The notes beneath the pieces are model-generated. The model was not told the DNA's origin and searched no databases. It saw only the letters and a list, made by a program, of their open reading frames with translations. Below are positions 1-64,000 of a stretch of 64,000 bases of DNA, piece by piece (the first letter of the stretch is position 1; the number at the start of each line of letters is the position of its first letter). The position numbers and the translations under genes are program-made. The stretch lies in contig NZ_JALNMJ010000003.1 in assembly GCF_023156505.1 (NCBI RefSeq), positions 62,001-126,000 on the forward strand, read 5' to 3'. This DNA is from Roseibium sediminicola. GTDB taxonomy: Bacteria; Pseudomonadota; Alphaproteobacteria; Rhizobiales; Stappiaceae.

Positions 1-1894
1 CCGCTTCGGTCTCGATCGACATCCGGCCGGCCTCGATCTTGGACATGTCGAGAATGTCGTTGATCACGTTGAGCAGATAGGTGCCGGAGGAATAGATGTC
101 CTTGCAATAGTCGGCGTAACGGTTGGTGCCGAGCGGGCCGAACATTTCCTGGGTCATGATGTCGGAGAAGCCGATAATGGCGTTGAGCGGCGTTCTGAGT
201 TCATGGGAAATATTGGCCAGGAACTCCGACTTGGCCTTGTTGGCGGCTTCGGCGCGGGTCTTTTCTTCCTGGTATTTGTCGGCCATTTCTACCAGCTGAC
301 GGGCCTGGACCTCGAGCGTCTGGCGGGATTTCTGCAGGTCGGAAACGGTCGCCTTGAGGCGCTTCTCCGAGTCCATCAGTTTCTCTTCGTGTTTCTTCAG
401 CGCGGTGATGTCCGTGCCGACCGAAACGAAGCCGCCATCCTTGGTGCGGCGCTCGGAGATCTGCAGCCAGCGGCCGTCCTCCAGTTGCGCCTCGTATGAG
501 CCCTCGGGCGCGCCGCCGCGCTGGCGCACGGTGACGGGTTGCGGTGCGATTTCCGCGTTGCAGGCGGCGGCCATCACGTCCTGGTACGGCGTGCCTGCGC
601 GGATCACGGCATTAGGCAGGCTGTGCAGGGACTGGTAGTTGGAATTACAGATCACCAGTTCGTTCTTGGCGTTCCACAGGACAAAGGCTTCGGAAATCGT
701 TTCGATGGCGTCGCGCAGGCGCAGATCGGCCATGCGGCTTTGTTCGGCGAGCTCATGCTGCTCCGTGATGTCGATGCAGATGCCGATCAGGTGCGGTTCT
801 GCTCGGCCGCTCTCGGACTGGATTTCGCCGCGTGCCCGAAGCCAGATCCAGCTGCCGTCGGCATGGCGCATCCGGAAGGTTTCGTCGACCAGCGTTTCGC
901 CGCTTTCCAGAAGATGTTCGGCAAGGCCCAAAAGGTCGATGTCGTCCGGATGGGTGATGTCGGCGACATCGGCAAAGCTCAAGATGTCGTCCTTCGGCTC
1001 GCGGCCAAGCAGCTCATAAAGGGAAGACGACCAGAACATCCGGCCCCGGGAGAGGTCCCAGTCGAACAGGCCGCAGCGGCCATGGGTGAGGGCAGTGTCG
1101 ATGCGGCCGCGGGTGGCGGCATACATGTCGTCCGCGGCCTCGGCGCGCGTTGCCTGGCTGAAGAAACCGTAGATCACCGCCAGAAGGACAAGGGATGTGC
1201 CGACAAACAGGGTCACATTCGCGGACAGCTCGTCGCGCCATTCCGCGAAGATGGCGTTTTGCGGCTGCAGCACCGCGACCATGCCAAGCCGGCCGTCGAG
1301 ATGGTGCACGGTTGCCAGCGCCTGGGTGTCGCCGTCGGTGTCGCCGAGATCCACCGGGATCGGCAGGACGCCGGCGCGGGCGCCGAACACGGTCAGCGGC
1401 TGGGACGGGCCGAGCAGGTCGCTGATCGGCCGGCTCTCCAGGGACGGCTGGATCGGCGCGGAGGCAACGATTGTTCCGGCCTCGTCCGCGACAAGGAAAA
1501 TGCGGCCTTGACTGGTGGCGCCGGCTGGAAGGCTGTCGGCCAGAACGCGTTTCAGCGTGGTCCGGTAGCCGATCTGTGGCAGGCTTTCTTCGGAAACGGT
1601 GAGGCCATTGGCAACAACGGTGGCCATCAGGCTCAGGGTTGTTTCGGCGCGTTCCTGGGTCTTGGTGAAATCGCCGGCAAGTTCGCCGGCTCGGAACAGG
1701 GCCAGGACGACAATGAACAAAATGGTGAGGCCTGGTATGGCCCGCCGCATCAGGCCGTCCGAACGGGCCAGGCTGTCGCGGAAGGAGCCGGCCAGCGAGC
1801 GCAGCGGCAGGCCGGTTACGCCTGCGCCATTCTCAACGTTCGACTCCTTATTGCCGCGCCGCGCAGATGCGTCGCCAGCCAGTGCTCGCGCCAT
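1..1894 (-). CDS. PAS-domain sensor histidine kinase, C-terminus cut by window edge
   Basis: This reads leftward from an ATG at 1894 and stays open to the window edge (631 codons), so the ATPase domain is missing from view. Visible order: a membrane segment at about residues 53-68, a putative periplasmic region, a second membrane segment at about 225-245, two PAS-type modules (about 255-370 and 375-500, the second ending in VGTDITALKK), a coiled linker, then a HisKA domain with the phospho-acceptor in NISHELRTPLN (His at about residue 564). It ends in LDMSKIEAGRMS. The family autophosphorylates and passes phosphate to a response regulator; the input signal is unknown. The long HisKA segment resembles DivJ/PdhS-type kinases of alphaproteobacteria, but I would not assign a specific name. 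No partner regulator lies in the window. Confidence 0.85.
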   Translation of the reverse strand, partial: MARALAGDASARRGNKESNVENGAGVTGLPLRSLAGSFRDSLARSDGLMRRAIPGLTILFIVVLALFRAGELAGDFTKTQERAETTLSLMATVVANGLTVSEESLPQIGYRTTLKRVLADSLPAGATSQGRIFLVADEAGTIVASAPIQPSLESRPISDLLGPSQPLTVFGARAGVLPIPVDLGDTDGDTQALATVHHLDGRLGMVAVLQPQNAIFAEWRDELSANVTLFVGTSLVLLAVIYGFFSQATRAEAADDMYAATRGRIDTALTHGRCGLFDWDLSRGRMFWSSSLYELLGREPKDDILSFADVADITHPDDIDLLGLAEHLLESGETLVDETFRMRHADGSWIWLRARGEIQSESGRAEPHLIGICIDITEQHELAEQSRMADLRLRDAIETISEAFVLWNAKNELVICNSNYQSLHSLPNAVIRAGTPYQDVMAAACNAEIAPQPVTVRQRGGAPEGSYEAQLEDGRWLQISERRTKDGGFVSVGTDITALKKHEEKLMDSEKRLKATVSDLQKSRQTLEVQARQLVEMADKYQEEKTRAEAANKAKSEFLANISHELRTPLNAIIGFSDIMTQEMFGPLGTNRYADYCKDIYSSGTYLLNVINDILDMSKIEAGRMSIETEA

Positions 1895-2052
1895 AGGAAG
1901 TGTGCCTTAAAAACCGCCGCATCGAAGCCTCGCCCCGAATCACTTCCATTTGAATCAAAACGTCTGAATTTGTCCAGACCTGGCCAAGAAGAAAATGGTT
2001 AACGGCTGAGCCGTTTTGCTGGTCTCCCGTTAACCTTCCTCAGTATTGCACA

Positions 2053-4695
2053 CTATTGCAGGGTTCTATCCACGATGTCGCGGCTATCTCTCGACAGTTC
2101 TTCGCATGCGGAAACCCTCAGGAGCGCAGATTCAGCAAGGGCAGATCTCTGTGGGTCAAGGGCGCGCCAGGAGCGGAAACTCGTCAAAAGCCGGGAGGCG
2201 ACTTGCGGATTGCGCTTGTCGATCTCCAGAACTGATTCGGCGACGAGTTCAAATCCGGCCCCGTCCGCCCTCGCAAACTGGGTCGGATTGCCGGTGGCGA
2301 AGGATTGAAGCAACGCACGGACCCGGTTGGGGTTGGTGGCATCGTAGAGCGGGTGGCCCATCAAGGCTATGACGATGTCGACGGCTTTTGGCCCCGGAGT
2401 TGTCGCCTGGGTCATGAACCATTTGTCCATGGCCAGCGAGTTGTCCTTGTAGCGGTCGCGATAGGCCTCCAACGCGTCGTCTTTTTGAGGCGCGCCGTCA
2501 TGCACCAGCAGTGTCAGTGCCGCGAGCCTGTCGGTCATGTTGTCGGCAGACGTGAACCGTTGCCAGACGGTGTCCTGGCCGGCAGCGTCTCCCGGCAGGG
2601 CAAAATAGGAAAGGGCACGGTTGGCGAGGGCCCGCTTGCCGGCGGAGGCGGCATCGGGCGAAAAGGGACCCTCCGGTGCAAAACCCGTGGCAAACCTCTG
2701 GAATGCGGTCTTGTGTTCGCTGCCGATGTCCCGGCGCATGATCGAACGCGCGGCGTGTATGGCATCCGGGTCGACATCCTTGCCGATTTCCTGCGCAATA
2801 TCGGCCTCACTGGGCAGGGTCAGGGCCAGGGCGCGCAGGGCATCGTCCAAAGCGGCGTCCTCCAGGATCGCGGCGAACACGTCGATCACGTCCTTCGAGC
2901 AGGTCGCCGGCTGATCCTGACTGCACAAATGTGTCATGCGCACCAGATCCCGCATGGCCAGGGTCTGAACGGCCTGCCAGCGGTTGAACGGATCCTTGTC
3001 CTGGGCCGCCAGGAACGCCAGATCCCGTGGTTCCAGATGCTGGTTGAGCCGGACAGGCGCGGAAAAACCACGCAGCAGCGACAGAACCGGCGGCGCCGCG
3101 ACATTCTCGAAGGTCACGTCCTGATGGGCCTTGTCCAGGATCAGGACATCTCCGGCGACAATAGCGCCCTCGGGCGCGGCGACATCCAGATCTTCCCCGT
3201 TCGGGCCGATCAGGCCGAAGCGCAGCGGAATGACGGCGGCCCTGCTCGTCTTCTGACCGGGCACCGGCGGGATTTCCTGGCTGAGCGACAGGGTAAAGGT
3301 CTTGCGGTCCGGGTCGTATTCGGTTTCGGCGGTGACGATCGGCGTACCGGCCTGTTCGTACCAGAGCGCGAACTGGCTAAGGTCCGCGCCCGCGGCCTCT
3401 TCGAAACTCGCCAGGAACGCCTCGATGGTCGTGGCCTCGCCGTCATGGCGGTCGAAATAGAGATCGAGCCCCGCACGAAAGCCTTCATCGCCGAGCAGCG
3501 TTTTCAGCATTCGGACAACCTCGGCCCCCTTCTCATAGACGGTGGCCGTATAGAAGTTGTTGATCTCGTGATAGATCTTCGGCCGGACCGGATGCGCCAG
3601 CGGTCCCGCGTCCTCGGGGAACTGGTGCGACTTCAACAGCCGCACATCGGCAATGCGCTTGACCGCGCGCGAGCGCATGTCGGAGGAAAATTCCTGATCA
3701 CGGAAAACGGTCAGGCCTTCTTTAAGACACAGCTGGAACCAGTCGCGGCAAGTAATGCGGTTGCCGGTCCAGTTGTGGAAATATTCGTGGGCGATCACCG
3801 CCTCGATATTGGCATAGTCCTGATCGGTTGCGGTTTCCGGATCGGCCAGCACATATTTGTCGTTGAAGATGTTGAGGCCCTTGTTCTCCATCGCGCCCAT
3901 GTTGAAGTCGGACACGGCGACAATATTGAAGACATCAAGGTCATATTCCCGGCCGAAGACCTCTTCGTCCCAGCGCATCGAGCGTTTCAGGGAATCCATC
4001 GCCCAGCCGCAGCGGTCTTCCTTGCCGTGCTCGACATAAATGTTCAGCGCAACGCCCTTGCCTGAGGCCGTGGTGAAGCTGTCGGAGACTTCTGCAAGAT
4101 TGCCGGCGACCAGTGCGAATAGATAGGCAGGCTTCGGGTGCGGGTCGTGCCAGACGGCGAAATGCCGGCCGTCATCCAGCTCGCCGGTCTCGGCCAGATT
4201 GCCGTTGGCGAGCAGCACGGGACAGTCCTTTTTCGGGGCTTCGAGGCGGGTGGTGTAGACCGACAGCACGTCCGGGCGGTCGAGGAAATAGGTGATGCGC
4301 CGGAAGCCTTCGGCCTCGCACTGGGTGCAATAGGTGCCGGACGAGCGGTAAAGTCCCATCAGCTTGGTATTGGCGTCCGGATTGATCTCCGTGACCAGGG
4401 TCAGGTCGAACGGTTCCGCGGGCGGTGCGGACACTTCGAGCTGCTGCGCGTCTGCCTTAAAGGCGGTTTCGGCAAGAGGGTTTCCGTTTATTCGGATCTC
4501 CGTCAGGGTCAGTTCGTCGCCATCCAGGAGCAGCGGCGAGCCAGCTGGTGTCTCCGGCTGCCTGCGCAATTTCAAGGTTGCCGTGACACGGGTGGCCGAC
4601 GGATCGAGATCAACATTCAGGTGCACGGTGTCGATGCGGTAGGCGGGCGGTTGATAGTCTTCCAGCCGGATGGCCGGCGCCGTTTCGGAACGCAT
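2053..4695 (-). CDS. pepN: Aminopeptidase N (M1 family metallopeptidase)
   Basis: This 880-residue protein has the full length of the bacterial PepN group of M1 zinc aminopeptidases, which remove N-terminal residues from peptides in the cytoplasm. The exopeptidase motif GAMEN lies near residue 267 and the zinc motif HEYFH near residue 300, with the distal zinc ligand Glu in the following LKEGLTVF segment. A DUF3458-like Ig-fold and an alpha-helical C-terminal domain fill the rest. The start is the ATG at 4695, preceded by AGGAG. It stands alone: the next gene leftward is the kinase, and the rightward gene is divergent. No odd features or missing catalytic residues were seen. Confidence 0.95.
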   Translation of the reverse strand: MRSETAPAIRLEDYQPPAYRIDTVHLNVDLDPSATRVTATLKLRRQPETPAGSPLLLDGDELTLTEIRINGNPLAETAFKADAQQLEVSAPPAEPFDLTLVTEINPDANTKLMGLYRSSGTYCTQCEAEGFRRITYFLDRPDVLSVYTTRLEAPKKDCPVLLANGNLAETGELDDGRHFAVWHDPHPKPAYLFALVAGNLAEVSDSFTTASGKGVALNIYVEHGKEDRCGWAMDSLKRSMRWDEEVFGREYDLDVFNIVAVSDFNMGAMENKGLNIFNDKYVLADPETATDQDYANIEAVIAHEYFHNWTGNRITCRDWFQLCLKEGLTVFRDQEFSSDMRSRAVKRIADVRLLKSHQFPEDAGPLAHPVRPKIYHEINNFYTATVYEKGAEVVRMLKTLLGDEGFRAGLDLYFDRHDGEATTIEAFLASFEEAAGADLSQFALWYEQAGTPIVTAETEYDPDRKTFTLSLSQEIPPVPGQKTSRAAVIPLRFGLIGPNGEDLDVAAPEGAIVAGDVLILDKAHQDVTFENVAAPPVLSLLRGFSAPVRLNQHLEPRDLAFLAAQDKDPFNRWQAVQTLAMRDLVRMTHLCSQDQPATCSKDVIDVFAAILEDAALDDALRALALTLPSEADIAQEIGKDVDPDAIHAARSIMRRDIGSEHKTAFQRFATGFAPEGPFSPDAASAGKRALANRALSYFALPGDAAGQDTVWQRFTSADNMTDRLAALTLLVHDGAPQKDDALEAYRDRYKDNSLAMDKWFMTQATTPGPKAVDIVIALMGHPLYDATNPNRVRALLQSFATGNPTQFARADGAGFELVAESVLEIDKRNPQVASRLLTSFRSWRALDPQRSALAESALLRVSACEELSRDSRDIVDRTLQ

Positions 4696-4746
4696 CTGGG
4701 TCTCCTGAAAAATGGCCCGCGGGAAACTGGAACGGAAAGCGGACGA

Positions 4747-4850
4747 GCTAACGCGTTAGCATGATCAATGAATATGGCAAAGACCTGTTTGGTCTGCCTC
4801 TCGGGCGGGGCGACGTGCCGCAGACGTGAAGTGCCGATCCGACGGATCGG
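4747..4850. promoter_or_regulatory. Two perfect palindromes between divergent pepN and methyltransferase genes
   Basis: A 14-base perfect palindrome GCTAACGCGTTAGC sits at 4747-4760, just upstream of pepN. A second perfect inverted repeat, CCGATCCG-A-CGGATCGG, is at 4834-4850 and is followed by TTTTG. The first could be an operator. The second could be a small hairpin or operator for the downstream methyltransferase. No regulator gene is adjacent, so function is inference only. Confidence 0.35.
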
Positions 4851-4912
4851 TTTTGACGCAGAGCAGGCCATTGTCTATGTGAGGGGCAATAGCATTTGCA
4901 GGGATCTTTTTA

Positions 4913-5410
4913 ATGAGCCGTTTGGACAGTTTTATCCGCCGCATGACGTCGCAGAAAATTCTGCTGGAATACCTGGTCGACCAGGTCAATGAAGTTAAAG
5001 GTCCGGTTCTGGAGTTGGGGCTGGGCAACGGCCGCACTTACGATCACCTGCGCGAGATCTATCCGGACAAGGAGATCTTCGTCTTCGATTTTGCCATGAA
5101 CTGCCACCCGAGCTGCGCGCCCGACGCCGAGCACATGATCCTCGGCGATATCCGCGACACCCTGGCCTTCTGCGGGCCGCGGGTAAAGGCCAAGGCCTCC
5201 TTTGCCCATATCGATATCGGCTCGGCGGATCCGACCAACGACCTTGCCATCGTTCACTGGCTGGCGCCGCTGGTCAACGAACGCATGGCCGTTGGTGGCT
5301 TTGTGCTGACCGCGCTGGAACTGGACCTGGCCAATTTCGAACGCCTGGAAAAACCCGAGGGCATTCACCCGGGCCGTTACCACATCTACCGCAAGACGGC
5401 CGAAGCCTGA
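4913..5410 (+). CDS. Class I SAM-dependent methyltransferase (Methyltransf_17-like)
   Basis: A 165-residue protein with a SAM-binding motif LELGLGNGRTYDHL near residue 27, followed by an acidic loop (VFDFA) and GDIRDTL, as in class I methyltransferases. The short length and sequence style match the small Methyltransf_17 family of Hyphomicrobiales, whose substrate is not known. The ATG at 4913 has a poor ribosome site (GGGATC). It is followed after 24 bases by the CoA-transferase gene, so the two may be cotranscribed. Confidence 0.75.
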   Translation: MSRLDSFIRRMTSQKILLEYLVDQVNEVKGPVLELGLGNGRTYDHLREIYPDKEIFVFDFAMNCHPSCAPDAEHMILGDIRDTLAFCGPRVKAKASFAHIDIGSADPTNDLAIVHWLAPLVNERMAVGGFVLTALELDLANFERLEKPEGIHPGRYHIYRKTAEA

Positions 5411-5434
5411 TCCGGCCACGATAGGAACACCCAC

Positions 5435-6625
5435 ATGAGTGCGCCGCTGAAAGGCATCAAAGTCGTTGAACTCGCCCGTATCCTTGCCGGGCCCTGGACG
5501 GGACAGACGCTGGCCGATCTCGGTGCGGATGTCATCAAGGTCGAAAGCCCTCAGGGCGATGACACCAGAGGCTGGGGCCCGCCTTTTGTCCGGGACGAGG
5601 CGGGCAACGACCGCGATGCGGCCTATTTCCATGCCTGCAACCGCGGCAAGCGTTCGATCACGGTCGATTTCCGGACCGAGGAAGGTCAGGAAGTTGTCCG
5701 CCGCCTGGTGGCGGACGCGGATGTCCTAATCGAGAATTTCAAGGTCGGCGGCCTCAAGAAATACGGCCTGGACTATGACAGTCTCGCCAAGGTCAATCCG
5801 AAGCTGGTCTACTGCTCGATCACCGGATTCGGTCAGGACGGGCCGTATGCCCATCGGGCCGGATACGATTTCATGATCCAGGGCATGGGCGGCATCATGG
5901 ACCTGACCGGCGAACCGGACGGCGATCCGCAGAAGATCGGCGTGGCCTTCGCGGATATCTTTACCGGCCTTTATGGCGTTGTCGGCGTTCTGGCCGCTCT
6001 GCGCCGGCGCGACGAGACTGGTGAGGGTGAATGGGTCGACATGGGTCTTCTCGATGCCCAGGTCGGGGTTCTGGCCAATCAGGCATTGAACTATTTTGTC
6101 TCCGGCAAGTCCCCCAAGCGCCTCGGCAATGCCCATCCGAATATCGTGCCCTACCAGGTGTTCCCGGCGAGCGACGGTCATCTGATCATCGCGGTCGGCA
6201 ATGACGGCCAATTCCGGCGGCTCTGTGCGGTTCTGGGCCGTCCGGACCTGGCCACTGAGCCGAAATACGCCACCAACGCGGCCCGCGTCGCCAGCCGCTC
6301 CGAGCTGGTGTCGATCCTGACGGCCGAAACCGAGACGCGGACCCGGGACGATCTTCTGGCGGCGCTGGAAGGCGAGGGCGTGCCGGCCGGGCCAATCAAC
6401 TCGGTCGAGGACGTCTTTCAGGACACCCAGGTTCTGCACCGGGGGCTCAAGGTCGATCTGCCGGCAACCGGCACGGAAACCGGCACCGTCGCCTCCGTGC
6501 GCACGCCGATCAAGTTCAGAAACGGTGAGCTGGTGCTCGACCGGGCGGCGCCCGCGCTTGGCGAGCACACGGACGCCATCCTGGCGGAGCTCGGGATTAA
6601 GGCCGCGACCAATTCCGGTGAATGA
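5435..6625 (+). CDS. CaiB/BaiF family (family III) CoA-transferase
   Basis: A 396-residue protein of typical family length. It begins with the hallmark VVELARILAGPWTGQTLADLG and contains VKVESPQGDD, the NRGKRSI segment, and the nucleophile region MGLLDAQ with the catalytic-position Asp at about residue 207. The GNAHPNIVPYQ motif follows. Family III enzymes move CoA between organic acids by a mixed-anhydride/thioester mechanism. The substrate pair cannot be told from sequence; close relatives are often annotated as succinyl-CoA or formyl-CoA transferases. It lies between a methyltransferase and a Nudix gene on the same strand (15-base gap to the latter). Confidence 0.92.
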   Translation: MSAPLKGIKVVELARILAGPWTGQTLADLGADVIKVESPQGDDTRGWGPPFVRDEAGNDRDAAYFHACNRGKRSITVDFRTEEGQEVVRRLVADADVLIENFKVGGLKKYGLDYDSLAKVNPKLVYCSITGFGQDGPYAHRAGYDFMIQGMGGIMDLTGEPDGDPQKIGVAFADIFTGLYGVVGVLAALRRRDETGEGEWVDMGLLDAQVGVLANQALNYFVSGKSPKRLGNAHPNIVPYQVFPASDGHLIIAVGNDGQFRRLCAVLGRPDLATEPKYATNAARVASRSELVSILTAETETRTRDDLLAALEGEGVPAGPINSVEDVFQDTQVLHRGLKVDLPATGTETGTVASVRTPIKFRNGELVLDRAAPALGEHTDAILAELGIKAATNSGE

Positions 6626-6640
6626 CACACAGGTAAGGCG

Positions 6641-7225
6641 ATGACGGACACGGAATTCCTGGAGATCGTGGACAGCACCGTGCTGTCGGACAACTGGGGC
6701 ACGCTGACCCGGCACAAGATCCGCTACAGGCGCCGGGATGGCACCTGGCAGGATCAGATTCGCGAGGTCTATGACCGGGGTCACGGGGCCGCCTGCCTGT
6801 TGTTCGATCCGGAGACGGAATGTGTTCTGTTGACCCGCCAGTTCCGTTTACCCGCCTTCTTCAGCGGCAAGGAGCCGTTTGTGATCGAGGCGCCGGCCGG
6901 CCTTTTGGAAGGCGCGCAGCCCGAGGAGCGGATGCGTGCGGAGCTGATCGAGGAGACCGGTTTTCAGGTCTCCAGGCTCGAACATGTGTTCGACGTATTG
7001 ATGAGCCCGGGCTCGGTGACGGAATATCTGGCATTTTTCACCGGCACCTACCATCTGAAGGACAAGGTGGCGGAGGGTGGCGGCGAACCGGGCGAAGGCG
7101 AGGACATCGAGGTGATGCATGTGCCGCTGAAAGAGGCGCTGGCCATGATCCGGTCCGGAGAGATCGCCGACGCAAAAACCATCATCCTGCTGCAGGAACT
7201 GGCACTGCGGCAGGCCGGGGTCTAG
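6641..7225 (+). CDS. nudK: Nudix hydrolase, NudK (GDP-mannose pyrophosphatase)-like
   Basis: A 194-residue protein that resembles Escherichia coli NudK along its whole length: an N-terminal LSDNWGTL segment, REVYDRGHGAA, the Nudix box GLLEGAQPEE...ELIEETGF, then MSPGSVTEY and GEGEDIEV. The box carries the NudK-type spacing rather than the strict consensus, with Ala where the consensus Arg would be; the metal-binding EExxG core is intact. NudK hydrolyses GDP-mannose and related sugar nucleotides. The start ATG at 6641 follows AGGTAAGG. It is the last gene of a possible three-gene run. Confidence 0.85.
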   Translation: MTDTEFLEIVDSTVLSDNWGTLTRHKIRYRRRDGTWQDQIREVYDRGHGAACLLFDPETECVLLTRQFRLPAFFSGKEPFVIEAPAGLLEGAQPEERMRAELIEETGFQVSRLEHVFDVLMSPGSVTEYLAFFTGTYHLKDKVAEGGGEPGEGEDIEVMHVPLKEALAMIRSGEIADAKTIILLQELALRQAGV

Positions 7226-7239
7226 GGTCTGTGGACAAT

Positions 7240-7367
7240 TGGGATTTGGTCTTGGTTTGAATACAAATGGCTCGAGTTCAAGAAGCAAAGGCGCAGGAAA
7301 GGTCAGCCCTTTCAAGCCTTTGCGACGCCGAAATGAGCCATTTGCATTCAAATCCCCATTGCCAATA
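7240..7367. repeat. Long imperfect palindromic intergenic element
   Basis: This occupies most of the gap 7226-7531. The core arms are 7256-7273 and 7335-7352, 18 bases each with one mismatch; partial pairing extends outward (ATTGGGATTT versus the complement of AAATCCCCATTG) and inward (GCAAAGG with CCTTTGC, AAAGG with CCTTT). Transcribed RNA would fold into one long hairpin. It has no coding potential. It resembles the REP-type or small palindromic elements scattered through alphaproteobacterial genomes. No second copy is present in this window. Confidence 0.65.
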
Positions 7368-7531
7368 TCTGGCGGGACGCAGCGGATTTCGGTTTCGCGT
7401 GCGTCGGAAAGGTCTTGTGGTGGGCAGCACCTCTGCGAACTTTCCTTCCTGTGGATTTTGAGAGCCTGCCATAATTTGACGCAAAGCATCAGGCAGGTAA
7501 GCTGCTTCGAACAGGTAAGGGGCAAGGCCCG

Positions 7532-9412
7532 TTGAAGACACTCAGGCGCAAAAGCAAGCGGATCATGATGTCCCTGACGTCCATTGTCGGGCTCAGCTTC
7601 GGTGCGTTTGTCGCGCTGGCGATCGGGCTGGTGCTGGTTCTGTCGATCTCCGCCAATTTCAAGAACACGTTTTCGCTGCTTAACGACAAGACGATCCTGA
7701 GCACGCAGTCGCTCGAAACCCAGTTGCGCACCCACTTTGCGTCCGTGGAAAATGCCATCATTGGACTGAAACCCTATTTCGACGACGGCAAGATCGGCTT
7801 TGACGATCCGGAGCGGACACTTGAAGATCTGACGATTGCCCTGAAATCGAACAACGATATCACCACCCTGGCCCTCACCAATGCAGAGGGCCGCCGGATC
7901 GGTGTCTACCGGGCTCCCAACGGCAAGATCTGGCGAATCAATTCCGACGCGCCGCCGCCGGGCATGACGCCGAAGGATCTTCCCGAACTTGAGGTGGACA
8001 GCCCACCAACCTGGGGCGCCCTGGTCAAGCATGAGGTCGGCCTCTTCGCAAATGTATCTGTGCCGCTCGTTCGGGATGGCGGGCTCGTCGGTACACTGAC
8101 GGCAGCCACGTCCATGGAAGAGCTGAGCCAGATCGTGTCGGCACAGGACGAAGGCCAGGACAACACAGTCTTCATCATCGCCGAGGGCGACCAGGTCATC
8201 CTGCATTCGGACGCCAACTGGCTGCAGACCGGCGGCAAGATTACCGACAATCTGCCCGGATCGTTTTTGACGGTCGGCGATCCGGTGCTCGCCGGGATCG
8301 CCAATGAAGAGCCGCTGGAGGAATTTAAAAAGGCCGCGGAACTGGGGATCGACGTCTCATTTGTCCAGGCCAACGGCAACGAATACATTGTGATGAAGGC
8401 TCTGCTGGACGGGTTCAGCGACAAGCCATGGACTGTCGGGCAGTACTATCTGAGCGCGACTGTCTCGCGCGAGGTCAGGCGCCTCGCCGGGTCGATGTTT
8501 GTCGGCTTCGGAGCCCTGATCGTCTCCGTGCTGATCGCCTTCTGGATGGGGCGCCGAGTGGCCCGGCCGCTGAAATACCTGGCGCTGCAGTCCAAGCGTG
8601 TCGGCACGCTGTCGCTCAATGAGGTCGAGCCTCTGCCGCGCAGCCGGGTGGCTGAAATCGATCAGGTTGCGCTCGCCTTCAACTCCATGGTGGAAGGCCT
8701 GAAGGCCATGAACACCTATGTGCCGCGCTCCTTGTTCATCAAGCTGATGCGCCTCGGAGGCGGGCGGGCGGCCGAAGCCCGGGAAGCCGAACTCACGATT
8801 CTTTTCTCCGACATTGTCGGCTTTACCGCCTTGTCGGAACATCTGAGCGCCGAGGAGACCGCCGGCCTGCTCAATGAGCATTTCGCCATTCTGGTCGAAG
8901 CCGTGGAAGGAGAGGGCGGCACGGTCGACAAGTTCCTGGGCGACGGCATGCTGGCCTTCTGGGGCGCGCCGGATGCCCGTCCGGACCACGCGGAAGCCGC
9001 TGTTAAAACCGCAAGACGGATCGCTGCGGCGCTGCATGAAGCCAATCTGAAGGCGGCCGAAAAAGGCCGGCCGCGGATGTCCCTGCGCATCGGCATTCAC
9101 ACCGGACCGGCGGTTGTCGGGAATGTCGGCGCGCTCGACCGGTGGAACTACACAGTTGTCGGCGACACGGTGAACGCCGCGGAGCGGCTGCAGACACTCG
9201 GCAAGGAAGTGGAGGGCGAACCGGAAGTAACGATCCTCGCAAGCGCCGACACGGTTGCGCAATTGCCGGCCGAACGCCATCAGCATGCCGTCGGTGCCCA
9301 TCACCTGCGCGGCCGCAGCGGCCGCATGGAAGTCTTCTGGCTGGATCCGTTTGCCGAGCCCGGCCCGGTCGCATTGATGACAGAGGATCTCCCCGTCAGC
9401 GCGGCTGAATAA
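7532..9412 (+). CDS. Membrane sensor adenylate/guanylate cyclase (CACHE-like, HAMP, class III catalytic domain)
   Basis: A 626-residue class III nucleotide cyclase. A membrane helix lies at about 17-38, followed by a long extracytoplasmic sensor region of CACHE type (about 45-300), a second helix (about 308-330), a HAMP linker, and the catalytic domain (about 410-590). Metal-binding Asp residues are in LFSDIVGFT and DKFLGDGMLAFWG, and the Asn/Arg pair in GDTVNAAERL is intact, so the enzyme should be active. The start is probably the TTG at 7532 (AAGGGG upstream), with ATG 7565 or 7568 as alternatives. The product is probably cAMP; sequence alone does not exclude cGMP. A perfect CRP-type site lies 57 bases after its stop. 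Confidence 0.88.
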   Translation: MKTLRRKSKRIMMSLTSIVGLSFGAFVALAIGLVLVLSISANFKNTFSLLNDKTILSTQSLETQLRTHFASVENAIIGLKPYFDDGKIGFDDPERTLEDLTIALKSNNDITTLALTNAEGRRIGVYRAPNGKIWRINSDAPPPGMTPKDLPELEVDSPPTWGALVKHEVGLFANVSVPLVRDGGLVGTLTAATSMEELSQIVSAQDEGQDNTVFIIAEGDQVILHSDANWLQTGGKITDNLPGSFLTVGDPVLAGIANEEPLEEFKKAAELGIDVSFVQANGNEYIVMKALLDGFSDKPWTVGQYYLSATVSREVRRLAGSMFVGFGALIVSVLIAFWMGRRVARPLKYLALQSKRVGTLSLNEVEPLPRSRVAEIDQVALAFNSMVEGLKAMNTYVPRSLFIKLMRLGGGRAAEAREAELTILFSDIVGFTALSEHLSAEETAGLLNEHFAILVEAVEGEGGTVDKFLGDGMLAFWGAPDARPDHAEAAVKTARRIAAALHEANLKAAEKGRPRMSLRIGIHTGPAVVGNVGALDRWNYTVVGDTVNAAERLQTLGKEVEGEPEVTILASADTVAQLPAERHQHAVGAHHLRGRSGRMEVFWLDPFAEPGPVALMTEDLPVSAAE

Positions 9413-9469
9413 GCCAGACCCTGCGGCACGTTGGGGCAGCTGCTCCAATCGGCAGCATTTTCCGAAAAA

Positions 9470-9485
9470 TGTGACGTAGATCACA
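9470..9485. promoter_or_regulatory. Perfect CRP/FNR-superfamily site (TGTGA-N6-TCACA)
   Basis: The sequence TGTGA CGTAGA TCACA is an exact match to the cAMP-CRP consensus core and has flanking A and T runs that suit it. It lies 117 bases upstream of the GTG start of the peptide ABC transporter operon and just after an adenylate cyclase gene. This suggests cAMP control of peptide uptake, which is an inference from position. Confidence 0.6.
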
Positions 9486-9601
9486 CTTGCGGGATCCTGA
9501 ATCCTGCATTGCTATCCTCCGGCGAATTTGGTTGTCTTTCAAATGCAATGCGGGCTTAGTAAGCCTTTGATGGACAATCCTTGCCTGGGAGGAAATGCGC
9601 G

Positions 9602-11488
9602 GTGAATGTTCTCTCGATCGAGGGACTGACGGTCGATTTTAATACGGCGGAAGGCCAGGTCCGCGCTGTTGACGATGTCTCGTTTGTCGTTCCCGAAAAC
9701 CGCACCGTCGCACTGGTGGGGGAATCGGGCTCCGGCAAGACGGTCATTTCGCAGACTATCATGGGACTGTTGCCGCAGGCCGCCAGCATTTCATCGGGCA
9801 AGGTGATCCTGGCCGATCCAACGGGCGCGGAACCTCCTGTCGATATCGCCGCGCTGGAGCGCAAGGGGCCGCGGATGCGGCATCTGCGCGGTAACCGCGT
9901 CGCCATCATCTTCCAGGAACCCATGACCTCGCTGTCGCCGCTGCATACGATCGGCGACCAGATCGGAGAGGCGGCGCTGCTGCATCGCAACGTGTCGAGC
10001 GCCGAGGCGCGCGAGCTGACCAAGACGATGCTGAGCCTGGTCAAGTTCCCGGATCCGGAGCGGGCACTCGACACCTATCCTTTCGAACTTTCCGGCGGCC
10101 TGCGCCAGCGTGCCATGATCGCCATGGCGATGATCTGCCGGCCCGCGCTCCTGATCGCCGACGAGCCGACCACGGCGCTGGACGTGACCATCCAGGCGGA
10201 AATTCTCAAGCTGATCCGGGAGGTTCAGGCCGAATTGCGCATGTCGGTGCTGATGATCACCCATGATTTCGGCGTGGTCGCCAACATGGCCGACGAGATC
10301 GCGGTGATCTATCACGGCCGCATTATGGAAAAGGGCACCGCCGAACAGCTGTTCTCGGATCCCAAGCACGACTATCTGAAAGCGTTACTCAATGCGGTGC
10401 CGAGCTTTCACATGGACAAGAACGAGCGTCTTGTACCGATCCGGCCGATCGTGCTGCGCTCGGAGGATCTGTCGGCGAATCGTCCGAACTGCAACGTCAC
10501 GCCGGGCGAACCGCTGGTCGAAATGCGCGACGTCACCAAGCGCTTCACCCTGCGCAAAGGCTCCTTGCTGGGCGGCAAGGCCAAGACGATGACCGCGCTC
10601 GATTGCATCAACCTGACCATCCGGCGGGGCGAGTGTCTGGGGCTGGTCGGCGAATCCGGCTCCGGCAAGACCACGGCCGCCAAGGCGATCCTGCGGGCAA
10701 TGCGCCTGGAAGGCGGCCAGGTGCTCTACAATCGCGGCAAGGGCCTGGAAGACATTGCCGGTCTCAAGGGCCAGGAATTGATGGATTACCGCCGCCGGGT
10801 CCAGCTGATCTTCCAGGATCCGTTCTCTTCGCTCAATCCGCGCATGACCATCAACGACACACTGATGGAGCCCCTTGAGGTCCATGGCATCGGTACGCCG
10901 AAGGAGCGGGCGGAACGGGCGCGCAACCTGATGGATCTGGTCGGTCTCGATCCGCGTTTCCTGCGCCGTTACCCGCATTCCTTTTCCGGCGGCCAGCGCC
11001 AGCGTATCGGCATCGCCCGCGCACTCGCGCTCAACCCGGAATTCATCCTGTGCGACGAGCCGACCTCGGCACTGGACGTGTCTGTCCAGGCCCAGATCCT
11101 CAATCTGCTGCAGGACCTGAAGCGGGATCTCAACCTGACCTATCTCTTCGTCAGCCATAACCTGGCTGTAGTGGATTATGTCGCCGACCGGATTGCCGTG
11201 ATGTGCCGTGGACGCCTTGTGGAACTCGGCGAGACGCGCACCGTCGTCGGCAATCCGCTCCATCCGTATACCAAGGCGCTGTTGTCGGCGGTTCCCGAAC
11301 CGGACCTGTCTGCGCCGCTGGATTTTGCCGCTCTCGATGCCAACCGGGCATCGGAGCCGCATCTTTGGCCGGAACCCTTCCGCGTGGAAGACGGACTTGT
11401 GCCGTCCCTGGTGGAAATGGAACCGGATCACTTTGTCTGCGCACCCGGCCTGAAGAACACCGGGGCGCTTGAGGGGACAGCAGCATGA
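9602..11488 (+). CDS. ABC transporter ATP-binding protein, two fused NBDs (DppD-DppF type)
   Basis: This cytoplasmic ATPase energises a peptide/nickel/opine-type importer. Two complete nucleotide-binding domains are fused in 628 residues. NBD1 has GESGSGKT (about 36-43), LSGGLRQR and a Walker B ending [15 protein letters not shown]2 has GESGSGKT (about 346-353), FSGGQRQR and [11 protein letters not shown]. Oligopeptide-type C-terminal tails follow each. The GTG at 9602 is the likely start because GGGAGGAA lies 7-8 bases before it; a longer reading from 9581 would place that ribosome site inside the gene. The stop overlaps the start of the binding protein gene (ATGA). Confidence 0.93.
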
Positions 11489-13371
11489 ACTTCAAAAATT
11501 CCATCCGGGCCGGTCTGTTTCTGACCGCGGCCATGATCGCGGGGCCGGTGGCCGCGCTGGAGCTGAAGGAGACGCCCGGCCTCGACCCGTCTCTGCCGCC
11601 CGTTGCCGAACGGGTGCCGTCGGAACCCTTGATCGTTGACCTGGAGGCCACCGGCCGTACGGTCGGCAAACACGGCGGCAAGATCGACACGCTGATCGGT
11701 CGCGCCAAGGATGTGCGTCTGATCAATGTCTGGGGGTACGCCCGCCTGGTCGGCTACAATGAAAAGCTGGATCTGGTTCCCGACATTCTGGAAAATGTCG
11801 AGGTGGAAGACGGCCGCATCTTCACGCTGCACACCCGCGAAGGCCACAAATGGTCGGACGGTCATCCGTTCGGGGCGGAAGACCTTCGCTATTACTTCGA
11901 GGATGTGGTCAGCAACGAGGAACTGACCCCGTCCGGTCTGCCGCCCTTCCTGATGGTGAACGGCAAGGGCCCGAACTTCGAGGTGCTGGACGAAACGACG
12001 GTGCGCTTTACCTGGGACGACCCCAATCCGCTGTTCCTGCCGGAACTGGCCAAGTCGCGTCCGCCGTTCATCTACCGCCCGGCCCATTACCTGAAGCAGT
12101 TCCACGACAAATACGGCGACGCCGATTTCATCGCGAAGGAAGCCGAAAAGGTCAAGGCACGCAGCTGGGCGCCGCTGCACAACAAAAAAGACGACATGTA
12201 TAACGCCCAGAATGTCGACATTCCGTCGCTTCAGCCCTGGGTGCGCAAACGCGACGACAGCGATCTGCGCTTTGTTCTGGAACGCAATCCCTATTACCAC
12301 CGCGTCGACAGTACCGGCCAGCAGCTGCCCTATGTCGACGAGGTCATCATGACGGTGGCCGACGGCAAGCTGATCCCGGCCAAGGCTCAGGCGGGCGAAA
12401 GCAACCTTCAGGCCCGCAATCTCAGCTTCTCCGATATCACGGTCCTGAAAAAGGGCGAGAAGCAGAACGACTATGTGACTGCGCTCTGGTCCAACAGCAA
12501 GGGCTCGGAAATCTCGATCCTGCCGAACCTGACCGTCAAGGATCCGGTCTGGCGCGAGCTCCTGCGCGACACACGTTTCAGGCATGCCCTGTCGGTGGCC
12601 ATCGACCGCAACCTGCTCAATCGGGTGCTGTTCTTCGGTCTCGGCACACCGGGCAATGACACGGTGCTAGCCTCCAGCCCGCTCTACAAGGCCGAACTCA
12701 CGACCAAATGGGCGGACTACGACCCGGACAAGGCCAACGCTCTTCTGGACGAAATCGGTCTGACCGAGCGCAACGGCAAAGGCATCCGCCTGATGCCCGA
12801 CGGCCGTCCGCTGGAAATCATCGTCGAGACCTCCGGCGAAGAACAGGTGCAGGACGATGCCCTGGAGCTGGTCAAGGAAATGTGGAAAGAGGTCGGCGTC
12901 GCGCTTTTTGCCAAGCCGAGCCAGCGGGACAACATGCGCGAGCGGGCGATCACCGGCGATCTGGTCATGTCCGTCTGGACCGGCTTTGAAAACGGCATTC
13001 CGACGTCCGAAATGCCGCCGGACGATTTCGCGCCGGTGCGCGGCGACGCGTTTTCCTGGCACAAGTGGGGCGATTATTACGAGACCCAGGGTGAGGGCGG
13101 TGAAAAGCCCGACTGGGCCCCGGCCGAGCGCCTGATGGAGCTTTACAAATCCTGGTTGGTTTCGAAGACACCAGAAGAGCGCACCAAGATCTGGGAGGAA
13201 ATGCTGCAGATCCACGCCGACGAAACCATCCATATTGGGCTGGTCTCGGGTGTCCGTCAGCCGGTCGTGGTCAAGGGCCTGGAAAATGTCCCGTTGGAAG
13301 GCATCTACGGTTGGGACCCGGGCGCGCATTTCGGAATTCACCGCATGGATGAGTTCTACTTTAAAAACTGA
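11485..13371 (+). CDS. ABC transporter periplasmic substrate-binding protein (SBP_bac_5)
   Basis: A 628-residue exported binding protein. An N-terminal signal peptide ends near VAALEL (about residue 25). The body has SBP_bac_5 features: HTREGHKWSDGHPF, RHALSVAIDRNLLN and a C-terminal region rich in Trp and acidic residues. At over 600 residues it belongs to the longer subgroup found with this permease pair. Proteins of this family capture peptides, opines or similar amphiphilic solutes. It is translationally coupled to the ATPase upstream and separated from the permeases by 245 bases that contain a hairpin. Confidence 0.92.
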   Translation: MNFKNSIRAGLFLTAAMIAGPVAALELKETPGLDPSLPPVAERVPSEPLIVDLEATGRTVGKHGGKIDTLIGRAKDVRLINVWGYARLVGYNEKLDLVPDILENVEVEDGRIFTLHTREGHKWSDGHPFGAEDLRYYFEDVVSNEELTPSGLPPFLMVNGKGPNFEVLDETTVRFTWDDPNPLFLPELAKSRPPFIYRPAHYLKQFHDKYGDADFIAKEAEKVKARSWAPLHNKKDDMYNAQNVDIPSLQPWVRKRDDSDLRFVLERNPYYHRVDSTGQQLPYVDEVIMTVADGKLIPAKAQAGESNLQARNLSFSDITVLKKGEKQNDYVTALWSNSKGSEISILPNLTVKDPVWRELLRDTRFRHALSVAIDRNLLNRVLFFGLGTPGNDTVLASSPLYKAELTTKWADYDPDKANALLDEIGLTERNGKGIRLMPDGRPLEIIVETSGEEQVQDDALELVKEMWKEVGVALFAKPSQRDNMRERAITGDLVMSVWTGFENGIPTSEMPPDDFAPVRGDAFSWHKWGDYYETQGEGGEKPDWAPAERLMELYKSWLVSKTPEERTKIWEEMLQIHADETIHIGLVSGVRQPVVVKGLENVPLEGIYGWDPGAHFGIHRMDEFYFKN

Positions 13372-13407
13372 CCCGGGGCTGTGTGGCCTAACACTCAAGA
13401 AAATCGG

Positions 13408-13439
13408 ACGGCCCGGCAGAAATTCCTGCTGACCGGGCC
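13408..13439. terminator. GC-rich hairpin after binding-protein gene
   Basis: Arms CGGCCCGG (13408-13415) and CCGGGCCG (13432-13439) pair perfectly around a 16-base loop. There is no T-run, so it is a weak terminator or, more likely, an mRNA-stabilising hairpin. Such a hairpin would raise binding-protein mRNA relative to the permeases, as known for other importer operons. The rest of the gap 13372-13616 holds only the upstream region of the permease gene. Confidence 0.45.
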
Positions 13440-13616
13440 GGCCCGGTGCCAATTCGGAAAAGGTCTTCCAAGACTTCTTCCAGTGTTGGCGCCGACGTGT
13501 TACGCCATGACCTGACACGTGCCGAAATTTCGTCATATGATCGAAACGGAAATCGACTTTTAGTGCGGGTATTCACGCAGCGGTCTGCACGGTGTCTGGG
13601 GTTGAGGGGAGTTTAG

Positions 13617-14642
13617 GTGCTCTATTACATTTTCCGCCGCATCTTTATGATGGTTCCCACCTTGCTGGTGATCAGTTTCCTGACGTTTTTGATCATCGAA
13701 CTTCCGGCTGGTGATTATATCTCCAACCAGATTGCCGCCCTGAAATCCTCCGGCGAAAGCTCTTCCGTCGCCAAGCTCGAATTCCTGCGTCAGGAGTTTT
13801 CCCTAGATCGGCCCTTTTTCGAACGTTACCTGATCTGGGTCGGACTCTGGCAGGGTCCGCATGGGTTCGACGGCCTGATCCAGGGCAACTGGGGCTGGTC
13901 CTTCGAATATGACAAACCGGTCGAACAGGTCATCGGACCGACCCTGCCGCTGACCGTGGTGCTCAATTTCGCCACGATCCTGTTCGTCTATGTGGTGTCC
14001 TTTCCGATCGGCATCTATTCCGCCACACGGCAATATTCCTGGGGTGACTACGGCATCACCTTTATCGGCTATATCGGCCTGGCCACGCCGAACTTCCTGC
14101 TGGCGCTGATCCTGCTCTATTTCTTCAATCGCTGGTTCGGCCTGTCGGTCGGCGGCCTGATGGACCCGCAATATATCGACCAGCCCTGGAGCTTCGATAA
14201 GGCGATGTCCGTGCTGGCCCATCTGATCGTGCCGACCATCGTCATCGGCACTTCCGGCACCGCGGCCATGATCCGGCGCCTGCGTGCCAACCTGCTCGAT
14301 GAGCTGCACCGGCAATATGTCACCACCGGGCGCGCCAAGGGGCTGAAGGAGAGCCAGCTCTTGGTCAAATACCCGCTCCGCATGGCGATCAACCCGTTCA
14401 TTGCCGATATCGGCAACCTGATCCCGTCAATGGTCTCCGGCTCGGTGATCGTCTCCGTGGTGATGAGCCTGCCGACCGTCGGGCCGGTTCTGGTCTCGGC
14501 GCTGCAGTCGCAGGATCAGTTCCTGTCCGGCTTCATCCTGCTGTTCGTTGCTGTGCTTACCCTGATCGGCATGCTGATCTCCGACCTGCTTCTGGCAGTG
14601 CTCGATCCGCGAATCCGGCTGGGCGGGAGGGCGTCCACATGA
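13617..14642 (+). CDS. ABC transporter permease (DppB-like)
   Basis: A 341-residue inner-membrane permease of the BPD_transp_1 family. A first membrane helix at about 9-30 is followed by a large extracytoplasmic loop and a bundle of five more helices. The EAA-type cytoplasmic loop that contacts the ATPase is at about 225-250 (TGRAKGLKESQLL). The GTG start at 13617 has GGGGAG upstream. It overlaps the next permease gene by four bases (ATGA). Confidence 0.92.
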   Translation: MLYYIFRRIFMMVPTLLVISFLTFLIIELPAGDYISNQIAALKSSGESSSVAKLEFLRQEFSLDRPFFERYLIWVGLWQGPHGFDGLIQGNWGWSFEYDKPVEQVIGPTLPLTVVLNFATILFVYVVSFPIGIYSATRQYSWGDYGITFIGYIGLATPNFLLALILLYFFNRWFGLSVGGLMDPQYIDQPWSFDKAMSVLAHLIVPTIVIGTSGTAAMIRRLRANLLDELHRQYVTTGRAKGLKESQLLVKYPLRMAINPFIADIGNLIPSMVSGSVIVSVVMSLPTVGPVLVSALQSQDQFLSGFILLFVAVLTLIGMLISDLLLAVLDPRIRLGGRAST

Positions 14643-15820
14643 GCATCGAGATGAAAGACAAGACGCCGCAGCGCGTGGTCGAGCATTATGTCGATCCGAC
14701 GCCGTTCAACCCGGCCACCACCGAGGAGATGACGGCGGAGCAGGAGCGTTTCTATCAGGCGTCCCAGTGGCAGATCATGTGGTGGAAGTTCAAGCGCCAC
14801 AAGATTGCGGTCTGGTCCGGCGTGATCCTGATCCTGTTCTATCTGTGTGTGCCCTTCGCGGAACTGATTGCGCCCTATGACGCAAACACCCGCGACAGCC
14901 TGCATCTTTATGCGCCGCCACAACCGATCCATCTGTTCCACGAGGGCAGCTTCGTCGGGCCGTTCGTCTATGGCATGACCTCGGAAATCGACATGGAGAC
15001 CCTGCAATGGGTGTTCAAGGACGATCCGACCCAGGTCCAGAAGCTGCGATTCTTCTGCAGCGGCGACGATTACGAATTCTGGGGCCTGTTCGACGCCTCC
15101 TTCCATCTGGTCTGCCCCGCCGAAGGCGGCACGATGTTCCTGCTCGGCACGGACCGCCTCGGACGCGACCAGTTCTCCGGGCTTGTCTATGGCGCGCGGC
15201 TGTCGCTCACCGTCGGTCTGATCGGCGTTTTCATCTCGATCGTCCTCGGGCTCTTTTTCGGCGGCATTGCCGGCTATTTTGGCGGGCTTGCCGACAGCGT
15301 GATCCAGCGCTCCATCGAGATCATCCGATCGCTGCCGGAGCTGCCGCTTTGGATGGCGCTTTCCGCGGCGCTGCCGGTGACCTGGAGCCCGGTGTGGATC
15401 TATTTCGGCCTGACCATCATTCTGGGTCTGCTCGACTGGCCGGGGCTGGCACGGGCCGTGCGCTCCAAGCTCCTGTCCCTGCGCGAAGAGGAATATGCCA
15501 AGGCGGCCGTGCTGATGGGGGCAAAACCGAAGCGGGTCATCACCCGGCATCTGCTGCCCGGCTTTACCAGCCACATCATCGCCTCTGCGACCCTGTCGAT
15601 CCCGTCGATGATCCTTGGCGAAACCGCGCTCTCCTTCCTCAATCTGGGCCTGCGCCGACCGTCGATTTCCTGGGGGGTTCTGTTGAACGAAGCGCAGAAT
15701 ATCTCGGTGGTGACGGTCTATCCCTGGCTGATGGCGCCGGTGCTCCCGATCATCATCGTGGTGCTGGCGTTCAATTTCCTCGGCGACGGTTTGCGCGACG
15801 CGGCCGATCCCTATAAGTGA
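14639..15820 (+). CDS. ABC transporter permease (DppC-like)
   Basis: A 393-residue second permease of the same importer. It has an extended cytoplasmic N-terminus (about 60 residues), an OppC-type first helix, a long extracytoplasmic insertion of about 100 residues and the core permease domain with the LGTDRLGRDQFSG motif. The ATPase-contact loop is near YAKAAVLMGAKPKRV. The insertion is longer than in classic DppC and fits the subgroup that works with the large binding protein encoded upstream. Confidence 0.92.
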   Translation: MSIEMKDKTPQRVVEHYVDPTPFNPATTEEMTAEQERFYQASQWQIMWWKFKRHKIAVWSGVILILFYLCVPFAELIAPYDANTRDSLHLYAPPQPIHLFHEGSFVGPFVYGMTSEIDMETLQWVFKDDPTQVQKLRFFCSGDDYEFWGLFDASFHLVCPAEGGTMFLLGTDRLGRDQFSGLVYGARLSLTVGLIGVFISIVLGLFFGGIAGYFGGLADSVIQRSIEIIRSLPELPLWMALSAALPVTWSPVWIYFGLTIILGLLDWPGLARAVRSKLLSLREEEYAKAAVLMGAKPKRVITRHLLPGFTSHIIASATLSIPSMILGETALSFLNLGLRRPSISWGVLLNEAQNISVVTVYPWLMAPVLPIIIVVLAFNFLGDGLRDAADPYK

Positions 15821-15885
15821 TGCATCTGAAACCGTGAAATTGTCGGCGGGCCGTCTGGCCCGCCAATGCTGTCAGGAAGATATCC

Positions 15886-16476
15886 ATGTCGAAAAACGCC
15901 ACCACCGCCGCCGGCTGGGACGAGGAATACGAAGCCGGCCGCTGGGCCTTCCTGCGCTCGCTGCCCGAAAGCGGCCGCTATGGCATCATCGGCATGTGGC
16001 TCTCCCTGACCGGCACGATGGATGAGGTTCTCGACATCGGCTGCGGCGAAGGCCTGCTCTACGAGCGCCTGCAGCCTATGGGCATCAAGCGCTATGTCGG
16101 AATGGACCTGTCCCCGGCCTCGCTGGAAATCGCCAATGTCGACCCGGCCATCGCATCCTTGCGCGCCGGTGACATGCACACGTTCGAGCCGCAGGCCGGC
16201 GAGACGTTTTCCGCGATCGTTTTCAACGAGGTGCTGCATTTTGCCGAAGACCCGGCGGCTTTGGTCGCGCGCTATGTGCCGTTTCTGAAAAAGGACGGCG
16301 TCATCGCGCTGTCCATGTATTCCCCCAAGAAGCCCGAATCGGGCGCCAACAAGCTAATCAACAGGCTCTGGGAAGCGACCGACGACACAGCCAAGTGGGA
16401 GGTCCTCGACGACTACCGTCTGGTCTCGGACAAGAAGGGCGTCACCTGGCGCATGCGGCTGGTGAAGCCGGTTTAA
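15886..16476 (+). CDS. Class I SAM-dependent methyltransferase
   Basis: A 196-residue enzyme with the SAM motif VLDIGCGEGLLYE near residue 46, the acidic residue after strand 2 in GMDLSPAS, and the motif IVFNEVLHF. It matches Methyltransf_11/25-type enzymes; the substrate is unknown. AGGAAG precedes the ATG. It follows the permease gene by 65 bases on the same strand and might be cotranscribed with the importer. Confidence 0.82.
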   Translation: MSKNATTAAGWDEEYEAGRWAFLRSLPESGRYGIIGMWLSLTGTMDEVLDIGCGEGLLYERLQPMGIKRYVGMDLSPASLEIANVDPAIASLRAGDMHTFEPQAGETFSAIVFNEVLHFAEDPAALVARYVPFLKKDGVIALSMYSPKKPESGANKLINRLWEATDDTAKWEVLDDYRLVSDKKGVTWRMRLVKPV

Positions 16477-16498
16477 TCCACTTTGGTTTCCACTCAAA

Positions 16499-16606
16499 CG
16501 TCATCCTGAGGAGGACCGCTAGGTCCGTCTCGAAGGATGGACCACCAGCGAATGAGCATGCGGCCGATCCTTCGAGACAGCGCTGACGCGCTTCCTCAGG
16601 ATGACG
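16499..16606. repeat. REP-type palindromic repeat (CGTCATCCTGAGGA family)
   Basis: The outer arms CGTCATCCTGAGGA (16499-16512) and its exact complement (16593-16606) enclose inner arms TCTCGAAGGAT (16528-16538) and ATCCTTCGAGA (16567-16577). This nested structure is the common alphaproteobacterial intergenic palindrome. It follows the methyltransferase gene and has no coding potential. It may act as a transcript-end hairpin. Confidence 0.85.
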
Positions 16607-16730
16607 GTGTCGGGTGTATAGGTGGCCGTATTCTAAGACCTGCAGCGTCAAGTTCGCAAACGGTCAAAGATCTGCCACAAGTGGCTGGTGAGGTCGGGGC
16701 AATTTCAAGTTGTGCCGATTGGAAGCCGTC

Positions 16731-17261
16731 ATGAAATGCCTTTTCTGTCTGTTCCTCGGTCTCATTGTTCCGACCGCTGCTGAGGCGTGCAGCAGCCCGT
16801 TTCTGAATAGCAACGAGGACTATTTCCGCGAAGCAGATCGCGTCTTCGTCGGATTTGTGGAAAGCACGGAATACGTCAAGCCTGCGCCTAATGCGCCGGT
16901 AGAAAGCCTCCCCGAAACCGGTTCTCAGCACGCTCCCTTCGGCTATATCAAAGTGGGGTATGACCTCGGGACCGTTCTGAAAGGGCCAGAGGAAGCCGTG
17001 CCAATTGTGACGTGGAACCTTTATCTGGGCGGGTGTGGCGTTCCGGTTCTTGCGGGTGCGGAGATGCTGTTTCTGGTCAAGGACTTCACCTCCTACATGT
17101 CTGAGGAAGAGCTCAAGCAGGTGCCCGAAAACGCCGTCGGAATGCTCCTGCCATATTCCTATATGATCCCGCCGACCGACGCAGCCCATGACGCGCTGAT
17201 TGCGGCATGGAAGGACATTTCCAATCGTGTCGCGCAAGAGCGTGAAAACGGCCGGCCCTGA
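16731..17261 (+). CDS. Exported protein with NTR/TIMP-like fold features
   Basis: A 176-residue secreted protein of unknown function. The ATG at 16731 opens a clear signal peptide (MKCLFCLFLGLIVPTAAEA) with cleavage before Cys. The mature part has an ADRVFVGFVE strand, VLKGPEE, a GGCGVPVL segment and FLVKDF, a pattern seen in small netrin-like (TIMP-type) OB-fold proteins of bacteria. The paired cysteines (CSS at the start, GCG in the middle) would suit the family disulfide. The family call is by pattern only. Confidence 0.6.
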   Translation: MKCLFCLFLGLIVPTAAEACSSPFLNSNEDYFREADRVFVGFVESTEYVKPAPNAPVESLPETGSQHAPFGYIKVGYDLGTVLKGPEEAVPIVTWNLYLGGCGVPVLAGAEMLFLVKDFTSYMSEEELKQVPENAVGMLLPYSYMIPPTDAAHDALIAAWKDISNRVAQERENGRP

Positions 17262-17277
17262 CGCGCAGCGCCGGCCG
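17249..17277. terminator. Bidirectional hairpin between convergent genes
   Basis: The arms CGGCCGGC (17249-17256) and GCCGGCCG (17270-17277) flank a 13-base loop that holds the stop codon of the upstream gene. It lies between convergent genes and lacks a T-run, so it is a likely but not ideal terminator. Confidence 0.45.
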
Positions 17278-17282
17278 GTTGG

Positions 17283-17570
17283 TCAAGCGGGCAACACCAC
17301 GATCGTCGACTTGCCACCCTTGTTGCGCAGGGCGTGGATGTCGGCGAGGTCCGGGTCTTCGCGCCAGGCTTTTGCAGCGTCCGCGCTCGGGAAGGCGAGC
17401 AGGGCGACGACGTTCGGGGCGTCATTGGCGGCTTCCAGAACCAGCGGCTCCGGATCGGCGGCGACCACGCTGCCGCCATGGCGGGCGAGGGCATCGGCGG
17501 CTTTTTCCCGGTAGGCGCCGAGGGCGTCTTTGTTGGTGACGGTGATCATGGCAAGAGCTTGTACGGTCAT
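17283..17570 (-). CDS. DUF1330-like dimeric alpha/beta-barrel protein
   Basis: A 95-residue protein with the layout of DUF1330/ABM-type ferredoxin-fold dimers: an N-terminal strand (ALAMITV), a helix with YREKAADAL, a strand region PLVLEA, then VALLAFPSADAAKAW followed by the C-terminal helix and strand. The biochemical role of the family is not settled. It is divergent from a LysR regulator with about 98 bases between starts, which suggests that the regulator controls it. Confidence 0.72.
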   Translation of the reverse strand: MTVQALAMITVTNKDALGAYREKAADALARHGGSVVAADPEPLVLEAANDAPNVVALLAFPSADAAKAWREDPDLADIHALRNKGGKSTIVVLPA

Positions 17571-17668
17571 CTCGGAACTCCCTTTGTTGAGACGCTCTCA
17601 AGATAGTGAGGGAATGGGGTGCGAAAAATTCTTCAAATCCGGAATGCTCATGTGCAAAAATGCACAGC

Positions 17669-18559
17669 ATGGACAATTGGGACGATCTGAAATTCGTGCT
17701 CGCCGTCGCCAAGGCGGGCAGTGTCACAAAGGCGGCACGTGCGCTCGGCGTGACCCACTCCACCGTATCGCGGCGGCTGACGGCACTGGAAGAACGCGTC
17801 GGCACGCGGCTGTTCGACCGCCTGCCGGAAGGTTTCACGGCAACGGTCGCCGGTGAGGAGGCGGTCGAGACCGCGAGGCGCATGGAAGCGGAGGTGCTGT
17901 CGCTGGATACGCGCATCACCGCCCGCGATGCCGAGCTGGAAGGCCCGCTGCGGGTGACGGCGGCCCAGCTGGTCTTTCAGGTGCAGTTGGCCGAGATCGT
18001 CGCCAGGTTCAAGGAACGGCATCCGCAGATCGATGTCACCATGAACGCCGCCAACGAGATCCTCAGCCTGCACCGGCGCGAGGCGGATATTGCCGTCAGG
18101 GTGACCGACAAGCCGGACGAGAGCCTGTTCGGGCGCCTTGCCACCGGTCAGAACCGCTGTTTTTACGTCTCCCGGGAGTTTGCCCGCAGATTTCAGGAGG
18201 CCTATCGTGACAGCCTGACCACGGCCAGGGTGCCGTTTGTCGCCTTCAAATGGTGGGGCAACCAGGTGCCAAAGGAACTGCGCGAACGCTATCCGAACGG
18301 TGAGGTGGCGACCGTCACCGACGACATGATCACCATGCATGCGGCTGTCCGCGCCGGCATGGGCATCGGCCGGCTGCCTTGTTTTCTCGGCGACCCGGAT
18401 CCGGAGCTGATGCGTCTGCCGGGCGTCGAGCCGACGCGCTATTTCGACATCTGGATCCTGACCCATCCGGACTTGAAGAATGTCGCCCGCATCCGCACCT
18501 TCCTGCGTTTCGCGGCAGATTCTTTCAAGGAAAACGCCGGGCTGTATCTCGGGCAGTGA
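17669..18559 (+). CDS. LysR-family transcriptional regulator
   Basis: A 296-residue regulator with an N-terminal winged helix (FVLAVAKAGSVTKAARAL, then THSTVSRRLTALEE) and a C-terminal LysR substrate domain beginning near residue 90 (LEGPLRVTAAQ). I chose the ATG at 17669, which puts the DNA-binding domain at the normal distance from the N-terminus; an ATG at 17660 and a GTG at 17606 are also in frame. The ligand is unknown. It probably regulates the divergent DUF1330-like gene. Confidence 0.88.
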   Translation: MDNWDDLKFVLAVAKAGSVTKAARALGVTHSTVSRRLTALEERVGTRLFDRLPEGFTATVAGEEAVETARRMEAEVLSLDTRITARDAELEGPLRVTAAQLVFQVQLAEIVARFKERHPQIDVTMNAANEILSLHRREADIAVRVTDKPDESLFGRLATGQNRCFYVSREFARRFQEAYRDSLTTARVPFVAFKWWGNQVPKELRERYPNGEVATVTDDMITMHAAVRAGMGIGRLPCFLGDPDPELMRLPGVEPTRYFDIWILTHPDLKNVARIRTFLRFAADSFKENAGLYLGQ

Positions 18560-18565
18560 AATCTG

Positions 18566-19018
18566 TCAGATCCAGCGGCGGACCTCGGCGAGATAGGTCT
18601 TGTATTCCTCGCCGAACAGCTGGCGCAGGCTGTCTTCCTCCGGCTTGATCTGGAATTCTGTCATGTACCAGACAAAGGCCGGGGCAATCACGATCACCGT
18701 CAGCGTGCCCCAGAAGAGCGCGAGTGCCAGAAGAATGCACAAGAGCCCCAGATACATCGGGTTGCGGCTGATGCGGTAGATGCCGCCCGTGACCAGCGTG
18801 GTGGCGGTTTCCGGGGCCATCGGATTGACCGTGGTCTTGCGGGCGACAAATTCCAGAACCGCCTGCAATCCCGGTACCAGCCCGGTGAGCCCCAGCAAGA
18901 GCGCCAGGCTGACCTGACCCGGGAAGGTGAGGGAAAGCATGGGCAGGAGAAAGTGACCTGCGGCCAGCAGGGCGGCCGCGATCAGGAAAACGGCAACAGG
19001 TGGGACCCTCAGATGCAT
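18566..19018 (-). CDS. Isoprenylcysteine carboxyl methyltransferase-type membrane methyltransferase
   Basis: A 150-residue integral membrane protein with four or five helices and the ICMT/PEMT-type signature GGIYRISRNPMYLG followed by a C-terminal E-E pair (KPEEDSL...EYKTY), which binds SAM in this fold. The substrate in bacteria is usually unknown. GGAGG lies 10 bases before the ATG at 19018. It starts 7 bases after the nitrile hydratase accessory gene, so it is the last gene of that operon. A membrane methyltransferase is not a standard part of nitrile metabolism. Confidence 0.8.
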   Translation of the reverse strand: MHLRVPPVAVFLIAAALLAAGHFLLPMLSLTFPGQVSLALLLGLTGLVPGLQAVLEFVARKTTVNPMAPETATTLVTGGIYRISRNPMYLGLLCILLALALFWGTLTVIVIAPAFVWYMTEFQIKPEEDSLRQLFGEEYKTYLAEVRRWI

Positions 19019-19025
19019 GCCGCGT

Positions 19026-19382
19026 TCACCTCCGCTGAAGTTCGATCGGCTGTCCATGCGGCGTTGCCTTGGCGGCGGCATCCCAGGCGGTTTGAAGGTC
19101 TGCGAGCTGGCCGGCGCCGGCCACCCCCTTGACCTTCAAAAGCTTCTCAAATGCGGTCAGCCAGTGGTCGTAGTAACCGAGCGTCTCACCGCTGCCGTCG
19201 CCGTCCCTGGCCAGCTCCGCGCCGAGCGTTTCGGCCCATTCCGGCCAGGTGAAGACACCGGCCTGATGCGCCTGAAGGGTCATGGCGAAGACCCTTGCCT
19301 CCCAGGGCGCGGAAAAGACCGGGCCGCCGTCTTCGTCGAGCGGAAGCCGCGGAACGGCGGCAATGGCGTCAGGCAATGTCAA
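19026..19382 (-). CDS. Nitrile hydratase accessory/activator protein
   Basis: A 118-residue small activator that helps insert the metal or oxidise the active-site cysteines of nitrile hydratase. It shares the N-terminal half pattern of the beta subunit (FSAPWEARVFAMTLQAHQAGVFTWPEWAETL and YYDHWLTAFEKLL), as is typical of these chaperones. It starts with TTG at 19382, supported by GGGAG seven bases upstream. It overlaps the end of the beta subunit gene by 14 bases, so translation is coupled. Confidence 0.88.
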   Translation of the reverse strand: MTLPDAIAAVPRLPLDEDGGPVFSAPWEARVFAMTLQAHQAGVFTWPEWAETLGAELARDGDGSGETLGYYDHWLTAFEKLLKVKGVAGAGQLADLQTAWDAAAKATPHGQPIELQRR

Positions 19383-20028
19383 GATACGGCTCCCAGAGAT
19401 CGATGCGCAGGGTCAGTTTCGGATCGCTGTCTTCTCCCCAGATATCCGTGCCCTTGAAGGCAACGCTGTAGAGCCAGGTCGGCTGCTCACCCTTGCCATG
19501 GGCATTGCTGTCGGGAAAGACATGCACACCGTGGATGACTTCGATCACGCCCTCGGCATCCCGTGCGTAGCGGGGGAGGCGGGTGTGTGTCTCCGGGTGC
19601 ATGCGCTTGGTGCGCACGCGGTCGCCGACCCGGAACCGGGCGGGCTGCTCCTGTTCGCGGTCGGCGGGCCCGCCCTTGGCCAGGACCGGTGCAACGGTTT
19701 CCGCCGTCAGAACCCGGGCAACCGGTTTTGCCGGACCGAGTGCCTTGCCCTGTTTCAGCTCTTCTGCCGTCACCAGTTCCTTGTCCAGAAGCAGCTTTTC
19801 CAGCCCCTTGGTCCAGATCTCATAGTAGCTGGACGAGAGATAGTCGGCAGGCGGCAGCGACTCCCGGGCAAAACGCGAGGTATCGATCGTCCAGGAGCCG
19901 GTGGCGCCCATGGCCAGCGTAAGCGCAAAGGCGCGTTCTTCCCAAGCCGCGTGAAAATTCGGTTCGTTGTCTTCAAGTTCGATCGGCCCGAAGCCCATCT
20001 GGCCACCGAGATCCTGAGCGCCGTTCAT
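19369..20028 (-). CDS. nthB: Nitrile hydratase subunit beta
   Basis: A 219-residue protein. Nitrile hydratase turns nitriles into amides in the cytoplasm. The start [16 protein letters not shown] and the region [16 protein letters not shown] are standard for the beta subunit. The C-terminal half has the SH3-like barrel with FRVGDRVR and [17 protein letters not shown]. The family arginine pair that contacts the alpha subunit is expected there. Its ATG overlaps the alpha stop (ATGA). Confidence 0.95.
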
Positions 20029-20660
20029 GCTGCGGTCTCCCTTTTGGCCGGATCGAGGGCAAGGCCCGTGCCGATCATGCTGTCACGTGTGACCAGCTCG
20101 GCGAGCCGGTCTTCGCTCCAGCCATGCGTGCCGTGAGGCCGTTCCGGGATCACCAGGTAACGCACTTCGGCCGTCGAATCCCACACGCGGATTTCCTTCT
20201 CCTCCGGTAGGTGCACGCCGAATTCGTCGAGCACGCCTCTGGGATCGCGCACCGCGCGTGAGCGGTAGGGCGGGGATTTGTACCAGACCGGCGGCAGGCC
20301 GAGCACGGTCCACGGATAACAGGAGCACAGGGTGCAGACGACCATGTTGTGGGTGGTCTCGTCGTTTTCGACCGCCACCATATGTTCGCCCTGGCGGCCG
20401 GTGAACCCGAACTCGGCAATGGCCGCTGTCGCGTCTTTCATCAGGCGGTCCCGGTAATCCGGGTCGGCCCACGCCCTGGCGACAACCCGGGCACCGTTTT
20501 TCGGACCGATTTTGGTCTCGTAGGTCTCGATCAGTTCATCCAGCGCGGGCGGATCGATATAGCCCTTTTCGGTCAAAAGGGTCTCCAGCGCGCGCACACG
20601 CAATTCGATGTCGCTGAGCTCAGAGTGATCATGATCGTGAGAATGGTCGTGACCGGACAT
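20025..20660 (-). CDS. nthA: Nitrile hydratase subunit alpha, cobalt type
   Basis: A 211-residue catalytic subunit. The active-site claw CTLCSC (residues 109-114) has Thr in the second position, the mark of cobalt rather than iron enzymes (CSLCSC). In this family two of the cysteines are oxidised after translation. The N-terminus is rich in His and Asp ([10 protein letters not shown]), which could bind metal. The ATG at 20660 follows AGGAGCCCTCC. It is the first gene of a four-gene operon (alpha, beta, accessory, membrane methyltransferase) divergent from a VOC/monooxygenase operon, and the shared gap carries strong operator-like palindromes. Confidence 0.95.
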
Positions 20661-20759
20661 GGAGGGCTCCTGACAAGTTGGGAGCACATTTGAGAGCCAC
20701 GGTGATGCGCTGTCAAATCAAAGACGCGGTGGCCAGTCAAATCGGCACAAGGGCTGTCA

Positions 20760-20801
20760 GATCAAATTAGTTACGCTTGTAACTAATTTGATCTAGATCA
20801 A
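20760..20801. promoter_or_regulatory. 34-base perfect palindrome overlapping an FNR-type box
   Basis: The arms GATCAAATTAGTTAC (20760-20774) and GTAACTAATTTGATC (20779-20793) are exact complements around GCTT. The core is AGTTAC-N4-GTAACT. The right arm overlaps TTGAT-CTAG-ATCAA (20788-20801), an exact match to the FNR/FnrL consensus. It lies between the divergent nthA and VOC genes, so it may control both. The cognate regulator of the AGTTAC site is not encoded nearby. Confidence 0.6.
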
Positions 20802-20825
20802 GGCGTGGATCTGGCGGTTCTATAT

Positions 20826-20841
20826 AGTTACATATGAAACT
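20826..20841. promoter_or_regulatory. Second AGTTAC-type operator
   Basis: AGTTAC-ATAT-GAAACT repeats the half-site and four-base spacing of the upstream palindrome with one mismatch. The two centres are 57 bases apart. It lies 22 bases before the VOC start codon, a position suited to repression. Confidence 0.5.
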
Positions 20842-20863
20842 AATTCTAGGAGGAGCGGTCCCC

Positions 20864-21406
20864 ATGAAAATCGAACAGATGCATCACGTCGCCTACCGGT
20901 GCAAGGACGCCAAGGAAACGGTCGAATGGTACGGCAAGATGCTGAACATGGATTTCGTCCTGGCGATCGCCGAGGACCATGTTCCCTCGACCCATGAGCC
21001 GGATCCCTACATGCACATCTTCCTGGATGCCGGCAACGGCAATGTGCTCGCGTTTTTCGAGCTGCCGACCAAGCCGGAGATGGGCTTCGATCCGAACACA
21101 CCGCGCTGGGTGCAGCACATCGCCTTCAAGGTGAAGGACAGGGACGAGCTGATCGCATTCAAGGAACACCTCGAGAAAAACGGCGTCGAAGTGCTGGGTG
21201 TCACCGACCACTCGATCTTCCACTCCATCTATTTCTTCGACCCGAACGGCCACCGTGTCGAGCTGGCCTGCCCGGATCCGGAGGAAGACCGTCTTCTCGC
21301 CCGTCTCGACGAGGTCAAGTGGGAGATGCTTGAGGAGTGGTCCAAGACAAAGAGAGCGCCGAAACACGCCGAATGGCTGCACGCCAAAGAGCTGGCCGAT
21401 GTGTGA
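20864..21406 (+). CDS. VOC-family (glyoxalase/dioxygenase superfamily) protein
   Basis: A 180-residue protein with the vicinal oxygen chelate fold: an N-terminal metal-ligand region MHHVAYRCKDAKET, a middle ligand in WVQHIAFKV, and the C-terminal FFDPNGHRVELACPD. Together these give a His/His/Glu type metal site. The substrate is unknown; location next to an aromatic-type FAD monooxygenase suggests a ring-cleavage or isomerase step. I chose the ATG at 20864 because AGGAGG lies just upstream; an ATG at 20834 falls inside the operator. Confidence 0.85.
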   Translation: MKIEQMHHVAYRCKDAKETVEWYGKMLNMDFVLAIAEDHVPSTHEPDPYMHIFLDAGNGNVLAFFELPTKPEMGFDPNTPRWVQHIAFKVKDRDELIAFKEHLEKNGVEVLGVTDHSIFHSIYFFDPNGHRVELACPDPEEDRLLARLDEVKWEMLEEWSKTKRAPKHAEWLHAKELADV

Positions 21407-21480
21407 ACAGGACAAATGCGCGCGCTGCGGCAAATGCCGCGCGCTCGACACCGCACTGGCGGATCTGGGAGGAGAGCCCG

Positions 21481-23091
21481 ATGTTTCAAACCTATCAATA
21501 TCCGGAATTCACCTATCGGCAGTCGGAGGAGCAGCGCACGGCAACGGTCAAGCGCCATCCGGTGGTGGTGATCGGGGCCGGGCCGATTGGCTTGACGGCC
21601 GCGCTTGATTTCGCGCAGCGCGGCATTCCGACCGTCGTCCTCGATGACAACAACACCGTGTCCGTCGGCTCGCGCGCCGTCTGTTACGCCAAGCGCCCGC
21701 TGGAGATCTGGGACCGGCTTGGTTGCGCGACACGCATGATCGACAAGGGCGTCGAATGGCAGATCGGCAAGGTCTTCTTCCGCGACGATCTCGCCTATAC
21801 CTTCGACCTTCTGCCCGAAGACGGTCACAAGATCCCGGCCTTCATCAATCTCCAGCAATATTATCTGGAGGAATACATGGTCGACGAGGCCGAGAAATCG
21901 AACCTCATCGACCTACGCTGGAAACACAAGCTGATCAACCTCACCCAGGAGGACGACCACGCCATCCTGACGGTGCAAACGCCGGACGGTGTCTTCCGCA
22001 TGGAAGCTCAGTGGGTGGTTGCCTGCGACGGCGCCAATTCCGACACCCGCAAGATGGTCGGTGCCGGTTTTTCCGGCCAGTTCTTCCAGGACCGCTTCCT
22101 GATCGCCGACATCATCATGAAGGCGGATTTTCCGACCGAACGCTGGTTCTGGTTCGACCCGCCGTTCCATCGTGGCCAGTCCGCGCTTTTGCACAAGCAG
22201 TGCGACGATGTCTGGCGGCTCGACTTCCAGCTCGGCTGGGACGCCGATCCGGAAGAGGAGAAAAAGCCGGAAAACATCATTCCGCGCGTCAAGGCGATGC
22301 TGGGCGAGGACCGGGAGTTCGAGCTGGAATGGGCCTCGGTCTACCAGTTCGCCTGCCGGCGGATCGACAAGTTCCGCTATGGCCGGGTGCTGTTTGCCGG
22401 CGATGCCGCGCATCAGGTCTCGCCCTTCGGTGCGCGTGGCGCCAACACCGGCGTTCAGGACATCGACAATCTCGGCTGGAAACTGAAACTCGTGCTGGAC
22501 GGCAACGCCCCGGAAAGCCTCATCGACAGCTACCACGCCGAACGCGCCTTCGCCGCCGATGACAATCTCCTGAACTCGACCCGCTCGACCGACTTCATCA
22601 CGCCGAAAAACAGCGCCTCGCGCCGTTTCCGGGACGCGGTTCTGGACCTTTCGGAAGTGACGGACTTCGCCAAGCCGCTGGTCAATTCCGGCCGCCTGTC
22701 GGCACCGACGCCCTATCAGGACAGTCCGCTCAACACCGAAGATGAATCGACCTTCTCCGGCAAGATGCATCCGGGCACCTGCTGCACCGATGCGCCGATC
22801 AGGGTGAAGGGCGAGGACGCCTGGTTCCTCAACCAGGTTGGTGACGGATTCACCCTGCTGGTCTTCGGCGACACCGCCTCCAGCGATGTTTCCGTTGGCG
22901 ACATCAAGGCGCGTGTCCTGAAGGTCGGCAAGGACATCATCGACGCCGACGGGAAACTGGCGGAGCGCTATGACGGCCAGCCGGGCACGGTCTACCTGAT
23001 CCGCCCGGACCAGCACGTCGCTGCTCGCTGGCGCTATTTCAACGACAACAAGGTGGAATGTGCCTTGAAAACCGCGATGGGAGGCGCGTGA
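21481..23091 (+). CDS. FAD-dependent aromatic-type monooxygenase (MhpA/PheA class)
   Basis: A 536-residue flavoprotein monooxygenase of group A. The FAD-binding GxGxxG lies in VVVIGAGPIGLTAAL (about 22-36), the DG motif in ACDGANSDTRKMVG, and the GD motif in VLFAGDAAHQVSPFGARGANTG. The last 130 residues would form the thioredoxin-like tail of phenol-type hydroxylases. These enzymes use NAD(P)H and O2 to hydroxylate aromatic or related compounds. The substrate is not identifiable. GGGAGGAGAG precedes the ATG. It sits between the VOC gene and a DUF2783 gene. Confidence 0.9.
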   Translation: MFQTYQYPEFTYRQSEEQRTATVKRHPVVVIGAGPIGLTAALDFAQRGIPTVVLDDNNTVSVGSRAVCYAKRPLEIWDRLGCATRMIDKGVEWQIGKVFFRDDLAYTFDLLPEDGHKIPAFINLQQYYLEEYMVDEAEKSNLIDLRWKHKLINLTQEDDHAILTVQTPDGVFRMEAQWVVACDGANSDTRKMVGAGFSGQFFQDRFLIADIIMKADFPTERWFWFDPPFHRGQSALLHKQCDDVWRLDFQLGWDADPEEEKKPENIIPRVKAMLGEDREFELEWASVYQFACRRIDKFRYGRVLFAGDAAHQVSPFGARGANTGVQDIDNLGWKLKLVLDGNAPESLIDSYHAERAFAADDNLLNSTRSTDFITPKNSASRRFRDAVLDLSEVTDFAKPLVNSGRLSAPTPYQDSPLNTEDESTFSGKMHPGTCCTDAPIRVKGEDAWFLNQVGDGFTLLVFGDTASSDVSVGDIKARVLKVGKDIIDADGKLAERYDGQPGTVYLIRPDQHVAARWRYFNDNKVECALKTAMGGA

Positions 23092-23095
23092 ACCG

Positions 23096-23305
23096 ATGAC
23101 CCTGGAACTGACCCGGAACATTCCGGACCCCGACGGCTTCTACGAGCACCTGGTCTCCAGCCAGCGCCACATGAGCGACGAGGAAGCCAATTGCATGAAC
23201 GCCCGCCTGGTCCTGATCCTCGCCAACCAGATCGGCGACCTGACGACGCTGAAAGCCGCGATCGACTTCGCGGCCGATCCGAAGGCGAGGCAGAAGGCGG
23301 CTTAG
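23096..23305 (+). CDS. DUF2783 small protein
   Basis: A 69-residue helical protein matching DUF2783, a small family commonly found directly after FAD monooxygenases of this class. Visible landmarks are DPDGFYEHLVSSQRHMS and ANQIGDLTTLKAAIDFA. Its ATG is only four bases after the monooxygenase stop, so it is in the same operon. A role as a helper of the monooxygenase is inferred from this linkage. Confidence 0.8.
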   Translation: MTLELTRNIPDPDGFYEHLVSSQRHMSDEEANCMNARLVLILANQIGDLTTLKAAIDFAADPKARQKAA

Positions 23306-23336
23306 AGGGGGAGCGCTCCATCAATTCTCTCTCCAT

Positions 23337-23469
23337 CGTCCTCCCGGACGGAGCGCAGCGCAGATCCGGGACCGGGGAGCCACAAGCGTCCGCCGTGAAG
23401 AGGAGTCTCTATCGGCTGGTACCTGGGCTCCCCGGTCCCGGCTCGCGCTTCGCTTGGCCGGGAAGACGA
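23337..23469. repeat. REP-type palindromic repeat (second family)
   Basis: The inner arms CCGGGACCGGGGAGCC (23366-23381) and its exact complement (23426-23441) are enclosed by outer arms TCGTCCTCCCGG (23337-23348) and CCGGGAAGACGA (23458-23469, one mismatch). It differs in sequence from the repeat at 16499. It follows the DUF2783 gene and may serve as the end of that transcript. Confidence 0.8.
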
Positions 23470-23580
23470 AGGAGAGGGGAGTGTCTCCATCTCCCTTGTG
23501 CGAATCTCCGCCAAGCCGTTTTGCAATTGCCCTTTGCGCAGGCACACTGAGCGCCTCTCGTCAGATGAGTGGAGGCCGGG

Positions 23581-24081
23581 GTGAAGATCGGACTGGGCGG
23601 CGGGTGCCATTGGTGCACCGAGGCCGTCTTTCAGGCAATTCAGGGCATCTCGCAGGTGGATCAGGGCTTTGTCCGCTCCGATCCGCCCGAGGACGCGTGG
23701 TCGGAAGCCGTTGTGGTGACCTTCGATCCGGTTGATCTGCCGCTGGAAGTACTGATCGAGATTCACCTGCGCACCCATTCCAGCACCTCCCGCCACAAGA
23801 TGCGCGGCAAGTACCGCAGCGCGGTCTATGTCTATGACGCCGGGACGGGTGTGAAGGTTGGCCGCATCCTGCGCGCCCTGCAGCACCAATTCGACGAGCC
23901 GCTGGTGACCAGCGTCATGACGCTGGCCGACTTCAAGCCCTCGGATGAGCAGTTCCGGAACTACTACGCCAAGGGACCGGAGCGGCCTTTCTGCAAGACC
24001 TATATCGACCCAAAACTGGCGCTGCTGCGGCAGCAGTTTGCCAGGAGGCTGCGACCGGACCGGGTCGAGGCCGCGGAATAG
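23581..24081 (+). CDS. msrA: Peptide methionine sulfoxide reductase MsrA
   Basis: A 166-residue enzyme that reduces methionine-S-sulfoxide in proteins. The catalytic Cys is in GGGCHWCTEAVFQ at residue 9, followed by the substrate-pocket segment (HSSTSRHKMRGKYRS) and a late Cys in PERPFCKTYI that may serve recycling. The usual GCFW is GCHW here. The likely start is the GTG at 23581 with GGAGG five bases upstream; a GTG at 23569 is also in frame. Gene order gives no further clue. Confidence 0.88.
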   Translation: MKIGLGGGCHWCTEAVFQAIQGISQVDQGFVRSDPPEDAWSEAVVVTFDPVDLPLEVLIEIHLRTHSSTSRHKMRGKYRSAVYVYDAGTGVKVGRILRALQHQFDEPLVTSVMTLADFKPSDEQFRNYYAKGPERPFCKTYIDPKLALLRQQFARRLRPDRVEAAE

Positions 24082-24123
24082 CCCCATCCCGCGGAGGCAA
24101 CTGTTGCTGCCGTGTACTTTCGG

Positions 24124-24561
24124 CTAGCTGAAATCATAGGCAACGGCATCGAACGTGTCCGACGGAAACCCGTAGGCAAAGACGAGGCCGTCATCGCCCG
24201 CGACGACACCATGGCGGGCGTTCGGTGGAATAAAGACGGCAGTGCCTGCGTTGATCGCGATCTCAACTCCCTCGATCGTGACAGTGCCCGATCCGCTCAA
24301 GCCGAAATAGAATTCGGCCGGCGGATGTCGATGCGGGTTGAGGCTGCCCAACGGACCGAAGGTGGCCACGCCGAAAACAAGTCCGCTGGACGGCGTTTTG
24401 TTGGCGCAGATCAGGGTGCGCCACTGCACGGTTCCGAAGACCGGGTCGGTGCCGCCCTCCAATGCCTGCTGGTCCATCTGCATGGCAAATCCGCCCGCCG
24501 GGATTTGGGGAGCGGGTACGAAGTTGCAAATGATATCCTGCTCGATCTCAACGTGTCTCAT
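24124..24561 (-). CDS. Single-domain cupin protein
   Basis: A 145-residue cupin. The metal-binding motif 1 is NPHRHPPAEFYFGLSGSG and motif 2 is FIPPNARHGV, so the His/His/Glu/His set is present. Such proteins range from dioxygenases to small-molecule binders; no substrate is evident. GGAGG precedes the ATG at 24561. It is divergent from a LysR gene with a perfect palindrome between them, so that regulator probably controls it. Confidence 0.85.
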   Translation of the reverse strand: MRHVEIEQDIICNFVPAPQIPAGGFAMQMDQQALEGGTDPVFGTVQWRTLICANKTPSSGLVFGVATFGPLGSLNPHRHPPAEFYFGLSGSGTVTIEGVEIAINAGTAVFIPPNARHGVVAGDDGLVFAYGFPSDTFDAVAYDFS

Positions 24562-24662
24562 AAGGCCTCCAAAACTGAAGAACCGCCGAACTCCGGGGTG
24601 TGGCGGGCGCTGACAATGTCTGAAAAACATGCTTATCTGGCAAGGCTCGAAAATCTCATGAC

Positions 24663-24683
24663 ACTATACGCTGAAGGTATAGT
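24663..24683. promoter_or_regulatory. LysR-type palindrome abutting the regulator start codon
   Basis: ACTATAC-N7-GTATAGT is a perfect inverted repeat that ends one base before the ATG of the LysR gene. The T-N11-A layout fits LysR boxes. Binding here would block the regulator's own translation start region and act on the divergent cupin gene. Confidence 0.55.
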
Positions 24684-25604
24684 ATGGATCGACTTCCACC
24701 CTTTTCCAGCTTGCTTGCCTTTGACGCCGTGGCGCGGCTCGGCACGCTGACGCGCGCCGCGGCGGAACTCAATGTCTCGCAGCCGGCCGTCAGCCGCAGG
24801 CTGATTCAACTGGAAGCGGATCTGGGCTGCAGCGTAGTCGACAGGACCACGCGGCCTTTGGCTCTAACGCCGGAAGGTCAGGAATTATTTGATGTATTGC
24901 GCTCCGGCCTGGCGCGTCTCGAGGCAGTGGTCTCCCGTTTGCGGCAGACCTCGAGCCAGGACACGGTCAGCATCAGCTGCGGGTCCGGCTTTGCCGCTTA
25001 CTGGCTGATCCCGCGCTTGCCGGATCTGGAACTCGCCGTGCCCGAGGCCTCCATCCAGATTATCAGCCAAACGCATACTGATGATACCATTTCCGCCGAT
25101 GTTCAGATCCGTTTCGGAGACGGTTCCTGGCCGGGGCTGGATGTCGCGGCGGTGCTCGGCGAAGAAGTGTTTCCGGTTGCCAGCCCTGCCTATCTCGAAC
25201 GGTCGGGCAAGGCCTATTCGGTCGAAGATCTCCAGAGCGAACGGCTCCTCGGACTTCGAGGAGATACGGGCGCTTGGTACAATTGGGAAACCTGGTTCGA
25301 CGCCGTCGGTGTACCCGCACGCGCCAAACTGCGGACACTGGATTTTGACAGCTACGCGCTCATGATCAATGCAGCGCTGGCCGGTCAGGGCATTTGCCTG
25401 TGCTGGGCCGGGTTGCTGGACCTGTTTCTTCAAAACGGAGCTCTGCAGCGGTTGACCGACCGGTCGGCAAGTTCCCGGCGCGGGTATTTCGTGACGTTCC
25501 GCCAGGACGAGCCGGAAGGCTCCACGGTGCGGCGTGTATCTGAGTGGCTGGCATCGGCTGACCGCTCCAAACCGCTTGCGGGCAACAGCAACCTAAAGAC
25601 CTGA
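24684..25604 (+). CDS. LysR-family regulator, GcvA-like
   Basis: A 306-residue regulator whose N-terminus has the GcvA-type form PFSSLLAFDAVARLGTLTRAAAELNVSQPAVSRRLIQLE. The LysR substrate domain starts near residue 90. The start is the ATG at 24684; only a weak GAAGG site, inside the palindrome, precedes it. Its 3' end overlaps the reading frame of the convergent DUF3088 gene by 239 bases. Its target is probably the divergent cupin gene. Confidence 0.88.
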   Translation: MDRLPPFSSLLAFDAVARLGTLTRAAAELNVSQPAVSRRLIQLEADLGCSVVDRTTRPLALTPEGQELFDVLRSGLARLEAVVSRLRQTSSQDTVSISCGSGFAAYWLIPRLPDLELAVPEASIQIISQTHTDDTISADVQIRFGDGSWPGLDVAAVLGEEVFPVASPAYLERSGKAYSVEDLQSERLLGLRGDTGAWYNWETWFDAVGVPARAKLRTLDFDSYALMINAALAGQGICLCWAGLLDLFLQNGALQRLTDRSASSRRGYFVTFRQDEPEGSTVRRVSEWLASADRSKPLAGNSNLKT

Positions 25605-25935
25605 GACTGGCTTGGTCTGGGACTAGGCCTCTAGGATGCGGATGCGGGAAGCCGTGGCGCTCGGTCAGCGCTGCCAGAATGGCGTCCTTGTCGTCGATAA
25701 ATCCGCCCTCGGCAAGCACCAGAACCGGCAGGCTCTGATGGGCTTCGCCCAGAAGCTTGACGATTTCCCAGCGCGGTTTCGGCCAGGCGATCCGGCGGAC
25801 ATCGAGTTTGGCGGCAAGCTCCGGGAACGACGCCAGAATTCCTTCCATCAGGGCGCAGTGCCAGCAATAGAAGGTCCTGTACGGATAGGCCGGGTCCTCG
25901 AAACCGGGGGCAAGAAGGAACAGAGTGTCTTTCAT
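25366..25935 (-). CDS. DUF3088 protein with an 88-residue non-homologous tail
   Basis: Residues 1-101 form a complete DUF3088 protein (thioredoxin-like in style, with TFYCWHCALMEG, SLPVLVL and FIDDKDAIL) and would normally end at RHGFPHPHP. Here the natural TAG is one base out of frame, so translation continues for 88 Pro/Arg-rich residues that are antisense to the LysR gene. A single-base deletion at about 25634 would explain this. It is the last gene of the glycosyltransferase operon (ATGA overlap with the gene before). DUF3088 function is unknown. Confidence 0.7.
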   Translation of the reverse strand: MKDTLFLLAPGFEDPAYPYRTFYCWHCALMEGILASFPELAAKLDVRRIAWPKPRWEIVKLLGEAHQSLPVLVLAEGGFIDDKDAILAALTERHGFPHPHPRGLVPDQASLRSLGCCCPQAVWSGQPMPATQIHAAPWSLPARPGGTSRNTRAGNLPTGRSTAAELRFEETGPATRPSTGKCPDRPALH

Positions 25936-26726
25936 GCCGCAGCGGGCTCCGAAGTCTGGTCACCGGGCCGGCCGAACAAATCTTTCACCCCCGGCCAATC
26001 CGCCCCGTCATGATGCGCCGCGATCTCCAGGAACACCTCCAGGAACTCGAAACAGCCGGCGTCATGCACCAAGTGATGCGTCAGCAGCCCGAGCGGTTCG
26101 TCACCGGTGTTGCGCCGGCGGGTCAATTGCAGGTCAAAGCGCAGGCGCGCGCTTTCCCAGCCGATGAAGCGGACCTGCTTCTTCCATTTCAGGATGTCGA
26201 CATGGGACTGGACCTGGATGTCGCGCGGAAAATTGAACCAGGTGAAGGTGGAAAGACCCGGAAGGCCTATGCCGGGCAGGCGGCGGCAGATCTCCGGCGC
26301 GATCCGGTTCCAGGGCGGCACCATGACCGGCAGGAACTTCTCGCCGAAAAGGGCCTCCAGCCGCGCTTTGCCGTCGTTGAGCTCGGCCATCAGCGCATCG
26401 GGGTCGCGGCGCGTGCCCAGTTCGGCGGCCTTTTCGCCGAGATCCTTGCGCTGGAAATTCTTGTGCTGCCAGCCATGCTGCAGCACGAAAGCATGGGGTT
26501 CCGCTGAAAGGCGTTCCGCCAGCGCCTCTGTGGCGTCCTTCGGAATGACCGCAAGCGCCAGATCGACGTCATACCGGTTGGCAAGCTCCTGCATCCGGTC
26601 AAGAGCGGGCGTCGGCGCGACGGCATCGTCGTCCCGCCACCAGAAACGCACCTTGCGGCCGCGCTCGGCGAACCAGTCGAGATGCGCGGTCAGCTCTTGT
26701 TGAAAGCGCTGCAGGTCAGACGTCAT
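25932..26726 (-). CDS. Polysaccharide deacetylase-like protein
   Basis: A 264-residue protein of the NodB-type (CE4) superfamily by layout: a metal Asp-Asp in FWWRDDDAVAP (about 29-37), His ligands in LQHGWQHKN (about 83-91) and VMVPPWNRI (about 138). A late motif LLTHHLVHD supplies a further His. CE4 enzymes remove acetyl groups from N-acetylated glycans. No signal peptide is visible, so it would act in the cytoplasm on a precursor. It is coupled by ATGA overlaps to its neighbours in the glycosyltransferase operon. Confidence 0.78.
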   Translation of the reverse strand: MTSDLQRFQQELTAHLDWFAERGRKVRFWWRDDDAVAPTPALDRMQELANRYDVDLALAVIPKDATEALAERLSAEPHAFVLQHGWQHKNFQRKDLGEKAAELGTRRDPDALMAELNDGKARLEALFGEKFLPVMVPPWNRIAPEICRRLPGIGLPGLSTFTWFNFPRDIQVQSHVDILKWKKQVRFIGWESARLRFDLQLTRRRNTGDEPLGLLTHHLVHDAGCFEFLEVFLEIAAHHDGADWPGVKDLFGRPGDQTSEPAAA

Positions 26727-27877
26727 GCATTCCGCTCTTTCAGGTCTTGGATTAGGATACGCGCGCTTTCCTCGGCACCGCCGAGGCGGACGGCGTGGGA
26801 ACTGCGGGGCAGCGCAAGGGCATCGTCGATGGCCCCGGCCAGACGTTCCGGTGTCAAACCCTCTTCCGGGATCACCACGGCGCGGCCATGTCGCGCAAGG
26901 GCCACTGCGCGTTGCGTCTGCTCGGTCTCGTTGACCTGGGCAAAGGGAACAAACACGGCCGGCACCCCGGCAACCAGGATATCGAGCACCGTGTTGTAGC
27001 CGGCCTGGCTGACGGAAAGCCGTGCGCGCTTTAAAAGCTCCGGAAAGTCGGGGCGCGCGCGCTCCACAAACACGCCTTCCGCCGCGCTCTGTTTGTAAAT
27101 GGCAAAGGCATCGCCCGAAATGTCGTGACCGATCAGCACCCGCCAGTGTGTGTCTTCCGCGCGCCGCGACAAGGGCCTGGCATCGAGAGCCGCTGAGAGC
27201 AGGCTCTCGGCAACCGCGCCGCCGCCACAGGAAATGATGATCTCGTCCTCGCCGTCAGCACTGCCCGATGATGGACGTGCGGCGGTGCCGACATAGCCGG
27301 TGTAGCGCACCAGCGCGTCGACATCGTCGGCAAAGGGGAAGCTGTCGCCGAGCCGGATGAAGTCCGGATCGGAGTGGACCAGGATGCGGTCGTAATACTT
27401 CAGTGCCTGGTCTGCCATCCAACGCTCTTTCCAGAGCTCCTTCTTGCGCACCAGGATGTCGCGGATCGAGGTGGCGATCAGCGGTGGTTTTGAACGGGCC
27501 TCGGCGGCTTCCAGGAGCGGTGTCAGCTCGAAATCGAGCTGCCGCCGGCCGAAGGGATAGGTCTCCGTCAGGAGCAGATCGTAATCCCGTGCCTCAAGTG
27601 CTTGAATCGATGCTTTAACGCGAGCGGATTTCCAAGCATCGTCAATATCTTCATTGTCCAAGGTGACAAGGCGCTTGAACGCAGCGTCCGGGCTTTTGCA
27701 GGCCGGCAGTTCGACAATCTCCAGCGGTCCCGTGTCCAGCGTCGGCGGAATTCTGTTGCCGCTGGCAAGCGTCACCGAGACGCCTTCGGCGGCAAGTGCC
27801 TTGCCGATCGCGGCGGCGCGCACAACGTGACCGGTGCCGAGCAGATGTTGCACGTGAATGAAGGCGTTCAGGGTCAT
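26723..27877 (-). CDS. Glycosyltransferase, MurG/GT28-like
   Basis: A 384-residue GT-B enzyme. The N-terminal domain starts with HVQHLLGTGHVVRAAAIGKALA, the MurG-type glycine loop; the C-terminal domain has IIISCGGGAVAE and SQAGYNTVLDILVAGVPAVFVPF, the donor-binding region of GT28 enzymes. The donor is probably a UDP-sugar; the acceptor is unknown. The ATG at 27877 overlaps the previous stop (ATGA). It is a paralogue-like partner of the gene at 30290-31507. Confidence 0.82.
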   Translation of the reverse strand: MTLNAFIHVQHLLGTGHVVRAAAIGKALAAEGVSVTLASGNRIPPTLDTGPLEIVELPACKSPDAAFKRLVTLDNEDIDDAWKSARVKASIQALEARDYDLLLTETYPFGRRQLDFELTPLLEAAEARSKPPLIATSIRDILVRKKELWKERWMADQALKYYDRILVHSDPDFIRLGDSFPFADDVDALVRYTGYVGTAARPSSGSADGEDEIIISCGGGAVAESLLSAALDARPLSRRAEDTHWRVLIGHDISGDAFAIYKQSAAEGVFVERARPDFPELLKRARLSVSQAGYNTVLDILVAGVPAVFVPFAQVNETEQTQRAVALARHGRAVVIPEEGLTPERLAGAIDDALALPRSSHAVRLGGAEESARILIQDLKERNA

Positions 27878-29001
27878 TTATCCGGGCTTTCTTTGCCGGA
27901 GGAATGGTTGCGCAGGGCCTTTTCCACGAGAGCTTCCAGCCTGGCAGCGCCCGCCGGCAGGCTGTGAAAATCAAGAATATGCTGGCGCGCGGCAAAGCCC
28001 AGCCGGTCGGCCAATTCAGGCTCCTGCAGCACGCGCAGGAGATTGGCCGCCAGGGCCGAAACATCGCCCTCCGGGGAGAGCAGGCCGGTTTCTCCGGCGC
28101 GGACGATATCGGGAATGCCGAAGGTGTCGCCGGCAACGACACCGAGACCGGCTGCCTGGGCCTCCAGCAGAACCAGACCGAAGGCTTCGCGGATGGCCGG
28201 CCAGACCAGCAGGTCATGACGGGCGTAATGCTCGGGAAGCGCATCGGGCTCCAGTGCCCCGAGAAAGCTGATCCGTTCCGGCGGGAACAAGCTCAGAATG
28301 TGATCGCGCATCGGACCGTCGCCGATGATCGTCAGGTGCCAGGGCTGGTGGCGCAGCTCGGCGAGCGTGGCGGCCAGAACCTCATAGGAACGGGTTTTGT
28401 CGCCCTCGCGCATCATGCCGACAGAGAGCAGTTTGAGCGGTGCGGCGGCCAGCGGCTTGGCCGCGGTTGAGGCTTTGAGGAACGGCCCGGCATCCAGAAA
28501 CGGCAGCAGCACCGACAGATTGCGATGCGGCACCGCGGCCGCCAGGCAGTCCAGATCTGCATTGTGGATCGCGGCGACAGCGTCCGCACGCGCCAAGGCC
28601 ACATCGGCCGCTGCGAAGCCGAAAGCCCAGTCGCCACGCTGGCGTTTCGGCGCCCGGCTGGCCTCGACAATGGCATAGGACAGGTCGAAACGGTCGGCGA
28701 GTGCGGGGCCGATCCAGTCCGGCGCCTTATGGTAGAGGTGATAGGTCAGGAACAGGTCCGGCCGGTAGCCGGTCCGCTCCCAGTCTGCGGCGATCCGCTC
28801 CGCTTCGGCGAGGGCCTCGGCCTTCACCTCGGCCTGGAGCGCGTCGCTGCCCTCCTTGCGCCAGGCCCGGAAGCGGCTGGCGATCGTGACCTCATGGCCA
28901 AGGCTTTCCAGCGCCCGGACGATCAGCCGGCCCATGGTCCGGTCTCCGGAGGGAACCGGATGGTCCAGCGGTTTCATCGGCGCTGTGAAGGCGATTTTCA
29001 T
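27874..29001 (-). CDS. Glycosyltransferase family 4/1 protein
   Basis: A 375-residue GT-B glycosyltransferase with an N-terminal KIAFTAPMKPLDHPVPSGD loop, a GT1-type C-terminal domain (LLSVGMMREGDKTRSYE) and the donor-site E-x7-E motif in REAFGLVLLEAQAAG. The start is the ATG at 29001 with AGGA six bases upstream. It is the third gene of the operon from 31507. The operon as a whole points to assembly of a surface glycan or glycolipid. Confidence 0.85.
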   Translation of the reverse strand: MKIAFTAPMKPLDHPVPSGDRTMGRLIVRALESLGHEVTIASRFRAWRKEGSDALQAEVKAEALAEAERIAADWERTGYRPDLFLTYHLYHKAPDWIGPALADRFDLSYAIVEASRAPKRQRGDWAFGFAAADVALARADAVAAIHNADLDCLAAAVPHRNLSVLLPFLDAGPFLKASTAAKPLAAAPLKLLSVGMMREGDKTRSYEVLAATLAELRHQPWHLTIIGDGPMRDHILSLFPPERISFLGALEPDALPEHYARHDLLVWPAIREAFGLVLLEAQAAGLGVVAGDTFGIPDIVRAGETGLLSPEGDVSALAANLLRVLQEPELADRLGFAARQHILDFHSLPAGAARLEALVEKALRNHSSGKESPDK

Positions 29002-29024
29002 GTCTGTCCTCATGCGGCCAGCGT

Positions 29025-30245
29025 TCAGAGCACTTTACGAAATTTCTCCGCCAGACGGTCAAGCCCGGGATCGGTGGAAAAGGCTGTCCGGACCCGCGTT
29101 GCCGCCGCCAGCCCCAGCTTGTGGCGCGTTTGAGGGGCCTGAATAAGGCGGCTCATGGCGTCTGCCAGCTGCCCTGGCGCACCAGGGTCGACCAAAACGC
29201 CGGTTTCACCGTCCAGAATAAGCTCTGGGATTGCGGAGACCTTGGTCGACAGGCAGCACAGGCCCATCGCCTGGGCCTCCATCAGCACATTGGGCAGGCC
29301 GTCGCGGTCACCGGATTTGGCGAGTTTCGACGGCAGCACAAAGAGATCGGCGTCCCGGCAAGCCGCGATCACCTCTTCGCGCGGCTGGGCGCCGCGCCAG
29401 GTGATCCGCTTTGAGAGATCAAGCGCCTCCGCCTGATCCTTCAAGGCGTCCGACAATTCCCCGCCGCCGATATGGGTGAAGTGCCAGTTGAGGCTGGCTG
29501 GCAGGGAGCTGAGCGCCGCCAGGAGATCGTCATAACCCTTTTTCTCGACGGCCCTGCCGACAGAGACGAGGCGAACAGGTTCTCCGGAGCCGTCACGCGG
29601 CGATGAAAGGTCTGCCGGTTCGGGAAAGCCGGAGAAATCGAGCCCGTGGTAAAGCAGTTCCACCTTTCCCGGATCGTCGGCAAGGCTGTTCAGATGCTGT
29701 TCGTTGACCGCGGTGCAGGTCACGCCCCAGGCGGCATCGTTGATCTTGGTCTTCAGGTCCCAGTCGGGGCTTGTCCAGATGTCCTTGGCATGGGCGGAAA
29801 ACGACCATTGCCGGCCGGACAGATGCGCCGCGTAGCGGGCGGCCGAGCACGGCGTGTGCAGGTAATGGGTGTAGATCCAGGCGATGTCGTCGGGCAACTC
29901 ATGGGCAAAGACGCAGCCCTGCGCCCAGCGCCGCCGGCGGTCCGCATTTGGCTGGTGGGCGAAATCGGCATCGAACAGGGCCTTTGCCGCCGCATAGGTC
30001 GGTTGTTTTTCCGCCCAGCGCTTCGCCCGCGCGACCCGTGCCGGATCGTCTTTGACATATTCCGGCAGATACATCACCTCGGCGGAGATCTGCCGGTGCA
30101 GCTCGTGGATGAACGGGTCGTAGGGTTTGCGCAGCGCCACGATCAGAATGCCGATGCCGCGCCGTTCCAGTCCGAGAATTTCCTGGGCGATAAAGGTTTC
30201 GGACAGGCGCGGATAGCCTTTGACCACAACGGCGATACGGGACAT
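29025..30245 (-). CDS. Glycosyltransferase family 4 protein
   Basis: A 406-residue GT-B enzyme similar to colanic-acid type GT4 proteins. It opens with VVVKGYPRLSETFIAQEI, a hallmark of this subgroup. The C-terminal domain has LVSVGRAVEKKGYDDLL and DGLPNVLMEAQAMG (donor binding). It probably adds one sugar to a lipid-linked or growing chain on the cytoplasmic side of the inner membrane. The gaps to its neighbours are 44 and 23 bases. Confidence 0.88.
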   Translation of the reverse strand: MSRIAVVVKGYPRLSETFIAQEILGLERRGIGILIVALRKPYDPFIHELHRQISAEVMYLPEYVKDDPARVARAKRWAEKQPTYAAAKALFDADFAHQPNADRRRRWAQGCVFAHELPDDIAWIYTHYLHTPCSAARYAAHLSGRQWSFSAHAKDIWTSPDWDLKTKINDAAWGVTCTAVNEQHLNSLADDPGKVELLYHGLDFSGFPEPADLSSPRDGSGEPVRLVSVGRAVEKKGYDDLLAALSSLPASLNWHFTHIGGGELSDALKDQAEALDLSKRITWRGAQPREEVIAACRDADLFVLPSKLAKSGDRDGLPNVLMEAQAMGLCCLSTKVSAIPELILDGETGVLVDPGAPGQLADAMSRLIQAPQTRHKLGLAAATRVRTAFSTDPGLDRLAEKFRKVL

Positions 30246-30289
30246 CTTCGTGTCTTTCGGAGGCTAGAAAGGAAGGTCGGCGGTCGGGC

Positions 30290-31507
30290 TCAGAAATTGA
30301 CCAGCTTGCGGCTGTTGTCCAATTGCTGGTCGTCGAATATCTCGCCCACCCTGTCCGAAATGATTTCAAGACCGCCAAGCAGGTTGTCGACACCGGCCGA
30401 CGAGGGCGGGGCCATGGCCGGCAGCTCCGACAGCGCGTTCGCCATCAGGTCCGGGTCGGGATAGCGGTCGATCGGCAGCACCTTGAGCAGCCCGCTCTTT
30501 TCGGCCCGTTCGGCCCGGATCGCCTGTTCGCGGCGCGGCACCACGCGTGGCACCATCAGGGTCGGCTTGTCGAAGGACAGGATCTCGCAGAATGTGTTGT
30601 ATCCGCCCATGCCGACAATCGCCGTGGCGTTGGCCAGATAAGGTTCGATCTGCGGCGTGAAACGGATGATTTCCACATCTCTCAGATGTTCCGCCCGTTC
30701 GCTGAACTGCGCCGCGGCGGCAGCCGGCATAAAGGGGCCAAGAACGATCAGGGCGGGAAACAACGGCCTTTGTCGGGCTTCATAGGCCCGCATGACCCAG
30801 TCGACCATCTCGACGCCATCGCCGCCGCCGCCCGGGGTCACCAGAATATAGGGTTCCTCCTCGAACGGCGCGGGCGCCGGTTGGTCGAGGGCGGATTTCG
30901 GCATGTCACGGCGCAGGAACCCGGTGTAGCGGAGTTTGTCGTGCACCGAGGCGGGCAGGTCGATCCCTTCCAGCGGATCGCAGATGTCTTCCGGACCGTA
31001 AATCCAGATCTCGTCATAAAGATCCTTCAGCGCCGGATAGACATTTTTGCGGTCCCATTCCTCTTTCAGGATCTGGGGGTCGTCCATCACGTCGCGCAGT
31101 CCCAGGACCAGCTGCGTGTCGGTCTCCTTCAGCGCTTCAAGCGTCGGCAACACTTCGCCGCGCAGGCCGAGCGGCTCCTTGTCGACAATGAAGATATCCG
31201 GTTCGAAGACCTTGGCCGTGTGCTCGATGATCGAGGAGCGGATCGCCAGGGTCTGGTCGATGTTGATATGCAGCGAGAGGGGCGTGTATTCGCCGTTGCG
31301 CAGCTTGATGACGCCGGGAATGCGGACAAAATCCACGCGGGAGCGGAATTCGAAACTGCCGATAATCGGCGAGCCGGACAGGATCAGCACGGACAGCGTG
31401 TCGAAATCGCCAACCAGGGACTGTGCAATCGCCCGGCACCGTCTCAGGTGGCCCAGCCCGAAGGAATCGTGGCTGTAGATGAGGATCTTCGGCGTCTTGG
31501 AACTCAT
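30290..31507 (-). CDS. Predicted glycosyltransferase, MurG/GT28-like, first gene of operon
   Basis: A 405-residue GT-B protein. Landmarks are ILIYSHDSFGLGHLRRCRAIAQSL at the N-terminus (slightly split here), LVTPGGGGDGVEMVDWV and GMGGYNTFCEILSFDKPTLMVPR. These match the predicted glycosyltransferase group with a GT28-type C-terminal domain. The ATG at 31507 is preceded by AGTATGAG-poor sequence, so the ribosome site is weak (TAGGGGCAG upstream). It is divergent from the degenerate ABC exporter gene, with a 231-base gap between starts. Confidence 0.8.
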   Translation of the reverse strand: MSSKTPKILIYSHDSFGLGHLRRCRAIAQSLVGDFDTLSVLILSGSPIIGSFEFRSRVDFVRIPGVIKLRNGEYTPLSLHINIDQTLAIRSSIIEHTAKVFEPDIFIVDKEPLGLRGEVLPTLEALKETDTQLVLGLRDVMDDPQILKEEWDRKNVYPALKDLYDEIWIYGPEDICDPLEGIDLPASVHDKLRYTGFLRRDMPKSALDQPAPAPFEEEPYILVTPGGGGDGVEMVDWVMRAYEARQRPLFPALIVLGPFMPAAAAAQFSERAEHLRDVEIIRFTPQIEPYLANATAIVGMGGYNTFCEILSFDKPTLMVPRVVPRREQAIRAERAEKSGLLKVLPIDRYPDPDLMANALSELPAMAPPSSAGVDNLLGGLEIISDRVGEIFDDQQLDNSRKLVNF

Positions 31508-31738
31508 ACTGCCCCTAAATTTGTAATGCTGCCCCGGTGGGCTTATGTCTCAACTGATTGGGTGTTGTCACGTGCGGATATCTCTTGACACGAAACTTTC
31601 GACAAGGAACGGTCTGCGGACCCTTTCAAATGGCTTGTTGCAAATGCTAATCCTGACTGGCGCATCCAATCCGGATCGCTAATATACCAAATCTGAGCTG
31701 CTTGCACATGTTTGATCCTTATCTGTTTGGATGAACTG

Positions 31739-34321
31739 ATGGAAAAGAACCTTTTCGGTTTTATTTGGAAGTATAGCGCCAAGCAGCAGATCTTCATTAT
31801 TCTGGTCACCGTGCTCACTTATCCGGTGGTCTATTTCCTGCTCGAGCTGCCGAAACTGATTGTCAACGACGCGGTGCAGGGCGACAATTTTCCGCGCACG
31901 GTTGTCGGCTTCGACTTCGATCAGATTCCCTATCTGTTACTGCTTTGTTTTACCTTCCTGTTTCTGGTGGTCGTCTCCAATGGGCTCAAATTCTATCTGA
32001 ACGTCTACAAGGGCCGGCTGGGCGAGCGCATGCTGCGCCGTTTGCGATTTGAATTGTTTCAACGGGTACTGCGATTCCGCCTGCCGCATTTCAGAAAGGT
32101 CAGCTCCGGCGAGATCATTCCAATGATCACCTCGGAAGTGGAGGATGTCGGCGGCTATATCGGTGAAGCCTTTGCCTTGCCCGCCTATCAGGGCGGCATG
32201 CTGATCGTGCAGCTGGGCTTTATCTTCATGCAGGATCCACTGCTCGGCCTTGCCGCGGTCAGTTCCTATCCGATCCAGGGTTATGTTATTCCGCTGTTGC
32301 AGCGACGCGTCGTTATCTTGTCGCGCATGCGGGTGAAAAACGTTCGCCTGATCGCAGACAAGGTCGGCGAGAGCATCACCGGGGTTGCGGAAATCCACGC
32401 CAACGATGCGGCGGCCTGGCATTCAGCGGACATTTCGGACCGGCTCTACGAGAACTTCAAGATCCGTTACGAGATCTTCAACCGGAAGTTCCTGATCAAG
32501 TTCCTGAACAACTTCATGAACCAGCTGACGCCGTTCTTTTTCTACCTGATTGGCGGTTACCTGGTGATTGAAGGTAATTTGAGCATCGGCGCGCTTCTGG
32601 CGGTGATCGCGGCCTACAAGGATCTCGCCGGCCCCTGGAAGTTGCTTCTGTCTTTCTATCAGATGACGGCCGATGTCAGCGTCAAATACCAGACAGTGGT
32701 GGAGAATTTCGACCCGCCCGACATTTACGACACCGAGCGGCTGACCAACGACGACACGGTCGTGCTCGATGGCGATGTGAAGTTCGAAAGCGTCAATTTC
32801 TCCGGTGGCGCGGCCGGACAGGAGGTCATGGATGTCTCGCTGACCGTTCCGGCAGGCAGTGCCTGCGCCATCGTCGGCCCGGACGGTTCGGGGCGCTCGG
32901 AGGTCCTGCAGCTTGCGGCCGGGCTGGTCTCCGCCTCGACCGGTAAGGTCTCGATCGGCGAACACGATCTCGACAAGCTCACCGACGCAACGCTCGGGCG
33001 GGAAATCGCCTATGTCGGCGGGGCGGTCCATGTCTGGACCGGAACCATCCGCGACAACCTTTATTACGGCCTTCGCCACCGGCCGCTGGTGCCACCGCAA
33101 AGGGAGGGCGAGGACCTGAAAAACTACAAACGCCGCGTCAGCGAAGCGAAGCTGACCATGAACCCGGTTTATGATCTGGGCGCGCTCTGGGAGGATTTCG
33201 AGGCCGCCGGTGTCGACAACGAACGCGCGCTTGACGGCAAGGCGCTGGAACTGCTGAAGGCAGTCAAGATCGACAATGACATCTACCGGCTCGGCCTTCA
33301 GTCCCGATTCGACCCGTCGATGGACGACGGCTTTGCCGACAAGATCCTGAGCGTGCGTAACAATCTGGCCGATCGGCTCGCCAAGGAACCGGCGCTGGGC
33401 GGTCTGGTCGAACTCTGGCACCGGGACCGGTTCAACTCGAGTGCGAGCCTGGCGGACAACCTGTTCTTCGCCGTGCCCTCCGATCCTGAAATCACCATGG
33501 ACGAAGTGCCGGATCTGCCGGAAGTGAAGGCCTTTTTGTCCGAAACCGGCTTTGACAAGAAACTGCAGCAGATCGGCTTGAAAATCGCCGAGACCATGCT
33601 GGAGCTGTTCTCGAATGTCTCCGGCGACAGCGGTCTTCTCGGGGCCTATTCCTTCATCACGCTGGACGAAATTCCCGACTTTGAGCGGATTGTCCGGGTG
33701 GCCAAGTCCGAGCAGCAGCGGCCCGGCCTGAGCGAGGCCGACCAGTCGCGCCTGCTTGGCCTGGCTTTCAAGCTGGTCCCGGCCCGCCATCGTCTCGGTG
33801 TCATGGATGACGATCTCAAGACGGAAGTGGTCGAAGCGCGCAAGCGTTTCCTGGATGGCGTGGTCAGCAACTCCGACCAGTTCGTCGCCTTCGATCCGGA
33901 TGTCTATCTGCCGACCCTGACCATCGAGGACAACCTTCTCTTCGGCCGGGCCCGTGTCGACCGCCGGGACGCCCGGCGCCGGATCGACGACGTCATCCGG
34001 GCCATCGTCGAGGAGACCGGCTTGCGTCATCCGATCATCTACGCCGGCTTCGGTTACCACGTCGGTGTGGCCGGATCCAAGCTTTCCGCGGGGCAGCGCC
34101 GCAAGATCGCCCTCGTGCGCGGGCTTCTGAAAAACGCAAAAATCACCATATTGGATGATATCGCGACCGGAATGACCGAGGATGACAAGGAACTGCGCAA
34201 CGGATTGCGCGCCACCCTTGCTGGCAAAACCTTCTTGTACGGCACGTCCAATGCCGACATTGCGGCTGAATTCGATCAACAGTTTGTATTCGATCAAGGA
34301 CGGCTTTCTGACAAGGGATAG
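31739..34321 (+). CDS. ABC exporter with enlarged, degenerate ATPase domain
   Basis: An 860-residue protein. The N-terminal 300 residues form an exporter-type membrane domain (six helices expected, first at about 18-40). The nucleotide-binding domain is abnormal. Walker A is GPDGSGRS (380-387) with Arg for Lys. The Q-loop Gln is lost (YVGGAVHVW). About 340 residues separate this from the signature LSAGQRRK (782-789). Walker B ITILDD (802-807) has Asp for the catalytic Glu, and the H-loop reads YGTSNAD without His. The insertion holds three similar motifs, TIRDNLYYG (436-), SLADNLFFA (570-) and TIEDNLLFG (728-), suggesting repeated helical subdomains. ATP hydrolysis may be lost or altered. A cyclic-nucleotide-binding gene follows. 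Confidence 0.8.
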   Translation: MEKNLFGFIWKYSAKQQIFIILVTVLTYPVVYFLLELPKLIVNDAVQGDNFPRTVVGFDFDQIPYLLLLCFTFLFLVVVSNGLKFYLNVYKGRLGERMLRRLRFELFQRVLRFRLPHFRKVSSGEIIPMITSEVEDVGGYIGEAFALPAYQGGMLIVQLGFIFMQDPLLGLAAVSSYPIQGYVIPLLQRRVVILSRMRVKNVRLIADKVGESITGVAEIHANDAAAWHSADISDRLYENFKIRYEIFNRKFLIKFLNNFMNQLTPFFFYLIGGYLVIEGNLSIGALLAVIAAYKDLAGPWKLLLSFYQMTADVSVKYQTVVENFDPPDIYDTERLTNDDTVVLDGDVKFESVNFSGGAAGQEVMDVSLTVPAGSACAIVGPDGSGRSEVLQLAAGLVSASTGKVSIGEHDLDKLTDATLGREIAYVGGAVHVWTGTIRDNLYYGLRHRPLVPPQREGEDLKNYKRRVSEAKLTMNPVYDLGALWEDFEAAGVDNERALDGKALELLKAVKIDNDIYRLGLQSRFDPSMDDGFADKILSVRNNLADRLAKEPALGGLVELWHRDRFNSSASLADNLFFAVPSDPEITMDEVPDLPEVKAFLSETGFDKKLQQIGLKIAETMLELFSNVSGDSGLLGAYSFITLDEIPDFERIVRVAKSEQQRPGLSEADQSRLLGLAFKLVPARHRLGVMDDDLKTEVVEARKRFLDGVVSNSDQFVAFDPDVYLPTLTIEDNLLFGRARVDRRDARRRIDDVIRAIVEETGLRHPIIYAGFGYHVGVAGSKLSAGQRRKIALVRGLLKNAKITILDDIATGMTEDDKELRNGLRATLAGKTFLYGTSNADIAAEFDQQFVFDQGRLSDKG

Positions 34322-34419
34322 AACATGGCTTTGGGGACAGGCGGGCAGCCGGTCTGCCGGCTGCGTAACATCGCGGCAAAACGGGCAGAACGCGCGGAAA
34401 TGACAAACGGGAGGACAAC

Positions 34420-34878
34420 ATGACACTTGAGACCGAAGTCGAGGCCCTCCGAAAGGTGCCGCTCTTTCACGGCATTGATGAAACAAAGCTGCGCTTGCTG
34501 GCATTTATCAGCGACCGTACGGAGTATCCGGAAGGCGAGCGGTTGTGCTCTCAAGGCGAAGAAGGTGACTGCGCCTTTATCATCTTGTCCGGCGATGCCG
34601 ATGTTCTGGTGGCGACGCCGGAAGGAGAAAAGAAGGTCGCGCAGGTTTCTGAAAATTCAATCGTTGGCGAAATTGCGATTCTGTGCGACGTACCAAGAAC
34701 CGCGACACTTGTTGCTGCGAACAACATGGATGTTTTGACCGTTTCGAAAGACGATTTCTTGAAACTCTTGAAAGAATTTCCGGATATCTCACTTGAAGTG
34801 ATGCGGACTTTGGCTTTGCGTCTCGAGCGGACAACCAGAGATCTGGCCGATGCGCGCCGTGGTGCCGGCGCCGGCTGA
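34420..34878 (+). CDS. Stand-alone cyclic-nucleotide-binding domain protein
   Basis: A 152-residue soluble protein made of one CRP-type cNMP-binding domain (about 15-130) with no DNA-binding domain. The phosphate-binding cassette reads GEIAILCDVPRTATL, with the Glu and Arg that hold cyclic nucleotide in place. A C-terminal helix follows (VMRTLALRLERTTRDLADARR). It may regulate the upstream ABC protein or the downstream hydrolase by contact. It starts 98 bases after the ABC stop and ends 10 bases before the MBL gene. Confidence 0.9.
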   Translation: MTLETEVEALRKVPLFHGIDETKLRLLAFISDRTEYPEGERLCSQGEEGDCAFIILSGDADVLVATPEGEKKVAQVSENSIVGEIAILCDVPRTATLVAANNMDVLTVSKDDFLKLLKEFPDISLEVMRTLALRLERTTRDLADARRGAGAG

Positions 34879-34888
34879 GGAGTGGCAT

Positions 34889-35713
34889 GTGACCGAGGAA
34901 TTTTCGCTTCGCTGCTGGGGCGTCAGAGGATCCACACCGACCCCCGGGTCGAGTACGCTCCGTTATGGCGGCGAAACCTCCTGCTTCGAAATCCGTGCGG
35001 GCGATGCGCTCGTCCTGGTCGATTGCGGATCCGGTGCCCGCAATCTCGGTATGGAAATCTGCAAGTGCAACACGCGCTCCTTTGATCTCCTTTTCACGCA
35101 CACCCATCTCGACCACATCTGCGGTCTGCCGTTTTTCAAACCTGCTTACGATCCGAGTTTCGAGGTCACCGCCTGGGCCGGGCATTTTCAGGACGGCACA
35201 GAACTGGTGGATATTGTCAGCCGGATCATGTCGCCGCCGATCTTTCCGGTGGCGGCGAAGACGCTCAAGGCGGTCGAGTTCAAGTCCTTTGCCGCAGGTG
35301 ACCCGATTCCAAGATCCGATGACCTCGTGATCCGGACCACCAAACTGAATCATCCGGGCGGCGCCTGCGGTTATCGCTTCGAATTTCACGGCAAATCGAT
35401 TTGCATCATCACGGATCACGAGCACGGCGATCCCGAGATCGACGCTGCCCTGCCGGACTTTGTCCGGGACACGGATGTCATGATCTATGACGCCATGTTC
35501 ACCGATGACGAATATCTGACCTACAAGGGCTGGGGCCATTCCACCTGGCAAAAGGCGGTTCAGCTGGCGAAGGACGGCAATGTCCGGACGCCGGTGCTGT
35601 TTCACCATGATCCACGCCGCTCGGATGACGAATTGGATGAAATCGGCCTGGCCGCGCAAAATGCCTATCCAGGCACCCTCGTTGCCAGCGAAGGCATGGT
35701 GCTGCGTCCCTGA
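34889..35713 (+). CDS. MBL-fold metallo-hydrolase (phosphodiesterase/RNase Z-like)
   Basis: A 274-residue metallo-beta-lactamase-fold hydrolase. It begins with RCWGVRGSTPTPGSS, typical of this subgroup, and carries the zinc motif THTHLDH (about 64-70), LNHPGG, ITDHEHGD and a late LFHHDP His. Relatives include RNase Z and cyclic-nucleotide phosphodiesterases. Linkage to a cNMP-binding protein makes cyclic-nucleotide hydrolysis a reasonable guess, but it is not shown. The GTG at 34889 is chosen because GAGGAG lies six bases upstream; an ATG at 34850 lies inside the previous gene. Confidence 0.85.
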   Translation: MTEEFSLRCWGVRGSTPTPGSSTLRYGGETSCFEIRAGDALVLVDCGSGARNLGMEICKCNTRSFDLLFTHTHLDHICGLPFFKPAYDPSFEVTAWAGHFQDGTELVDIVSRIMSPPIFPVAAKTLKAVEFKSFAAGDPIPRSDDLVIRTTKLNHPGGACGYRFEFHGKSICIITDHEHGDPEIDAALPDFVRDTDVMIYDAMFTDDEYLTYKGWGHSTWQKAVQLAKDGNVRTPVLFHHDPRRSDDELDEIGLAAQNAYPGTLVASEGMVLRP

Positions 35714-35730
35714 GCGTGGGCAGTTGAACT

Positions 35731-35761
35731 CATAAAAAATGGGCGGCCCAAATGGCCGCCC
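35731..35761 (-). terminator. Strong intrinsic terminator facing leftward
   Basis: GGGCGGCC (35741-35748) and GGCCGCCC (35754-35761) pair perfectly with a five-base loop. Read on the minus strand it is followed by ATTTTTTATG, a proper U-tract. Read on the plus strand it is followed by AAAAAA, which does not support termination. It may therefore end a leftward transcript from the 35762-36017 gap, although it also stands just after the MBL gene. Confidence 0.6.
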
Positions 35762-36017
35762 AAAAAACACTACCCCTAAAAAATTGATCGTACGCCGGAC
35801 GCTGGAATGCGGGTATCCCATTGGTGCGACCGGTAAACGGCCATACACACCTTCAAAGCCCGGTACGTATGACTGTCAGATACGATCAATAGTTGTTTAC
35901 AGGGTGTATGCATTAAGTGCATGATCCAAATGGACTATGAGGGGCGATTTTCGCAGGTGACCGTCAGCGTTGCCTTGGCGGTATCGTTAAAAAACAACAG
36001 GATCCGCCGGGGGTGAT
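35762..36017 (-). other. Gap with possible leftward small RNA or 45-codon gene
   Basis: No established gene lies here. A 9-base perfect inverted repeat TTGATCGTA / TACGATCAA (35784-35792 and 35881-35889) flanks about 90 bases. On the minus strand an ATG at about 35912 opens a 45-codon frame that ends just before the terminator at 35761, without a clear ribosome site. With the leftward terminator this could be a small RNA or peptide gene. The plus-strand promoter of the LuxR gene must also be here. Confidence 0.3.
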
Positions 36018-37175
36018 GTGGTTGTTGCTGCGGAAAAATACATTCACCTGACGAATCTTGCAGTTTCGGCGGCCCTGGATCCGGATCGCTGGCAGGTGTT
36101 TCTCGATGAACTCGGGCAGGCCCTCGGGACCCGCGTCTGCACGCAACTGATCGGCTATGACCAGCTCACCAGGGCGGCGCCGCTGGCCTATTCGTCCGGC
36201 TATGATCCGGACATCCTCGAGCTTTATGAAAAGCACTATGCCGACAAGAACCCGTTTGCCGCGAATTTTTCCAAATGCGCGGTCGGGGAGGTCATCTCCA
36301 CATTTCAGCTGTGTCCGCCAGATGCTCTGAAAAAGACGGAGTTCTACGCGGATTTGCTGGCCCCGCTTGAGGATATCACCGGCGGCGGTGGCGCGATGCT
36401 GGCCTACGACGCGGACCGGATGTTCCTGATTGGAGGCAACATGCGCGCCAGGGACCGGGACAAATACGAAGATGACTGGCTCAGTCTCTGCGTCGGCCTG
36501 ACACCCGTCATACGTCAATCGCTTGAGGTCAACCGGACAATTTCAGGTCTTTCTTTCGAGAAGTGGGCCGCAGAGCAGCATTTTCTGGGAACCGGCACCG
36601 CCATCTTTGTGGTCGATCCGGACATGAGCATCCACTATGCCTGTGCGGAAGCGCAGTTGCTGCTGGACCGAGGAACCCTGGTCCGCAACGGCTTCGACCG
36701 CCGACTTGAATTCCGGTCTGAGACTATTCAGCAGGAGTTTTCCGCTTTCACCCGGTTCCAGTCCAGGGGCGAGCACGACATCTTCAAGAACTGGCGCTTT
36801 TCGGATCAGGACGGGCAGCAATGGACCTGCCGCACTTTGGCCCTGCGGCTCGCCGATCTCGATCGCACGCCTTTTGGCATTTTCATGGACAAATCCATTT
36901 CCGCGGTTCTAGTCGCACTGAAACCGGAGCGGAACCGGGTGTCTTTCGGCGACCATGTGCAAAGAGTTCTTGGTCTGAGCCAAGCCGAGGCCGCCACTGT
37001 GCTCAGGCTCGGGGACGGACTGACTCCGGCGGAAATCGCCAAAGACCGGCAGATCAGCGTGCATACGGCGCGAAACCAGATCAAGTCGGCGCTGTCCAAG
37101 ACCGGCAGTCGACGCCAGAGCGATCTGGTTCGCAAGGTGGAACAACTGCGTCTGCAGACCGAGTGGCCTTCATAG
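36018..37175 (+). CDS. LuxR-family transcriptional regulator
   Basis: A 385-residue protein with a large N-terminal sensor region (about 1-290, PAS-like in style, family unclear) and a C-terminal LuxR-type helix-turn-helix at about 315-375 (LSQAEAATVLRLGDGLTPAEIA, then SVHTARNQIKSALSKTG). No autoinducer synthase is nearby. The start is the GTG at 36018 after CCGGGGGTGAT. It lies between the MBL hydrolase and a membrane cyclase gene, both on the same strand, and might control them. Confidence 0.85.
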   Translation: MVVAAEKYIHLTNLAVSAALDPDRWQVFLDELGQALGTRVCTQLIGYDQLTRAAPLAYSSGYDPDILELYEKHYADKNPFAANFSKCAVGEVISTFQLCPPDALKKTEFYADLLAPLEDITGGGGAMLAYDADRMFLIGGNMRARDRDKYEDDWLSLCVGLTPVIRQSLEVNRTISGLSFEKWAAEQHFLGTGTAIFVVDPDMSIHYACAEAQLLLDRGTLVRNGFDRRLEFRSETIQQEFSAFTRFQSRGEHDIFKNWRFSDQDGQQWTCRTLALRLADLDRTPFGIFMDKSISAVLVALKPERNRVSFGDHVQRVLGLSQAEAATVLRLGDGLTPAEIAKDRQISVHTARNQIKSALSKTGSRRQSDLVRKVEQLRLQTEWPS

Positions 37176-37292
37176 ATACAACTGGGAACCCGCTCGCGGT
37201 TGCTCACTTCCGGTCACTTTCCGGTAGGCCGCTTGCGCAAACGCGCGCCGGCGTGGAAACTCCGCACACTCATTCTTTGCAGTGGCGTCGTG

Positions 37293-38648
37293 ATGGCTTC
37301 TTTTCTGAACAATGTGAAATACGTCCTGCGCGGCGGTCCGCCGGAAACCGGTCTTCCGGAGCGGATCCGCGATGACATCCGCGCCCGGGAGGCGTCTTCG
37401 GAGCGGTTGATCGGCTGGGTCCAGCTGGGCATTGTGCTGTTCTTTTCCACGCTTTACGCGATCGCGCCCCGCGCGGAGGGCTCTGCCGGGTTCAACTTCG
37501 TGCCGCTCGCCCTGGCGGCCTATTTCCTTTTCACGGTGCTCCGGCTGGTGCTGTCCTACCGGTTTGAGCTGCCGCAGTGGTATCTGTTGATCTCTATCTT
37601 TGTCGACATGAGCCTGCTGGTCGGACTGATCTTTTCCTTCCATATCCAGTATGACCAGCACCCGACCTTCTACTTAAAGACACCGACGCTGATGTATGTG
37701 TTCATCTTCATCGGCTTGAGGGCACTGCGTTTCGATCCGCGTTTCGTGCTGACGACCGGTCTGGTCGCGGTCGCCGGCTGGCTTGGCCTGGTCTTTTATG
37801 CGGTGATTGCCGACATGGACCGCATGCGGGTCACCCGCAACTATGTCGAATACCTGACCGGCAACACCATCCTGGTCGGTGCAGAACTGGACAAGACCAT
37901 GGTCATTCTGGCGGTCACGGTCATCCTGTCCGTGGCCCTTTACCGGGGGCGGTCCATGCTGTTCGAGGCCACCAGGGATCATGCCGCGGCCATGGATTTG
38001 AGCCGGTTTTTCTCGCCCGAAGTGGCCGCCTCCATCACAGGTGCGGACACCGAACTGCAGGCAGGTGAAGGCGTTCAGCGTGACGCCGCGATCCTTTATG
38101 CCGACATCCGCTCCTTCACGTCGACCTCGGCGACCCTGGCGCCGGAAACGGTGCTGGCCGTGCTGGCGGAATACCAGAACATGGCCGTCGAGGTGATCGT
38201 CGAGGAAGGCGGCCGCGTCGACAAGTTCCTGGGCGACGGCATCCTGGCAACCTTCGGCGCGGTTCACCCGTCCGAGACCTATGCCGCAGACGCGCTGCGG
38301 GCCGCTGCGCGCCTGGTTGAGAGCGCTGCCAACGAGCAGGCGCGGTTCAAAGCTGCCGGCTGGCCGGAGGAGCTTCGCATCGGCACTGCAGTGTCCGCCG
38401 GTCCGGTCACCGTCGGTGTGATCGGTTCGAAACGCAGGCTTGAATTCACGGTGATCGGCGATGCGGTCAACCGGGCTGCCAAACTTGAGGACGCCAACAA
38501 GATCCAGAAATCCAAGGCGCTGACCGACCGGACAACCTTCGAGCTGGCCTGTGCGCAAGGATACGCGGTGCCTTTGCTGGAATCGCGCCCGGCGGAAGCG
38601 GTCGCCGGCATGAAGACGCCGGTCGACCTGGTTGTCCTGGCCCGATAG
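37293..38648 (+). CDS. Membrane-bound class III adenylate/guanylate cyclase
   Basis: A 451-residue cyclase. About six membrane helices fill residues 35-235 with only short loops, unlike the CACHE-type cyclase at 7532. The catalytic domain (about 260-430) has both metal Asp residues, in ILYADIRSFT and DKFLGDGILATFG. The usual transition-state Arg in the NxxxR motif is Lys here (VNRAAKLE), so activity may be reduced. The ATG at 37293 is taken as start; an in-frame start at 37200 would add 31 residues. With the cNMP-binding and MBL proteins it could form a signalling set. Confidence 0.85.
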   Translation: MASFLNNVKYVLRGGPPETGLPERIRDDIRAREASSERLIGWVQLGIVLFFSTLYAIAPRAEGSAGFNFVPLALAAYFLFTVLRLVLSYRFELPQWYLLISIFVDMSLLVGLIFSFHIQYDQHPTFYLKTPTLMYVFIFIGLRALRFDPRFVLTTGLVAVAGWLGLVFYAVIADMDRMRVTRNYVEYLTGNTILVGAELDKTMVILAVTVILSVALYRGRSMLFEATRDHAAAMDLSRFFSPEVAASITGADTELQAGEGVQRDAAILYADIRSFTSTSATLAPETVLAVLAEYQNMAVEVIVEEGGRVDKFLGDGILATFGAVHPSETYAADALRAAARLVESAANEQARFKAAGWPEELRIGTAVSAGPVTVGVIGSKRRLEFTVIGDAVNRAAKLEDANKIQKSKALTDRTTFELACAQGYAVPLLESRPAEAVAGMKTPVDLVVLAR

Positions 38649-38805
38649 CAACCTGATCTGGCTCGGAGCAACGTCTCCTGTCTGCAACGCAGAATAACTT
38701 GACCAAAGCCTCGTTCTCGGTCACTTTGCCCTTCAAATTGACCTTTTCGTCAATAAAACAGATTAAATCCATTATTTTCAATGGATTGTGTCTTTGGAGG
38801 TAGAT

Positions 38806-39573
38806 GTGAAACTGGATTCTTCTCTTTCCGCCATTGTCACCGGCGGTGCTTCCGGGTTGGGCGCGGCGACGGCTCGCATGCTGGCTGCCGAAGGCGTCAA
38901 GGTTACTCTGTTCGACCGAAATGCCGATCAGGGCGCTGCAATCGCCTCTGAAATCGGCGGTGTCTTTGCCGATGTCGATGTCACGGACCAGGCCAGTGTG
39001 GAATCCGGTTTTGAAACGGCGCGCAGCGCCCATGGCCAGGAACGGATCCTGGTCAATTGCGCCGGCATCGCGCCGGTGGCCAAGACCACGTCGCGCGGCG
39101 AGCCGCATCCGATGGACATGTTCGAGAAGGTGATTGGCGTCAACCTGATCGGCTCCTTCCGCTGCCTGTCGATCGCGGCAACGGGCATGGCCGCCCTGGA
39201 TCCCGTCACTGCGGACGGTGGCCGCGGCGTAATCGTCTCCACTGCGTCCGTCGCCGCCTTCGACGGCCAGATCGGGCAGGTGGCTTACGCCGCTTCCAAG
39301 GCCGGGGTTGCTGGCATGACGCTGCCGGTGGCGCGAGACCTCTCCAAATCCGGCATCCGCGTGATGACCATAGCGCCGGGAATTTTTGAAACGCCGATGC
39401 TGTTGGGCCTTTCGCAGGAAGTGCAGGACTCCCTTGGCCAGCAGGTGCCGTTCCCCTCGCGTCTCGGCCGGGCAACGGAATATGCCCAGCTGGTCAGATC
39501 CATCTGCGAGAACGACATGCTCAATGGCGAAACCATTCGCCTGGACGGCGCCATCCGGATGGCCCCGCGCTGA
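38806..39573 (+). CDS. SDR-family dehydrogenase, 3-hydroxyacyl-CoA dehydrogenase type II-like
   Basis: A 255-residue short-chain dehydrogenase. The NAD-binding motif is TGGASGLG near residue 13, NCAGIAP follows, and the catalytic Ser-Tyr-Lys set is in STASVAAFDGQIGQVAYAASK. The C-terminal part (PGIFETPMLLGL, PFPSRLGRATEYAQLV) matches HSD17B10-type 3-hydroxyacyl-CoA dehydrogenases that act in branched-chain amino acid and fatty acid breakdown. The GTG at 38806 is chosen because GGAGG lies five bases upstream. A perfect hairpin follows the stop. Confidence 0.9.
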   Translation: MKLDSSLSAIVTGGASGLGAATARMLAAEGVKVTLFDRNADQGAAIASEIGGVFADVDVTDQASVESGFETARSAHGQERILVNCAGIAPVAKTTSRGEPHPMDMFEKVIGVNLIGSFRCLSIAATGMAALDPVTADGGRGVIVSTASVAAFDGQIGQVAYAASKAGVAGMTLPVARDLSKSGIRVMTIAPGIFETPMLLGLSQEVQDSLGQQVPFPSRLGRATEYAQLVRSICENDMLNGETIRLDGAIRMAPR

Positions 39574-39587
39574 CAAGGCACAACTGC

Positions 39588-39613
39588 CGGCGGCGCGGGT
39601 CAGCGCGCCGCCG
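39588..39613 (+). terminator. Hairpin terminator after SDR gene
   Basis: The arms CGGCGGCGCG (39588-39597) and CGCGCCGCCG (39604-39613) pair perfectly with a six-base loop and are followed by TTCTC. The stem is strong and the T-tract weak. It lies 15 bases after the SDR stop. Confidence 0.65.
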
Positions 39614-39730
39614 TTCTCGCCAAAGTCTTCCACAGACACACTTTTTCATACGCATGTGTTCATTTCCCGATTAAGCTGACGTCGCGGTGCTCAATGGAGC
39701 GGCGCAACCTTGACGATTGGGGAGAGATTT

Positions 39731-40225
39731 ATGGCTGAACACGTGCATGAACTGGCGCCGCATCATCTGCCGCCGTTCATACCGGCCTCGGATGGCAGCG
39801 ACTGGCTGATGTCGGTGATGCTGATCGCCCTGATCGTTGGTGTCATTCTGGCGGGCGTGTTCTACCTCCATCTTCATTCGATCCCGGAGCGACTGGCGCA
39901 CAAGCACGGACGCATGCAGTTCGAGCTGGTTGCCGTGCTGGGCCTGCTGGCACTGTTCACCCACAACAACATCTTCTGGGTGGCGGCGCTGTTGCTGGCC
40001 TTCATTCAGCTTCCCGACTTCTGGACGCCGCTGGAGTCGATCGCGCATTCGCTGAGCCGGATGGCGGGCACGGGTGGCGTCTCTTCCGAGACACTCGTGG
40101 AACACGACACGGAAGTTGAATTCGGTCTCGCCGAGGATCCGCCGGCGGGCGAAGACAAAACTGTTTCCTCTGAAGGCGCGACCCAGGCAACGGCCGCAGA
40201 CAGCGGGGAGAACAAACATGTTTGA
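39731..40225 (+). CDS. Small inner-membrane protein paired with HlyD adaptor
   Basis: A 164-residue protein with a His-rich N-terminus (AEHVHELAPHHLPP), two or three membrane helices (about 25-45, 63-78, 80-98) and an acidic, probably disordered C-terminal tail. I do not recognise a named family. GGGGAGAG precedes the ATG at 39731. The last eight bases overlap the HlyD-type gene, so the two are coupled and probably act together in the inner membrane. Confidence 0.7.
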   Translation: MAEHVHELAPHHLPPFIPASDGSDWLMSVMLIALIVGVILAGVFYLHLHSIPERLAHKHGRMQFELVAVLGLLALFTHNNIFWVAALLLAFIQLPDFWTPLESIAHSLSRMAGTGGVSSETLVEHDTEVEFGLAEDPPAGEDKTVSSEGATQATAADSGENKHV

Positions 40226-41459
40226 GCTCCTGTTCTGTTCGCTCCTCACCATCCTGCCGGACTTCCTGATCCGGCGTTTCGTCCAGGGCAAGCGTATCGG
40301 TCATGAGATCACGCTTTATTCGGTATGGTATGAGCTGCGCTACGGCATCGTTCTGTGCCTGATCCTGACCGTGTCCCTGATCACGCTGATTTTTTACTAC
40401 CACCCGACCGCGACCACGGCCGTGTCCACCTTCCGGACGGTGCCGATCCTTCCCGAAGGCTCCGGCCGCGTGGTCGAAACCTTTGTCCCGCGCGAACTCG
40501 AGGTCGAGGTCAAGGCGGGCGATCCGATCTTCAAGCTGGACGACACCCGCCAGCAAGCCGATGTGGTGACAGCCGAACAGCAGATCGTTGAAATCCAGGG
40601 TGAAATGGCCTTGGCACAAAGCGAGTTGGCTGTGGTGACCGCCCAGGTCGAGCAGGCGCAGGCATCTCTGAAACAGGCGCAGGACGAACTCGACACACGT
40701 CAGGAACTGTTTCAGCGCAATGCCAATGTGGTCAGCGAGCGCGACATCGAGAAGCTGCAGAACACAGTGGATGCGAGATCCGGCGGCTTGAGGGCGGCCG
40801 AGGCCAACCAGGAACTGGTCGAGACCAAGATCAACGTGTCGCTGCCGGCAAAGCTCAAGAGTGCCGAGGCCCGCTTGAACGAAGCGCAGGTGGAGCTGGA
40901 AAAGATGACCGTCTATGCCGGTGTCGACGGCACCATCAGCCAGTTTATTCTGCAAAAGGGTGACATCGTTAATCCATTCATGCGGCCGGCCGGCGTTTTG
41001 ATTCCCAAAGACACACAACGAGAGCGGATCATTGCCGGTTTTGGCCAGATCGAGGCGCAGGTGCTTAAGGAAGGGATGGTCGCGGAAGCCTTTTGCGGCG
41101 CCGTTCCCTTCACCATCATTCCGCTTGTGGTGACGGAAGTGCAGACCCAGATCGCTTCGGGCCAGGTCAGCACGGGTGGGCAACTCGTCGATACCAGCCA
41201 GTCCGTGAAACCGGCAACGATCACCACGATGCTGGAACCGCTCTACGAAGACGGGCTGGAGGATTTGCCACCCGGGGCCATCTGCATCGTCAATGCCTAT
41301 ACAAGCAATCACGACAGGCTGACATCGGGCGAACCGCTTTCAACCGGCGAGTTCATCTTCCTGCACGCGGTTGACACGGTCGGCCTCGTTCACGCCATGC
41401 TGCTGCGGCTGCAGGCACTGCTCTTCCCGGTAAAGACGCTGGTCTTGACGGGGCATTAG
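40218..41459 (+). CDS. HlyD-family membrane fusion protein (EmrA/YibH-like)
   Basis: A 413-residue adaptor anchored by an N-terminal membrane helix (about 43-63). The biotinyl-lipoyl half motifs flank a coiled-coil hairpin (about 110-225, rich in Gln, Ala and Glu), followed by DGTISQFILQKGDIV and a beta-barrel region. Such proteins bridge an inner-membrane pump to an outer-membrane channel. No pump gene (MFS, RND or ABC) is next to it, only the small membrane protein upstream. A clear terminator follows. Confidence 0.88.
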   Translation: MFELLFCSLLTILPDFLIRRFVQGKRIGHEITLYSVWYELRYGIVLCLILTVSLITLIFYYHPTATTAVSTFRTVPILPEGSGRVVETFVPRELEVEVKAGDPIFKLDDTRQQADVVTAEQQIVEIQGEMALAQSELAVVTAQVEQAQASLKQAQDELDTRQELFQRNANVVSERDIEKLQNTVDARSGGLRAAEANQELVETKINVSLPAKLKSAEARLNEAQVELEKMTVYAGVDGTISQFILQKGDIVNPFMRPAGVLIPKDTQRERIIAGFGQIEAQVLKEGMVAEAFCGAVPFTIIPLVVTEVQTQIASGQVSTGGQLVDTSQSVKPATITTMLEPLYEDGLEDLPPGAICIVNAYTSNHDRLTSGEPLSTGEFIFLHAVDTVGLVHAMLLRLQALLFPVKTLVLTGH

Positions 41460-41482
41460 GGCAATACGCGCTGCCGAATAAA

Positions 41483-41514
41483 AGAGCCCGGGTCTCGGCA
41501 CCCGGTCTCTTTTT
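41483..41514 (+). terminator. Intrinsic terminator after HlyD gene
   Basis: AGAGCCCGGGT (41483-41493) pairs with ACCCGGTCTCT (41500-41510) with one mismatch, followed by TTTTGTTT. It separates the HlyD gene from the convergent VOC gene. Confidence 0.85.
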
Positions 41515-41525
41515 GTTTGGCTGGC

Positions 41526-41915
41526 TCAGTCCGCGTAGCTGACCACCTCGAACTCGATGCCGTCATCGTCGTCGAAATAGAAGCGACGGCCGGGTTCGTA
41601 GTCGCCGTGATTGTGGGTTCTGTAGCCACCGGCCTTGATCCGGTCTTCGGTGGCATCGAGATCGTCGACCACCACGGCGACGTGATTGAGGCCTCCATGG
41701 GTATGATAGCTGACGGTGTCGGAGCGCTTCGGCGCTTCCGGCGGTGTGTAGGCGGCGATGTAGCTGGTGTCGTTGCCGATATGATAGGTCGTGCCGCCGT
41801 TCTTGGCGGCACCTTTCCAGCGCACCTTCCAGCCGAACCAGGTTTCCAGGCGTTTTGCGGTCGCCTCCGGATCGCTGACGGTGACGTTCACATGTTCCAG
41901 GAATGCGCTGCTCAT
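41526..41915 (-). CDS. VOC-family (glyoxalase/bleomycin-resistance-like) protein
   Basis: A 129-residue protein with the single-chain VOC layout: FLEHVNVTVSDPEATAKRLETWFGW at the N-terminus, GLNHVAVVVDDLDATEDRI in the middle and FYFDDDDGIEFEVV at the end. The metal ligands would be His, His and Glu. The ATG at 41915 is preceded by AAAGGA. It is divergent from soxR, with a consensus SoxR box between them, so it is probably induced by redox-cycling compounds. Confidence 0.88.
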   Translation of the reverse strand: MSSAFLEHVNVTVSDPEATAKRLETWFGWKVRWKGAAKNGGTTYHIGNDTSYIAAYTPPEAPKRSDTVSYHTHGGLNHVAVVVDDLDATEDRIKAGGYRTHNHGDYEPGRRFYFDDDDGIEFEVVSYAD

Positions 41916-41962
41916 TTGCTGTCCTTTCAAGGTTTGACCTTTGCTGGACACTGGAGATAATT

Positions 41963-41980
41963 CCTCAAGTATAGTTGAGG
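41963..41980. promoter_or_regulatory. SoxR box
   Basis: CCTCAAGTATAGTTGAGG keeps both CCTCAA and TTGAGG arms of the classic 18-base SoxR site, with ATAG in place of the usual TAAC centre. It lies between the divergent VOC and soxR genes and should be bound by the SoxR encoded next to it. Confidence 0.85.
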
Positions 41981-42002
41981 TCAAGGGGGAAAAGTCAAAA
42001 AG

Positions 42003-42485
42003 ATGAAAAAGCTTATGAAGGGGGGCGATCTTCTGACGATCGGAGACCTGGCGGAGCGGACCGGCCTTTCGGTCTCTGCGATCCGGTTCTACGAGGACAG
42101 GGGGCTGGTGCGCCCGAGCCGGAACGCCGGCGGCCAAAGGCGGTTTCTGCGGGCCGACATCCGGCGGCTCTCCTTCGTGCTTGTGGCGCAGGAATTCGGG
42201 TTTTCGATTGCAGAGATCGCGGAGCAGCTCAAACGCTTGCCGGAAGGCCGGGCACCGACCAAGGCGGACTGGACCAGGATCAGCCGGGAATTCAGATCCC
42301 ATCTCGACCAGCGGATTGCTCGCATGACGGCGCTTCGGGACAAGCTGGATTCATGCATCGGCTGCGGCTGCCTCTCACTGAAGTCCTGCCAGCTCTATAA
42401 TGCCGGCGACGCCGCGGCCAACAAGGGCCGCGGACCAAGGTATTTGCTTGGTGACCGGCCGGATCTCAAGGCTTCAGACACATGA
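42003..42485 (+). CDS. soxR: Redox-sensitive transcriptional activator SoxR
   Basis: A 160-residue MerR-family regulator. The helix-turn-helix is LTIGDLAERTGLSVSAIRFYEDRGLV, a coiled-coil dimer helix follows, and the [2Fe-2S] cluster motif CIGCGC...C (Cys 118, 121, 123 and 129) matches SoxR exactly. Oxidation of the cluster by redox-cycling drugs or pigments activates it. No soxS is present, as usual outside enterics. The likely target is the divergent VOC gene. Confidence 0.95.
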   Translation: MKKLMKGGDLLTIGDLAERTGLSVSAIRFYEDRGLVRPSRNAGGQRRFLRADIRRLSFVLVAQEFGFSIAEIAEQLKRLPEGRAPTKADWTRISREFRSHLDQRIARMTALRDKLDSCIGCGCLSLKSCQLYNAGDAAANKGRGPRYLLGDRPDLKASDT

Positions 42486-42605
42486 CTGCTCGCTTTTGAA
42501 AACGGAACAACGTCTTCCAATGCCTCCTTTGCATACGAACCAAATCAGCCCAGAACAGCAGGCAAGCCCGATTTGGGTCAGCATGATCAGCGTGAGGAGA
42601 TGAAA

Positions 42606-43217
42606 ATGACCGAAGGTGTCATCTATGGCCTTGGGGCCAAAGAAGAGGCCCCGCATATGATTGGATGTGCTCTGTTGGATGGTGATGTCAAAAAGATCGA
42701 ATATGTCGATACAACTTTTGACAGAGGGATCACTCCTTTGTTTGAAGCTGGCGAGCTGTATGGAGGCCGCGCAGTCAAGCCAGACCATGTTCCAACGCGT
42801 GCGCAGTGGGAAAGCAAGCGGTATCCCCCCTCTGATGTTGTGTACACGTACGAGATGTATTTGGTGTCCGATGCCTTCAAGGACATCATTGAACGCCATG
42901 AACCGGGCGTTCATCAGTTCTTTCCGGTCGAATTGCTCTACAAGGATGGGTCCTTCGCACGGCAGATGTACTTCTTTAACATCTGCACTCGCTTGGACGG
43001 GATGGACCGGGAACAGGCGACAGCTCAGCTCAAAAAAGGCATCGCATTTGAGCCGCGCACCGGAGAGTTTGTGTTCAGTCTGAAACAGATTGGCGATGCT
43101 CATGCCTGGGTCGACAAGCACGTGATCTATGGCGAGTTCCTTTCCAGTACCGTCGTCGATGAAATGAAACAACAGGGCTTGACGGGCACCGCTTTCAAAC
43201 CGTTCAAAGCTGTCTAG
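42606..43217 (+). CDS. Imm11-like (DUF1629) immunity protein, copy 1
   Basis: A 203-residue protein that looks like the Imm11/DUF1629 family of immunity proteins to polymorphic toxins, judged by the block VSDAFKDIIERHEPGVHQFFPVEL and the C-terminal VDKHVIYG region. The start is the second ATG (42606), six bases after GAGGAG. No toxin gene is adjacent. The frame is open upstream to 42486 and resembles a toxin C-terminal tail (see copy 2). Its immunity role is inferred from family only. Confidence 0.7.
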   Translation: MTEGVIYGLGAKEEAPHMIGCALLDGDVKKIEYVDTTFDRGITPLFEAGELYGGRAVKPDHVPTRAQWESKRYPPSDVVYTYEMYLVSDAFKDIIERHEPGVHQFFPVELLYKDGSFARQMYFFNICTRLDGMDREQATAQLKKGIAFEPRTGEFVFSLKQIGDAHAWVDKHVIYGEFLSSTVVDEMKQQGLTGTAFKPFKAV

Positions 43218-43248
43218 CGAAATTACATTTTTTTAGAAGGGTTTTCTG

Positions 43249-43332
43249 ATGGGTTACCTGGTTGATATTCCTGAACTAAATGCCTTCGCAAACGCACCAA
43301 ATCAGCCCGGAACCGCAGGCAAGCCCAACTAG
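43249..43332 (+). CDS. 27-codon frame, probable toxin C-terminal remnant
   Basis: An ATG at 43249, with AGAAGGG nine bases upstream, opens a 27-residue frame that ends NAPNQPGTAGKPN-stop, 30 bases before copy 2 of the Imm11-like gene. The Pro/Gly/Asn-rich end looks like the last residues of a polymorphic toxin. The matching position before copy 1 encodes a similar string (EPNQPRTAGKPD) without a stop. I read both as leftovers of toxin genes; a real small peptide is an alternative. Confidence 0.4.
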   Translation: MGYLVDIPELNAFANAPNQPGTAGKPN

Positions 43333-43362
43333 GGTCAGCATGATCAGCGTGAGGAGATGAAA

Positions 43363-43974
43363 ATGACCGAAGGTGTCATCTATAGCTTTGGGGCCAGAGA
43401 AGAGGCCCCGCATATGATCGGGTGTGCTCCTTTGGATGGTGATGTCAAAAAGATCGAATATGTCGATACAACCCGTGACAAGGGGCACACACCATTGTTT
43501 GACGCAGGCGAGCTGTATGCAGGTCGCGCAGTCAAGCCAGACCATGTTCCAACGCGTGCACAATGGGGAAGCAAGCGGTATCCCCCCCCTGATGTTGTGT
43601 ACACGCGCAAGATGTATTTGGTGTCGGAGGCCTTCAAGGACATCATTGAACGCCATGAATCGGGCGTTCATCAGTTCTTTCCGGTCGAATTGGTCTACAA
43701 GGACGGGTCATTCGCGCGGCAGATGTACTTCTTTAACATCTGCACTCGCTTGGACGGGATGGACCGGGAACAGGCGACAGCTCAGCTCATAAAAGGCATC
43801 GCATTTGAGCCGCGCACCGGGGAGCTTGTGTTCAGTCTGAAACAGATTGGCGATGCTCATGCCTGGGTCGACAAGCACGTGATCTATGGCAACTTCCTTT
43901 CCAGTGCCGTCGTCGATGAAATGAAACAACAGGGCCTGACGGGCATCGGTTTCAAACCGTTCAAAGCTGTCTAG
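43363..43974 (+). CDS. Imm11-like (DUF1629) immunity protein, copy 2
   Basis: A 203-residue tandem paralogue of the previous gene with scattered substitutions and no indels, for instance ...EAFKDIIERHESGVHQF and DTTRDKGHTPLFDAG. The same GAGGAG ribosome site precedes the ATG at 43363. Two diverged copies in a row suggest an immunity array that protects against variants of one toxin. Confidence 0.7.
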   Translation: MTEGVIYSFGAREEAPHMIGCAPLDGDVKKIEYVDTTRDKGHTPLFDAGELYAGRAVKPDHVPTRAQWGSKRYPPPDVVYTRKMYLVSEAFKDIIERHESGVHQFFPVELVYKDGSFARQMYFFNICTRLDGMDREQATAQLIKGIAFEPRTGELVFSLKQIGDAHAWVDKHVIYGNFLSSAVVDEMKQQGLTGIGFKPFKAV

Positions 43975-44140
43975 CCGGATTTCGCTTCAGGAATCCGGTG
44001 TCTGATGGTTTAGCGGTTGTCGAGTTTTACCCGTACCCTTTTCAACCCGGTTAGGTTGTTTGGATCCAAACCTCTCAATTGATGCGAGAGCGTTTATGAC
44101 AGGTCTTGGCGCTGGAAATGGCAGGCTATCCGAAAGAATA

Positions 44141-44395
44141 TCAGCTGCGTTCGGCAGGCCAATACCCATTGTCGGGATTTCTGGAAACGGCGACGGCGCT
44201 GACGTCCTTGGAGCCACAGGCGCTGCATTTGAGAGTTTCGCTTAAAGCGGAAATTTTCTGATCGCCCGCAAACCGCGCTGCGCTCATGTAGCGAAAGCGG
44301 CCGCAATGGCCGCAGAGAATGCCAAGGCGCCGGTCGGAATCGCACAATACTTGGACGGTGGGGTCGTCTGCGGCAATAAAAGGAAGTAAAGACAT
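44141..44395 (-). CDS. Small zinc-ribbon protein
   Basis: An 84-residue protein with two Cys pairs (ILCGHCGRFRYM and LKCSACGSKDV) arranged as a zinc ribbon, and the end NPDNGYWPAERS. Similar small proteins of unknown function are common in Hyphomicrobiales. The ATG at 44395 is likely, although a TTG at 44413 is in frame and neither has a good ribosome site. The flanking gaps 43975-44140 and 44396-44681 are AT-richer and carry no other gene. Confidence 0.65.
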   Translation of the reverse strand: MSLLPFIAADDPTVQVLCDSDRRLGILCGHCGRFRYMSAARFAGDQKISALSETLKCSACGSKDVSAVAVSRNPDNGYWPAERS

Positions 44396-44681
44396 GTAAT
44401 TCAATCTTGCCAATAGGAAATGGAAAGGCCATGGGCAATGCGATTTTAGAGCCCTCTATATTAAAAGTAGCACACAGTAGCAATAAGTAAAGTTGGAATA
44501 TTTACATGAATAGTCATTCATATTGCTTGGTTTGCGAGTGCTTTCGTAATATTGCCTATTGTTGCTGCAGTTTGCCGCAGGTGTCGGATTGCGCGAAACT
44601 TGCGCGATGGAACAACAGCGGAGGGCGTCGGACCAAAGAATGCCTCTCGCCTTTTCTTACGGCTGTGGGTATGAGGAGCGT

Positions 44682-44984
44682 ATGACGACGCTCTCAGACA
44701 CCTGGTACGACCTGTTCGAATTGTCCGGCCTATTGAACCCGTTTGCGCTTTTGATCGGCGCCTATCTTGGGTGGCGTGCCGATCGGGCTCAGAAATTGTG
44801 GATCGCGGGTTTCGCGGCTGCCGCTCTGTCTCTGATCCTCGAAGCGGCGGTAGGAATGCTGCAGTTGCCGCAGCCGATCTCGCAGGACGCCGGCGCCCTG
44901 GCCATGTTCCCGTTCCGATTTGTGGGTGGACTGCTTGCCGCCTGGCTGGCGTTCTGGCTCAGCCAACGGCGCAAGCGCGGCTGA
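44682..44984 (+). CDS. Small integral membrane protein
   Basis: A 100-residue protein with three predicted membrane helices (about 16-30, 38-58 and 72-93) and a basic C-terminus (SQRRKRG). I do not recognise a family. The ATG at 44682 has GAGGAG six bases upstream, so translation from this start is well supported. It is convergent with the DUF6455 gene 17 bases downstream. Confidence 0.7.
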   Translation: MTTLSDTWYDLFELSGLLNPFALLIGAYLGWRADRAQKLWIAGFAAAALSLILEAAVGMLQLPQPISQDAGALAMFPFRFVGGLLAAWLAFWLSQRRKRG

Positions 44985-45001
44985 CCTGCTGCTGCTGGAT
45001 T

Positions 45002-45253
45002 TCAGTTTTCCAGCCAGCTGTTAAAGAGCTGGGCGTTCGGACATTCCTGCAGCGGTCTGTCGGCCCCATCCGGATGCTGGTCCAGCCAGGCGCGGCAGGC
45101 CTCGGTTTCCGAGCAATTGATGCAACGGTGAGCGGCGGATCGCAGGGCGGCGCCAGACTGCACGCCTACAGGCATTTGCTTCATCGCGCCGATTGTGTCG
45201 AGCATCCTGCCCATCAGGTCGGCGCGCTCGTTCAGTCGATCCATCCAGTTCAC
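45002..45253 (-). CDS. DUF6455 family protein
   Basis: An 83-residue protein with the DUF6455 pattern: an N-terminal helix (LNERADLMGRMLDTIG), AHRCINCSETEACRAWL and a third Cys in LQECPNAQLF. The Cys set suggests metal or cluster binding. Function is unknown. AGAGAG precedes the ATG at 45253. Confidence 0.75.
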   Translation of the reverse strand: MNWMDRLNERADLMGRMLDTIGAMKQMPVGVQSGAALRSAAHRCINCSETEACRAWLDQHPDGADRPLQECPNAQLFNSWLEN

Positions 45254-45484
45254 GCTCTCTCTCCTTCTGTCGGGGCGGGATTATCGCGCTCTGTGTCGCC
45301 CTTCTTGTCTCGCGCCGGCCAGGAGCCTGACATCGGCTGATGTGGCGAATCTGACCCATTGCGGCCGACAAGGCCTTGATCCGTGTCAACTCTGGGCAAG
45401 CTTTAAGAAACCGGCCATACTCGCCCCTTATGATTCCGTGCTCGGGTTCCTGCGCTCAGGATCCACGCCTCCGGAGACGGTGTG

Positions 45485-47989
45485 ATGGTTGAAACGGTGA
45501 GTGCGACGCCACTGCCCCAGGGGACCAGCAACGGGTCCGCTGCGCCGCCGCTTGAGCCGGGAACCGAACTCAAGGCCAAAGTGGAAAGCAACCTGCCGGG
45601 CGGCATCGTGCGCCTTGCGACCGCCGAAGGTAAGGTCGACCTGCGCGTTGCCGCACCCTTGCCGGCCGAAGCGGAAGTGACGGTAACGGTGACCGGCAGC
45701 AAGCAGCAACCGGTTATTCAGATCTCCACCGACAAGGCGCCCGCCCAGGCCGGGCAGCAATCCGGCGCAGGCTCTCAGGGCCAGGGGGGGCAGCAAGCAC
45801 AGGCCAATTCACCCCAGTCCTATCCGACGCAATCCGGAGCAAGCCCAACCGCACCCGCGGCCCAGGCGAACGCCGCCCGACCGGTTTTCACGGCCACACC
45901 GGCCGGTGCGCATCTTGTTCAGGTTTTGGCCGCCAATGCGGTCCCCGCATCCGGTGGGGCCGCAGCCGGCCAGGTGACGCTTCCCGCCGGCGGGGGAGTG
46001 GTGCAGGGGCCGGCAGGGCAAGTGCCTTTGCCGGGGCAGGCCTCGCTCGCGGCCTCTCCACAGCCTGTCCAGGCTCCTCCGGCACAAGCTGCGGCTCCCT
46101 TGCCCGCTGGCGCATCCTCCGCGGCGCCCACAGGCGCTGGGAGCGCGCCAGGGCTTCCATCGACAGTCGGCGGATCGCTGCAGGCTCCACTGCAGTCTGG
46201 TCCGATTGCCGCGCAGGCGCCGTCCGGCGGAGCCGTTGCGGGATCCCTGGCTCAGCAAAACCCGATACCGGGCCCGTCGCCGACAACATCGCCAAATCCT
46301 TCTGTTGCGGGCGGTTCCGGCCAGGTCTTGCCGCCGCAATCCGGGGCGCTTGCCAGCGCGACGCCACAAGCCCCCGGCACTCCGGCAACTTCCTCCCCAG
46401 CTGCTTCTATTCCGGTTGCTGCGGCGGCCACACCGGCCGGCGGCGGGCCAATCCAAACTGGTCCCGCAAACGGCCCGCAATCCGGAGCCGTCCGGCAGGC
46501 TCCCTCCGCGCTCCCCGCCAGTGCCCAGGCGCCGGCCGCAGGACCAACGGCTGCCACGGCCAACAATTCAACAGGCCAAAGCGGTGCGCCGCTTGCCCCG
46601 GGCGGACAGGCGGGCACAACCACGCCGGTGCAGCAAGGCGGGGCCAGCCCTCTAGCGCAATCAGGATCGCCAGGCGTTCAGGCGCAACCGGGATCTCCGG
46701 CCGCCGCCGGTCCGGCCGCCGCCGGTCAGACAACTACGCCCGTTGCAAACCAGGCCGGCTTTCAGCCGCCGGCTCCGGCTCAAGCGCCTACGATCCCGGC
46801 ACCGGCTGCCGGGACGGGTGCGAGCCCTTCCGGCGTGGCGACGGCTGCCGCGCCTCAACCGGGCACCCTGCCGACAGGGCAGGGGGCGGCCCTGGCGACC
46901 CTGACCGCAGGCACTGGCGGCCTTGGCCAGCAGCCGGGAGCCGCGCCCGTCCGAATTTTAAGCGGGCAGCCCTACCAGCAACTTGGCGGCCAGCGGCTCG
47001 GAGGGGCCGCTTCAGCCGCCACAGGCCAACAGACTGCTGCCGCCAGCCCTGGACCAGCCGCGCAAGTTGCCGGGGCCCTTCGCCAGCCGCTCGCCGAGCA
47101 GCAGGCAGGTCTCGCCAGCCTGTTTGCCCAGGTCGGCAGCCTGATGAGCGCGCAAAGCGCTGGGGCGGTCACGTTGCCCGAGCCGGTGGTCAAGGCAATG
47201 CAACAGATCCTGGGGCTCAGGCTGAATGCCTCAGGAGGCACCAGCGCCGATGATCTCCAGCAGGCCGTGCGCCAGTCCGGTCAGTTCCGGGAGGCCCAGC
47301 TGGCCCTGCCGGGGCGCGGCGCGGGCGCGCAAGCAGATCTCAAATCCGCGCTGCTGTCCTTCAAATCGCTGCTGCAGCAGCTGGGCGCCCGTTCGGAAAT
47401 CAGCCGGCCCGCCGGACAGCCGGCCGCGCCGTCGCGCCACCACGCGCCGCAGGGGCAGGCCCCGCAATCGGCTAGCGGCTATTGGGCCGGCGCCGCGCCG
47501 CAGAACCTGAAAGCCTTGATGAAGGAAACCGACGCGGCGCTCGCCCGCCTGCGTCTGACCCAGCTGACAAATACCGGCCTGGCCAGGGAAGGCGGGGCGC
47601 CGCATGCGGCCTCCAAGCCGATGGATCTGGTGCTGGAACTGCCGCTCGCGCTCGGCCAGGAGACGGCGGTCATGCAGATGCAGATCGGCCGGGACGGCCC
47701 CGGCACGCAGGCCGAACAGGACGGTGAGCCCGCCTGGCGCCTCAGGTTCGCGCTCGATCTGACGGCGACGGGCCCGCTGGAAGCGGCGATCAGCCTGCGC
47801 GGCGGTGGCACCTATGCCAGCCTCTGGGTCGACCGCAAGGACACATTCGACAATCTGAACGCGGTCCGCGAGACCATGGAAGCGGCTTTTGCCGACGCCG
47901 GTCTTGACCTGCGGGAGCTGCGGCTGATCCGGGGGGTGCCACCAAGGACGGCCGCCTATTACGGCGCGATGGTGGACCGGCAGTCATGA
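45485..47989 (+). CDS. FliK-like flagellar hook-length control protein with long low-complexity region
   Basis: An 834-residue protein. Residues about 1-80 form an ordered segment, residues about 85-540 are extremely rich in Ala, Pro, Gly and Gln, and the last 150 residues form a FliK C-terminal (Flg_hook) type domain (MDLVLELPLALGQ, LRFALDLTATGPLEAAISL, FADAGLDLRELRLI). FliK measures hook length and switches export specificity. The usual FliK linker is shorter. The ATG at 45485 follows GGAGACGGTG. The next gene is an FlhB-tail-like protein, which supports a flagellar export role. No other flagellar gene is visible. Confidence 0.8.
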   Translation: MVETVSATPLPQGTSNGSAAPPLEPGTELKAKVESNLPGGIVRLATAEGKVDLRVAAPLPAEAEVTVTVTGSKQQPVIQISTDKAPAQAGQQSGAGSQGQGGQQAQANSPQSYPTQSGASPTAPAAQANAARPVFTATPAGAHLVQVLAANAVPASGGAAAGQVTLPAGGGVVQGPAGQVPLPGQASLAASPQPVQAPPAQAAAPLPAGASSAAPTGAGSAPGLPSTVGGSLQAPLQSGPIAAQAPSGGAVAGSLAQQNPIPGPSPTTSPNPSVAGGSGQVLPPQSGALASATPQAPGTPATSSPAASIPVAAAATPAGGGPIQTGPANGPQSGAVRQAPSALPASAQAPAAGPTAATANNSTGQSGAPLAPGGQAGTTTPVQQGGASPLAQSGSPGVQAQPGSPAAAGPAAAGQTTTPVANQAGFQPPAPAQAPTIPAPAAGTGASPSGVATAAAPQPGTLPTGQGAALATLTAGTGGLGQQPGAAPVRILSGQPYQQLGGQRLGGAASAATGQQTAAASPGPAAQVAGALRQPLAEQQAGLASLFAQVGSLMSAQSAGAVTLPEPVVKAMQQILGLRLNASGGTSADDLQQAVRQSGQFREAQLALPGRGAGAQADLKSALLSFKSLLQQLGARSEISRPAGQPAAPSRHHAPQGQAPQSASGYWAGAAPQNLKALMKETDAALARLRLTQLTNTGLAREGGAPHAASKPMDLVLELPLALGQETAVMQMQIGRDGPGTQAEQDGEPAWRLRFALDLTATGPLEAAISLRGGGTYASLWVDRKDTFDNLNAVRETMEAAFADAGLDLRELRLIRGVPPRTAAYYGAMVDRQS

Positions 47990-48002
47990 GGGGCATTATT
48001 CC

Positions 48003-48284
48003 GTGAGCCAGACCGACAAGGACAAGAAACTGGCGGTTGCCCTCAAATACGACAATGACGGGGCGCCTGTCGTCACGGCCAAGGGCGCCGGAACCGTCGC
48101 CGAACAGATCGAACGGCTGGCAAAGGAAGCCGGTGTTCCGATCGAGCAGAACCCGATGATGGCCGAGGCGCTGTCGCAGATCGAGATCGACCAGGAAATT
48201 CCGATTGAACTCTATCAGGCGGTCGCCGTGCTGATCGGTTTCATCATGCGCACCGGCAACGCACAGCATCCGCCGAAGGAGTGA
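48003..48284 (+). CDS. FlhB/EscU C-terminal-domain homologue
   Basis: A 93-residue protein that matches the cytoplasmic domain of FlhB without the membrane part (KKLAVALKYDNDGAPVVTAKG, AKEAGVPIEQNPMMAEAL, DQEIPIELYQAVAVLIGFIM). The NPTH autocleavage site of FlhB is not present, as expected for these short homologues. They are thought to work with the flagellar export switch. A GTG start at 48003 has GAGGGG upstream. It is 13 bases after the FliK-like gene. Confidence 0.88.
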   Translation: MSQTDKDKKLAVALKYDNDGAPVVTAKGAGTVAEQIERLAKEAGVPIEQNPMMAEALSQIEIDQEIPIELYQAVAVLIGFIMRTGNAQHPPKE

Positions 48285-48443
48285 GCAGGTGCGTGACTGT
48301 GCGAAAGCGCGGCTATGGGGCAACGAAACCCTTGCAGCCGGGCCAATTCCCGACTAGGTCATCAGTCTGCAATCAAATCGCGCCGCAGCAATCCTGCCTC
48401 GCTGCTTTCCTGCGCGAAACCGAACACAGGATTCTTGACGAAA

Positions 48444-49925
48444 ATGACGATTGTCGACGTACGCACACCCGATCCGAAGAAATTCATAAAGGGCGCGACC
48501 GGCGACTGGGAAATCGTGATCGGCATGGAAGTCCATGCCCAGGTCACGTCCGACGCCAAGCTCTTTTCCGGTGCCTCGACCGAATTCGGCAAGGATCCCA
48601 ATGACAATGTCAGCCTCGTGGACGCGGCCATGCCCGGCATGCTGCCTGTGATCAACGAGGAATGCGTACGCCAGGCGGTCCGCACAGGCCTTGGTCTGAA
48701 GGCCGAGATCAACCTGAAATCCGTGTTCGACCGCAAGAACTATTTCTACCCGGATCTGCCGCAGGGCTACCAGATCTCCCAGTTCAAGCAGCCGATCGTT
48801 GGCGAAGGCAAGATCCTTCTGGACATGCCGGACGAACAGGTCGAGATTGGCGTCGAGCGCCTGCACCTGGAGCAGGACGCCGGCAAGTCGCTACACGACC
48901 AGCATCCGTCGATGTCCTTCGTCGATCTGAACCGCTCCGGCGTGGCGCTGATGGAAATCGTCTCCAAGCCGGATCTGCGCTCTTCCGACGAAGCCAAGGC
49001 GTATCTGACCAAGCTGCGCTCGATCCTGCGTTATCTGGGCACCTGTGACGGCAACATGGACCAGGGCTCCATGCGCGCCGACGTCAACGTCTCCGTGCGC
49101 AAGCCGGGCGGCGAGTTCGGCACACGCTGCGAAATCAAGAACGTCAACTCCATCCGCTTTGTCGGCCAGGCCATCGAATATGAAGCCCGCCGCCAGGTTG
49201 CGATCCTGGAGGATGGCGGTTCGATCGACCAGGAAACCCGGCTGTTCGACGCGGTCAAGGGCGAGACCCGCTCCATGCGCTCCAAGGAAGAAGCGCATGA
49301 CTATCGCTATTTCCCGGATCCGGACCTGTTGCCGCTGGAATTCACGCAGGCCTTTGTCGACGATCTGGCCCAGCATCTGCCGGAACTGCCGGACGAAAAG
49401 AAAAACCGGTTCATCGGCGACTATGGCCTGACCGCCTATGACGCCGACATTCTGGTCGCCGAAAAGGCCTCCGCGGATTTCTTCGAAGACGTTGCCAAGG
49501 GCCGCGATGCGAAGCTTGCCGCCAACTGGGTGATCAACGAACTCTTCGGCCGCCTCAACAAGGAAGGCAAGGATCTGGCGACGAGCCCGGTCTCCGCCGA
49601 CCAGCTCGGCGCGATTGTCGACCTGATCAAGGACGGTGTCATTTCCGGCAAGATCGCCAAGGACCTCTTCGAAATCGTCTGGACCGAAGGCGGAGATCCG
49701 GCGGCCATCGTCGAAGAGCGTGGCATGAAGCAGGTGACCGACCTCGGCGCCATCGAGACGATTGTCGACGAGATCATCGGCGCCAATCCGGACAAGGTCG
49801 AACAGGCCAAGGCGAAACCGGGCCTGCTCGGCTGGTTTGTCGGCCAGGTGATGAAACAGTCCCAGGGCAAGGCCAACCCGCAGGCCGTCAGCGACATGCT
49901 GAAGCAGAAGATCGGCCTGGAATAA
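48444..49925 (+). CDS. gatB: Aspartyl/glutamyl-tRNA amidotransferase subunit B
   Basis: A 493-residue protein. With GatA and GatC it converts Glu-tRNA(Gln) or Asp-tRNA(Asn) to the amidated form. It shows the family start [24 protein letters not shown], the kinase-like region ([39 protein letters not shown]), and the tail domain ending [11 protein letters not shown]. The start ATG at 48444 is at the normal distance from the conserved N-terminus. gatA and gatC are not in the window. Confidence 0.97.
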
Positions 49926-49950
49926 TCATAGGCCTTGGGAGGAGAGAGCC

Positions 49951-50325
49951 GTGTCCGTTGAGCTGCCGATCACCGGCACCTGCCATTGCGGGGCCGTGTC
50001 TTACGAAATGAAGACACAGCCCAAATACGCCGTGGAGTGCAACTGCTCGATCTGCCGCCGTCTCGGCACCGTCTGGGGCCACGGCGAGGCAGGCGAGATC
50101 GAGATTAAATCGGCGCCGGAAGCAACGCTGAGCTACTCCTGGGGAGATAAGGAGCTCGCCTTTCACTCCTGCCGCACCTGTGGCTGCACCACCCATTGGG
50201 AAGGCATCGACGGCGAGGCCAGGGGCCGCATGGCCGTCAACCTGCGCCTGGCTGAACCCGGCACCATCGAAGCCATCGGCCACCGCCATTTCGACGGTGC
50301 CGACACGTGGACATTTCTCGACTGA
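49951..50325 (+). CDS. GFA-family (CENP-V/GFA domain) zinc protein
   Basis: A 124-residue protein with the GFA zinc pattern: GTCHCGAV, CNCSICRR and HSCRTCGC (Cys-rich sites at about 11-13, 31-36 and 71-76). Family members are named after a glutathione-dependent formaldehyde-activating enzyme, but that activity is disputed for most of them. GGGAGGAGAG precedes the GTG at 49951. It follows gatB by 25 bases. Confidence 0.9.
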   Translation: MSVELPITGTCHCGAVSYEMKTQPKYAVECNCSICRRLGTVWGHGEAGEIEIKSAPEATLSYSWGDKELAFHSCRTCGCTTHWEGIDGEARGRMAVNLRLAEPGTIEAIGHRHFDGADTWTFLD

Positions 50326-50355
50326 TCGATAGAGCGGCGTTTCACGCCCGGCCGG

Positions 50356-51183
50356 TCATCTCCCGAACGACCGCCTCGAGATTTGCCGCTCCCTGTAGAA
50401 GATATAAAGACCCGCCGAAACGATGATCGCGATGCCGGTGAGCGTCGTTTCATCGGGAATGTCCGAGAAGACAAGATAGCCGAGCAGGCTGGCGGACAGA
50501 ATTTCCAGATATTGCAGCGGCGCGAGCGCGCCGGCGGGGGCCATGCGGACGGCCCTGGTCGCCAGAAGCTGTGACACAGTCCCAACCGCGCCAAGGGCAA
50601 GCAGCAGTGCCCAGTTTGTTGCCGAGGGCTGAGAGGCGGCGAGAAACGGCACCTGCAACGGCGCGCCCAATGTCATTGCAGCAACCGTTGCCAAGGATCC
50701 CGATACGCAGATCCAGAATTGCAGGGCGAGCGGCGTTTCCTTTGCCTTTTGCGCCCGCGTGATCGTGAACACGGTGGCCACGAAAACGGCTGACAACAAC
50801 GGCAGCAGAGCAGCCGGGCCGAAATAGTCAAAACCCGGACGGGTGACAACCAGAGCTCCGGCAAAGCCGACGGCAATGGCCACCATGCGCCTGAGGCCCA
50901 GTCTCTCGCCCAGAAACACCGCCGCGAGCAAAGCCCCGCGGATCACCTGGGACATCGTTGGTGCCGGCAGCGGTCTGCGGTCGCCGAGTCTCCAGACAAT
51001 GGCCAATATGAGCGCCTGAAACAGAAGCCTTGCCACCGTGATCTGTGCGGGCGCCATTTCGGACCCGAGCGATTTTGCGATCGCGTGGGAAATGGGCGCA
51101 ATCAGGACCGCAACAGCCATGAAGATCATGCCCTGTTCCAGGCCTGTCGGCGCAATCCTGAGAGGCTGGACGCCGTTGGTCAC
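50356..51183 (-). CDS. EamA-family transporter with an internal deletion
   Basis: A 275-residue drug/metabolite-type transporter. The first EamA repeat is short: after helix 2 the segment VIRGALL runs directly into AAVFLGERLG, omitting about 35-45 residues that hold helices 3 and 4 in relatives. The second repeat is complete, ending RERQISRRSFGR. The GTG at 51183 is chosen because GGAG lies six bases upstream; an ATG at 51279 would add 32 unrelated residues. The deleted form may not work as a transporter. Confidence 0.75.
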   Translation of the reverse strand: MTNGVQPLRIAPTGLEQGMIFMAVAVLIAPISHAIAKSLGSEMAPAQITVARLLFQALILAIVWRLGDRRPLPAPTMSQVIRGALLAAVFLGERLGLRRMVAIAVGFAGALVVTRPGFDYFGPAALLPLLSAVFVATVFTITRAQKAKETPLALQFWICVSGSLATVAAMTLGAPLQVPFLAASQPSATNWALLLALGAVGTVSQLLATRAVRMAPAGALAPLQYLEILSASLLGYLVFSDIPDETTLTGIAIIVSAGLYIFYRERQISRRSFGR

Positions 51184-51376
51184 GGCAAACTCCGGATATC
51201 GGTGGGACTTATCGCATATCGCGCGCCCGATCCGATTACCAATCAATGATTGTAATCCGACATTTCTCTGGTCCTGATACATGGCCCTGGATCGGCATTT
51301 GGGGTGCCGCTGGGCAAGCCGCGCCAAATGCGTTAAACGGCGCTGGTTGTTTCTTTTGCCAGCCAGCAAGGGCCGC

Positions 51377-52915
51377 ATGACCTCCGACACCCGAGACATT
51401 TCCAGAACGCCCTTTTATGCCACCCCGCTCGGCGTGTGGGCGATTGTCGCGCTCTGGGGACTGTCGCATCTGCTGCTCAGGGCGCTGTCGACACCCGTGC
51501 TTGGCACGGACGACATGTTCGAAAACGTGCTGGTGCAGACGCTGCAGCCCGGCTACATGCTGCGCCAGCCGCCGCTTTACGAATGGCTGCTCTGGTCCGC
51601 CCAGCAGGTCTTCGGTCCGACGATCCGGGCAGCACTTGCCGTCAAATACGGCCTGATCTCGATCGCGGCGCTGTTTTTGTTCCTGATCGCCCGCAAGGCG
51701 ATCGCCGACCCGCGCCTTGCCGCGCTTTGTGCCTTTTCCTATTCGCTCTTTTACCAGTTTGGCTGGAACCTTCATGAGGGTGTCACCCACACCGTGGTGC
51801 TGACCACCGCCTGTGCCATGAGTGCCTTCTTCTTCATCAAGGCTCTGGAGACCGGGCGGCTTGGCTTTTATCTGCTCTTCGGCGCCGCGGCAGGTGCGGG
51901 GCTGCTCGGCAAACATTCCTATCCCCTGTTTGTCCTGGCCCTGTTATTGGCCACGCTGAGCGATCCAGCCTGGCGGAGCCGCCTGCGCCTTGCCGGTCTC
52001 CTCCTGGTGCCGGTGGCCATGGCACTGGTCTATAGCCCCTATGCCTGGTGGATCCTGAGCGAGGGCTTGAAACTGCTGTCGTCGGTCTCAGACACGATGG
52101 GCGTGACCGCCGAGACCTCGCATCTGGCGCGGGCGGGCGAGGGGCTCGGCAAGCTTGCTTTCGGGCTTCTGGGTTTTTCCGTGCCGCTGGTGCCTGTCCT
52201 GCTCGTCCTGTTCTGGCCGCGCTATCTCGGCCGGAAGGATCCGGTGGTGCCGAAGGTCAACGACGTCGCCCGCCTGTGCGGCCGCACCGTCCTGGCAATG
52301 ATCTTCCTGACCGCGCTGTTGATCGCGGTGACCGGCGCAACTTATGTCAAGGAGCGGCACATGCATCCGCTCCTTATTCTTCTGCCGATTGTCCTGTTTG
52401 CCGATCTGGAGCGTTTCGGCTTTCAGAAACAATGGCGCTGGCTGGGCGCCGTCCTGCTGGCTTTCGTGGCCGTGGCGTTTCTCGCTCGCGTGCCCGGGCT
52501 TCTGGCGCCGGACCGGTTCTGGTGCGGCGGCAACTGCCGGCACATGAAACCCTATGCGGATCTGAGCGTACCGCTCAAGGACCTGGGTGCGGAAAAGGCG
52601 ACGCTGATCGCCGACACCGGCTACACCGGCGGCAATCTCAGGGTCCTGTTCCCTGAGGCCCGCGTTGTCACGAAGGCGATCCCGGCGTCAACGCCTGCGC
52701 GCGACAGATGTTTCTTTGTCTGGGAGGAGGGGGAGGAAAGACCTGTCGCGTCTCCGCAGGAGCGCTTTATCCGCAACGCCTTCTGGGAAGCATCGACGCC
52801 GCTTTCCGCCACCTATCTCAGCGGTGCCTGGCCGCATCTCTTCAAGGAGACCGGCTGGCGAACGACCTGGTGGGGCGTGGCGGAGATTGATCCGGAAGAT
52901 CCGATTTGCCGTTAG
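51377..52915 (+). CDS. Integral membrane glycosyltransferase, GT39/ArnT-like
   Basis: A 512-residue protein with about ten membrane helices and a C-terminal soluble part. The first periplasmic loop has the acidic pair in VLGTDDMFENV and the PPLYEWLLW segment, as in PMT/ArnT-type lipid-linked sugar transferases, and VKERHMHPLLILLP occurs later. Such enzymes transfer a sugar from a polyprenyl phosphate to a periplasmic acceptor. The ATG at 51377 is the likely start; the ribosome site is weak. It is divergent from the EamA gene. Confidence 0.8.
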   Translation: MTSDTRDISRTPFYATPLGVWAIVALWGLSHLLLRALSTPVLGTDDMFENVLVQTLQPGYMLRQPPLYEWLLWSAQQVFGPTIRAALAVKYGLISIAALFLFLIARKAIADPRLAALCAFSYSLFYQFGWNLHEGVTHTVVLTTACAMSAFFFIKALETGRLGFYLLFGAAAGAGLLGKHSYPLFVLALLLATLSDPAWRSRLRLAGLLLVPVAMALVYSPYAWWILSEGLKLLSSVSDTMGVTAETSHLARAGEGLGKLAFGLLGFSVPLVPVLLVLFWPRYLGRKDPVVPKVNDVARLCGRTVLAMIFLTALLIAVTGATYVKERHMHPLLILLPIVLFADLERFGFQKQWRWLGAVLLAFVAVAFLARVPGLLAPDRFWCGGNCRHMKPYADLSVPLKDLGAEKATLIADTGYTGGNLRVLFPEARVVTKAIPASTPARDRCFFVWEEGEERPVASPQERFIRNAFWEASTPLSATYLSGAWPHLFKETGWRTTWWGVAEIDPEDPICR

Positions 52916-52960
52916 TGCGCTCCCTCAAATATGCTTTCTAACCGCAGGCGATTAAATCCC

Positions 52961-53425
52961 ATGACACAACCGGTCCGCATCGAAAAAGCCCGCCCCGAAC
53001 ATCTCCAGGAAATCGTCGCCATCATCAATGCCGGCGCGACCTCGGTCCGCAAGGGCAGGGAATTCGACGACTGGCAGGCCTATCGCCCGGCTTTCGATGC
53101 CCTGCGGGAGGCGCCGGAATGCGACATCTATGTCGCGCTCGACGAAGCCGGCGCGGTGGTCGGTACCTACCAGATCCATTTCCTGAAGGGCATCGCCTTC
53201 AAGGGGAGGCCGCGTGTGGAGCTTGAAAGCGTGCATGTGCGCGCCGATCAGCGCGGCACCGGAGTTGGCCGCAAGATGATGGAACATGCCGAAGGCCTCG
53301 CGGCGGAGGCAAATGCCTGCATCATCCAGCTCACTTCCAACAGGGAACGCGAAGGCTCGCATCACTTCTACCGGCGGCTCGGCTATGAGCAGAGCCATCT
53401 CGGCTATAAGAAGATGCTGATGTGA
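52961..53425 (+). CDS. GNAT-family N-acetyltransferase
   Basis: A 154-residue acetyltransferase. The acetyl-CoA-binding motif is VRADQRGTGVGRKMMEHA (about 87-104), preceded by the strand VELESVHV. The C-terminal part HHFYRRLGYEQSHLGYKKML is typical of GNAT fold ends. The substrate is unknown. ATG 52961 is preferred; ATG 52931 would add ten residues. Confidence 0.88.
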   Translation: MTQPVRIEKARPEHLQEIVAIINAGATSVRKGREFDDWQAYRPAFDALREAPECDIYVALDEAGAVVGTYQIHFLKGIAFKGRPRVELESVHVRADQRGTGVGRKMMEHAEGLAAEANACIIQLTSNREREGSHHFYRRLGYEQSHLGYKKMLM

Positions 53426-53443
53426 CGGTTCTTGGCCAGAACC

Positions 53444-53914
53444 CTAGTTCACCTTCCGCCAGGTTTCCTTTTCGCAGACATTGAAGACAACGCGTACGCA
53501 GCCCTGCACTTCCAGCGTCGAGGCGCTGGTCCGCTGCACGGTGGCGTTGGCGCTGAAGCCGCGGCGGGGATCGTAAACCCGGCCTTTCCAGCTGTTGGAC
53601 GCGGGCTTCAGCCGCCACAGGACCTTGAGGCCGAGCACCTTGCGGCCCCGCTTGCTTTCGTCCTTGTTGTTGAGATCCGGCGTGGTCTTGACCGTATAAC
53701 CCTTGGGGGCCGGGAAATCGACGATGCGGCCGCAGGGCTCCTTGCCACAGGCCTTGATCTGGATGACAGCGCCCGCAGGCGTTTTCCAGGTGCCGTTGAT
53801 GTCCGGTGCCGCCTGGGCCGAACCGGAAGCGGCCAGCACAAGAAGCGATGAGAGCGTGGTGGCCTTGAAAACGGACGCCCGGGAAAATCGAGAAAGGAAA
53901 GCGCTGGAAACCAC
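53444..53914 (-). CDS. DUF2147-family exported protein, copy A
   Basis: A 156-residue periplasmic protein. A signal peptide (about 1-35, ending ASGSAQA) is followed by a DUF2147 domain: DINGTWKTPAGAVIQIKACG, CGRIVDF, LKVLWRLKP, then Gly/Trp-rich strands and QGCVRVVFNVCEKETWRKV. The family forms lipocalin-like barrels of unknown ligand. The GTG at 53914 is the most likely start; TTG 53989 is in frame but upstream of the signal peptide. A paralogue lies 115 bases away. Confidence 0.72.
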   Translation of the reverse strand: MVSSAFLSRFSRASVFKATTLSSLLVLAASGSAQAAPDINGTWKTPAGAVIQIKACGKEPCGRIVDFPAPKGYTVKTTPDLNNKDESKRGRKVLGLKVLWRLKPASNSWKGRVYDPRRGFSANATVQRTSASTLEVQGCVRVVFNVCEKETWRKVN

Positions 53915-54028
53915 GGAAAACCCCGCCGCATTGCTGGTAACGATTGCGCCCCTATTCTTGACCGGCAATTGCGACGGGGCCAAGGCCAAATCAGCACGAT
54001 TTGGCGTTTCCGTCCGATTTCGTGTGGA

Positions 54029-54451
54029 TCAGTTGGCGCGGCTCCAGGTCTCGCCCTTGCAGATGAGGCCGCCCATAACACAGCCCTCCAGCTTCAGCTT
54101 GTTGGCCGAAGTCAGTTCAATGAAGCCGGTATAGGTCTTGCCGTCCTCGGCATTATAGACCTTGCCCTTCCACTGTTTGTCCTTGGAGGTCGGTTTCATC
54201 GACTGGACGATGCGGACGCCGAGCAGGGGACGGTCGCGTTTGGAAGCGTCCGGGTTCTGGGTGTCGTTGCGCGGCTCGCGCAGCCAGATCAGGTTGCCGC
54301 ACAGCGCGTTGCCGCAGGAACTGATGCGGATCTTGGAAGCGCCGTTCGGACGGACCCAATCCCCCTTGGCGTCTGCGGCGTGAGACAGCGTCGGGGACGC
54401 GGCGGCAAGACCGGCCGCCAGAAGCGCGGTGGTCAGTAGTGATTTCAGCAT
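54029..54451 (-). CDS. DUF2147-family exported protein, copy B
   Basis: A 140-residue paralogue of the previous gene. The signal peptide is LKSLLTTALLAAGLAAASPTLSHA. The mature part keeps the same frame: GDWVRPNGASKIRISSCG, CGNLIWL, LLGVRIVQSMKP, WKGKVYNAEDGKTYTG and EGCVMGGLICKGETW. Conserved Cys positions suggest disulfides. GGGAGGAA precedes the ATG. The two copies are about one third identical by eye, so the duplication is old. Confidence 0.85.
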   Translation of the reverse strand: MLKSLLTTALLAAGLAAASPTLSHAADAKGDWVRPNGASKIRISSCGNALCGNLIWLREPRNDTQNPDASKRDRPLLGVRIVQSMKPTSKDKQWKGKVYNAEDGKTYTGFIELTSANKLKLEGCVMGGLICKGETWSRAN

Positions 54452-54975
54452 GTGTTCCTCCCAAAGCGGAATGCCTTCCGTTTACGGAAAGGGAATGTAG
54501 AGACATCCAGAGGCTCTGAAAACCCATCACGCTGCGTCATGTGGCTGAAAAAAAACCGGCGGAGCGCCTTTGTCCGTTCCGGAGGGGGCAGCAGGAAAAA
54601 AGCGCCGGATTTCCGCACAAACGAATCCATGGTGAACAGAGTCTTGAGAAGCCTTGTCAATTTTTCGGAGAATACGATTGATATAAAAGAGGAAATCGAA
54701 ACCTTATGCTTACCGCCGTGTAAATTTCAGACTTATTTAAAGCTTTGTTCGCATTGCGTTAAACCTGATTTTTAACGAGCCTTTTAACCGCGGCTGCTCA
54801 AGTAGACTTCAAGAAACGACGGGGAAAGCTTCACGAAAGCTTGCGTTTCTTAGATCGGGTTTCACCGCGATCCAGGAAAGATCCGGCAACACGATCGCCA
54901 CAGGGGGCGCCGCCACGGGACCGAATGTCCGAAGCGGCGTCAGGGAAGTCTGACAGAGGATGAAAGGGGAGCAAC
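54452..54975. other. Long intergenic region, promoters only
   Basis: No coding frame with a ribosome site was found. The centre (about 54640-54790) is AT-rich and probably holds the divergent promoters of the DUF2147 and Sel1-type genes. AAGCTT occurs twice close together near 54827-54840. Confidence 0.5.
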
Positions 54976-55245
54976 ATGGCTCGTTTTGAAATGCACTCGG
55001 CCGATCTGGCCACCTTCGGGGAAAAGCCGGTCACGGCGGACATTCTGTTCCAGATGGGTCTGGACAGCGCCTGCGGCCGCCACGGCGCCACCGATCTGGT
55101 CACCGCCCACAAATGGTTCAACATTGCAGCGCTCAAGGGCAACCGGGACGCAGCCCGCTACCGCAAGGAAATCTCCTGCGAAATGAGCTCGTCCGAGATT
55201 GCCGAAGCACAGCGTTCGGCCCGTGAATGGCTGTCGATGCATTGA
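54976..55245 (+). CDS. Small Sel1-repeat-like protein
   Basis: An 89-residue protein. One Sel1-type (TPR-like) repeat is visible: LFQMGLDSACGRHG...DLVTAHKWFNIAALKGNRDAARYR, followed by an acidic helix (SSSEIAEAQRSAREWL). Single-repeat proteins of this kind are common in Hyphomicrobiales and have no assigned role. AAGGGGAG lies seven bases before the ATG. Confidence 0.78.
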   Translation: MARFEMHSADLATFGEKPVTADILFQMGLDSACGRHGATDLVTAHKWFNIAALKGNRDAARYRKEISCEMSSSEIAEAQRSAREWLSMH

Positions 55246-55357
55246 GTTCGGCGAAGGCTGCCGGCCTGACGGCACCTGAACCGACATCACCAAACTGACG
55301 CGGCAGGCCAAAACGCCTGTCGTGTCCAATCAGAGCGAGTAGGCCGGATCGGTCCCA

Positions 55358-56046
55358 TCAATAGACCGGAGCCAGCCCGTATTCGTCCCAGAGCGCCCGA
55401 TCCACCGGTGCGCCCAAAGCATATTCAAAGCCGATGATCGTCTGACCGCCCGCGTCGAGCCGGCAGCGATAGGCGATCTCATACCAGATCCGGTTGCTGC
55501 GCACCGCGCCGGCCGTGACCTGGATCATGCCCTCCTTGTAAACCGCGTTCCGGAACGCATGCGGCGACAGACGTGTCGGTCTGAACCCCTGCCTGTCGTG
55601 ACGAAGCTGTTCCATGGCCTCCAGCGCGCAGATCTGTTCGCGACTGTCCGCACCCGTGAGCGTGGCCAGTGCCTCGCGGGCTTGTTGCGAGCGGGGGTCC
55701 CTCAGCACATCCGCCGCCAGGAAGGTCGTGGCCGTCACCCATGCCGGTGCGGCCGGACCGGCCGTCTCGGCGGCCACTGAGCCCGGCGTGACGGGGTCTG
55801 CCGGCTGTGTGTCGGCTGCCGCGCCGCTCTCCCGCGCCGGCAGAGCGGGCGTAGGCGTCACGACGGGGCTGAGGGGACAAAGGGCAGGATCTCCACGTCG
55901 AGAGGCTCCGGAGGCCGCGGTGCGGGCACCCGCCAAGACGCCGCGTCCGTCAGCACCGCATAGAGCGCCAGATGCAGCCACAGGGCGCACAGAAACGGGA
56001 ACCGGTCGGCGATCAACCGGGTCAGCGAGGCTGGCGGCAGGGGCAC
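55358..56046 (-). pseudogene. DUF930 protein gene interrupted by a one-base frameshift
   Basis: The N-terminal part (ATG at 56046; a membrane helix in LCALWLHLALYAVL; then RPPEPLDVEILPFVPSAPS) hits a stop at 55858. The C-terminal DUF930 domain continues in another frame from about 55875 (VVTPTPALPARES onward, then the conserved EQICALEAMEQLRHD, LSPHAFRNAVYKEG and WYEIAYRCRLDA) to 55358. One missing base in a GGGG run at 55865-55868 or 55873-55876 would restore a single frame. It may be a true pseudogene or a sequence error. DUF930 proteins are envelope-associated and of unknown role. Confidence 0.75.
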
Positions 56047-56151
56047 GGCGAAAGGCGGCGCGGTGATGACGGTGGCTCCGGTTGCTGGAGGTCAGCGGAG
56101 ACGCCACAGAACAGCAAGTAACTGGGGCCGAATTGGGGACGTTCTGAACAA

Positions 56152-56415
56152 ATACCAACCTCAATAGATAGGAACCGATCTGACCGTGTTTGGGGTCTGT
56201 TCAGCAAGGAGCAGGTTGCAGGGCGATATGGTTTATCGTTCAAAACCTGGGACGCAGCTGAACAGTCCCCAAACACGGCCTTCGGTGGCCTGCTCCGGCC
56301 TGCCGGACAGCGTTGCGCCGCTTGCACGGCCAACCAGGCCGTCCTGCGCAACGCGCTTTGCCGGCCAAACCGGACCAGCGCCATCAGATGGGTTCCTATC
56401 TATTGAGGCTGGTAT
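56152..56415. mobile_element. 264-base nested inverted-repeat element (MITE-like)
   Basis: The ends are 31-base inverted repeats (56152-56182 and 56385-56415) with two mismatches, starting ATACC. Inside the left half lies a second pair, 56184-56205 and 56257-56278, 22 bases with one mismatch (CCGTGTTTGGGG...). The right half has a further weaker GC-rich pair around 56300-56365. No coding sequence is present. It fills the space between the DUF930 gene and the binding-protein gene. No target duplication is obvious. Confidence 0.7.
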
Positions 56416-56428
56416 GAGCGCGGGACAC

Positions 56429-57163
56429 TCAATTCAGCAGACGGTAGCGCATCAGGATGCCGTCATAGACGCCATTTTCCTGGATGGTGCGCAGTGCGAC
56501 CCGGAAGCGCTCGACAAGCTCGGGATCGGACGTCTTGCTGAAGGCCATGTAGAGATATTTGGACAGGTCTTCGATCCGGTAAATGGCCTCGAACTTGGCC
56601 GGATCCATGCCGTCCTTGCGCACCTGGTAAAAGAAGGAGGCTTCGTCGAAAGGCACCAGATCGATCCGCCCATGCGCCAGCTTGCGCATGTTCAGGAGAT
56701 CCTGGCTTTCCAGTTCCAGATGGGGGAAGCCCTTGCTTTCCAGGTAGAGGTAATTGACGTTTTCGAGCGTGACGCCGATGGCATATTTCCTGGCGTCCTC
56801 CAACGTATGAACCTCAACGGCATCATTGCCGGCTTTTTTGAAAAACGACGTCGTGATCGGGCAGACGATGCCGACCCATTCAAACAGGTTCTCGCGCTCG
56901 GGAATGCGCGCCATGGAGAAGATCAGCGTGTTCTTGCGGTTTTGCGCCATCAAGTAGCTGCGCGCCCACGGAAGAAAGGCGATCTCCGCCTCGATGCCCG
57001 TTTCCGCCAGCACCGCTTCGACGACTTCCGTCGACAGCCCCTTGGCAATCCCGTCCTCCTGATAATTGTAAGGCGGAAGCTCCTCCGTGACGATCAGAAG
57101 ATCGGTGCCCCTGGCCTGGAGGCAAAGGGACAGGAGCAGGACGAGGGCAACGAGAAAGCGCAA
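56429..57163 (-). CDS. Periplasmic binding protein, SBP_bac_3-like
   Basis: A 244-residue exported protein: a signal peptide ending near LQARG, then LLIVTEELPPYNYQEDG and GLSTEVVEAVLAETG, as in polar-amino-acid type solute-binding domains without a transporter. The middle has LPWARSYLMAQN, and the late GRIDLVPFDEASF closes the cleft. No permease or ATPase is near, so it is an orphan; orphan members often act as sensors or bind unknown solutes. The ATG at 57163 has GGAG upstream. Confidence 0.85.
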   Translation of the reverse strand: MRFLVALVLLLSLCLQARGTDLLIVTEELPPYNYQEDGIAKGLSTEVVEAVLAETGIEAEIAFLPWARSYLMAQNRKNTLIFSMARIPERENLFEWVGIVCPITTSFFKKAGNDAVEVHTLEDARKYAIGVTLENVNYLYLESKGFPHLELESQDLLNMRKLAHGRIDLVPFDEASFFYQVRKDGMDPAKFEAIYRIEDLSKYLYMAFSKTSDPELVERFRVALRTIQENGVYDGILMRYRLLN

Positions 57164-57589
57164 AGAGCAGCTCCTGGGTGAAGTTGTATTTATTTACTCG
57201 ACAAGCTTAGATTGGCAGATATGCTTTATGATCTTTTATATCACCTAACGTAAGTTTGTTAAATTCAGATTTAAAAGGCGAGAACGCAAAGGGTTAATCT
57301 ATTCTTTTACTAACGCTCGTCGCGCTCCTGTTGTGCGACCACAAGCGGCAAGGGCAGGCGCTGCACCGTCATCTTGACGCCGCGGAGCGCGAAGCCTGGG
57401 TTCCGGGCGCACTCAAGATGCTTCGGCGTCGGCTAACCGGCTCTGCCAATGACGGCCAGCGCGCGGGTTCGTGTCCCGGCGCGTCTTTCCGCGTTGCCGC
57501 GCCGATAGGCGCCCCCGATGGGGAAAAGGCATGAGGCGTCAAAAAAACGCCTTGAACTCGAAGGCTTTTGTTCGTACACGGGCTTTACC
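57164..57589. other. Intergenic region between binding protein and tRNA
   Basis: The left part (to about 57310) is AT-rich and should hold the promoter of the leftward binding-protein gene. The right part is GC-rich and holds no frame I can support. A short inverted repeat GGCGT-CAAAAAA-ACGCC lies at about 57535-57551, ahead of the tRNA. Confidence 0.4.
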
Positions 57590-57679
57590 GGAGAGGTGGC
57601 CGAGTGGTCGAAGGCGCTCCCCTGCTAAGGGAGTAGGCGGGCAACCGTCTCGAGGGTTCGAATCCCTTCCTCTCCGCCA
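57590..57679 (+). tRNA. tRNA-Ser (anticodon GCT)
   Basis: A class II tRNA of 90 bases with CCA encoded. The acceptor stem GGAGAGG pairs with CCTCTCC. The anticodon loop is CTGCTAA with GCT at 57624-57626. A long variable arm follows, and the T-arm contains GGTTCGAATCC. It reads AGC/AGT serine codons. A decayed integrase follows it, which fits use of the 3' end as an attachment site. Confidence 0.97.
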
Positions 57680-57954
57680 CTTATTTTTATAAGTCATTGA
57701 ATTTATTGATATTTTTTGATCGGCCGAGCTTCCTGCCCACTAGTTGCCCCACATTTCCTGTGCGGCTGACCGGCACGCTCGCTGACTGCATTTGGTGAAA
57801 CCAATCCCTGAGTGAAGGACTCTGCCGCTAAACCAGGCTGGGTTTGAGTTGCATTGATTGCACGGAAAGTCACCGCGATCCGAGAACGACATTCATCTAT
57901 GCAAGTGACCGAACAGAAGGACCTTGTTCTGGGACTATTAAGGTCTGGAATTGA

Positions 57955-58170
57955 GTGCGGACGCAACTCGGTGACGAGAAGCTGAGGCTCCATGATCCAC
58001 GGCACTCATTCGCGAGTTTTGCCATTTTGGCCGGAGCTTCCATTCATGTTGTCAAGGAATTGTTCGGGCACAAGGACATCGCAACCACTCAGCGGAATAC
58101 GCATCTCGGAGAAAGCCCAATACGAGAAGCTTCGGACGGAATTGGTGATGTAATTGCTGGCGTGTTTTGA
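57955..58170 (+). pseudogene. Tyrosine recombinase (phage-type integrase) C-terminal remnant
   Basis: The 71 codons match the last part of a phage-type integrase: LRLHDPRHSFASFAILAGAS holds the catalytic Arg, VVKELFGHKDIATTQR holds the late His, and the catalytic Tyr position reads Asn (TTQRNTHLGE for TTQRYAHL). The N-terminal and core parts are missing and the codons before 57955 are not recognisable. It is a dead remnant directly after tRNA-Ser, which marks an old insertion. The 275 bases in between hold no gene. Confidence 0.85.
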
Positions 58171-58822
58171 AGTGGGGGCCCGGCGTTGAACAAACAAATC
58201 AACTGTTAGAACGCGTTTCTTGAACTAGGGGTGTCCGCTTTGCGTCCCCATTTCGGTCGTTCGGACTGAAATGTCTTGGCCTGGAAGCCGATAAAATCCG
58301 CAAGTTTTGGATCGACGTGGGTCCGTCCCCAAAACGACCCTTGGATCAATTTCGCGTTATTCTAAAAGTTGCTGTTAGGTCACGCGCCTTGTGAGCTGTC
58401 GGCATTGGCTGAACTCAGCGATGCCTTGGTTAACTACTCGGGACGCCCACCCGTGCCAGAAGATCCTGCCGGAAGTATTCAGGGCAACAATCGAGCCGCT
58501 GCAGTTGGACAGCCGGAAACCGGGGTGGTTTTCGTCGATCTCTACTTAAACGCGCGGTCATAAATTTGCATCACCACCGCCGAAACGGTTCAGGGACCTG
58601 CAACCGAATATCTGGATGCGGATTAGCCGAAAATGTGACGACACGCTAACCCACATCAGCATGCATCGCCATCACTGCTGCTATGTTGTCACACAGCTTC
58701 AATGATGGGCGACGCCGTTAAACCCGGCACCAAACAGCTGCTGACAAGTCACTTTTGCCTGTCTGGCTATTCTGATCGGGCCTGCCGCCTGTCGCGCACT
58801 CCAGCCACACCCAGGAGGTCCC
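58171..58822. other. Gene-poor region of the putative island
   Basis: No recognisable gene was found. A short open frame at 58369-58563 lacks a ribosome site and any familiar motif. The promoter of the PRC-barrel gene must lie near 58700-58800. Confidence 0.4.
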
Positions 58823-59119
58823 ATGGACCATTCATCACATAAGCCCCTTCAGGCCGGCGAGATCATTGCCGCTAACGTCAAGGGCGCCGATATCTACGGA
58901 CCCGATGATAAGGTGATCGGCAATGTCTCCGAAATGCTCGGCAATGGACAGTACGCGAGGGCAGTCATTGAAGTTGGCGGTTTTTTCGGAATCGGGGTCA
59001 AGCAAGTTGCCCTTGATGTGTCACGCATCGCCTTCATGCGCGATGGAAACGGAAAAATCCTTGCTCACACCAAGATGACCAAGGTCGAATTGAAAAACTT
59101 GCCGGAGCATCGAGGCTGA
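58823..59119 (+). CDS. PRC-barrel domain protein
   Basis: A 98-residue protein with a PRC-barrel: AANVKGADIYGPDDKVIGNVSEML, then AVIEVGGFFGIGVKQVAL and a final strand. In alphaproteobacteria many stand-alone PRC-barrel proteins belong to stress responses. AGGAGG lies six bases before the ATG. It is the first intact gene of the putative island. Confidence 0.88.
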   Translation: MDHSSHKPLQAGEIIAANVKGADIYGPDDKVIGNVSEMLGNGQYARAVIEVGGFFGIGVKQVALDVSRIAFMRDGNGKILAHTKMTKVELKNLPEHRG

Positions 59120-59212
59120 GCTGTCAAAGACCAAAGCAACTGATCGGAACACCATCCAAAGCGCGGATACACGCCGGAAAATCGCCTTCCGACGCGAGAA
59201 CAGGAGAAAGAA

Positions 59213-59344
59213 ATGGCAAAGGGCAAAAGCCGCCGCGGTAGAGAAGACAGAAAACCAAAGCAGAAAAAGACCAAGCCTGTCCCGTTACCTTCTTTCAGCA
59301 AGAGTTTGAGCATCGAGACATCGCCGAAGGCCAAAAAATACTGA
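59213..59344 (+). CDS. Very small basic protein (43 aa)
   Basis: A 43-residue, Lys/Arg-rich protein (MAKGKSRRGREDRKPK at its start) that resembles a small conserved family of unknown function in Hyphomicrobiales. AGGAGAAAG is placed well before the ATG. The basic character suggests nucleic acid binding. It is short and easy to miss in automatic calling. Confidence 0.7.
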   Translation: MAKGKSRRGREDRKPKQKKTKPVPLPSFSKSLSIETSPKAKKY

Positions 59345-59537
59345 ACCGGATTTGTGGCAGGGCGATTGCCGATCCAAGCGGAAAGTAAACACTGCTCCCA
59401 ATACCGCCCGCGTGAATGGGCGATAGGTTGTGAACCGGCCCTGATGGTGCCCACAGATATCCTCTGGCGTTGCCTTGCATTCAGCACCAGCATACTGCCG
59501 CTTGATATTCGGCCAAATTTAGTATCGGAGGCTCCTG

Positions 59538-60250
59538 ATGATCGTCGGGTTTCCAGGTTGGTCGCCGCTTCGACGGGCAAACAAAGCTCCTTGTAACGAT
59601 ACCGATCCTGTGCATGCGGAGAGGTTCGGGGTCGAACGTCTGGAACAGCATGCGACCAGTCTGGCCGAACAACAAGACGTCCCCCTTAAGCCACCGCGTG
59701 TCGTCTCATTGCAGCGCCGACTGGAAGAAAATGCAACTGCCTTGTCGGCCAGGCGCAAGGTCTACAGTCTTGAACTTGCAGACGGTCACCCGACTGTGCC
59801 TGCAGCACAGTGGTTTCTCGATAACTTTCACCAGGTCGTGGCGCAAATCGGCGAGAGCCGCACCGATCTGCCGGCCAGTTACGACCGAATGCCGCCAAAG
59901 CTCGCAGATGGCGCGTTTCGGGGCCACCCACGGGTCCTTGGTCTTGTCTGGGCCAGTGTTGCATACACGGACAGCCGCCTGGATGCACCGGGCAGCGATC
60001 GAGGGGATCCGCGGCACGACCTGCGAAGGCAACCGTCTTCGCGTCACACCCAACCTCCCGGCGGACTGGCCAGGCTCCTCAGTGCGCCTGAGAGTGGCGG
60101 ATGCCTTGCGTGAAAATCGCGTGGTCCGCAATGAAGATACCGTGGCCCGGATTGGCGGGCAGGATATTGTTGCAAGGCCGGAGGTGTTTCTCCCGCTCGA
60201 CGGTAGCTCGCACGATCTGGTTGTTGGCTTCAGCCTTGTCGAGCGAAAGA
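59538..60250 (+). pseudogene. Relic of a cyclic beta-1,2-glucan synthase (NdvB/GH94-type), N- and C-termini fused
   Basis: An intact start (ATG 59538, GGAGG upstream) leads into the N-terminal domain of the very large glucan synthase (HAERFGVERLEQHATSL, QWFLDNFHQVVAQIGE, PPKLADGAFRGHPRVLGLVWASVAYTDSRLD). At about 59965-59985 the sequence switches, in another frame, to the C-terminal end of the same protein type (WMHRAAIEGIRG, LPADWPGSSVRLRV, ARPEVFLPLDGSSHDLVV). Some 2,500 residues seem to be lost. The junction lies in a short shared sequence, so deletion by microhomology is likely. The frame is not restored. Confidence 0.75.
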
Positions 60251-60322
60251 CACCCGCGTCGTTTCGGCATCAGTTTGCCGGCAGGCCTGTGCGTTGCGCT
60301 TCAAATAATCAAAGAGATCCTC

Positions 60323-61195
60323 ATGACAACGCTGAGCACATATCACGCAACAGCATACCGTTATCTGCAACCGGTCTTGCTAGGACCTCACCGGATGATG
60401 CTGCGGCCGCGTGAAGCGCGTGACCTGCGGCTCATTTCGCATGACTTGACGGTATCGCCAGAAGCAGAAATCACCTGGACCCATGACGTCGCGGGCAATG
60501 CCGTCGCGACTGCCCGGTTCAGCGCACCTACCGAACAGTTGCTCATCGAAAGTCGCGCAACAGTTGAACTCACCGCTTCATCCTGGCCGGTATTCACCAT
60601 TGCTGCCGAGGCCATCAATTACCCGTTTTTCTATTCCGATGACGACGTGACCGACCTAGGAGCGCTCGCAACGCCTCAATATCCCGACCTTGACGGCCGA
60701 CTATCCAAATGGGCCGAGGATTTTGTCCTTGGACGTCCGACCGATACATTGTCACTCCTGAGGGACATCGCGGCCGGCGTCTCGACCAGCATTGCCTATC
60801 TGAGCCGCGAGATGGAGGGAACGCAGACACCTCTGGACACACTATCGCGCAGATCAGGGGCATGTCGCGACATTGCAGTCCTGTTCGCGGAGGCTGTGCG
60901 AAGCCTTGGTTTCGGAGCGCGCGTCGTCTCCGGCTACCTGTTCGATCCTGATAAGCGTCTTGTGGGGCATGAAGGTAAGGGCTCCACCCATGCCTGGACG
61001 GAAGTTTTTGTACCAGGTGCGGGATGGGTCGCTTTCGATCCCACGAACCAAAGCGTTGGATCCAAAAATCTTGTCCCCGTTGCCGTCGCTCGCGGAATTC
61101 ATCAGGTTGTCCCGGTTGCCGGCAGTTTTACAGGACCCGGGAACGCTCTGGGAGAAATGTCAGTCGAAGTGCATCACACAGTGATCGATGATTGA
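60323..61195 (+). CDS. Transglutaminase-like protease-fold protein
   Basis: A 290-residue protein with an N-terminal beta domain (TTLSTYHATAYRYLQPVLLGPHRMMLRPRE) and a transglutaminase-like domain with the catalytic triad: Cys in RSGACRDIAVLF, His in STHAWTEVFV and Asp in AFDPTNQS. These proteins are thought to be peptidases rather than true transglutaminases; the substrate is unknown. The start is ATG 60323 (AAAGAG upstream). It overlaps the tail of the glucan synthase relic. Confidence 0.88.
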   Translation: MTTLSTYHATAYRYLQPVLLGPHRMMLRPREARDLRLISHDLTVSPEAEITWTHDVAGNAVATARFSAPTEQLLIESRATVELTASSWPVFTIAAEAINYPFFYSDDDVTDLGALATPQYPDLDGRLSKWAEDFVLGRPTDTLSLLRDIAAGVSTSIAYLSREMEGTQTPLDTLSRRSGACRDIAVLFAEAVRSLGFGARVVSGYLFDPDKRLVGHEGKGSTHAWTEVFVPGAGWVAFDPTNQSVGSKNLVPVAVARGIHQVVPVAGSFTGPGNALGEMSVEVHHTVIDD

Positions 61196-61314
61196 TGTTG
61201 GAATGCCGACCGGGGATTCACTGGACGCCGCGGTATCGGGAAACGTCGAACAGAGCACGGCACATATCGCGACGAGGCCGGCTCAACCCATGATACGCCA
61301 ATTCCGCTCCAGTT

Positions 61315-62022
61315 CTAGCCATTACTGCTGAAGCTTGTGCGCGACACGTCCGGGGTCAGCGTCTGGTCGAAAACAAAGCCGGCACTTGCCAATGTCAGTG
61401 TCGCGGTCACGCCGCTTTCACTGGATGAATAATCGATCGAGCTGCCGATTTGAGCCGACAGTGCCTTTACCAGTCGTGTTCCCAATCCATTGGCGGTCTT
61501 GCTCGTGCCAGCGCTCCCAAGGCCTGGCCCATTGTCGTTGACCATAATCAGGATTGAACCGCTGATATCTTTTCGACAGGCAATCCCGATCCGCCTCACT
61601 GCACCGGCGCGATGACCATACTTGAGGGCGTTGGTGACGATCTCGGTAAAGATCTGCGCAACGGGGAGCACATGATCGAATTTCAAGGCACAGCCAGGCG
61701 CGTAGGTTTCGGTGAAAATGACGTCGTCCGCAATGCCCGACCTGAGGGTTGTGCAAATCTGGCCCAGAAGATCCCCCAACTGAACTTCGTCTTCGGAACC
61801 GCTGCCGGCAAGAATACGGTGCAAGTCCGACACGGCCTGAATATGTGCACTGATCGCGTTCAATAGCAACGCGACTTCCATGGCCTCCAATGGGCTTTCC
61901 TGTCTCGTGAGACCGATCCCCTTCAGGCGAACATAACTGGACAGCAGGCCCAGGTGATTGGCGATCCGATGGTCGGCCTCGAGGGAACCGGTGGAGCGGG
62001 CTTTGTTTCTGAACTTTCGCAT
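61315..62022 (-). CDS. HWE/HisKA_2-type sensor histidine kinase (no sensor domain)
   Basis: A 235-residue kinase that consists only of the dimerisation and ATPase parts. The H-box is LEADHRIANHLGLL (His 18), the N-box EIVTNALKYGH, G1 VNDNGPGLG and G2 NGLGTRLVKAL. HisKA_2 kinases often act in general stress signalling through PhyR; whether this one does is not shown. The start ATG 62022 (GAGG upstream) leaves no input domain, so it might be controlled by a partner. Confidence 0.85.
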   Translation of the reverse strand: MRKFRNKARSTGSLEADHRIANHLGLLSSYVRLKGIGLTRQESPLEAMEVALLLNAISAHIQAVSDLHRILAGSGSEDEVQLGDLLGQICTTLRSGIADDVIFTETYAPGCALKFDHVLPVAQIFTEIVTNALKYGHRAGAVRRIGIACRKDISGSILIMVNDNGPGLGSAGTSKTANGLGTRLVKALSAQIGSSIDYSSSESGVTATLTLASAGFVFDQTLTPDVSRTSFSSNG

Positions 62023-62745
62023 TTGGGGCCTCGTTGGTTCCGTTCTTTCACAGGACCGGGCGCAATTGCAGAACCCTTGCCGGGACGCGTCCGCCGAACT
62101 CTGCGCGCTGCTCTTCAACCCATGAATGCGCGTCTTTCACCGACCTTACGCTCTCAGGTATTCAAGCGGCACTGATACAGATCAGGCCAGTGGGTTCAAA
62201 GACGCGCAGGGAGCCCGCACAGCTATTGATGAATCGCTTCCGATGCGCGACTTCAATGAACCGAACCCAATCCCATTATCTGCCACTCGCCAGCGGCTGC
62301 GTGGATACCAGTCGTTCATTGAACGGTCAGGATGACGGCATGTGGTCTCTATCAACGTCGCAATGCAGAGTGCTGTCACTGTAGCTTCAGTCAGCGTAGA
62401 CAGCGGTTCTGCTGCAAGTGGCTATCACGCGACGCTATTCCGTCAGATACCGCACCGTCGGCTTTCTTGAGAAAGAACCGAATTCCCTGAGCTGCAAAGT
62501 CAAGCGTATGTGCGACCGTGCCGACTATTCAGACATCGCTGCCCGAATACGGTCCGGCCTAAGGAGAACACGGCTTCTGCCAAAGGCTTTTCTTCCTCCT
62601 GCACTGATCTGGGTAAGTACCGGGTTGCATGCTTTCTCATAAGATGAACGAAACCGAAGGCAGGGCTCTGACCCGCTTCGGTTCAATCGGAGCAAAGTCC
62701 CCGGCGAATTCTGCCGAAACGGACGGTGCCCGCAAGGATACTCAA
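62023..62745. other. Gene-free stretch in the putative island
   Basis: All frames are short or lack ribosome sites and familiar motifs (for example 62418-62642). The promoter for the kinase should be near 62030-62110 and the promoter for the 62746 gene near 62700. It may be decayed coding DNA. Confidence 0.4.
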
Positions 62746-63132
62746 ATGGCATACGTACCGAACAGACTGAGACAAGACCCGCAATACGACCTTTTTCTAC
62801 AAGCCCTCGTCGGAGACGATGTTCGCGGAACCAGTGTTACCGTGCTTTCGATGCTCGCCCGGCTTGGTGTCGATCCCTGGGTTGAGGCGGCGACCCTGGC
62901 TCATTCGGGGGAGGCGGCTGCGCGGCAAAGACTGGAGGCGCTCCTGGGCCGCTTCACCGATGTACCGTTGTTCGGTCCGGCGCGAGCCATGGCCGTCTCG
63001 CGGCTGATCGCTTGTCTTCCGCGCATCGGCAAGAATGCTTCCGCGCCCCGGCCGACGGCAATATCCATCTATTGGCTGGTCGGCATCGGCTTGCTGCTGG
63101 CCTATGTCGGCTTTCAAACCCATGGCACTTAG
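62746..63132 (+). CDS. Small tail-anchored membrane protein
   Basis: A 128-residue protein with a helical soluble part (DPQYDLFLQALVGDDVRG, VTVLSMLARLGVDPWVEAATLA) and one membrane helix at the C-terminus (about 104-122). Similar proteins of unknown function are widespread in Hyphomicrobiales. AAGGA lies seven bases before the ATG at 62746. Confidence 0.75.
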   Translation: MAYVPNRLRQDPQYDLFLQALVGDDVRGTSVTVLSMLARLGVDPWVEAATLAHSGEAAARQRLEALLGRFTDVPLFGPARAMAVSRLIACLPRIGKNASAPRPTAISIYWLVGIGLLLAYVGFQTHGT

Positions 63133-63201
63133 AAGGGAACCGGCAGCCTATTCACCCTGCCTCCACGGTCCTTTGAACATCGGCAATCTTTGAGGAACAA
63201 G

Positions 63202-63345
63202 ATGATCAACCGGAACCTTCTTCTGATCCTTGTCGGCGTGCTTGCCGTCGTGGCGGTTGGCGCAAGCTATCTGTACTACAACGAACGCCAGCGCGGGATC
63301 GATATCGAGATCGGCCAGAACGGCATTTCCATCGAAGGAAAATGA
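63202..63345 (+). CDS. Small single-helix membrane protein (47 aa)
   Basis: A 47-residue protein: a membrane helix at about 5-24 (LLLILVGVLAVVAVGASYLY) and a short tail with IDIEIGQNGISIEGK. TGAGGAAC precedes the ATG. It resembles small conserved proteins of alphaproteobacteria without a known role. It sits between two other small membrane proteins. Confidence 0.72.
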   Translation: MINRNLLLILVGVLAVVAVGASYLYYNERQRGIDIEIGQNGISIEGK

Positions 63346-63412
63346 GCAATTTGGCGCAGCCGGGGCGTCACGAAGACCAATGAGCCGCCCGGTCACCGCG
63401 GTTCGGATCAAC

Positions 63413-63441
63413 AGGACCTATCGCGTGACGCGTTAGGTCCT
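63413..63441. terminator. Hairpin between small membrane protein genes
   Basis: AGGACCTA (63413-63420) and TAGGTCCT (63434-63441) pair perfectly, and CGCG/CGCG inside extends the stem; it is followed by CTTT. It lies before the DUF3309 gene and could end the upstream transcript or cover the ribosome site. Confidence 0.5.
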
Positions 63442-63459
63442 CTTTCAGGAGAATCCATC

Positions 63460-63624
63460 ATGTCACTCGGCTTGATCCTCATTATTCTGCTTGTCGTTAT
63501 TCTTTTGGGCGGATTCAGCGGCCGTATCGGCGGCTATGGTTTTGGCTTCGGCCACGCCGGGGTCGGTGTGCTTGGTACGGTTCTGATCGTCGTCGTCGTG
63601 CTTGTGCTGCTTGGCCGCATCTAA
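63460..63624 (+). CDS. DUF3309 family protein (54 aa)
   Basis: A 54-residue, very hydrophobic protein that matches DUF3309: helix (LGLILIILLVVILLGG), a Gly/Phe-rich turn (GRIGGYGFGFGHAG) and a second helix ending VLLGRI. Family members are stress-associated small membrane proteins of unknown function. CAGGAGAA lies seven bases before the ATG. Confidence 0.88.
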   Translation: MSLGLILIILLVVILLGGFSGRIGGYGFGFGHAGVGVLGTVLIVVVVLVLLGRI

Positions 63625-64000
63625 AGTGTTTCACTGCCTTAGGTGCTGTCGATTTCAGTGCCCACAGTAAAGCCCGCAGGAGCCGCTCCATGGGACTTGA
63701 AGATGTGGACGCCCGCTGCTGACCTCCATGTTCCAAGTCAGAAAACGAGGTTTCTGGACGCCCCAGAGCCCTCGGCGACAAACAGAAGCAGGGGAACCGT
63801 GACGATCTTGTCAAGTGGAAGAGCGTTTCGGCTGTTGCCAGGAGCCTCACACCTTGCCGACAGACAATCCTAACTGCCCAGGACGGAGCATCAACGCCGT
63901 GCCAGACCCAATTGTGCTTGGTTGAATTCGATCAACCGGTCGAAAAGGCTCCGTTGAAGTTATGTATTTTCAGACTTCCTCGGTTGTCCCGTTTCGGCGG
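63625..64000. other. Right window end, no gene recognised
   Basis: No frame with a ribosome site or familiar motif was seen on either strand. A gene beginning beyond the window edge cannot be excluded. Confidence 0.4.

Follow-up and report, generated by a model that had tools for sequence, protein, structure and literature searches.

The window, by which we mean the whole stretch of 64,000 nucleotides of Roseibium sediminicola analysed here (contig NZ_JALNMJ010000003.1, positions 62,001 to 126,000), carries near its middle a gene for an ABC exporter-like protein, P0001, accompanied by genes for a cyclic-nucleotide-binding protein, a hydrolase, a nucleotide cyclase, a block of glycosyltransferases and an importer (Table 1). 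An ATG is also present at the position equivalent to 31739 in all six named Stappiaceae relatives inspected, and this is the actual support for the start, since conservation of the first Met in our alignment is partly built in, the starts of relatives having been chosen close to that of the query.

Table 1. Features of the ABC-like gene and of its neighbours in the window.
Feature	Residues	Positions	Strand
Pseudo-ATPase ABC exporter-like protein P0001	1-860	31739..34321	+
Transmembrane domain (TMD), type IV exporter, PF00664; most conserved part	1-330	31739..32728	+
Walker A GPDGSGRS (G380, R386, S387), Arg for Lys	380-387	32876..32899	+
Q-loop position, Gly for Gln	428	33020..33022	+
DNL element 1, TIRDNLYYG, repeat 1	436-444	33044..33070	+
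Insert between Q-loop and signature	447-727	33077..33919	+
DNL element 2, SLADNLFFA, repeat 2	570-578	33446..33472	+
DNL element 3, TIEDNLLFG, repeat 3	728-736	33920..33946	+
Signature LSAGQ	782-786	34082..34096	+
Walker B ITILDD (D806, D807), Asp for catalytic Glu	802-807	34142..34159	+
H-loop position, Ser for His	837	34247..34249	+
Single-domain cyclic-nucleotide-binding protein, PF00027, phosphate-binding cassette GEIAILCDVPR		34420..34878	+
Metallo-beta-lactamase-fold (MBL) hydrolase; RNase Z models best, cyclic-nucleotide phosphodiesterase model weaker		34850..35713	+
Class III nucleotide cyclase, PF00211, chosen start codon		37278..38648	+
Glycosyltransferase GT_a, GT28-like C-terminal domain, divergent from ABC-like gene		30290..31507	-
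Glycosyltransferase GT_b, EpsE-like GT4		29025..30245	-
Glycosyltransferase GT_c, GT4		27874..29013	-
Glycosyltransferase GT_d, GT28/MurG-like C-terminal domain		26723..27877	-
GT_e, conserved gene in the block of GT_a to GT_d, without family match		25932..26726	-
Oligopeptide-type ABC importer: fused double ATPase, SBP_bac_5, two permeases		9581..15820	+

Both domains of P0001 scored above the Pfam gathering cut-offs (PF00664, 58.4 bits for a cut-off of 28; PF00005, 66.4 bits for a cut-off of 25), its AF2 model (pLDDT 88.2, pTM 0.83) contains the TMD and a complete nucleotide-binding domain (NBD) fold, and all 50 PDB fold matches among those listed were ABC transporters. The seven ATPase residues that we scored read RSGSDDS in P0001 as against KSQSDEH or KTQSDEH in all eight ordinary exporters of the same genome. 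The substitutions that the sequence-only reading had pointed out, namely Arg for Lys in Walker A (R386), a missing Q-loop Gln (Gly428), DD for DE in Walker B (D806-D807) and an absent H-loop His (Ser837), are all present, and P0001 is without the set of Lys, Gln, Asp-Glu and His by which an ATP-driven exporter is recognised. Ser387, Asp806 and the LSAGQ signature are retained, so the protein could bind ATP.

P0001 has a single NBD fold, which is interrupted by a 281-aa insert between the Q-loop and the signature. A gap of about 340 residues ahead of the signature had been noted before, and N440 of DNL element 1 indeed lies 342 residues upstream of it. The three DNL elements had been taken for repeats of the helix that follows the Q-loop, and this was borne out by profile comparison, in which the three repeat segments scored 29.6 (1 with 2), 37.0 (1 with 3) and 80.8 (2 with 3), while 40 of 41 control windows did not exceed 17.1 against any repeat and control windows compared with each other (112 pairs) scored up to 19.0. 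The 41st window, residues 471-540, which most probably represents the distal half of repeat 1, gave scores of 28.6 against repeat 2 and 22.9 against repeat 3. The DNL elements thus mark true internal repeats, and in a survey of 161 homologues every one has the Asn in both element 2 and element 3, and 148 have it in element 1. Inside the insert lie another copy of the host segment and the sequence leading into yet another; the NBD is enlarged through copies of its own Q-loop-to-helix segment. The stretch 446-728 measures 271-284 aa across 73 aligned members (from alignment A1, 13 of 86 rows, mostly longer than 950 aa, were left out). Modelled alone, the insert folded confidently, and a search of PDB folds found nothing like it at E <= 0.001. 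A known domain was considered for it and rejected, no Pfam match being common to more than three of the 73 members at E <= 1, and its best PDB sequence match, to the equivalent region of the CydC NBD, was not significant (E 0.28). The outcome named beforehand as contrary to the sequence-only reading, one ordinary NBD with an unrelated inserted domain, was therefore found in part: there is one NBD with an inserted domain, yet that NBD departs from the ordinary and the insert repeats parts of its host.

This widespread proteobacterial family was found in 111 of the 337 genomes sampled in the class, the window's own genome included. For the residue survey we used 161 full-length relatives, obtained from 119 and 80 fetched proteins whose match to the query starts ahead of residue 62 and runs past residue 800, after removal of near-identical sequences; TMD-only members, very divergent ones such as L259 and class members found but unfetched lie outside this set. 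All seven ATPase residues are kept in none of the 161, as against 8/8 of the ordinary exporters of the window's genome, and 53 relatives keep one or none of them; two (L075 and L180) keep six, so a few relatives could hydrolyse ATP. The Walker A Lys is kept in 59/161, position 387 is acidic in 96/161 and position 806 is Asn in 90/161, and in many members Walker A, Walker B and signature are damaged together. A compensatory charge swap, acidic 387 with Asn806, was considered since the two occur together in 70 of the 161 rows, yet the association was not significant when phylogeny was allowed for (eight independent pairs on the TMD tree, median p 0.5), and the combination is a lineage pattern only. 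No description of this pseudo-ATPase family was found in our literature search results.

We observed that all 72 family rows have an NBD core less conserved than the TMD (medians 0.301 against 0.561). The reverse holds for an ordinary exporter of the same order, whose NBD core surpasses the TMD in conservation in 24 of 24 rows (0.645 against 0.552). The constraint on the family's TMD is of the ordinary kind; at similar TMD identity, NBD core identity is 30% in the family and 65% in that exporter. For all regions and four relatives dN/dS lies between 0.036 and 0.295 (rough values, dS being near saturation), which implies that the NBD is not decaying freely. The TMD has the lowest values of any region in all four comparisons (0.036-0.069), and over the family too it is under stronger constraint than the other regions. 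Removal of duplicates and of the truncated L034 had reduced 70 rows to a 56-row alignment before counts were made. TMD-only members, which have no NBD at all, are few: four relatives belong here. They keep 62-92% of the conserved columns in three membrane blocks; in two regions that we take, from general knowledge of the fold rather than from coordinates, to contact the NBD, they keep 0-2 and 0-4 of six residues (the four being those of L255 in the second region), as against six of six in the median full-length row. Two of the four come from genomes that also hold a full-length member, and one adjoins GT_a to GT_d.

The small protein encoded immediately downstream of P0001 matches PF00027 with 71.1 bits and has an intact phosphate-binding cassette, and the GE-x8-R cassette is kept in 66 of 68 immediately downstream partners. 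Among the 158 proteins with at least 900 nt of downstream sequence, a cyclic-nucleotide-binding ORF lies within 2.5 kb or is fused in 146 of 154 full-length relatives, these being related and not independent sequences, and in none of the four TMD-only relatives. Nine ORFs were without a near partner (eight after removal of duplicates); six of them have a cyclic-nucleotide-binding ORF farther off in the same locus, and for the remaining three none was found within the available locus stretch. Fusion was confirmed by Pfam in 10/10 scanned members longer than 1000 aa, and on the TMD tree, with 14 fused rows labelled by BLAST, the fused state changes at least five times; several of the fused domains have an atypical GE-x8-R cassette or none. 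As the ATPase parts are lost and a cyclic-nucleotide sensor is almost always adjacent or fused, the ABC-like protein is probably switched by a signal and not powered by ATP. Thus, combined together, the residue survey, the constraint, the repeats and the cyclic-nucleotide neighbour support the earlier proposal of an ABC-derived protein that may lack hydrolytic pumping or be gated by a partner. Linkage of the ABC-like gene with the glycosyltransferase genes is strong, the oligopeptide-type importer is often linked to the cluster in relatives, and a cyclase label occurs in 23 of 84 loci, gene labels in this locus survey having been given by BLAST alone. In that survey the label imp_ATP denotes a dCache-HAMP-cyclase and imp_S1 the importer ATPase.

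On balance we find it rather more likely than not that the family is a cyclic-nucleotide-gated translocator of a glycan or glycolipid, or a scaffold for its assembly, in which the NBD has turned from motor into regulatory domain. The ABC-like protein would form a homodimer and either move the glycan or glycolipid product of the neighbouring glycosyltransferases or serve as an anchor for its assembly. Docked on the pseudo-NBD and its insert, the cyclic-nucleotide-binding subunit would respond to cAMP or cGMP by opening or closing the membrane domain; linked cyclases would supply the nucleotide, and the linked MBL-fold hydrolase may remove it. Any transport could draw its energy from an ion gradient or from that of the substrate itself, by analogy with the NBD-less SbmA/BacA. 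The stricter version, that the protein is an ATP-independent translocator whose NBD became a docking platform for the sensor through triplication of the Q-loop/helical segment, and that it shows, next to SbmA/BacA, a second path by which primary transport became secondary, we put forward tentatively, as an attractive but doubtful proposition. ABC transporters are defined by ATP hydrolysis, and few whole families are known that retain the transporter body without the motor. The present family spans near-canonical (six of seven residues), pseudo-ATPase and NBD-less states, which makes it a testable case for primary transporters becoming signal-gated or secondary, and the family may supply the translocator of an alphaproteobacterial surface glycan that is conserved but uncharacterised.

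It may be argued that the protein transports nothing and is a membrane scaffold or receptor through which the glycosyltransferases are informed of the cyclic-nucleotide level or brought together at the membrane. The converted NBD and the attached sensor agree with this, as does the TMD-only member beside GT_a to GT_d, where the membrane part alone would suffice for the association; the strong constraint on the TMD, in the four comparisons and family-wide, fits a moving pathway better than an anchor, and we consider this explanation unlikely, though it deserves serious attention. Less probable still is that the protein depends on ATP, through binding at a degenerate site or hydrolysis with rearranged residues, with the cyclic nucleotide merely modulating it. 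The residues retained in P0001 speak for it, and so do the relatives that keep the Walker A Lys and the acidic 387 and Asn806, which recur and are not random; an Arg in Walker A is also reported for the degenerate site of ABCG5/G8 in the available part of PMC7756269. However, a homodimer would have two degenerate sites, whereas known degenerate exporters keep one good site as far as the available text goes, and the inverted constraint of NBD and TMD, the lack of significance of the acid-387/Asn-806 association once phylogeny is considered and the existence of TMD-only members all count against it.

TM287/288, TmrAB, ABCB2/B3 and CFTR/ABCC7 likewise combine an exporter TMD and NBD fold with non-catalytic Walker A, Walker B and H-loop residues, and asymmetric heterodimers with one degenerate site are called common in the available part of PMC7756269. 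P0001 might accordingly be the degenerate half of such an exporter with its active half encoded elsewhere in the genome, but we regard this as very improbable. Unlike the exporters with one degenerate site, the family is without the catalytic residues throughout, has a repeat-enlarged NBD and an adjacent or fused cyclic-nucleotide-binding subunit, and an active half was not found nearby: a single exporter-TMD ORF outside the family was noticed in 84 loci (L198), with queries that recovered only 54 of the 84 family ORFs. The two halves of known bacterial heterodimeric exporters are usually encoded side by side, and joint damage to Walker A, Walker B and signature, as in many members, would impair the two composite sites alike. 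A looser count of partner exporters (48 ORFs) was discarded, as the two NBDs of the importer confound it. Lastly, an ordinary exporter gene decaying in the R. sediminicola lineage, or a sequencing artefact, would account for the motif losses in this single sequence, but is in effect excluded, with a negligible probability, by family-wide losses, full-length ORFs, low dN/dS and the steady length of the 446-728 stretch.

We also compared the family with known systems that resemble our preferred reading of a gated translocator. In the available part of PMC13316013, SbmA/BacA (SLiPT) are exporter-like TMDs working without ATP, and are proposed to originate from ABC transporters after loss of the NBD and coupling helices. 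The TMD-only members are similar, being without the NBD and most of the conserved presumed-contact residues, whereas full-length members keep a degenerate NBD and the contact residues; for the SLiPT class, marked by having no NBD, the window protein has an NBD and the four TMD-only relatives have none. One TMD-only member matched the SbmA_BacA Pfam model weakly (E 0.0033, 17.4 of 24 bits), so that membership is not reached at the Pfam cut-off. The best NCBIfam match of P0001 is MsbA (155.9 of 602 bits); it also matched the NHLP/NHLM models TIGR03796 (E 3.6e-37, 127.9 of 853.3 bits) and TIGR03797 (2.8e-24, 85.6 of 709.4), and its small partner matched TIGR03896, a bacteriocin-transport-associated cyclic-nucleotide-binding protein (9.5e-11, 41.6 of 161.05 bits), all three far below the curated cut-offs for membership. 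These matches indicate that the association of an exporter with a cyclic-nucleotide domain has precedents, but unlike NHLP/NHLM exporters the present family has a degenerate NBD and a glycosyltransferase context.

A relative of P0001 is also carried on pSymB of Sinorhizobium meliloti, accompanied by matches to GT_a (51%), GT_b (49%) and GT_d (40%), to the importer and to the cyclic-nucleotide-binding gene. In strain RCAM1750 a LacI regulator gene lies two genes beyond the ABC-like gene, and SM_b21272 is listed as LacI family; if the two are the same gene, as gene order suggests, the block would lie inside smb21252-smb21271, an interval that holds nine PPP (phazolicin-protecting polysaccharide) genes of pSymB in the available part of PMC10128002, which also names two other pSymB LacI genes. 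By gene order the Sinorhizobium counterpart thus appears to lie in a surface-polysaccharide region, and, if this locus is the same, the surface glycan would be tied to antimicrobial-peptide tolerance.

The most economical reading of this locus is that of a cyclic-nucleotide-controlled pseudo-ATPase transporter or scaffold serving an envelope glycan. The ABC-like protein carries an exporter membrane domain (TMD; PF00664, 58.4 bits) and a nucleotide-binding domain (NBD; PF00005, 66.4 bits), and all the departures listed in the sequence-only reading, namely Arg for Lys in Walker A, the missing Q-loop Gln, DD in Walker B and the missing H-loop His, are present in its frame. Among 161 non-redundant full-length (TMD plus NBD) relatives scored for seven ATPase residues, we found the Walker A Lys retained in 59, the Ser/Thr after it in 37, the Q-loop Gln in 25, the signature Ser in 101, the Walker B Asp in 46, the catalytic Glu in 70 and the H-loop His in 36. 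No relative possessed all seven, two (L075 and L180) had six and nine had five; all eight ordinary exporters encoded in the Roseibium genome, aligned with the family, retain the seven. As judged from these alignments the ATPase site is lost across the whole family, and on the TMD tree the losses are repeated, with at least 19 changes of the Lys state and at least 16 of the His state. The replacements are non-random, position 387 being acidic in 96 and position 806 Asn in 90 of the 161, but the apparent charge swap pairing acidic 387 with Asn 806 had no significance once phylogeny was taken into account. The pseudo-ATPase reading could be wrong chiefly in two ways: the protein may hydrolyse ATP after all, or it may pair with a distantly encoded active half. 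Exporters with a single degenerate site are reviewed in PMC7756269.

The NBD core was less conserved than the TMD in all 72 family rows (medians 0.301 vs 0.561), whereas in an ordinary exporter, the only one used as control (internal stop in one of 24 rows), it was more conserved in 24/24 genomes of the order (0.645 vs 0.552). Against four Roseibium relatives dN/dS was 0.036-0.069 for the TMD, 0.046-0.233 for the two NBD halves and 0.138-0.295 for the insert, values which are rough, since synonymous change comes close to saturating (pS 0.53-0.72). By these comparisons the NBD is retained under a constraint different from that of the ordinary exporter used as control.

The gene is single copy in its own genome (runner-up matches at most 66.7 bits, 20-38% identity), and among the matches listed its nearest named relatives, at most 87% identical, belong to Roseibium aggregatum and other Stappiaceae. 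At E <= 1e-60, with the own genome counted in every sample, the family was matched in 58/150 genomes of the order, 111/337 of the class sample and 24/349 of the phylum sample; 23 of these 24 came from the same class or closer, and the sole exception, genome G578, has a TMD-only protein. In public genome contigs, profile scanning confirmed at least 576 stretches; the 80 retained are mainly alphaproteobacterial and include some MAGs that carry Gammaproteobacteria or Burkholderiales labels.

A unit of Q-loop strand, DNL helix, strand and helices stands three times in the protein, roughly at residues 416-470 (the distal helix of this copy lying beyond that range), 546-618 and 706-776. Compared as profiles, the copies scored 29.6 (repeats 1-2), 37.0 (1-3) and 80.8 (2-3); 40 of 41 control windows scored at most 17.1 against the repeats, the 41st (471-540, most probably within the distal half of repeat 1) gave 28.6 with repeat 2 and 22.9 with repeat 3, and 112 window-to-window pairs reached at most 19.0. 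Independently, the insert HMMER profile hit repeat 3 as second match in four of 31 genomes with a match (E values 1.7e-11, 4.9e-11, 5.3e-11 and 6.5e-7). The stretch 446-728, which spans the insert between Q-loop and signature, measures 271-284 aa across 73 relatives and, predicted alone, gave pLDDT 92.5 and pTM 0.80, with nothing found in a PDB fold search at E <= 0.001; the entire protein gave 88.2 and 0.83, and its best 50 PDB fold matches were all ABC transporters. A similar degenerate NBD with a repeat-bearing insert occurs in L259:3434-6022, whose TMD was unmatched to the family TMD by BLAST, and several genomes of group f42 have L259-like insert matches, which suggests separate movement or divergence of the NBD-insert module as well.

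The partner, a separate cyclic-nucleotide-binding protein, is encoded just downstream. We surveyed the 158 proteins whose downstream sequence reached 900 nt or more, of which 154 are full length; by BLAST (E <= 1e-4) such an ORF lay within 2.5 kb of 135 of the 154, a fused domain was present in 11, one of them also with a neighbour, and eight had neither. Most relatives lacking a near ORF have one elsewhere in the locus (6/9 ORFs listed). Pfam placed a C-terminal cyclic-nucleotide domain in all ten members above 1000 aa scanned, and in neither of two of 951 and 990 aa; the fused state (14 tree rows) requires at least five changes on the TMD tree. The GE-x8-R cassette is present in 66/68 separate partners, and in 16 BLAST-found fusions its match is absent in three and unusual in some others. 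The sequences show loss of the ATPase residues, a repeat origin, the association with the sensor and a TMD-only state. Beyond this we propose that the sensor would dock onto the insert, that cyclic nucleotide would gate the membrane protein and that the pseudo-ATPase would work without ATP hydrolysis; the energy source and the envelope-glycan substrate are likewise putative.

Four relatives, with open frames of 483 aa (L255), 425 aa (L256), 360 aa (L257) and 382 aa (L258, which runs open into a contig end), are TMD-only, matching the family over the TMD alone and ending after it. They retain 22-24/33, 20-23/25 and 24-32/39 conserved membrane columns and 0-2/6 and 0-4/6 (L255 being the 4/6 case) in two presumed NBD-contact cytoplasmic regions, assigned by where they lie and by what is generally known of the exporter fold, in which full-length rows have a median of 6/6 (minima 0.50 and 0.33). 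L257 diverges from adjoining glycosyltransferase genes GT_a, GT_b, GT_c and GT_d, as does the full-length gene here. A nearby cyclic-nucleotide-binding gene or fused domain accompanies 0/4 TMD-only vs 146/154 full-length proteins (Fisher p 2e-5, relatedness ignored). Genome G470 gave no partner homologue at E <= 1e-10 and G578 two distant ones. Around the four TMD-only genes no NBD was found at E <= 1e-3, and insert matches were zero in G470 (91% complete) and G578 (94%); G092 and G255 carry a full-length member besides the TMD-only one. SbmA-type transporters have been proposed to be proton-driven and to originate from ABC transporters minus NBD and coupling helices (PMC13316013).

In the window the ABC-like gene and its partner are transcribed divergently from the glycosyltransferase block, and the importer and sensor cyclase lie farther upstream. 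BLAST labels in 84 loci were GT_a, GT_b and GT_d 65 each, GT_c 59, cyclic-nucleotide-binding gene 68, importer ATPase 45, SBP 39, cyclase 23 and MBL (metallo-beta-lactamase-fold hydrolase) 22, all lower bounds because flank lengths vary. With one cyclase on either side of the ABC-like gene, two cyclases, a sensor and a candidate phosphodiesterase are encoded in this region. GT_e, a conserved gene of the block, had no Pfam or NCBIfam match and no convincing PDB match. Also recurring, with names judged by eye from sequence (loci L150, L156, L161-L163), are a putative histidine-phosphatase-like gene (c8, 26 of the 84 loci), a SAM-methyltransferase-like gene (c9, 23 loci) and a small membrane protein (c6, 24 loci). 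G+C is 0.713 at 46001-48000 vs about 0.60 on both sides, a stretch overlapping an 835-aa ORF (45482-47989).

Features of the ABC-like locus and its surroundings
Feature	Position	Strand	Remark
dCache-HAMP-nucleotide cyclase	7532-9412	+	immediately upstream of importer operon
Oligopeptide-type ABC importer (fused double ATPase, SBP, two permeases)	9581-15820	+	linked to glycosyltransferase cluster in many relatives
GT_e, 264 aa	25932-26726	-	labelled in 43/84 loci
ABC-like protein	31739-34321	+	860 aa ORF
Second cyclase	37278-38648	+	downstream of ABC-like gene

Sinorhizobium meliloti strain 2011 has a relative 35.6% identical, accompanied by matches to GT_a, GT_b, GT_d, importer and partner. 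In strain RCAM1750 the partner and FkbM methyltransferase genes stand between the relative and a LacI regulator, and SM_b21272 is described as LacI family, alongside two other pSymB LacI genes (PMC11387232). We infer that this block is the region of the phazolicin-protecting polysaccharide (PPP), which requires nine genes between smb21252 and smb21271 (PMC10128002). According to the same source, cAMP has been reported to regulate such polysaccharide genes, and a cyaA mutant had only slightly altered phazolicin sensitivity; predation raises expression of seven of the nine PPP genes (PMC10315480). Single-base indels distinguish the S. meliloti 1021 reference from strain 2011 at L229 (NC_003078.1, about 841.7-842.4 kb), the ABC-like frame being split in its 5' part in the former and open throughout in the latter.
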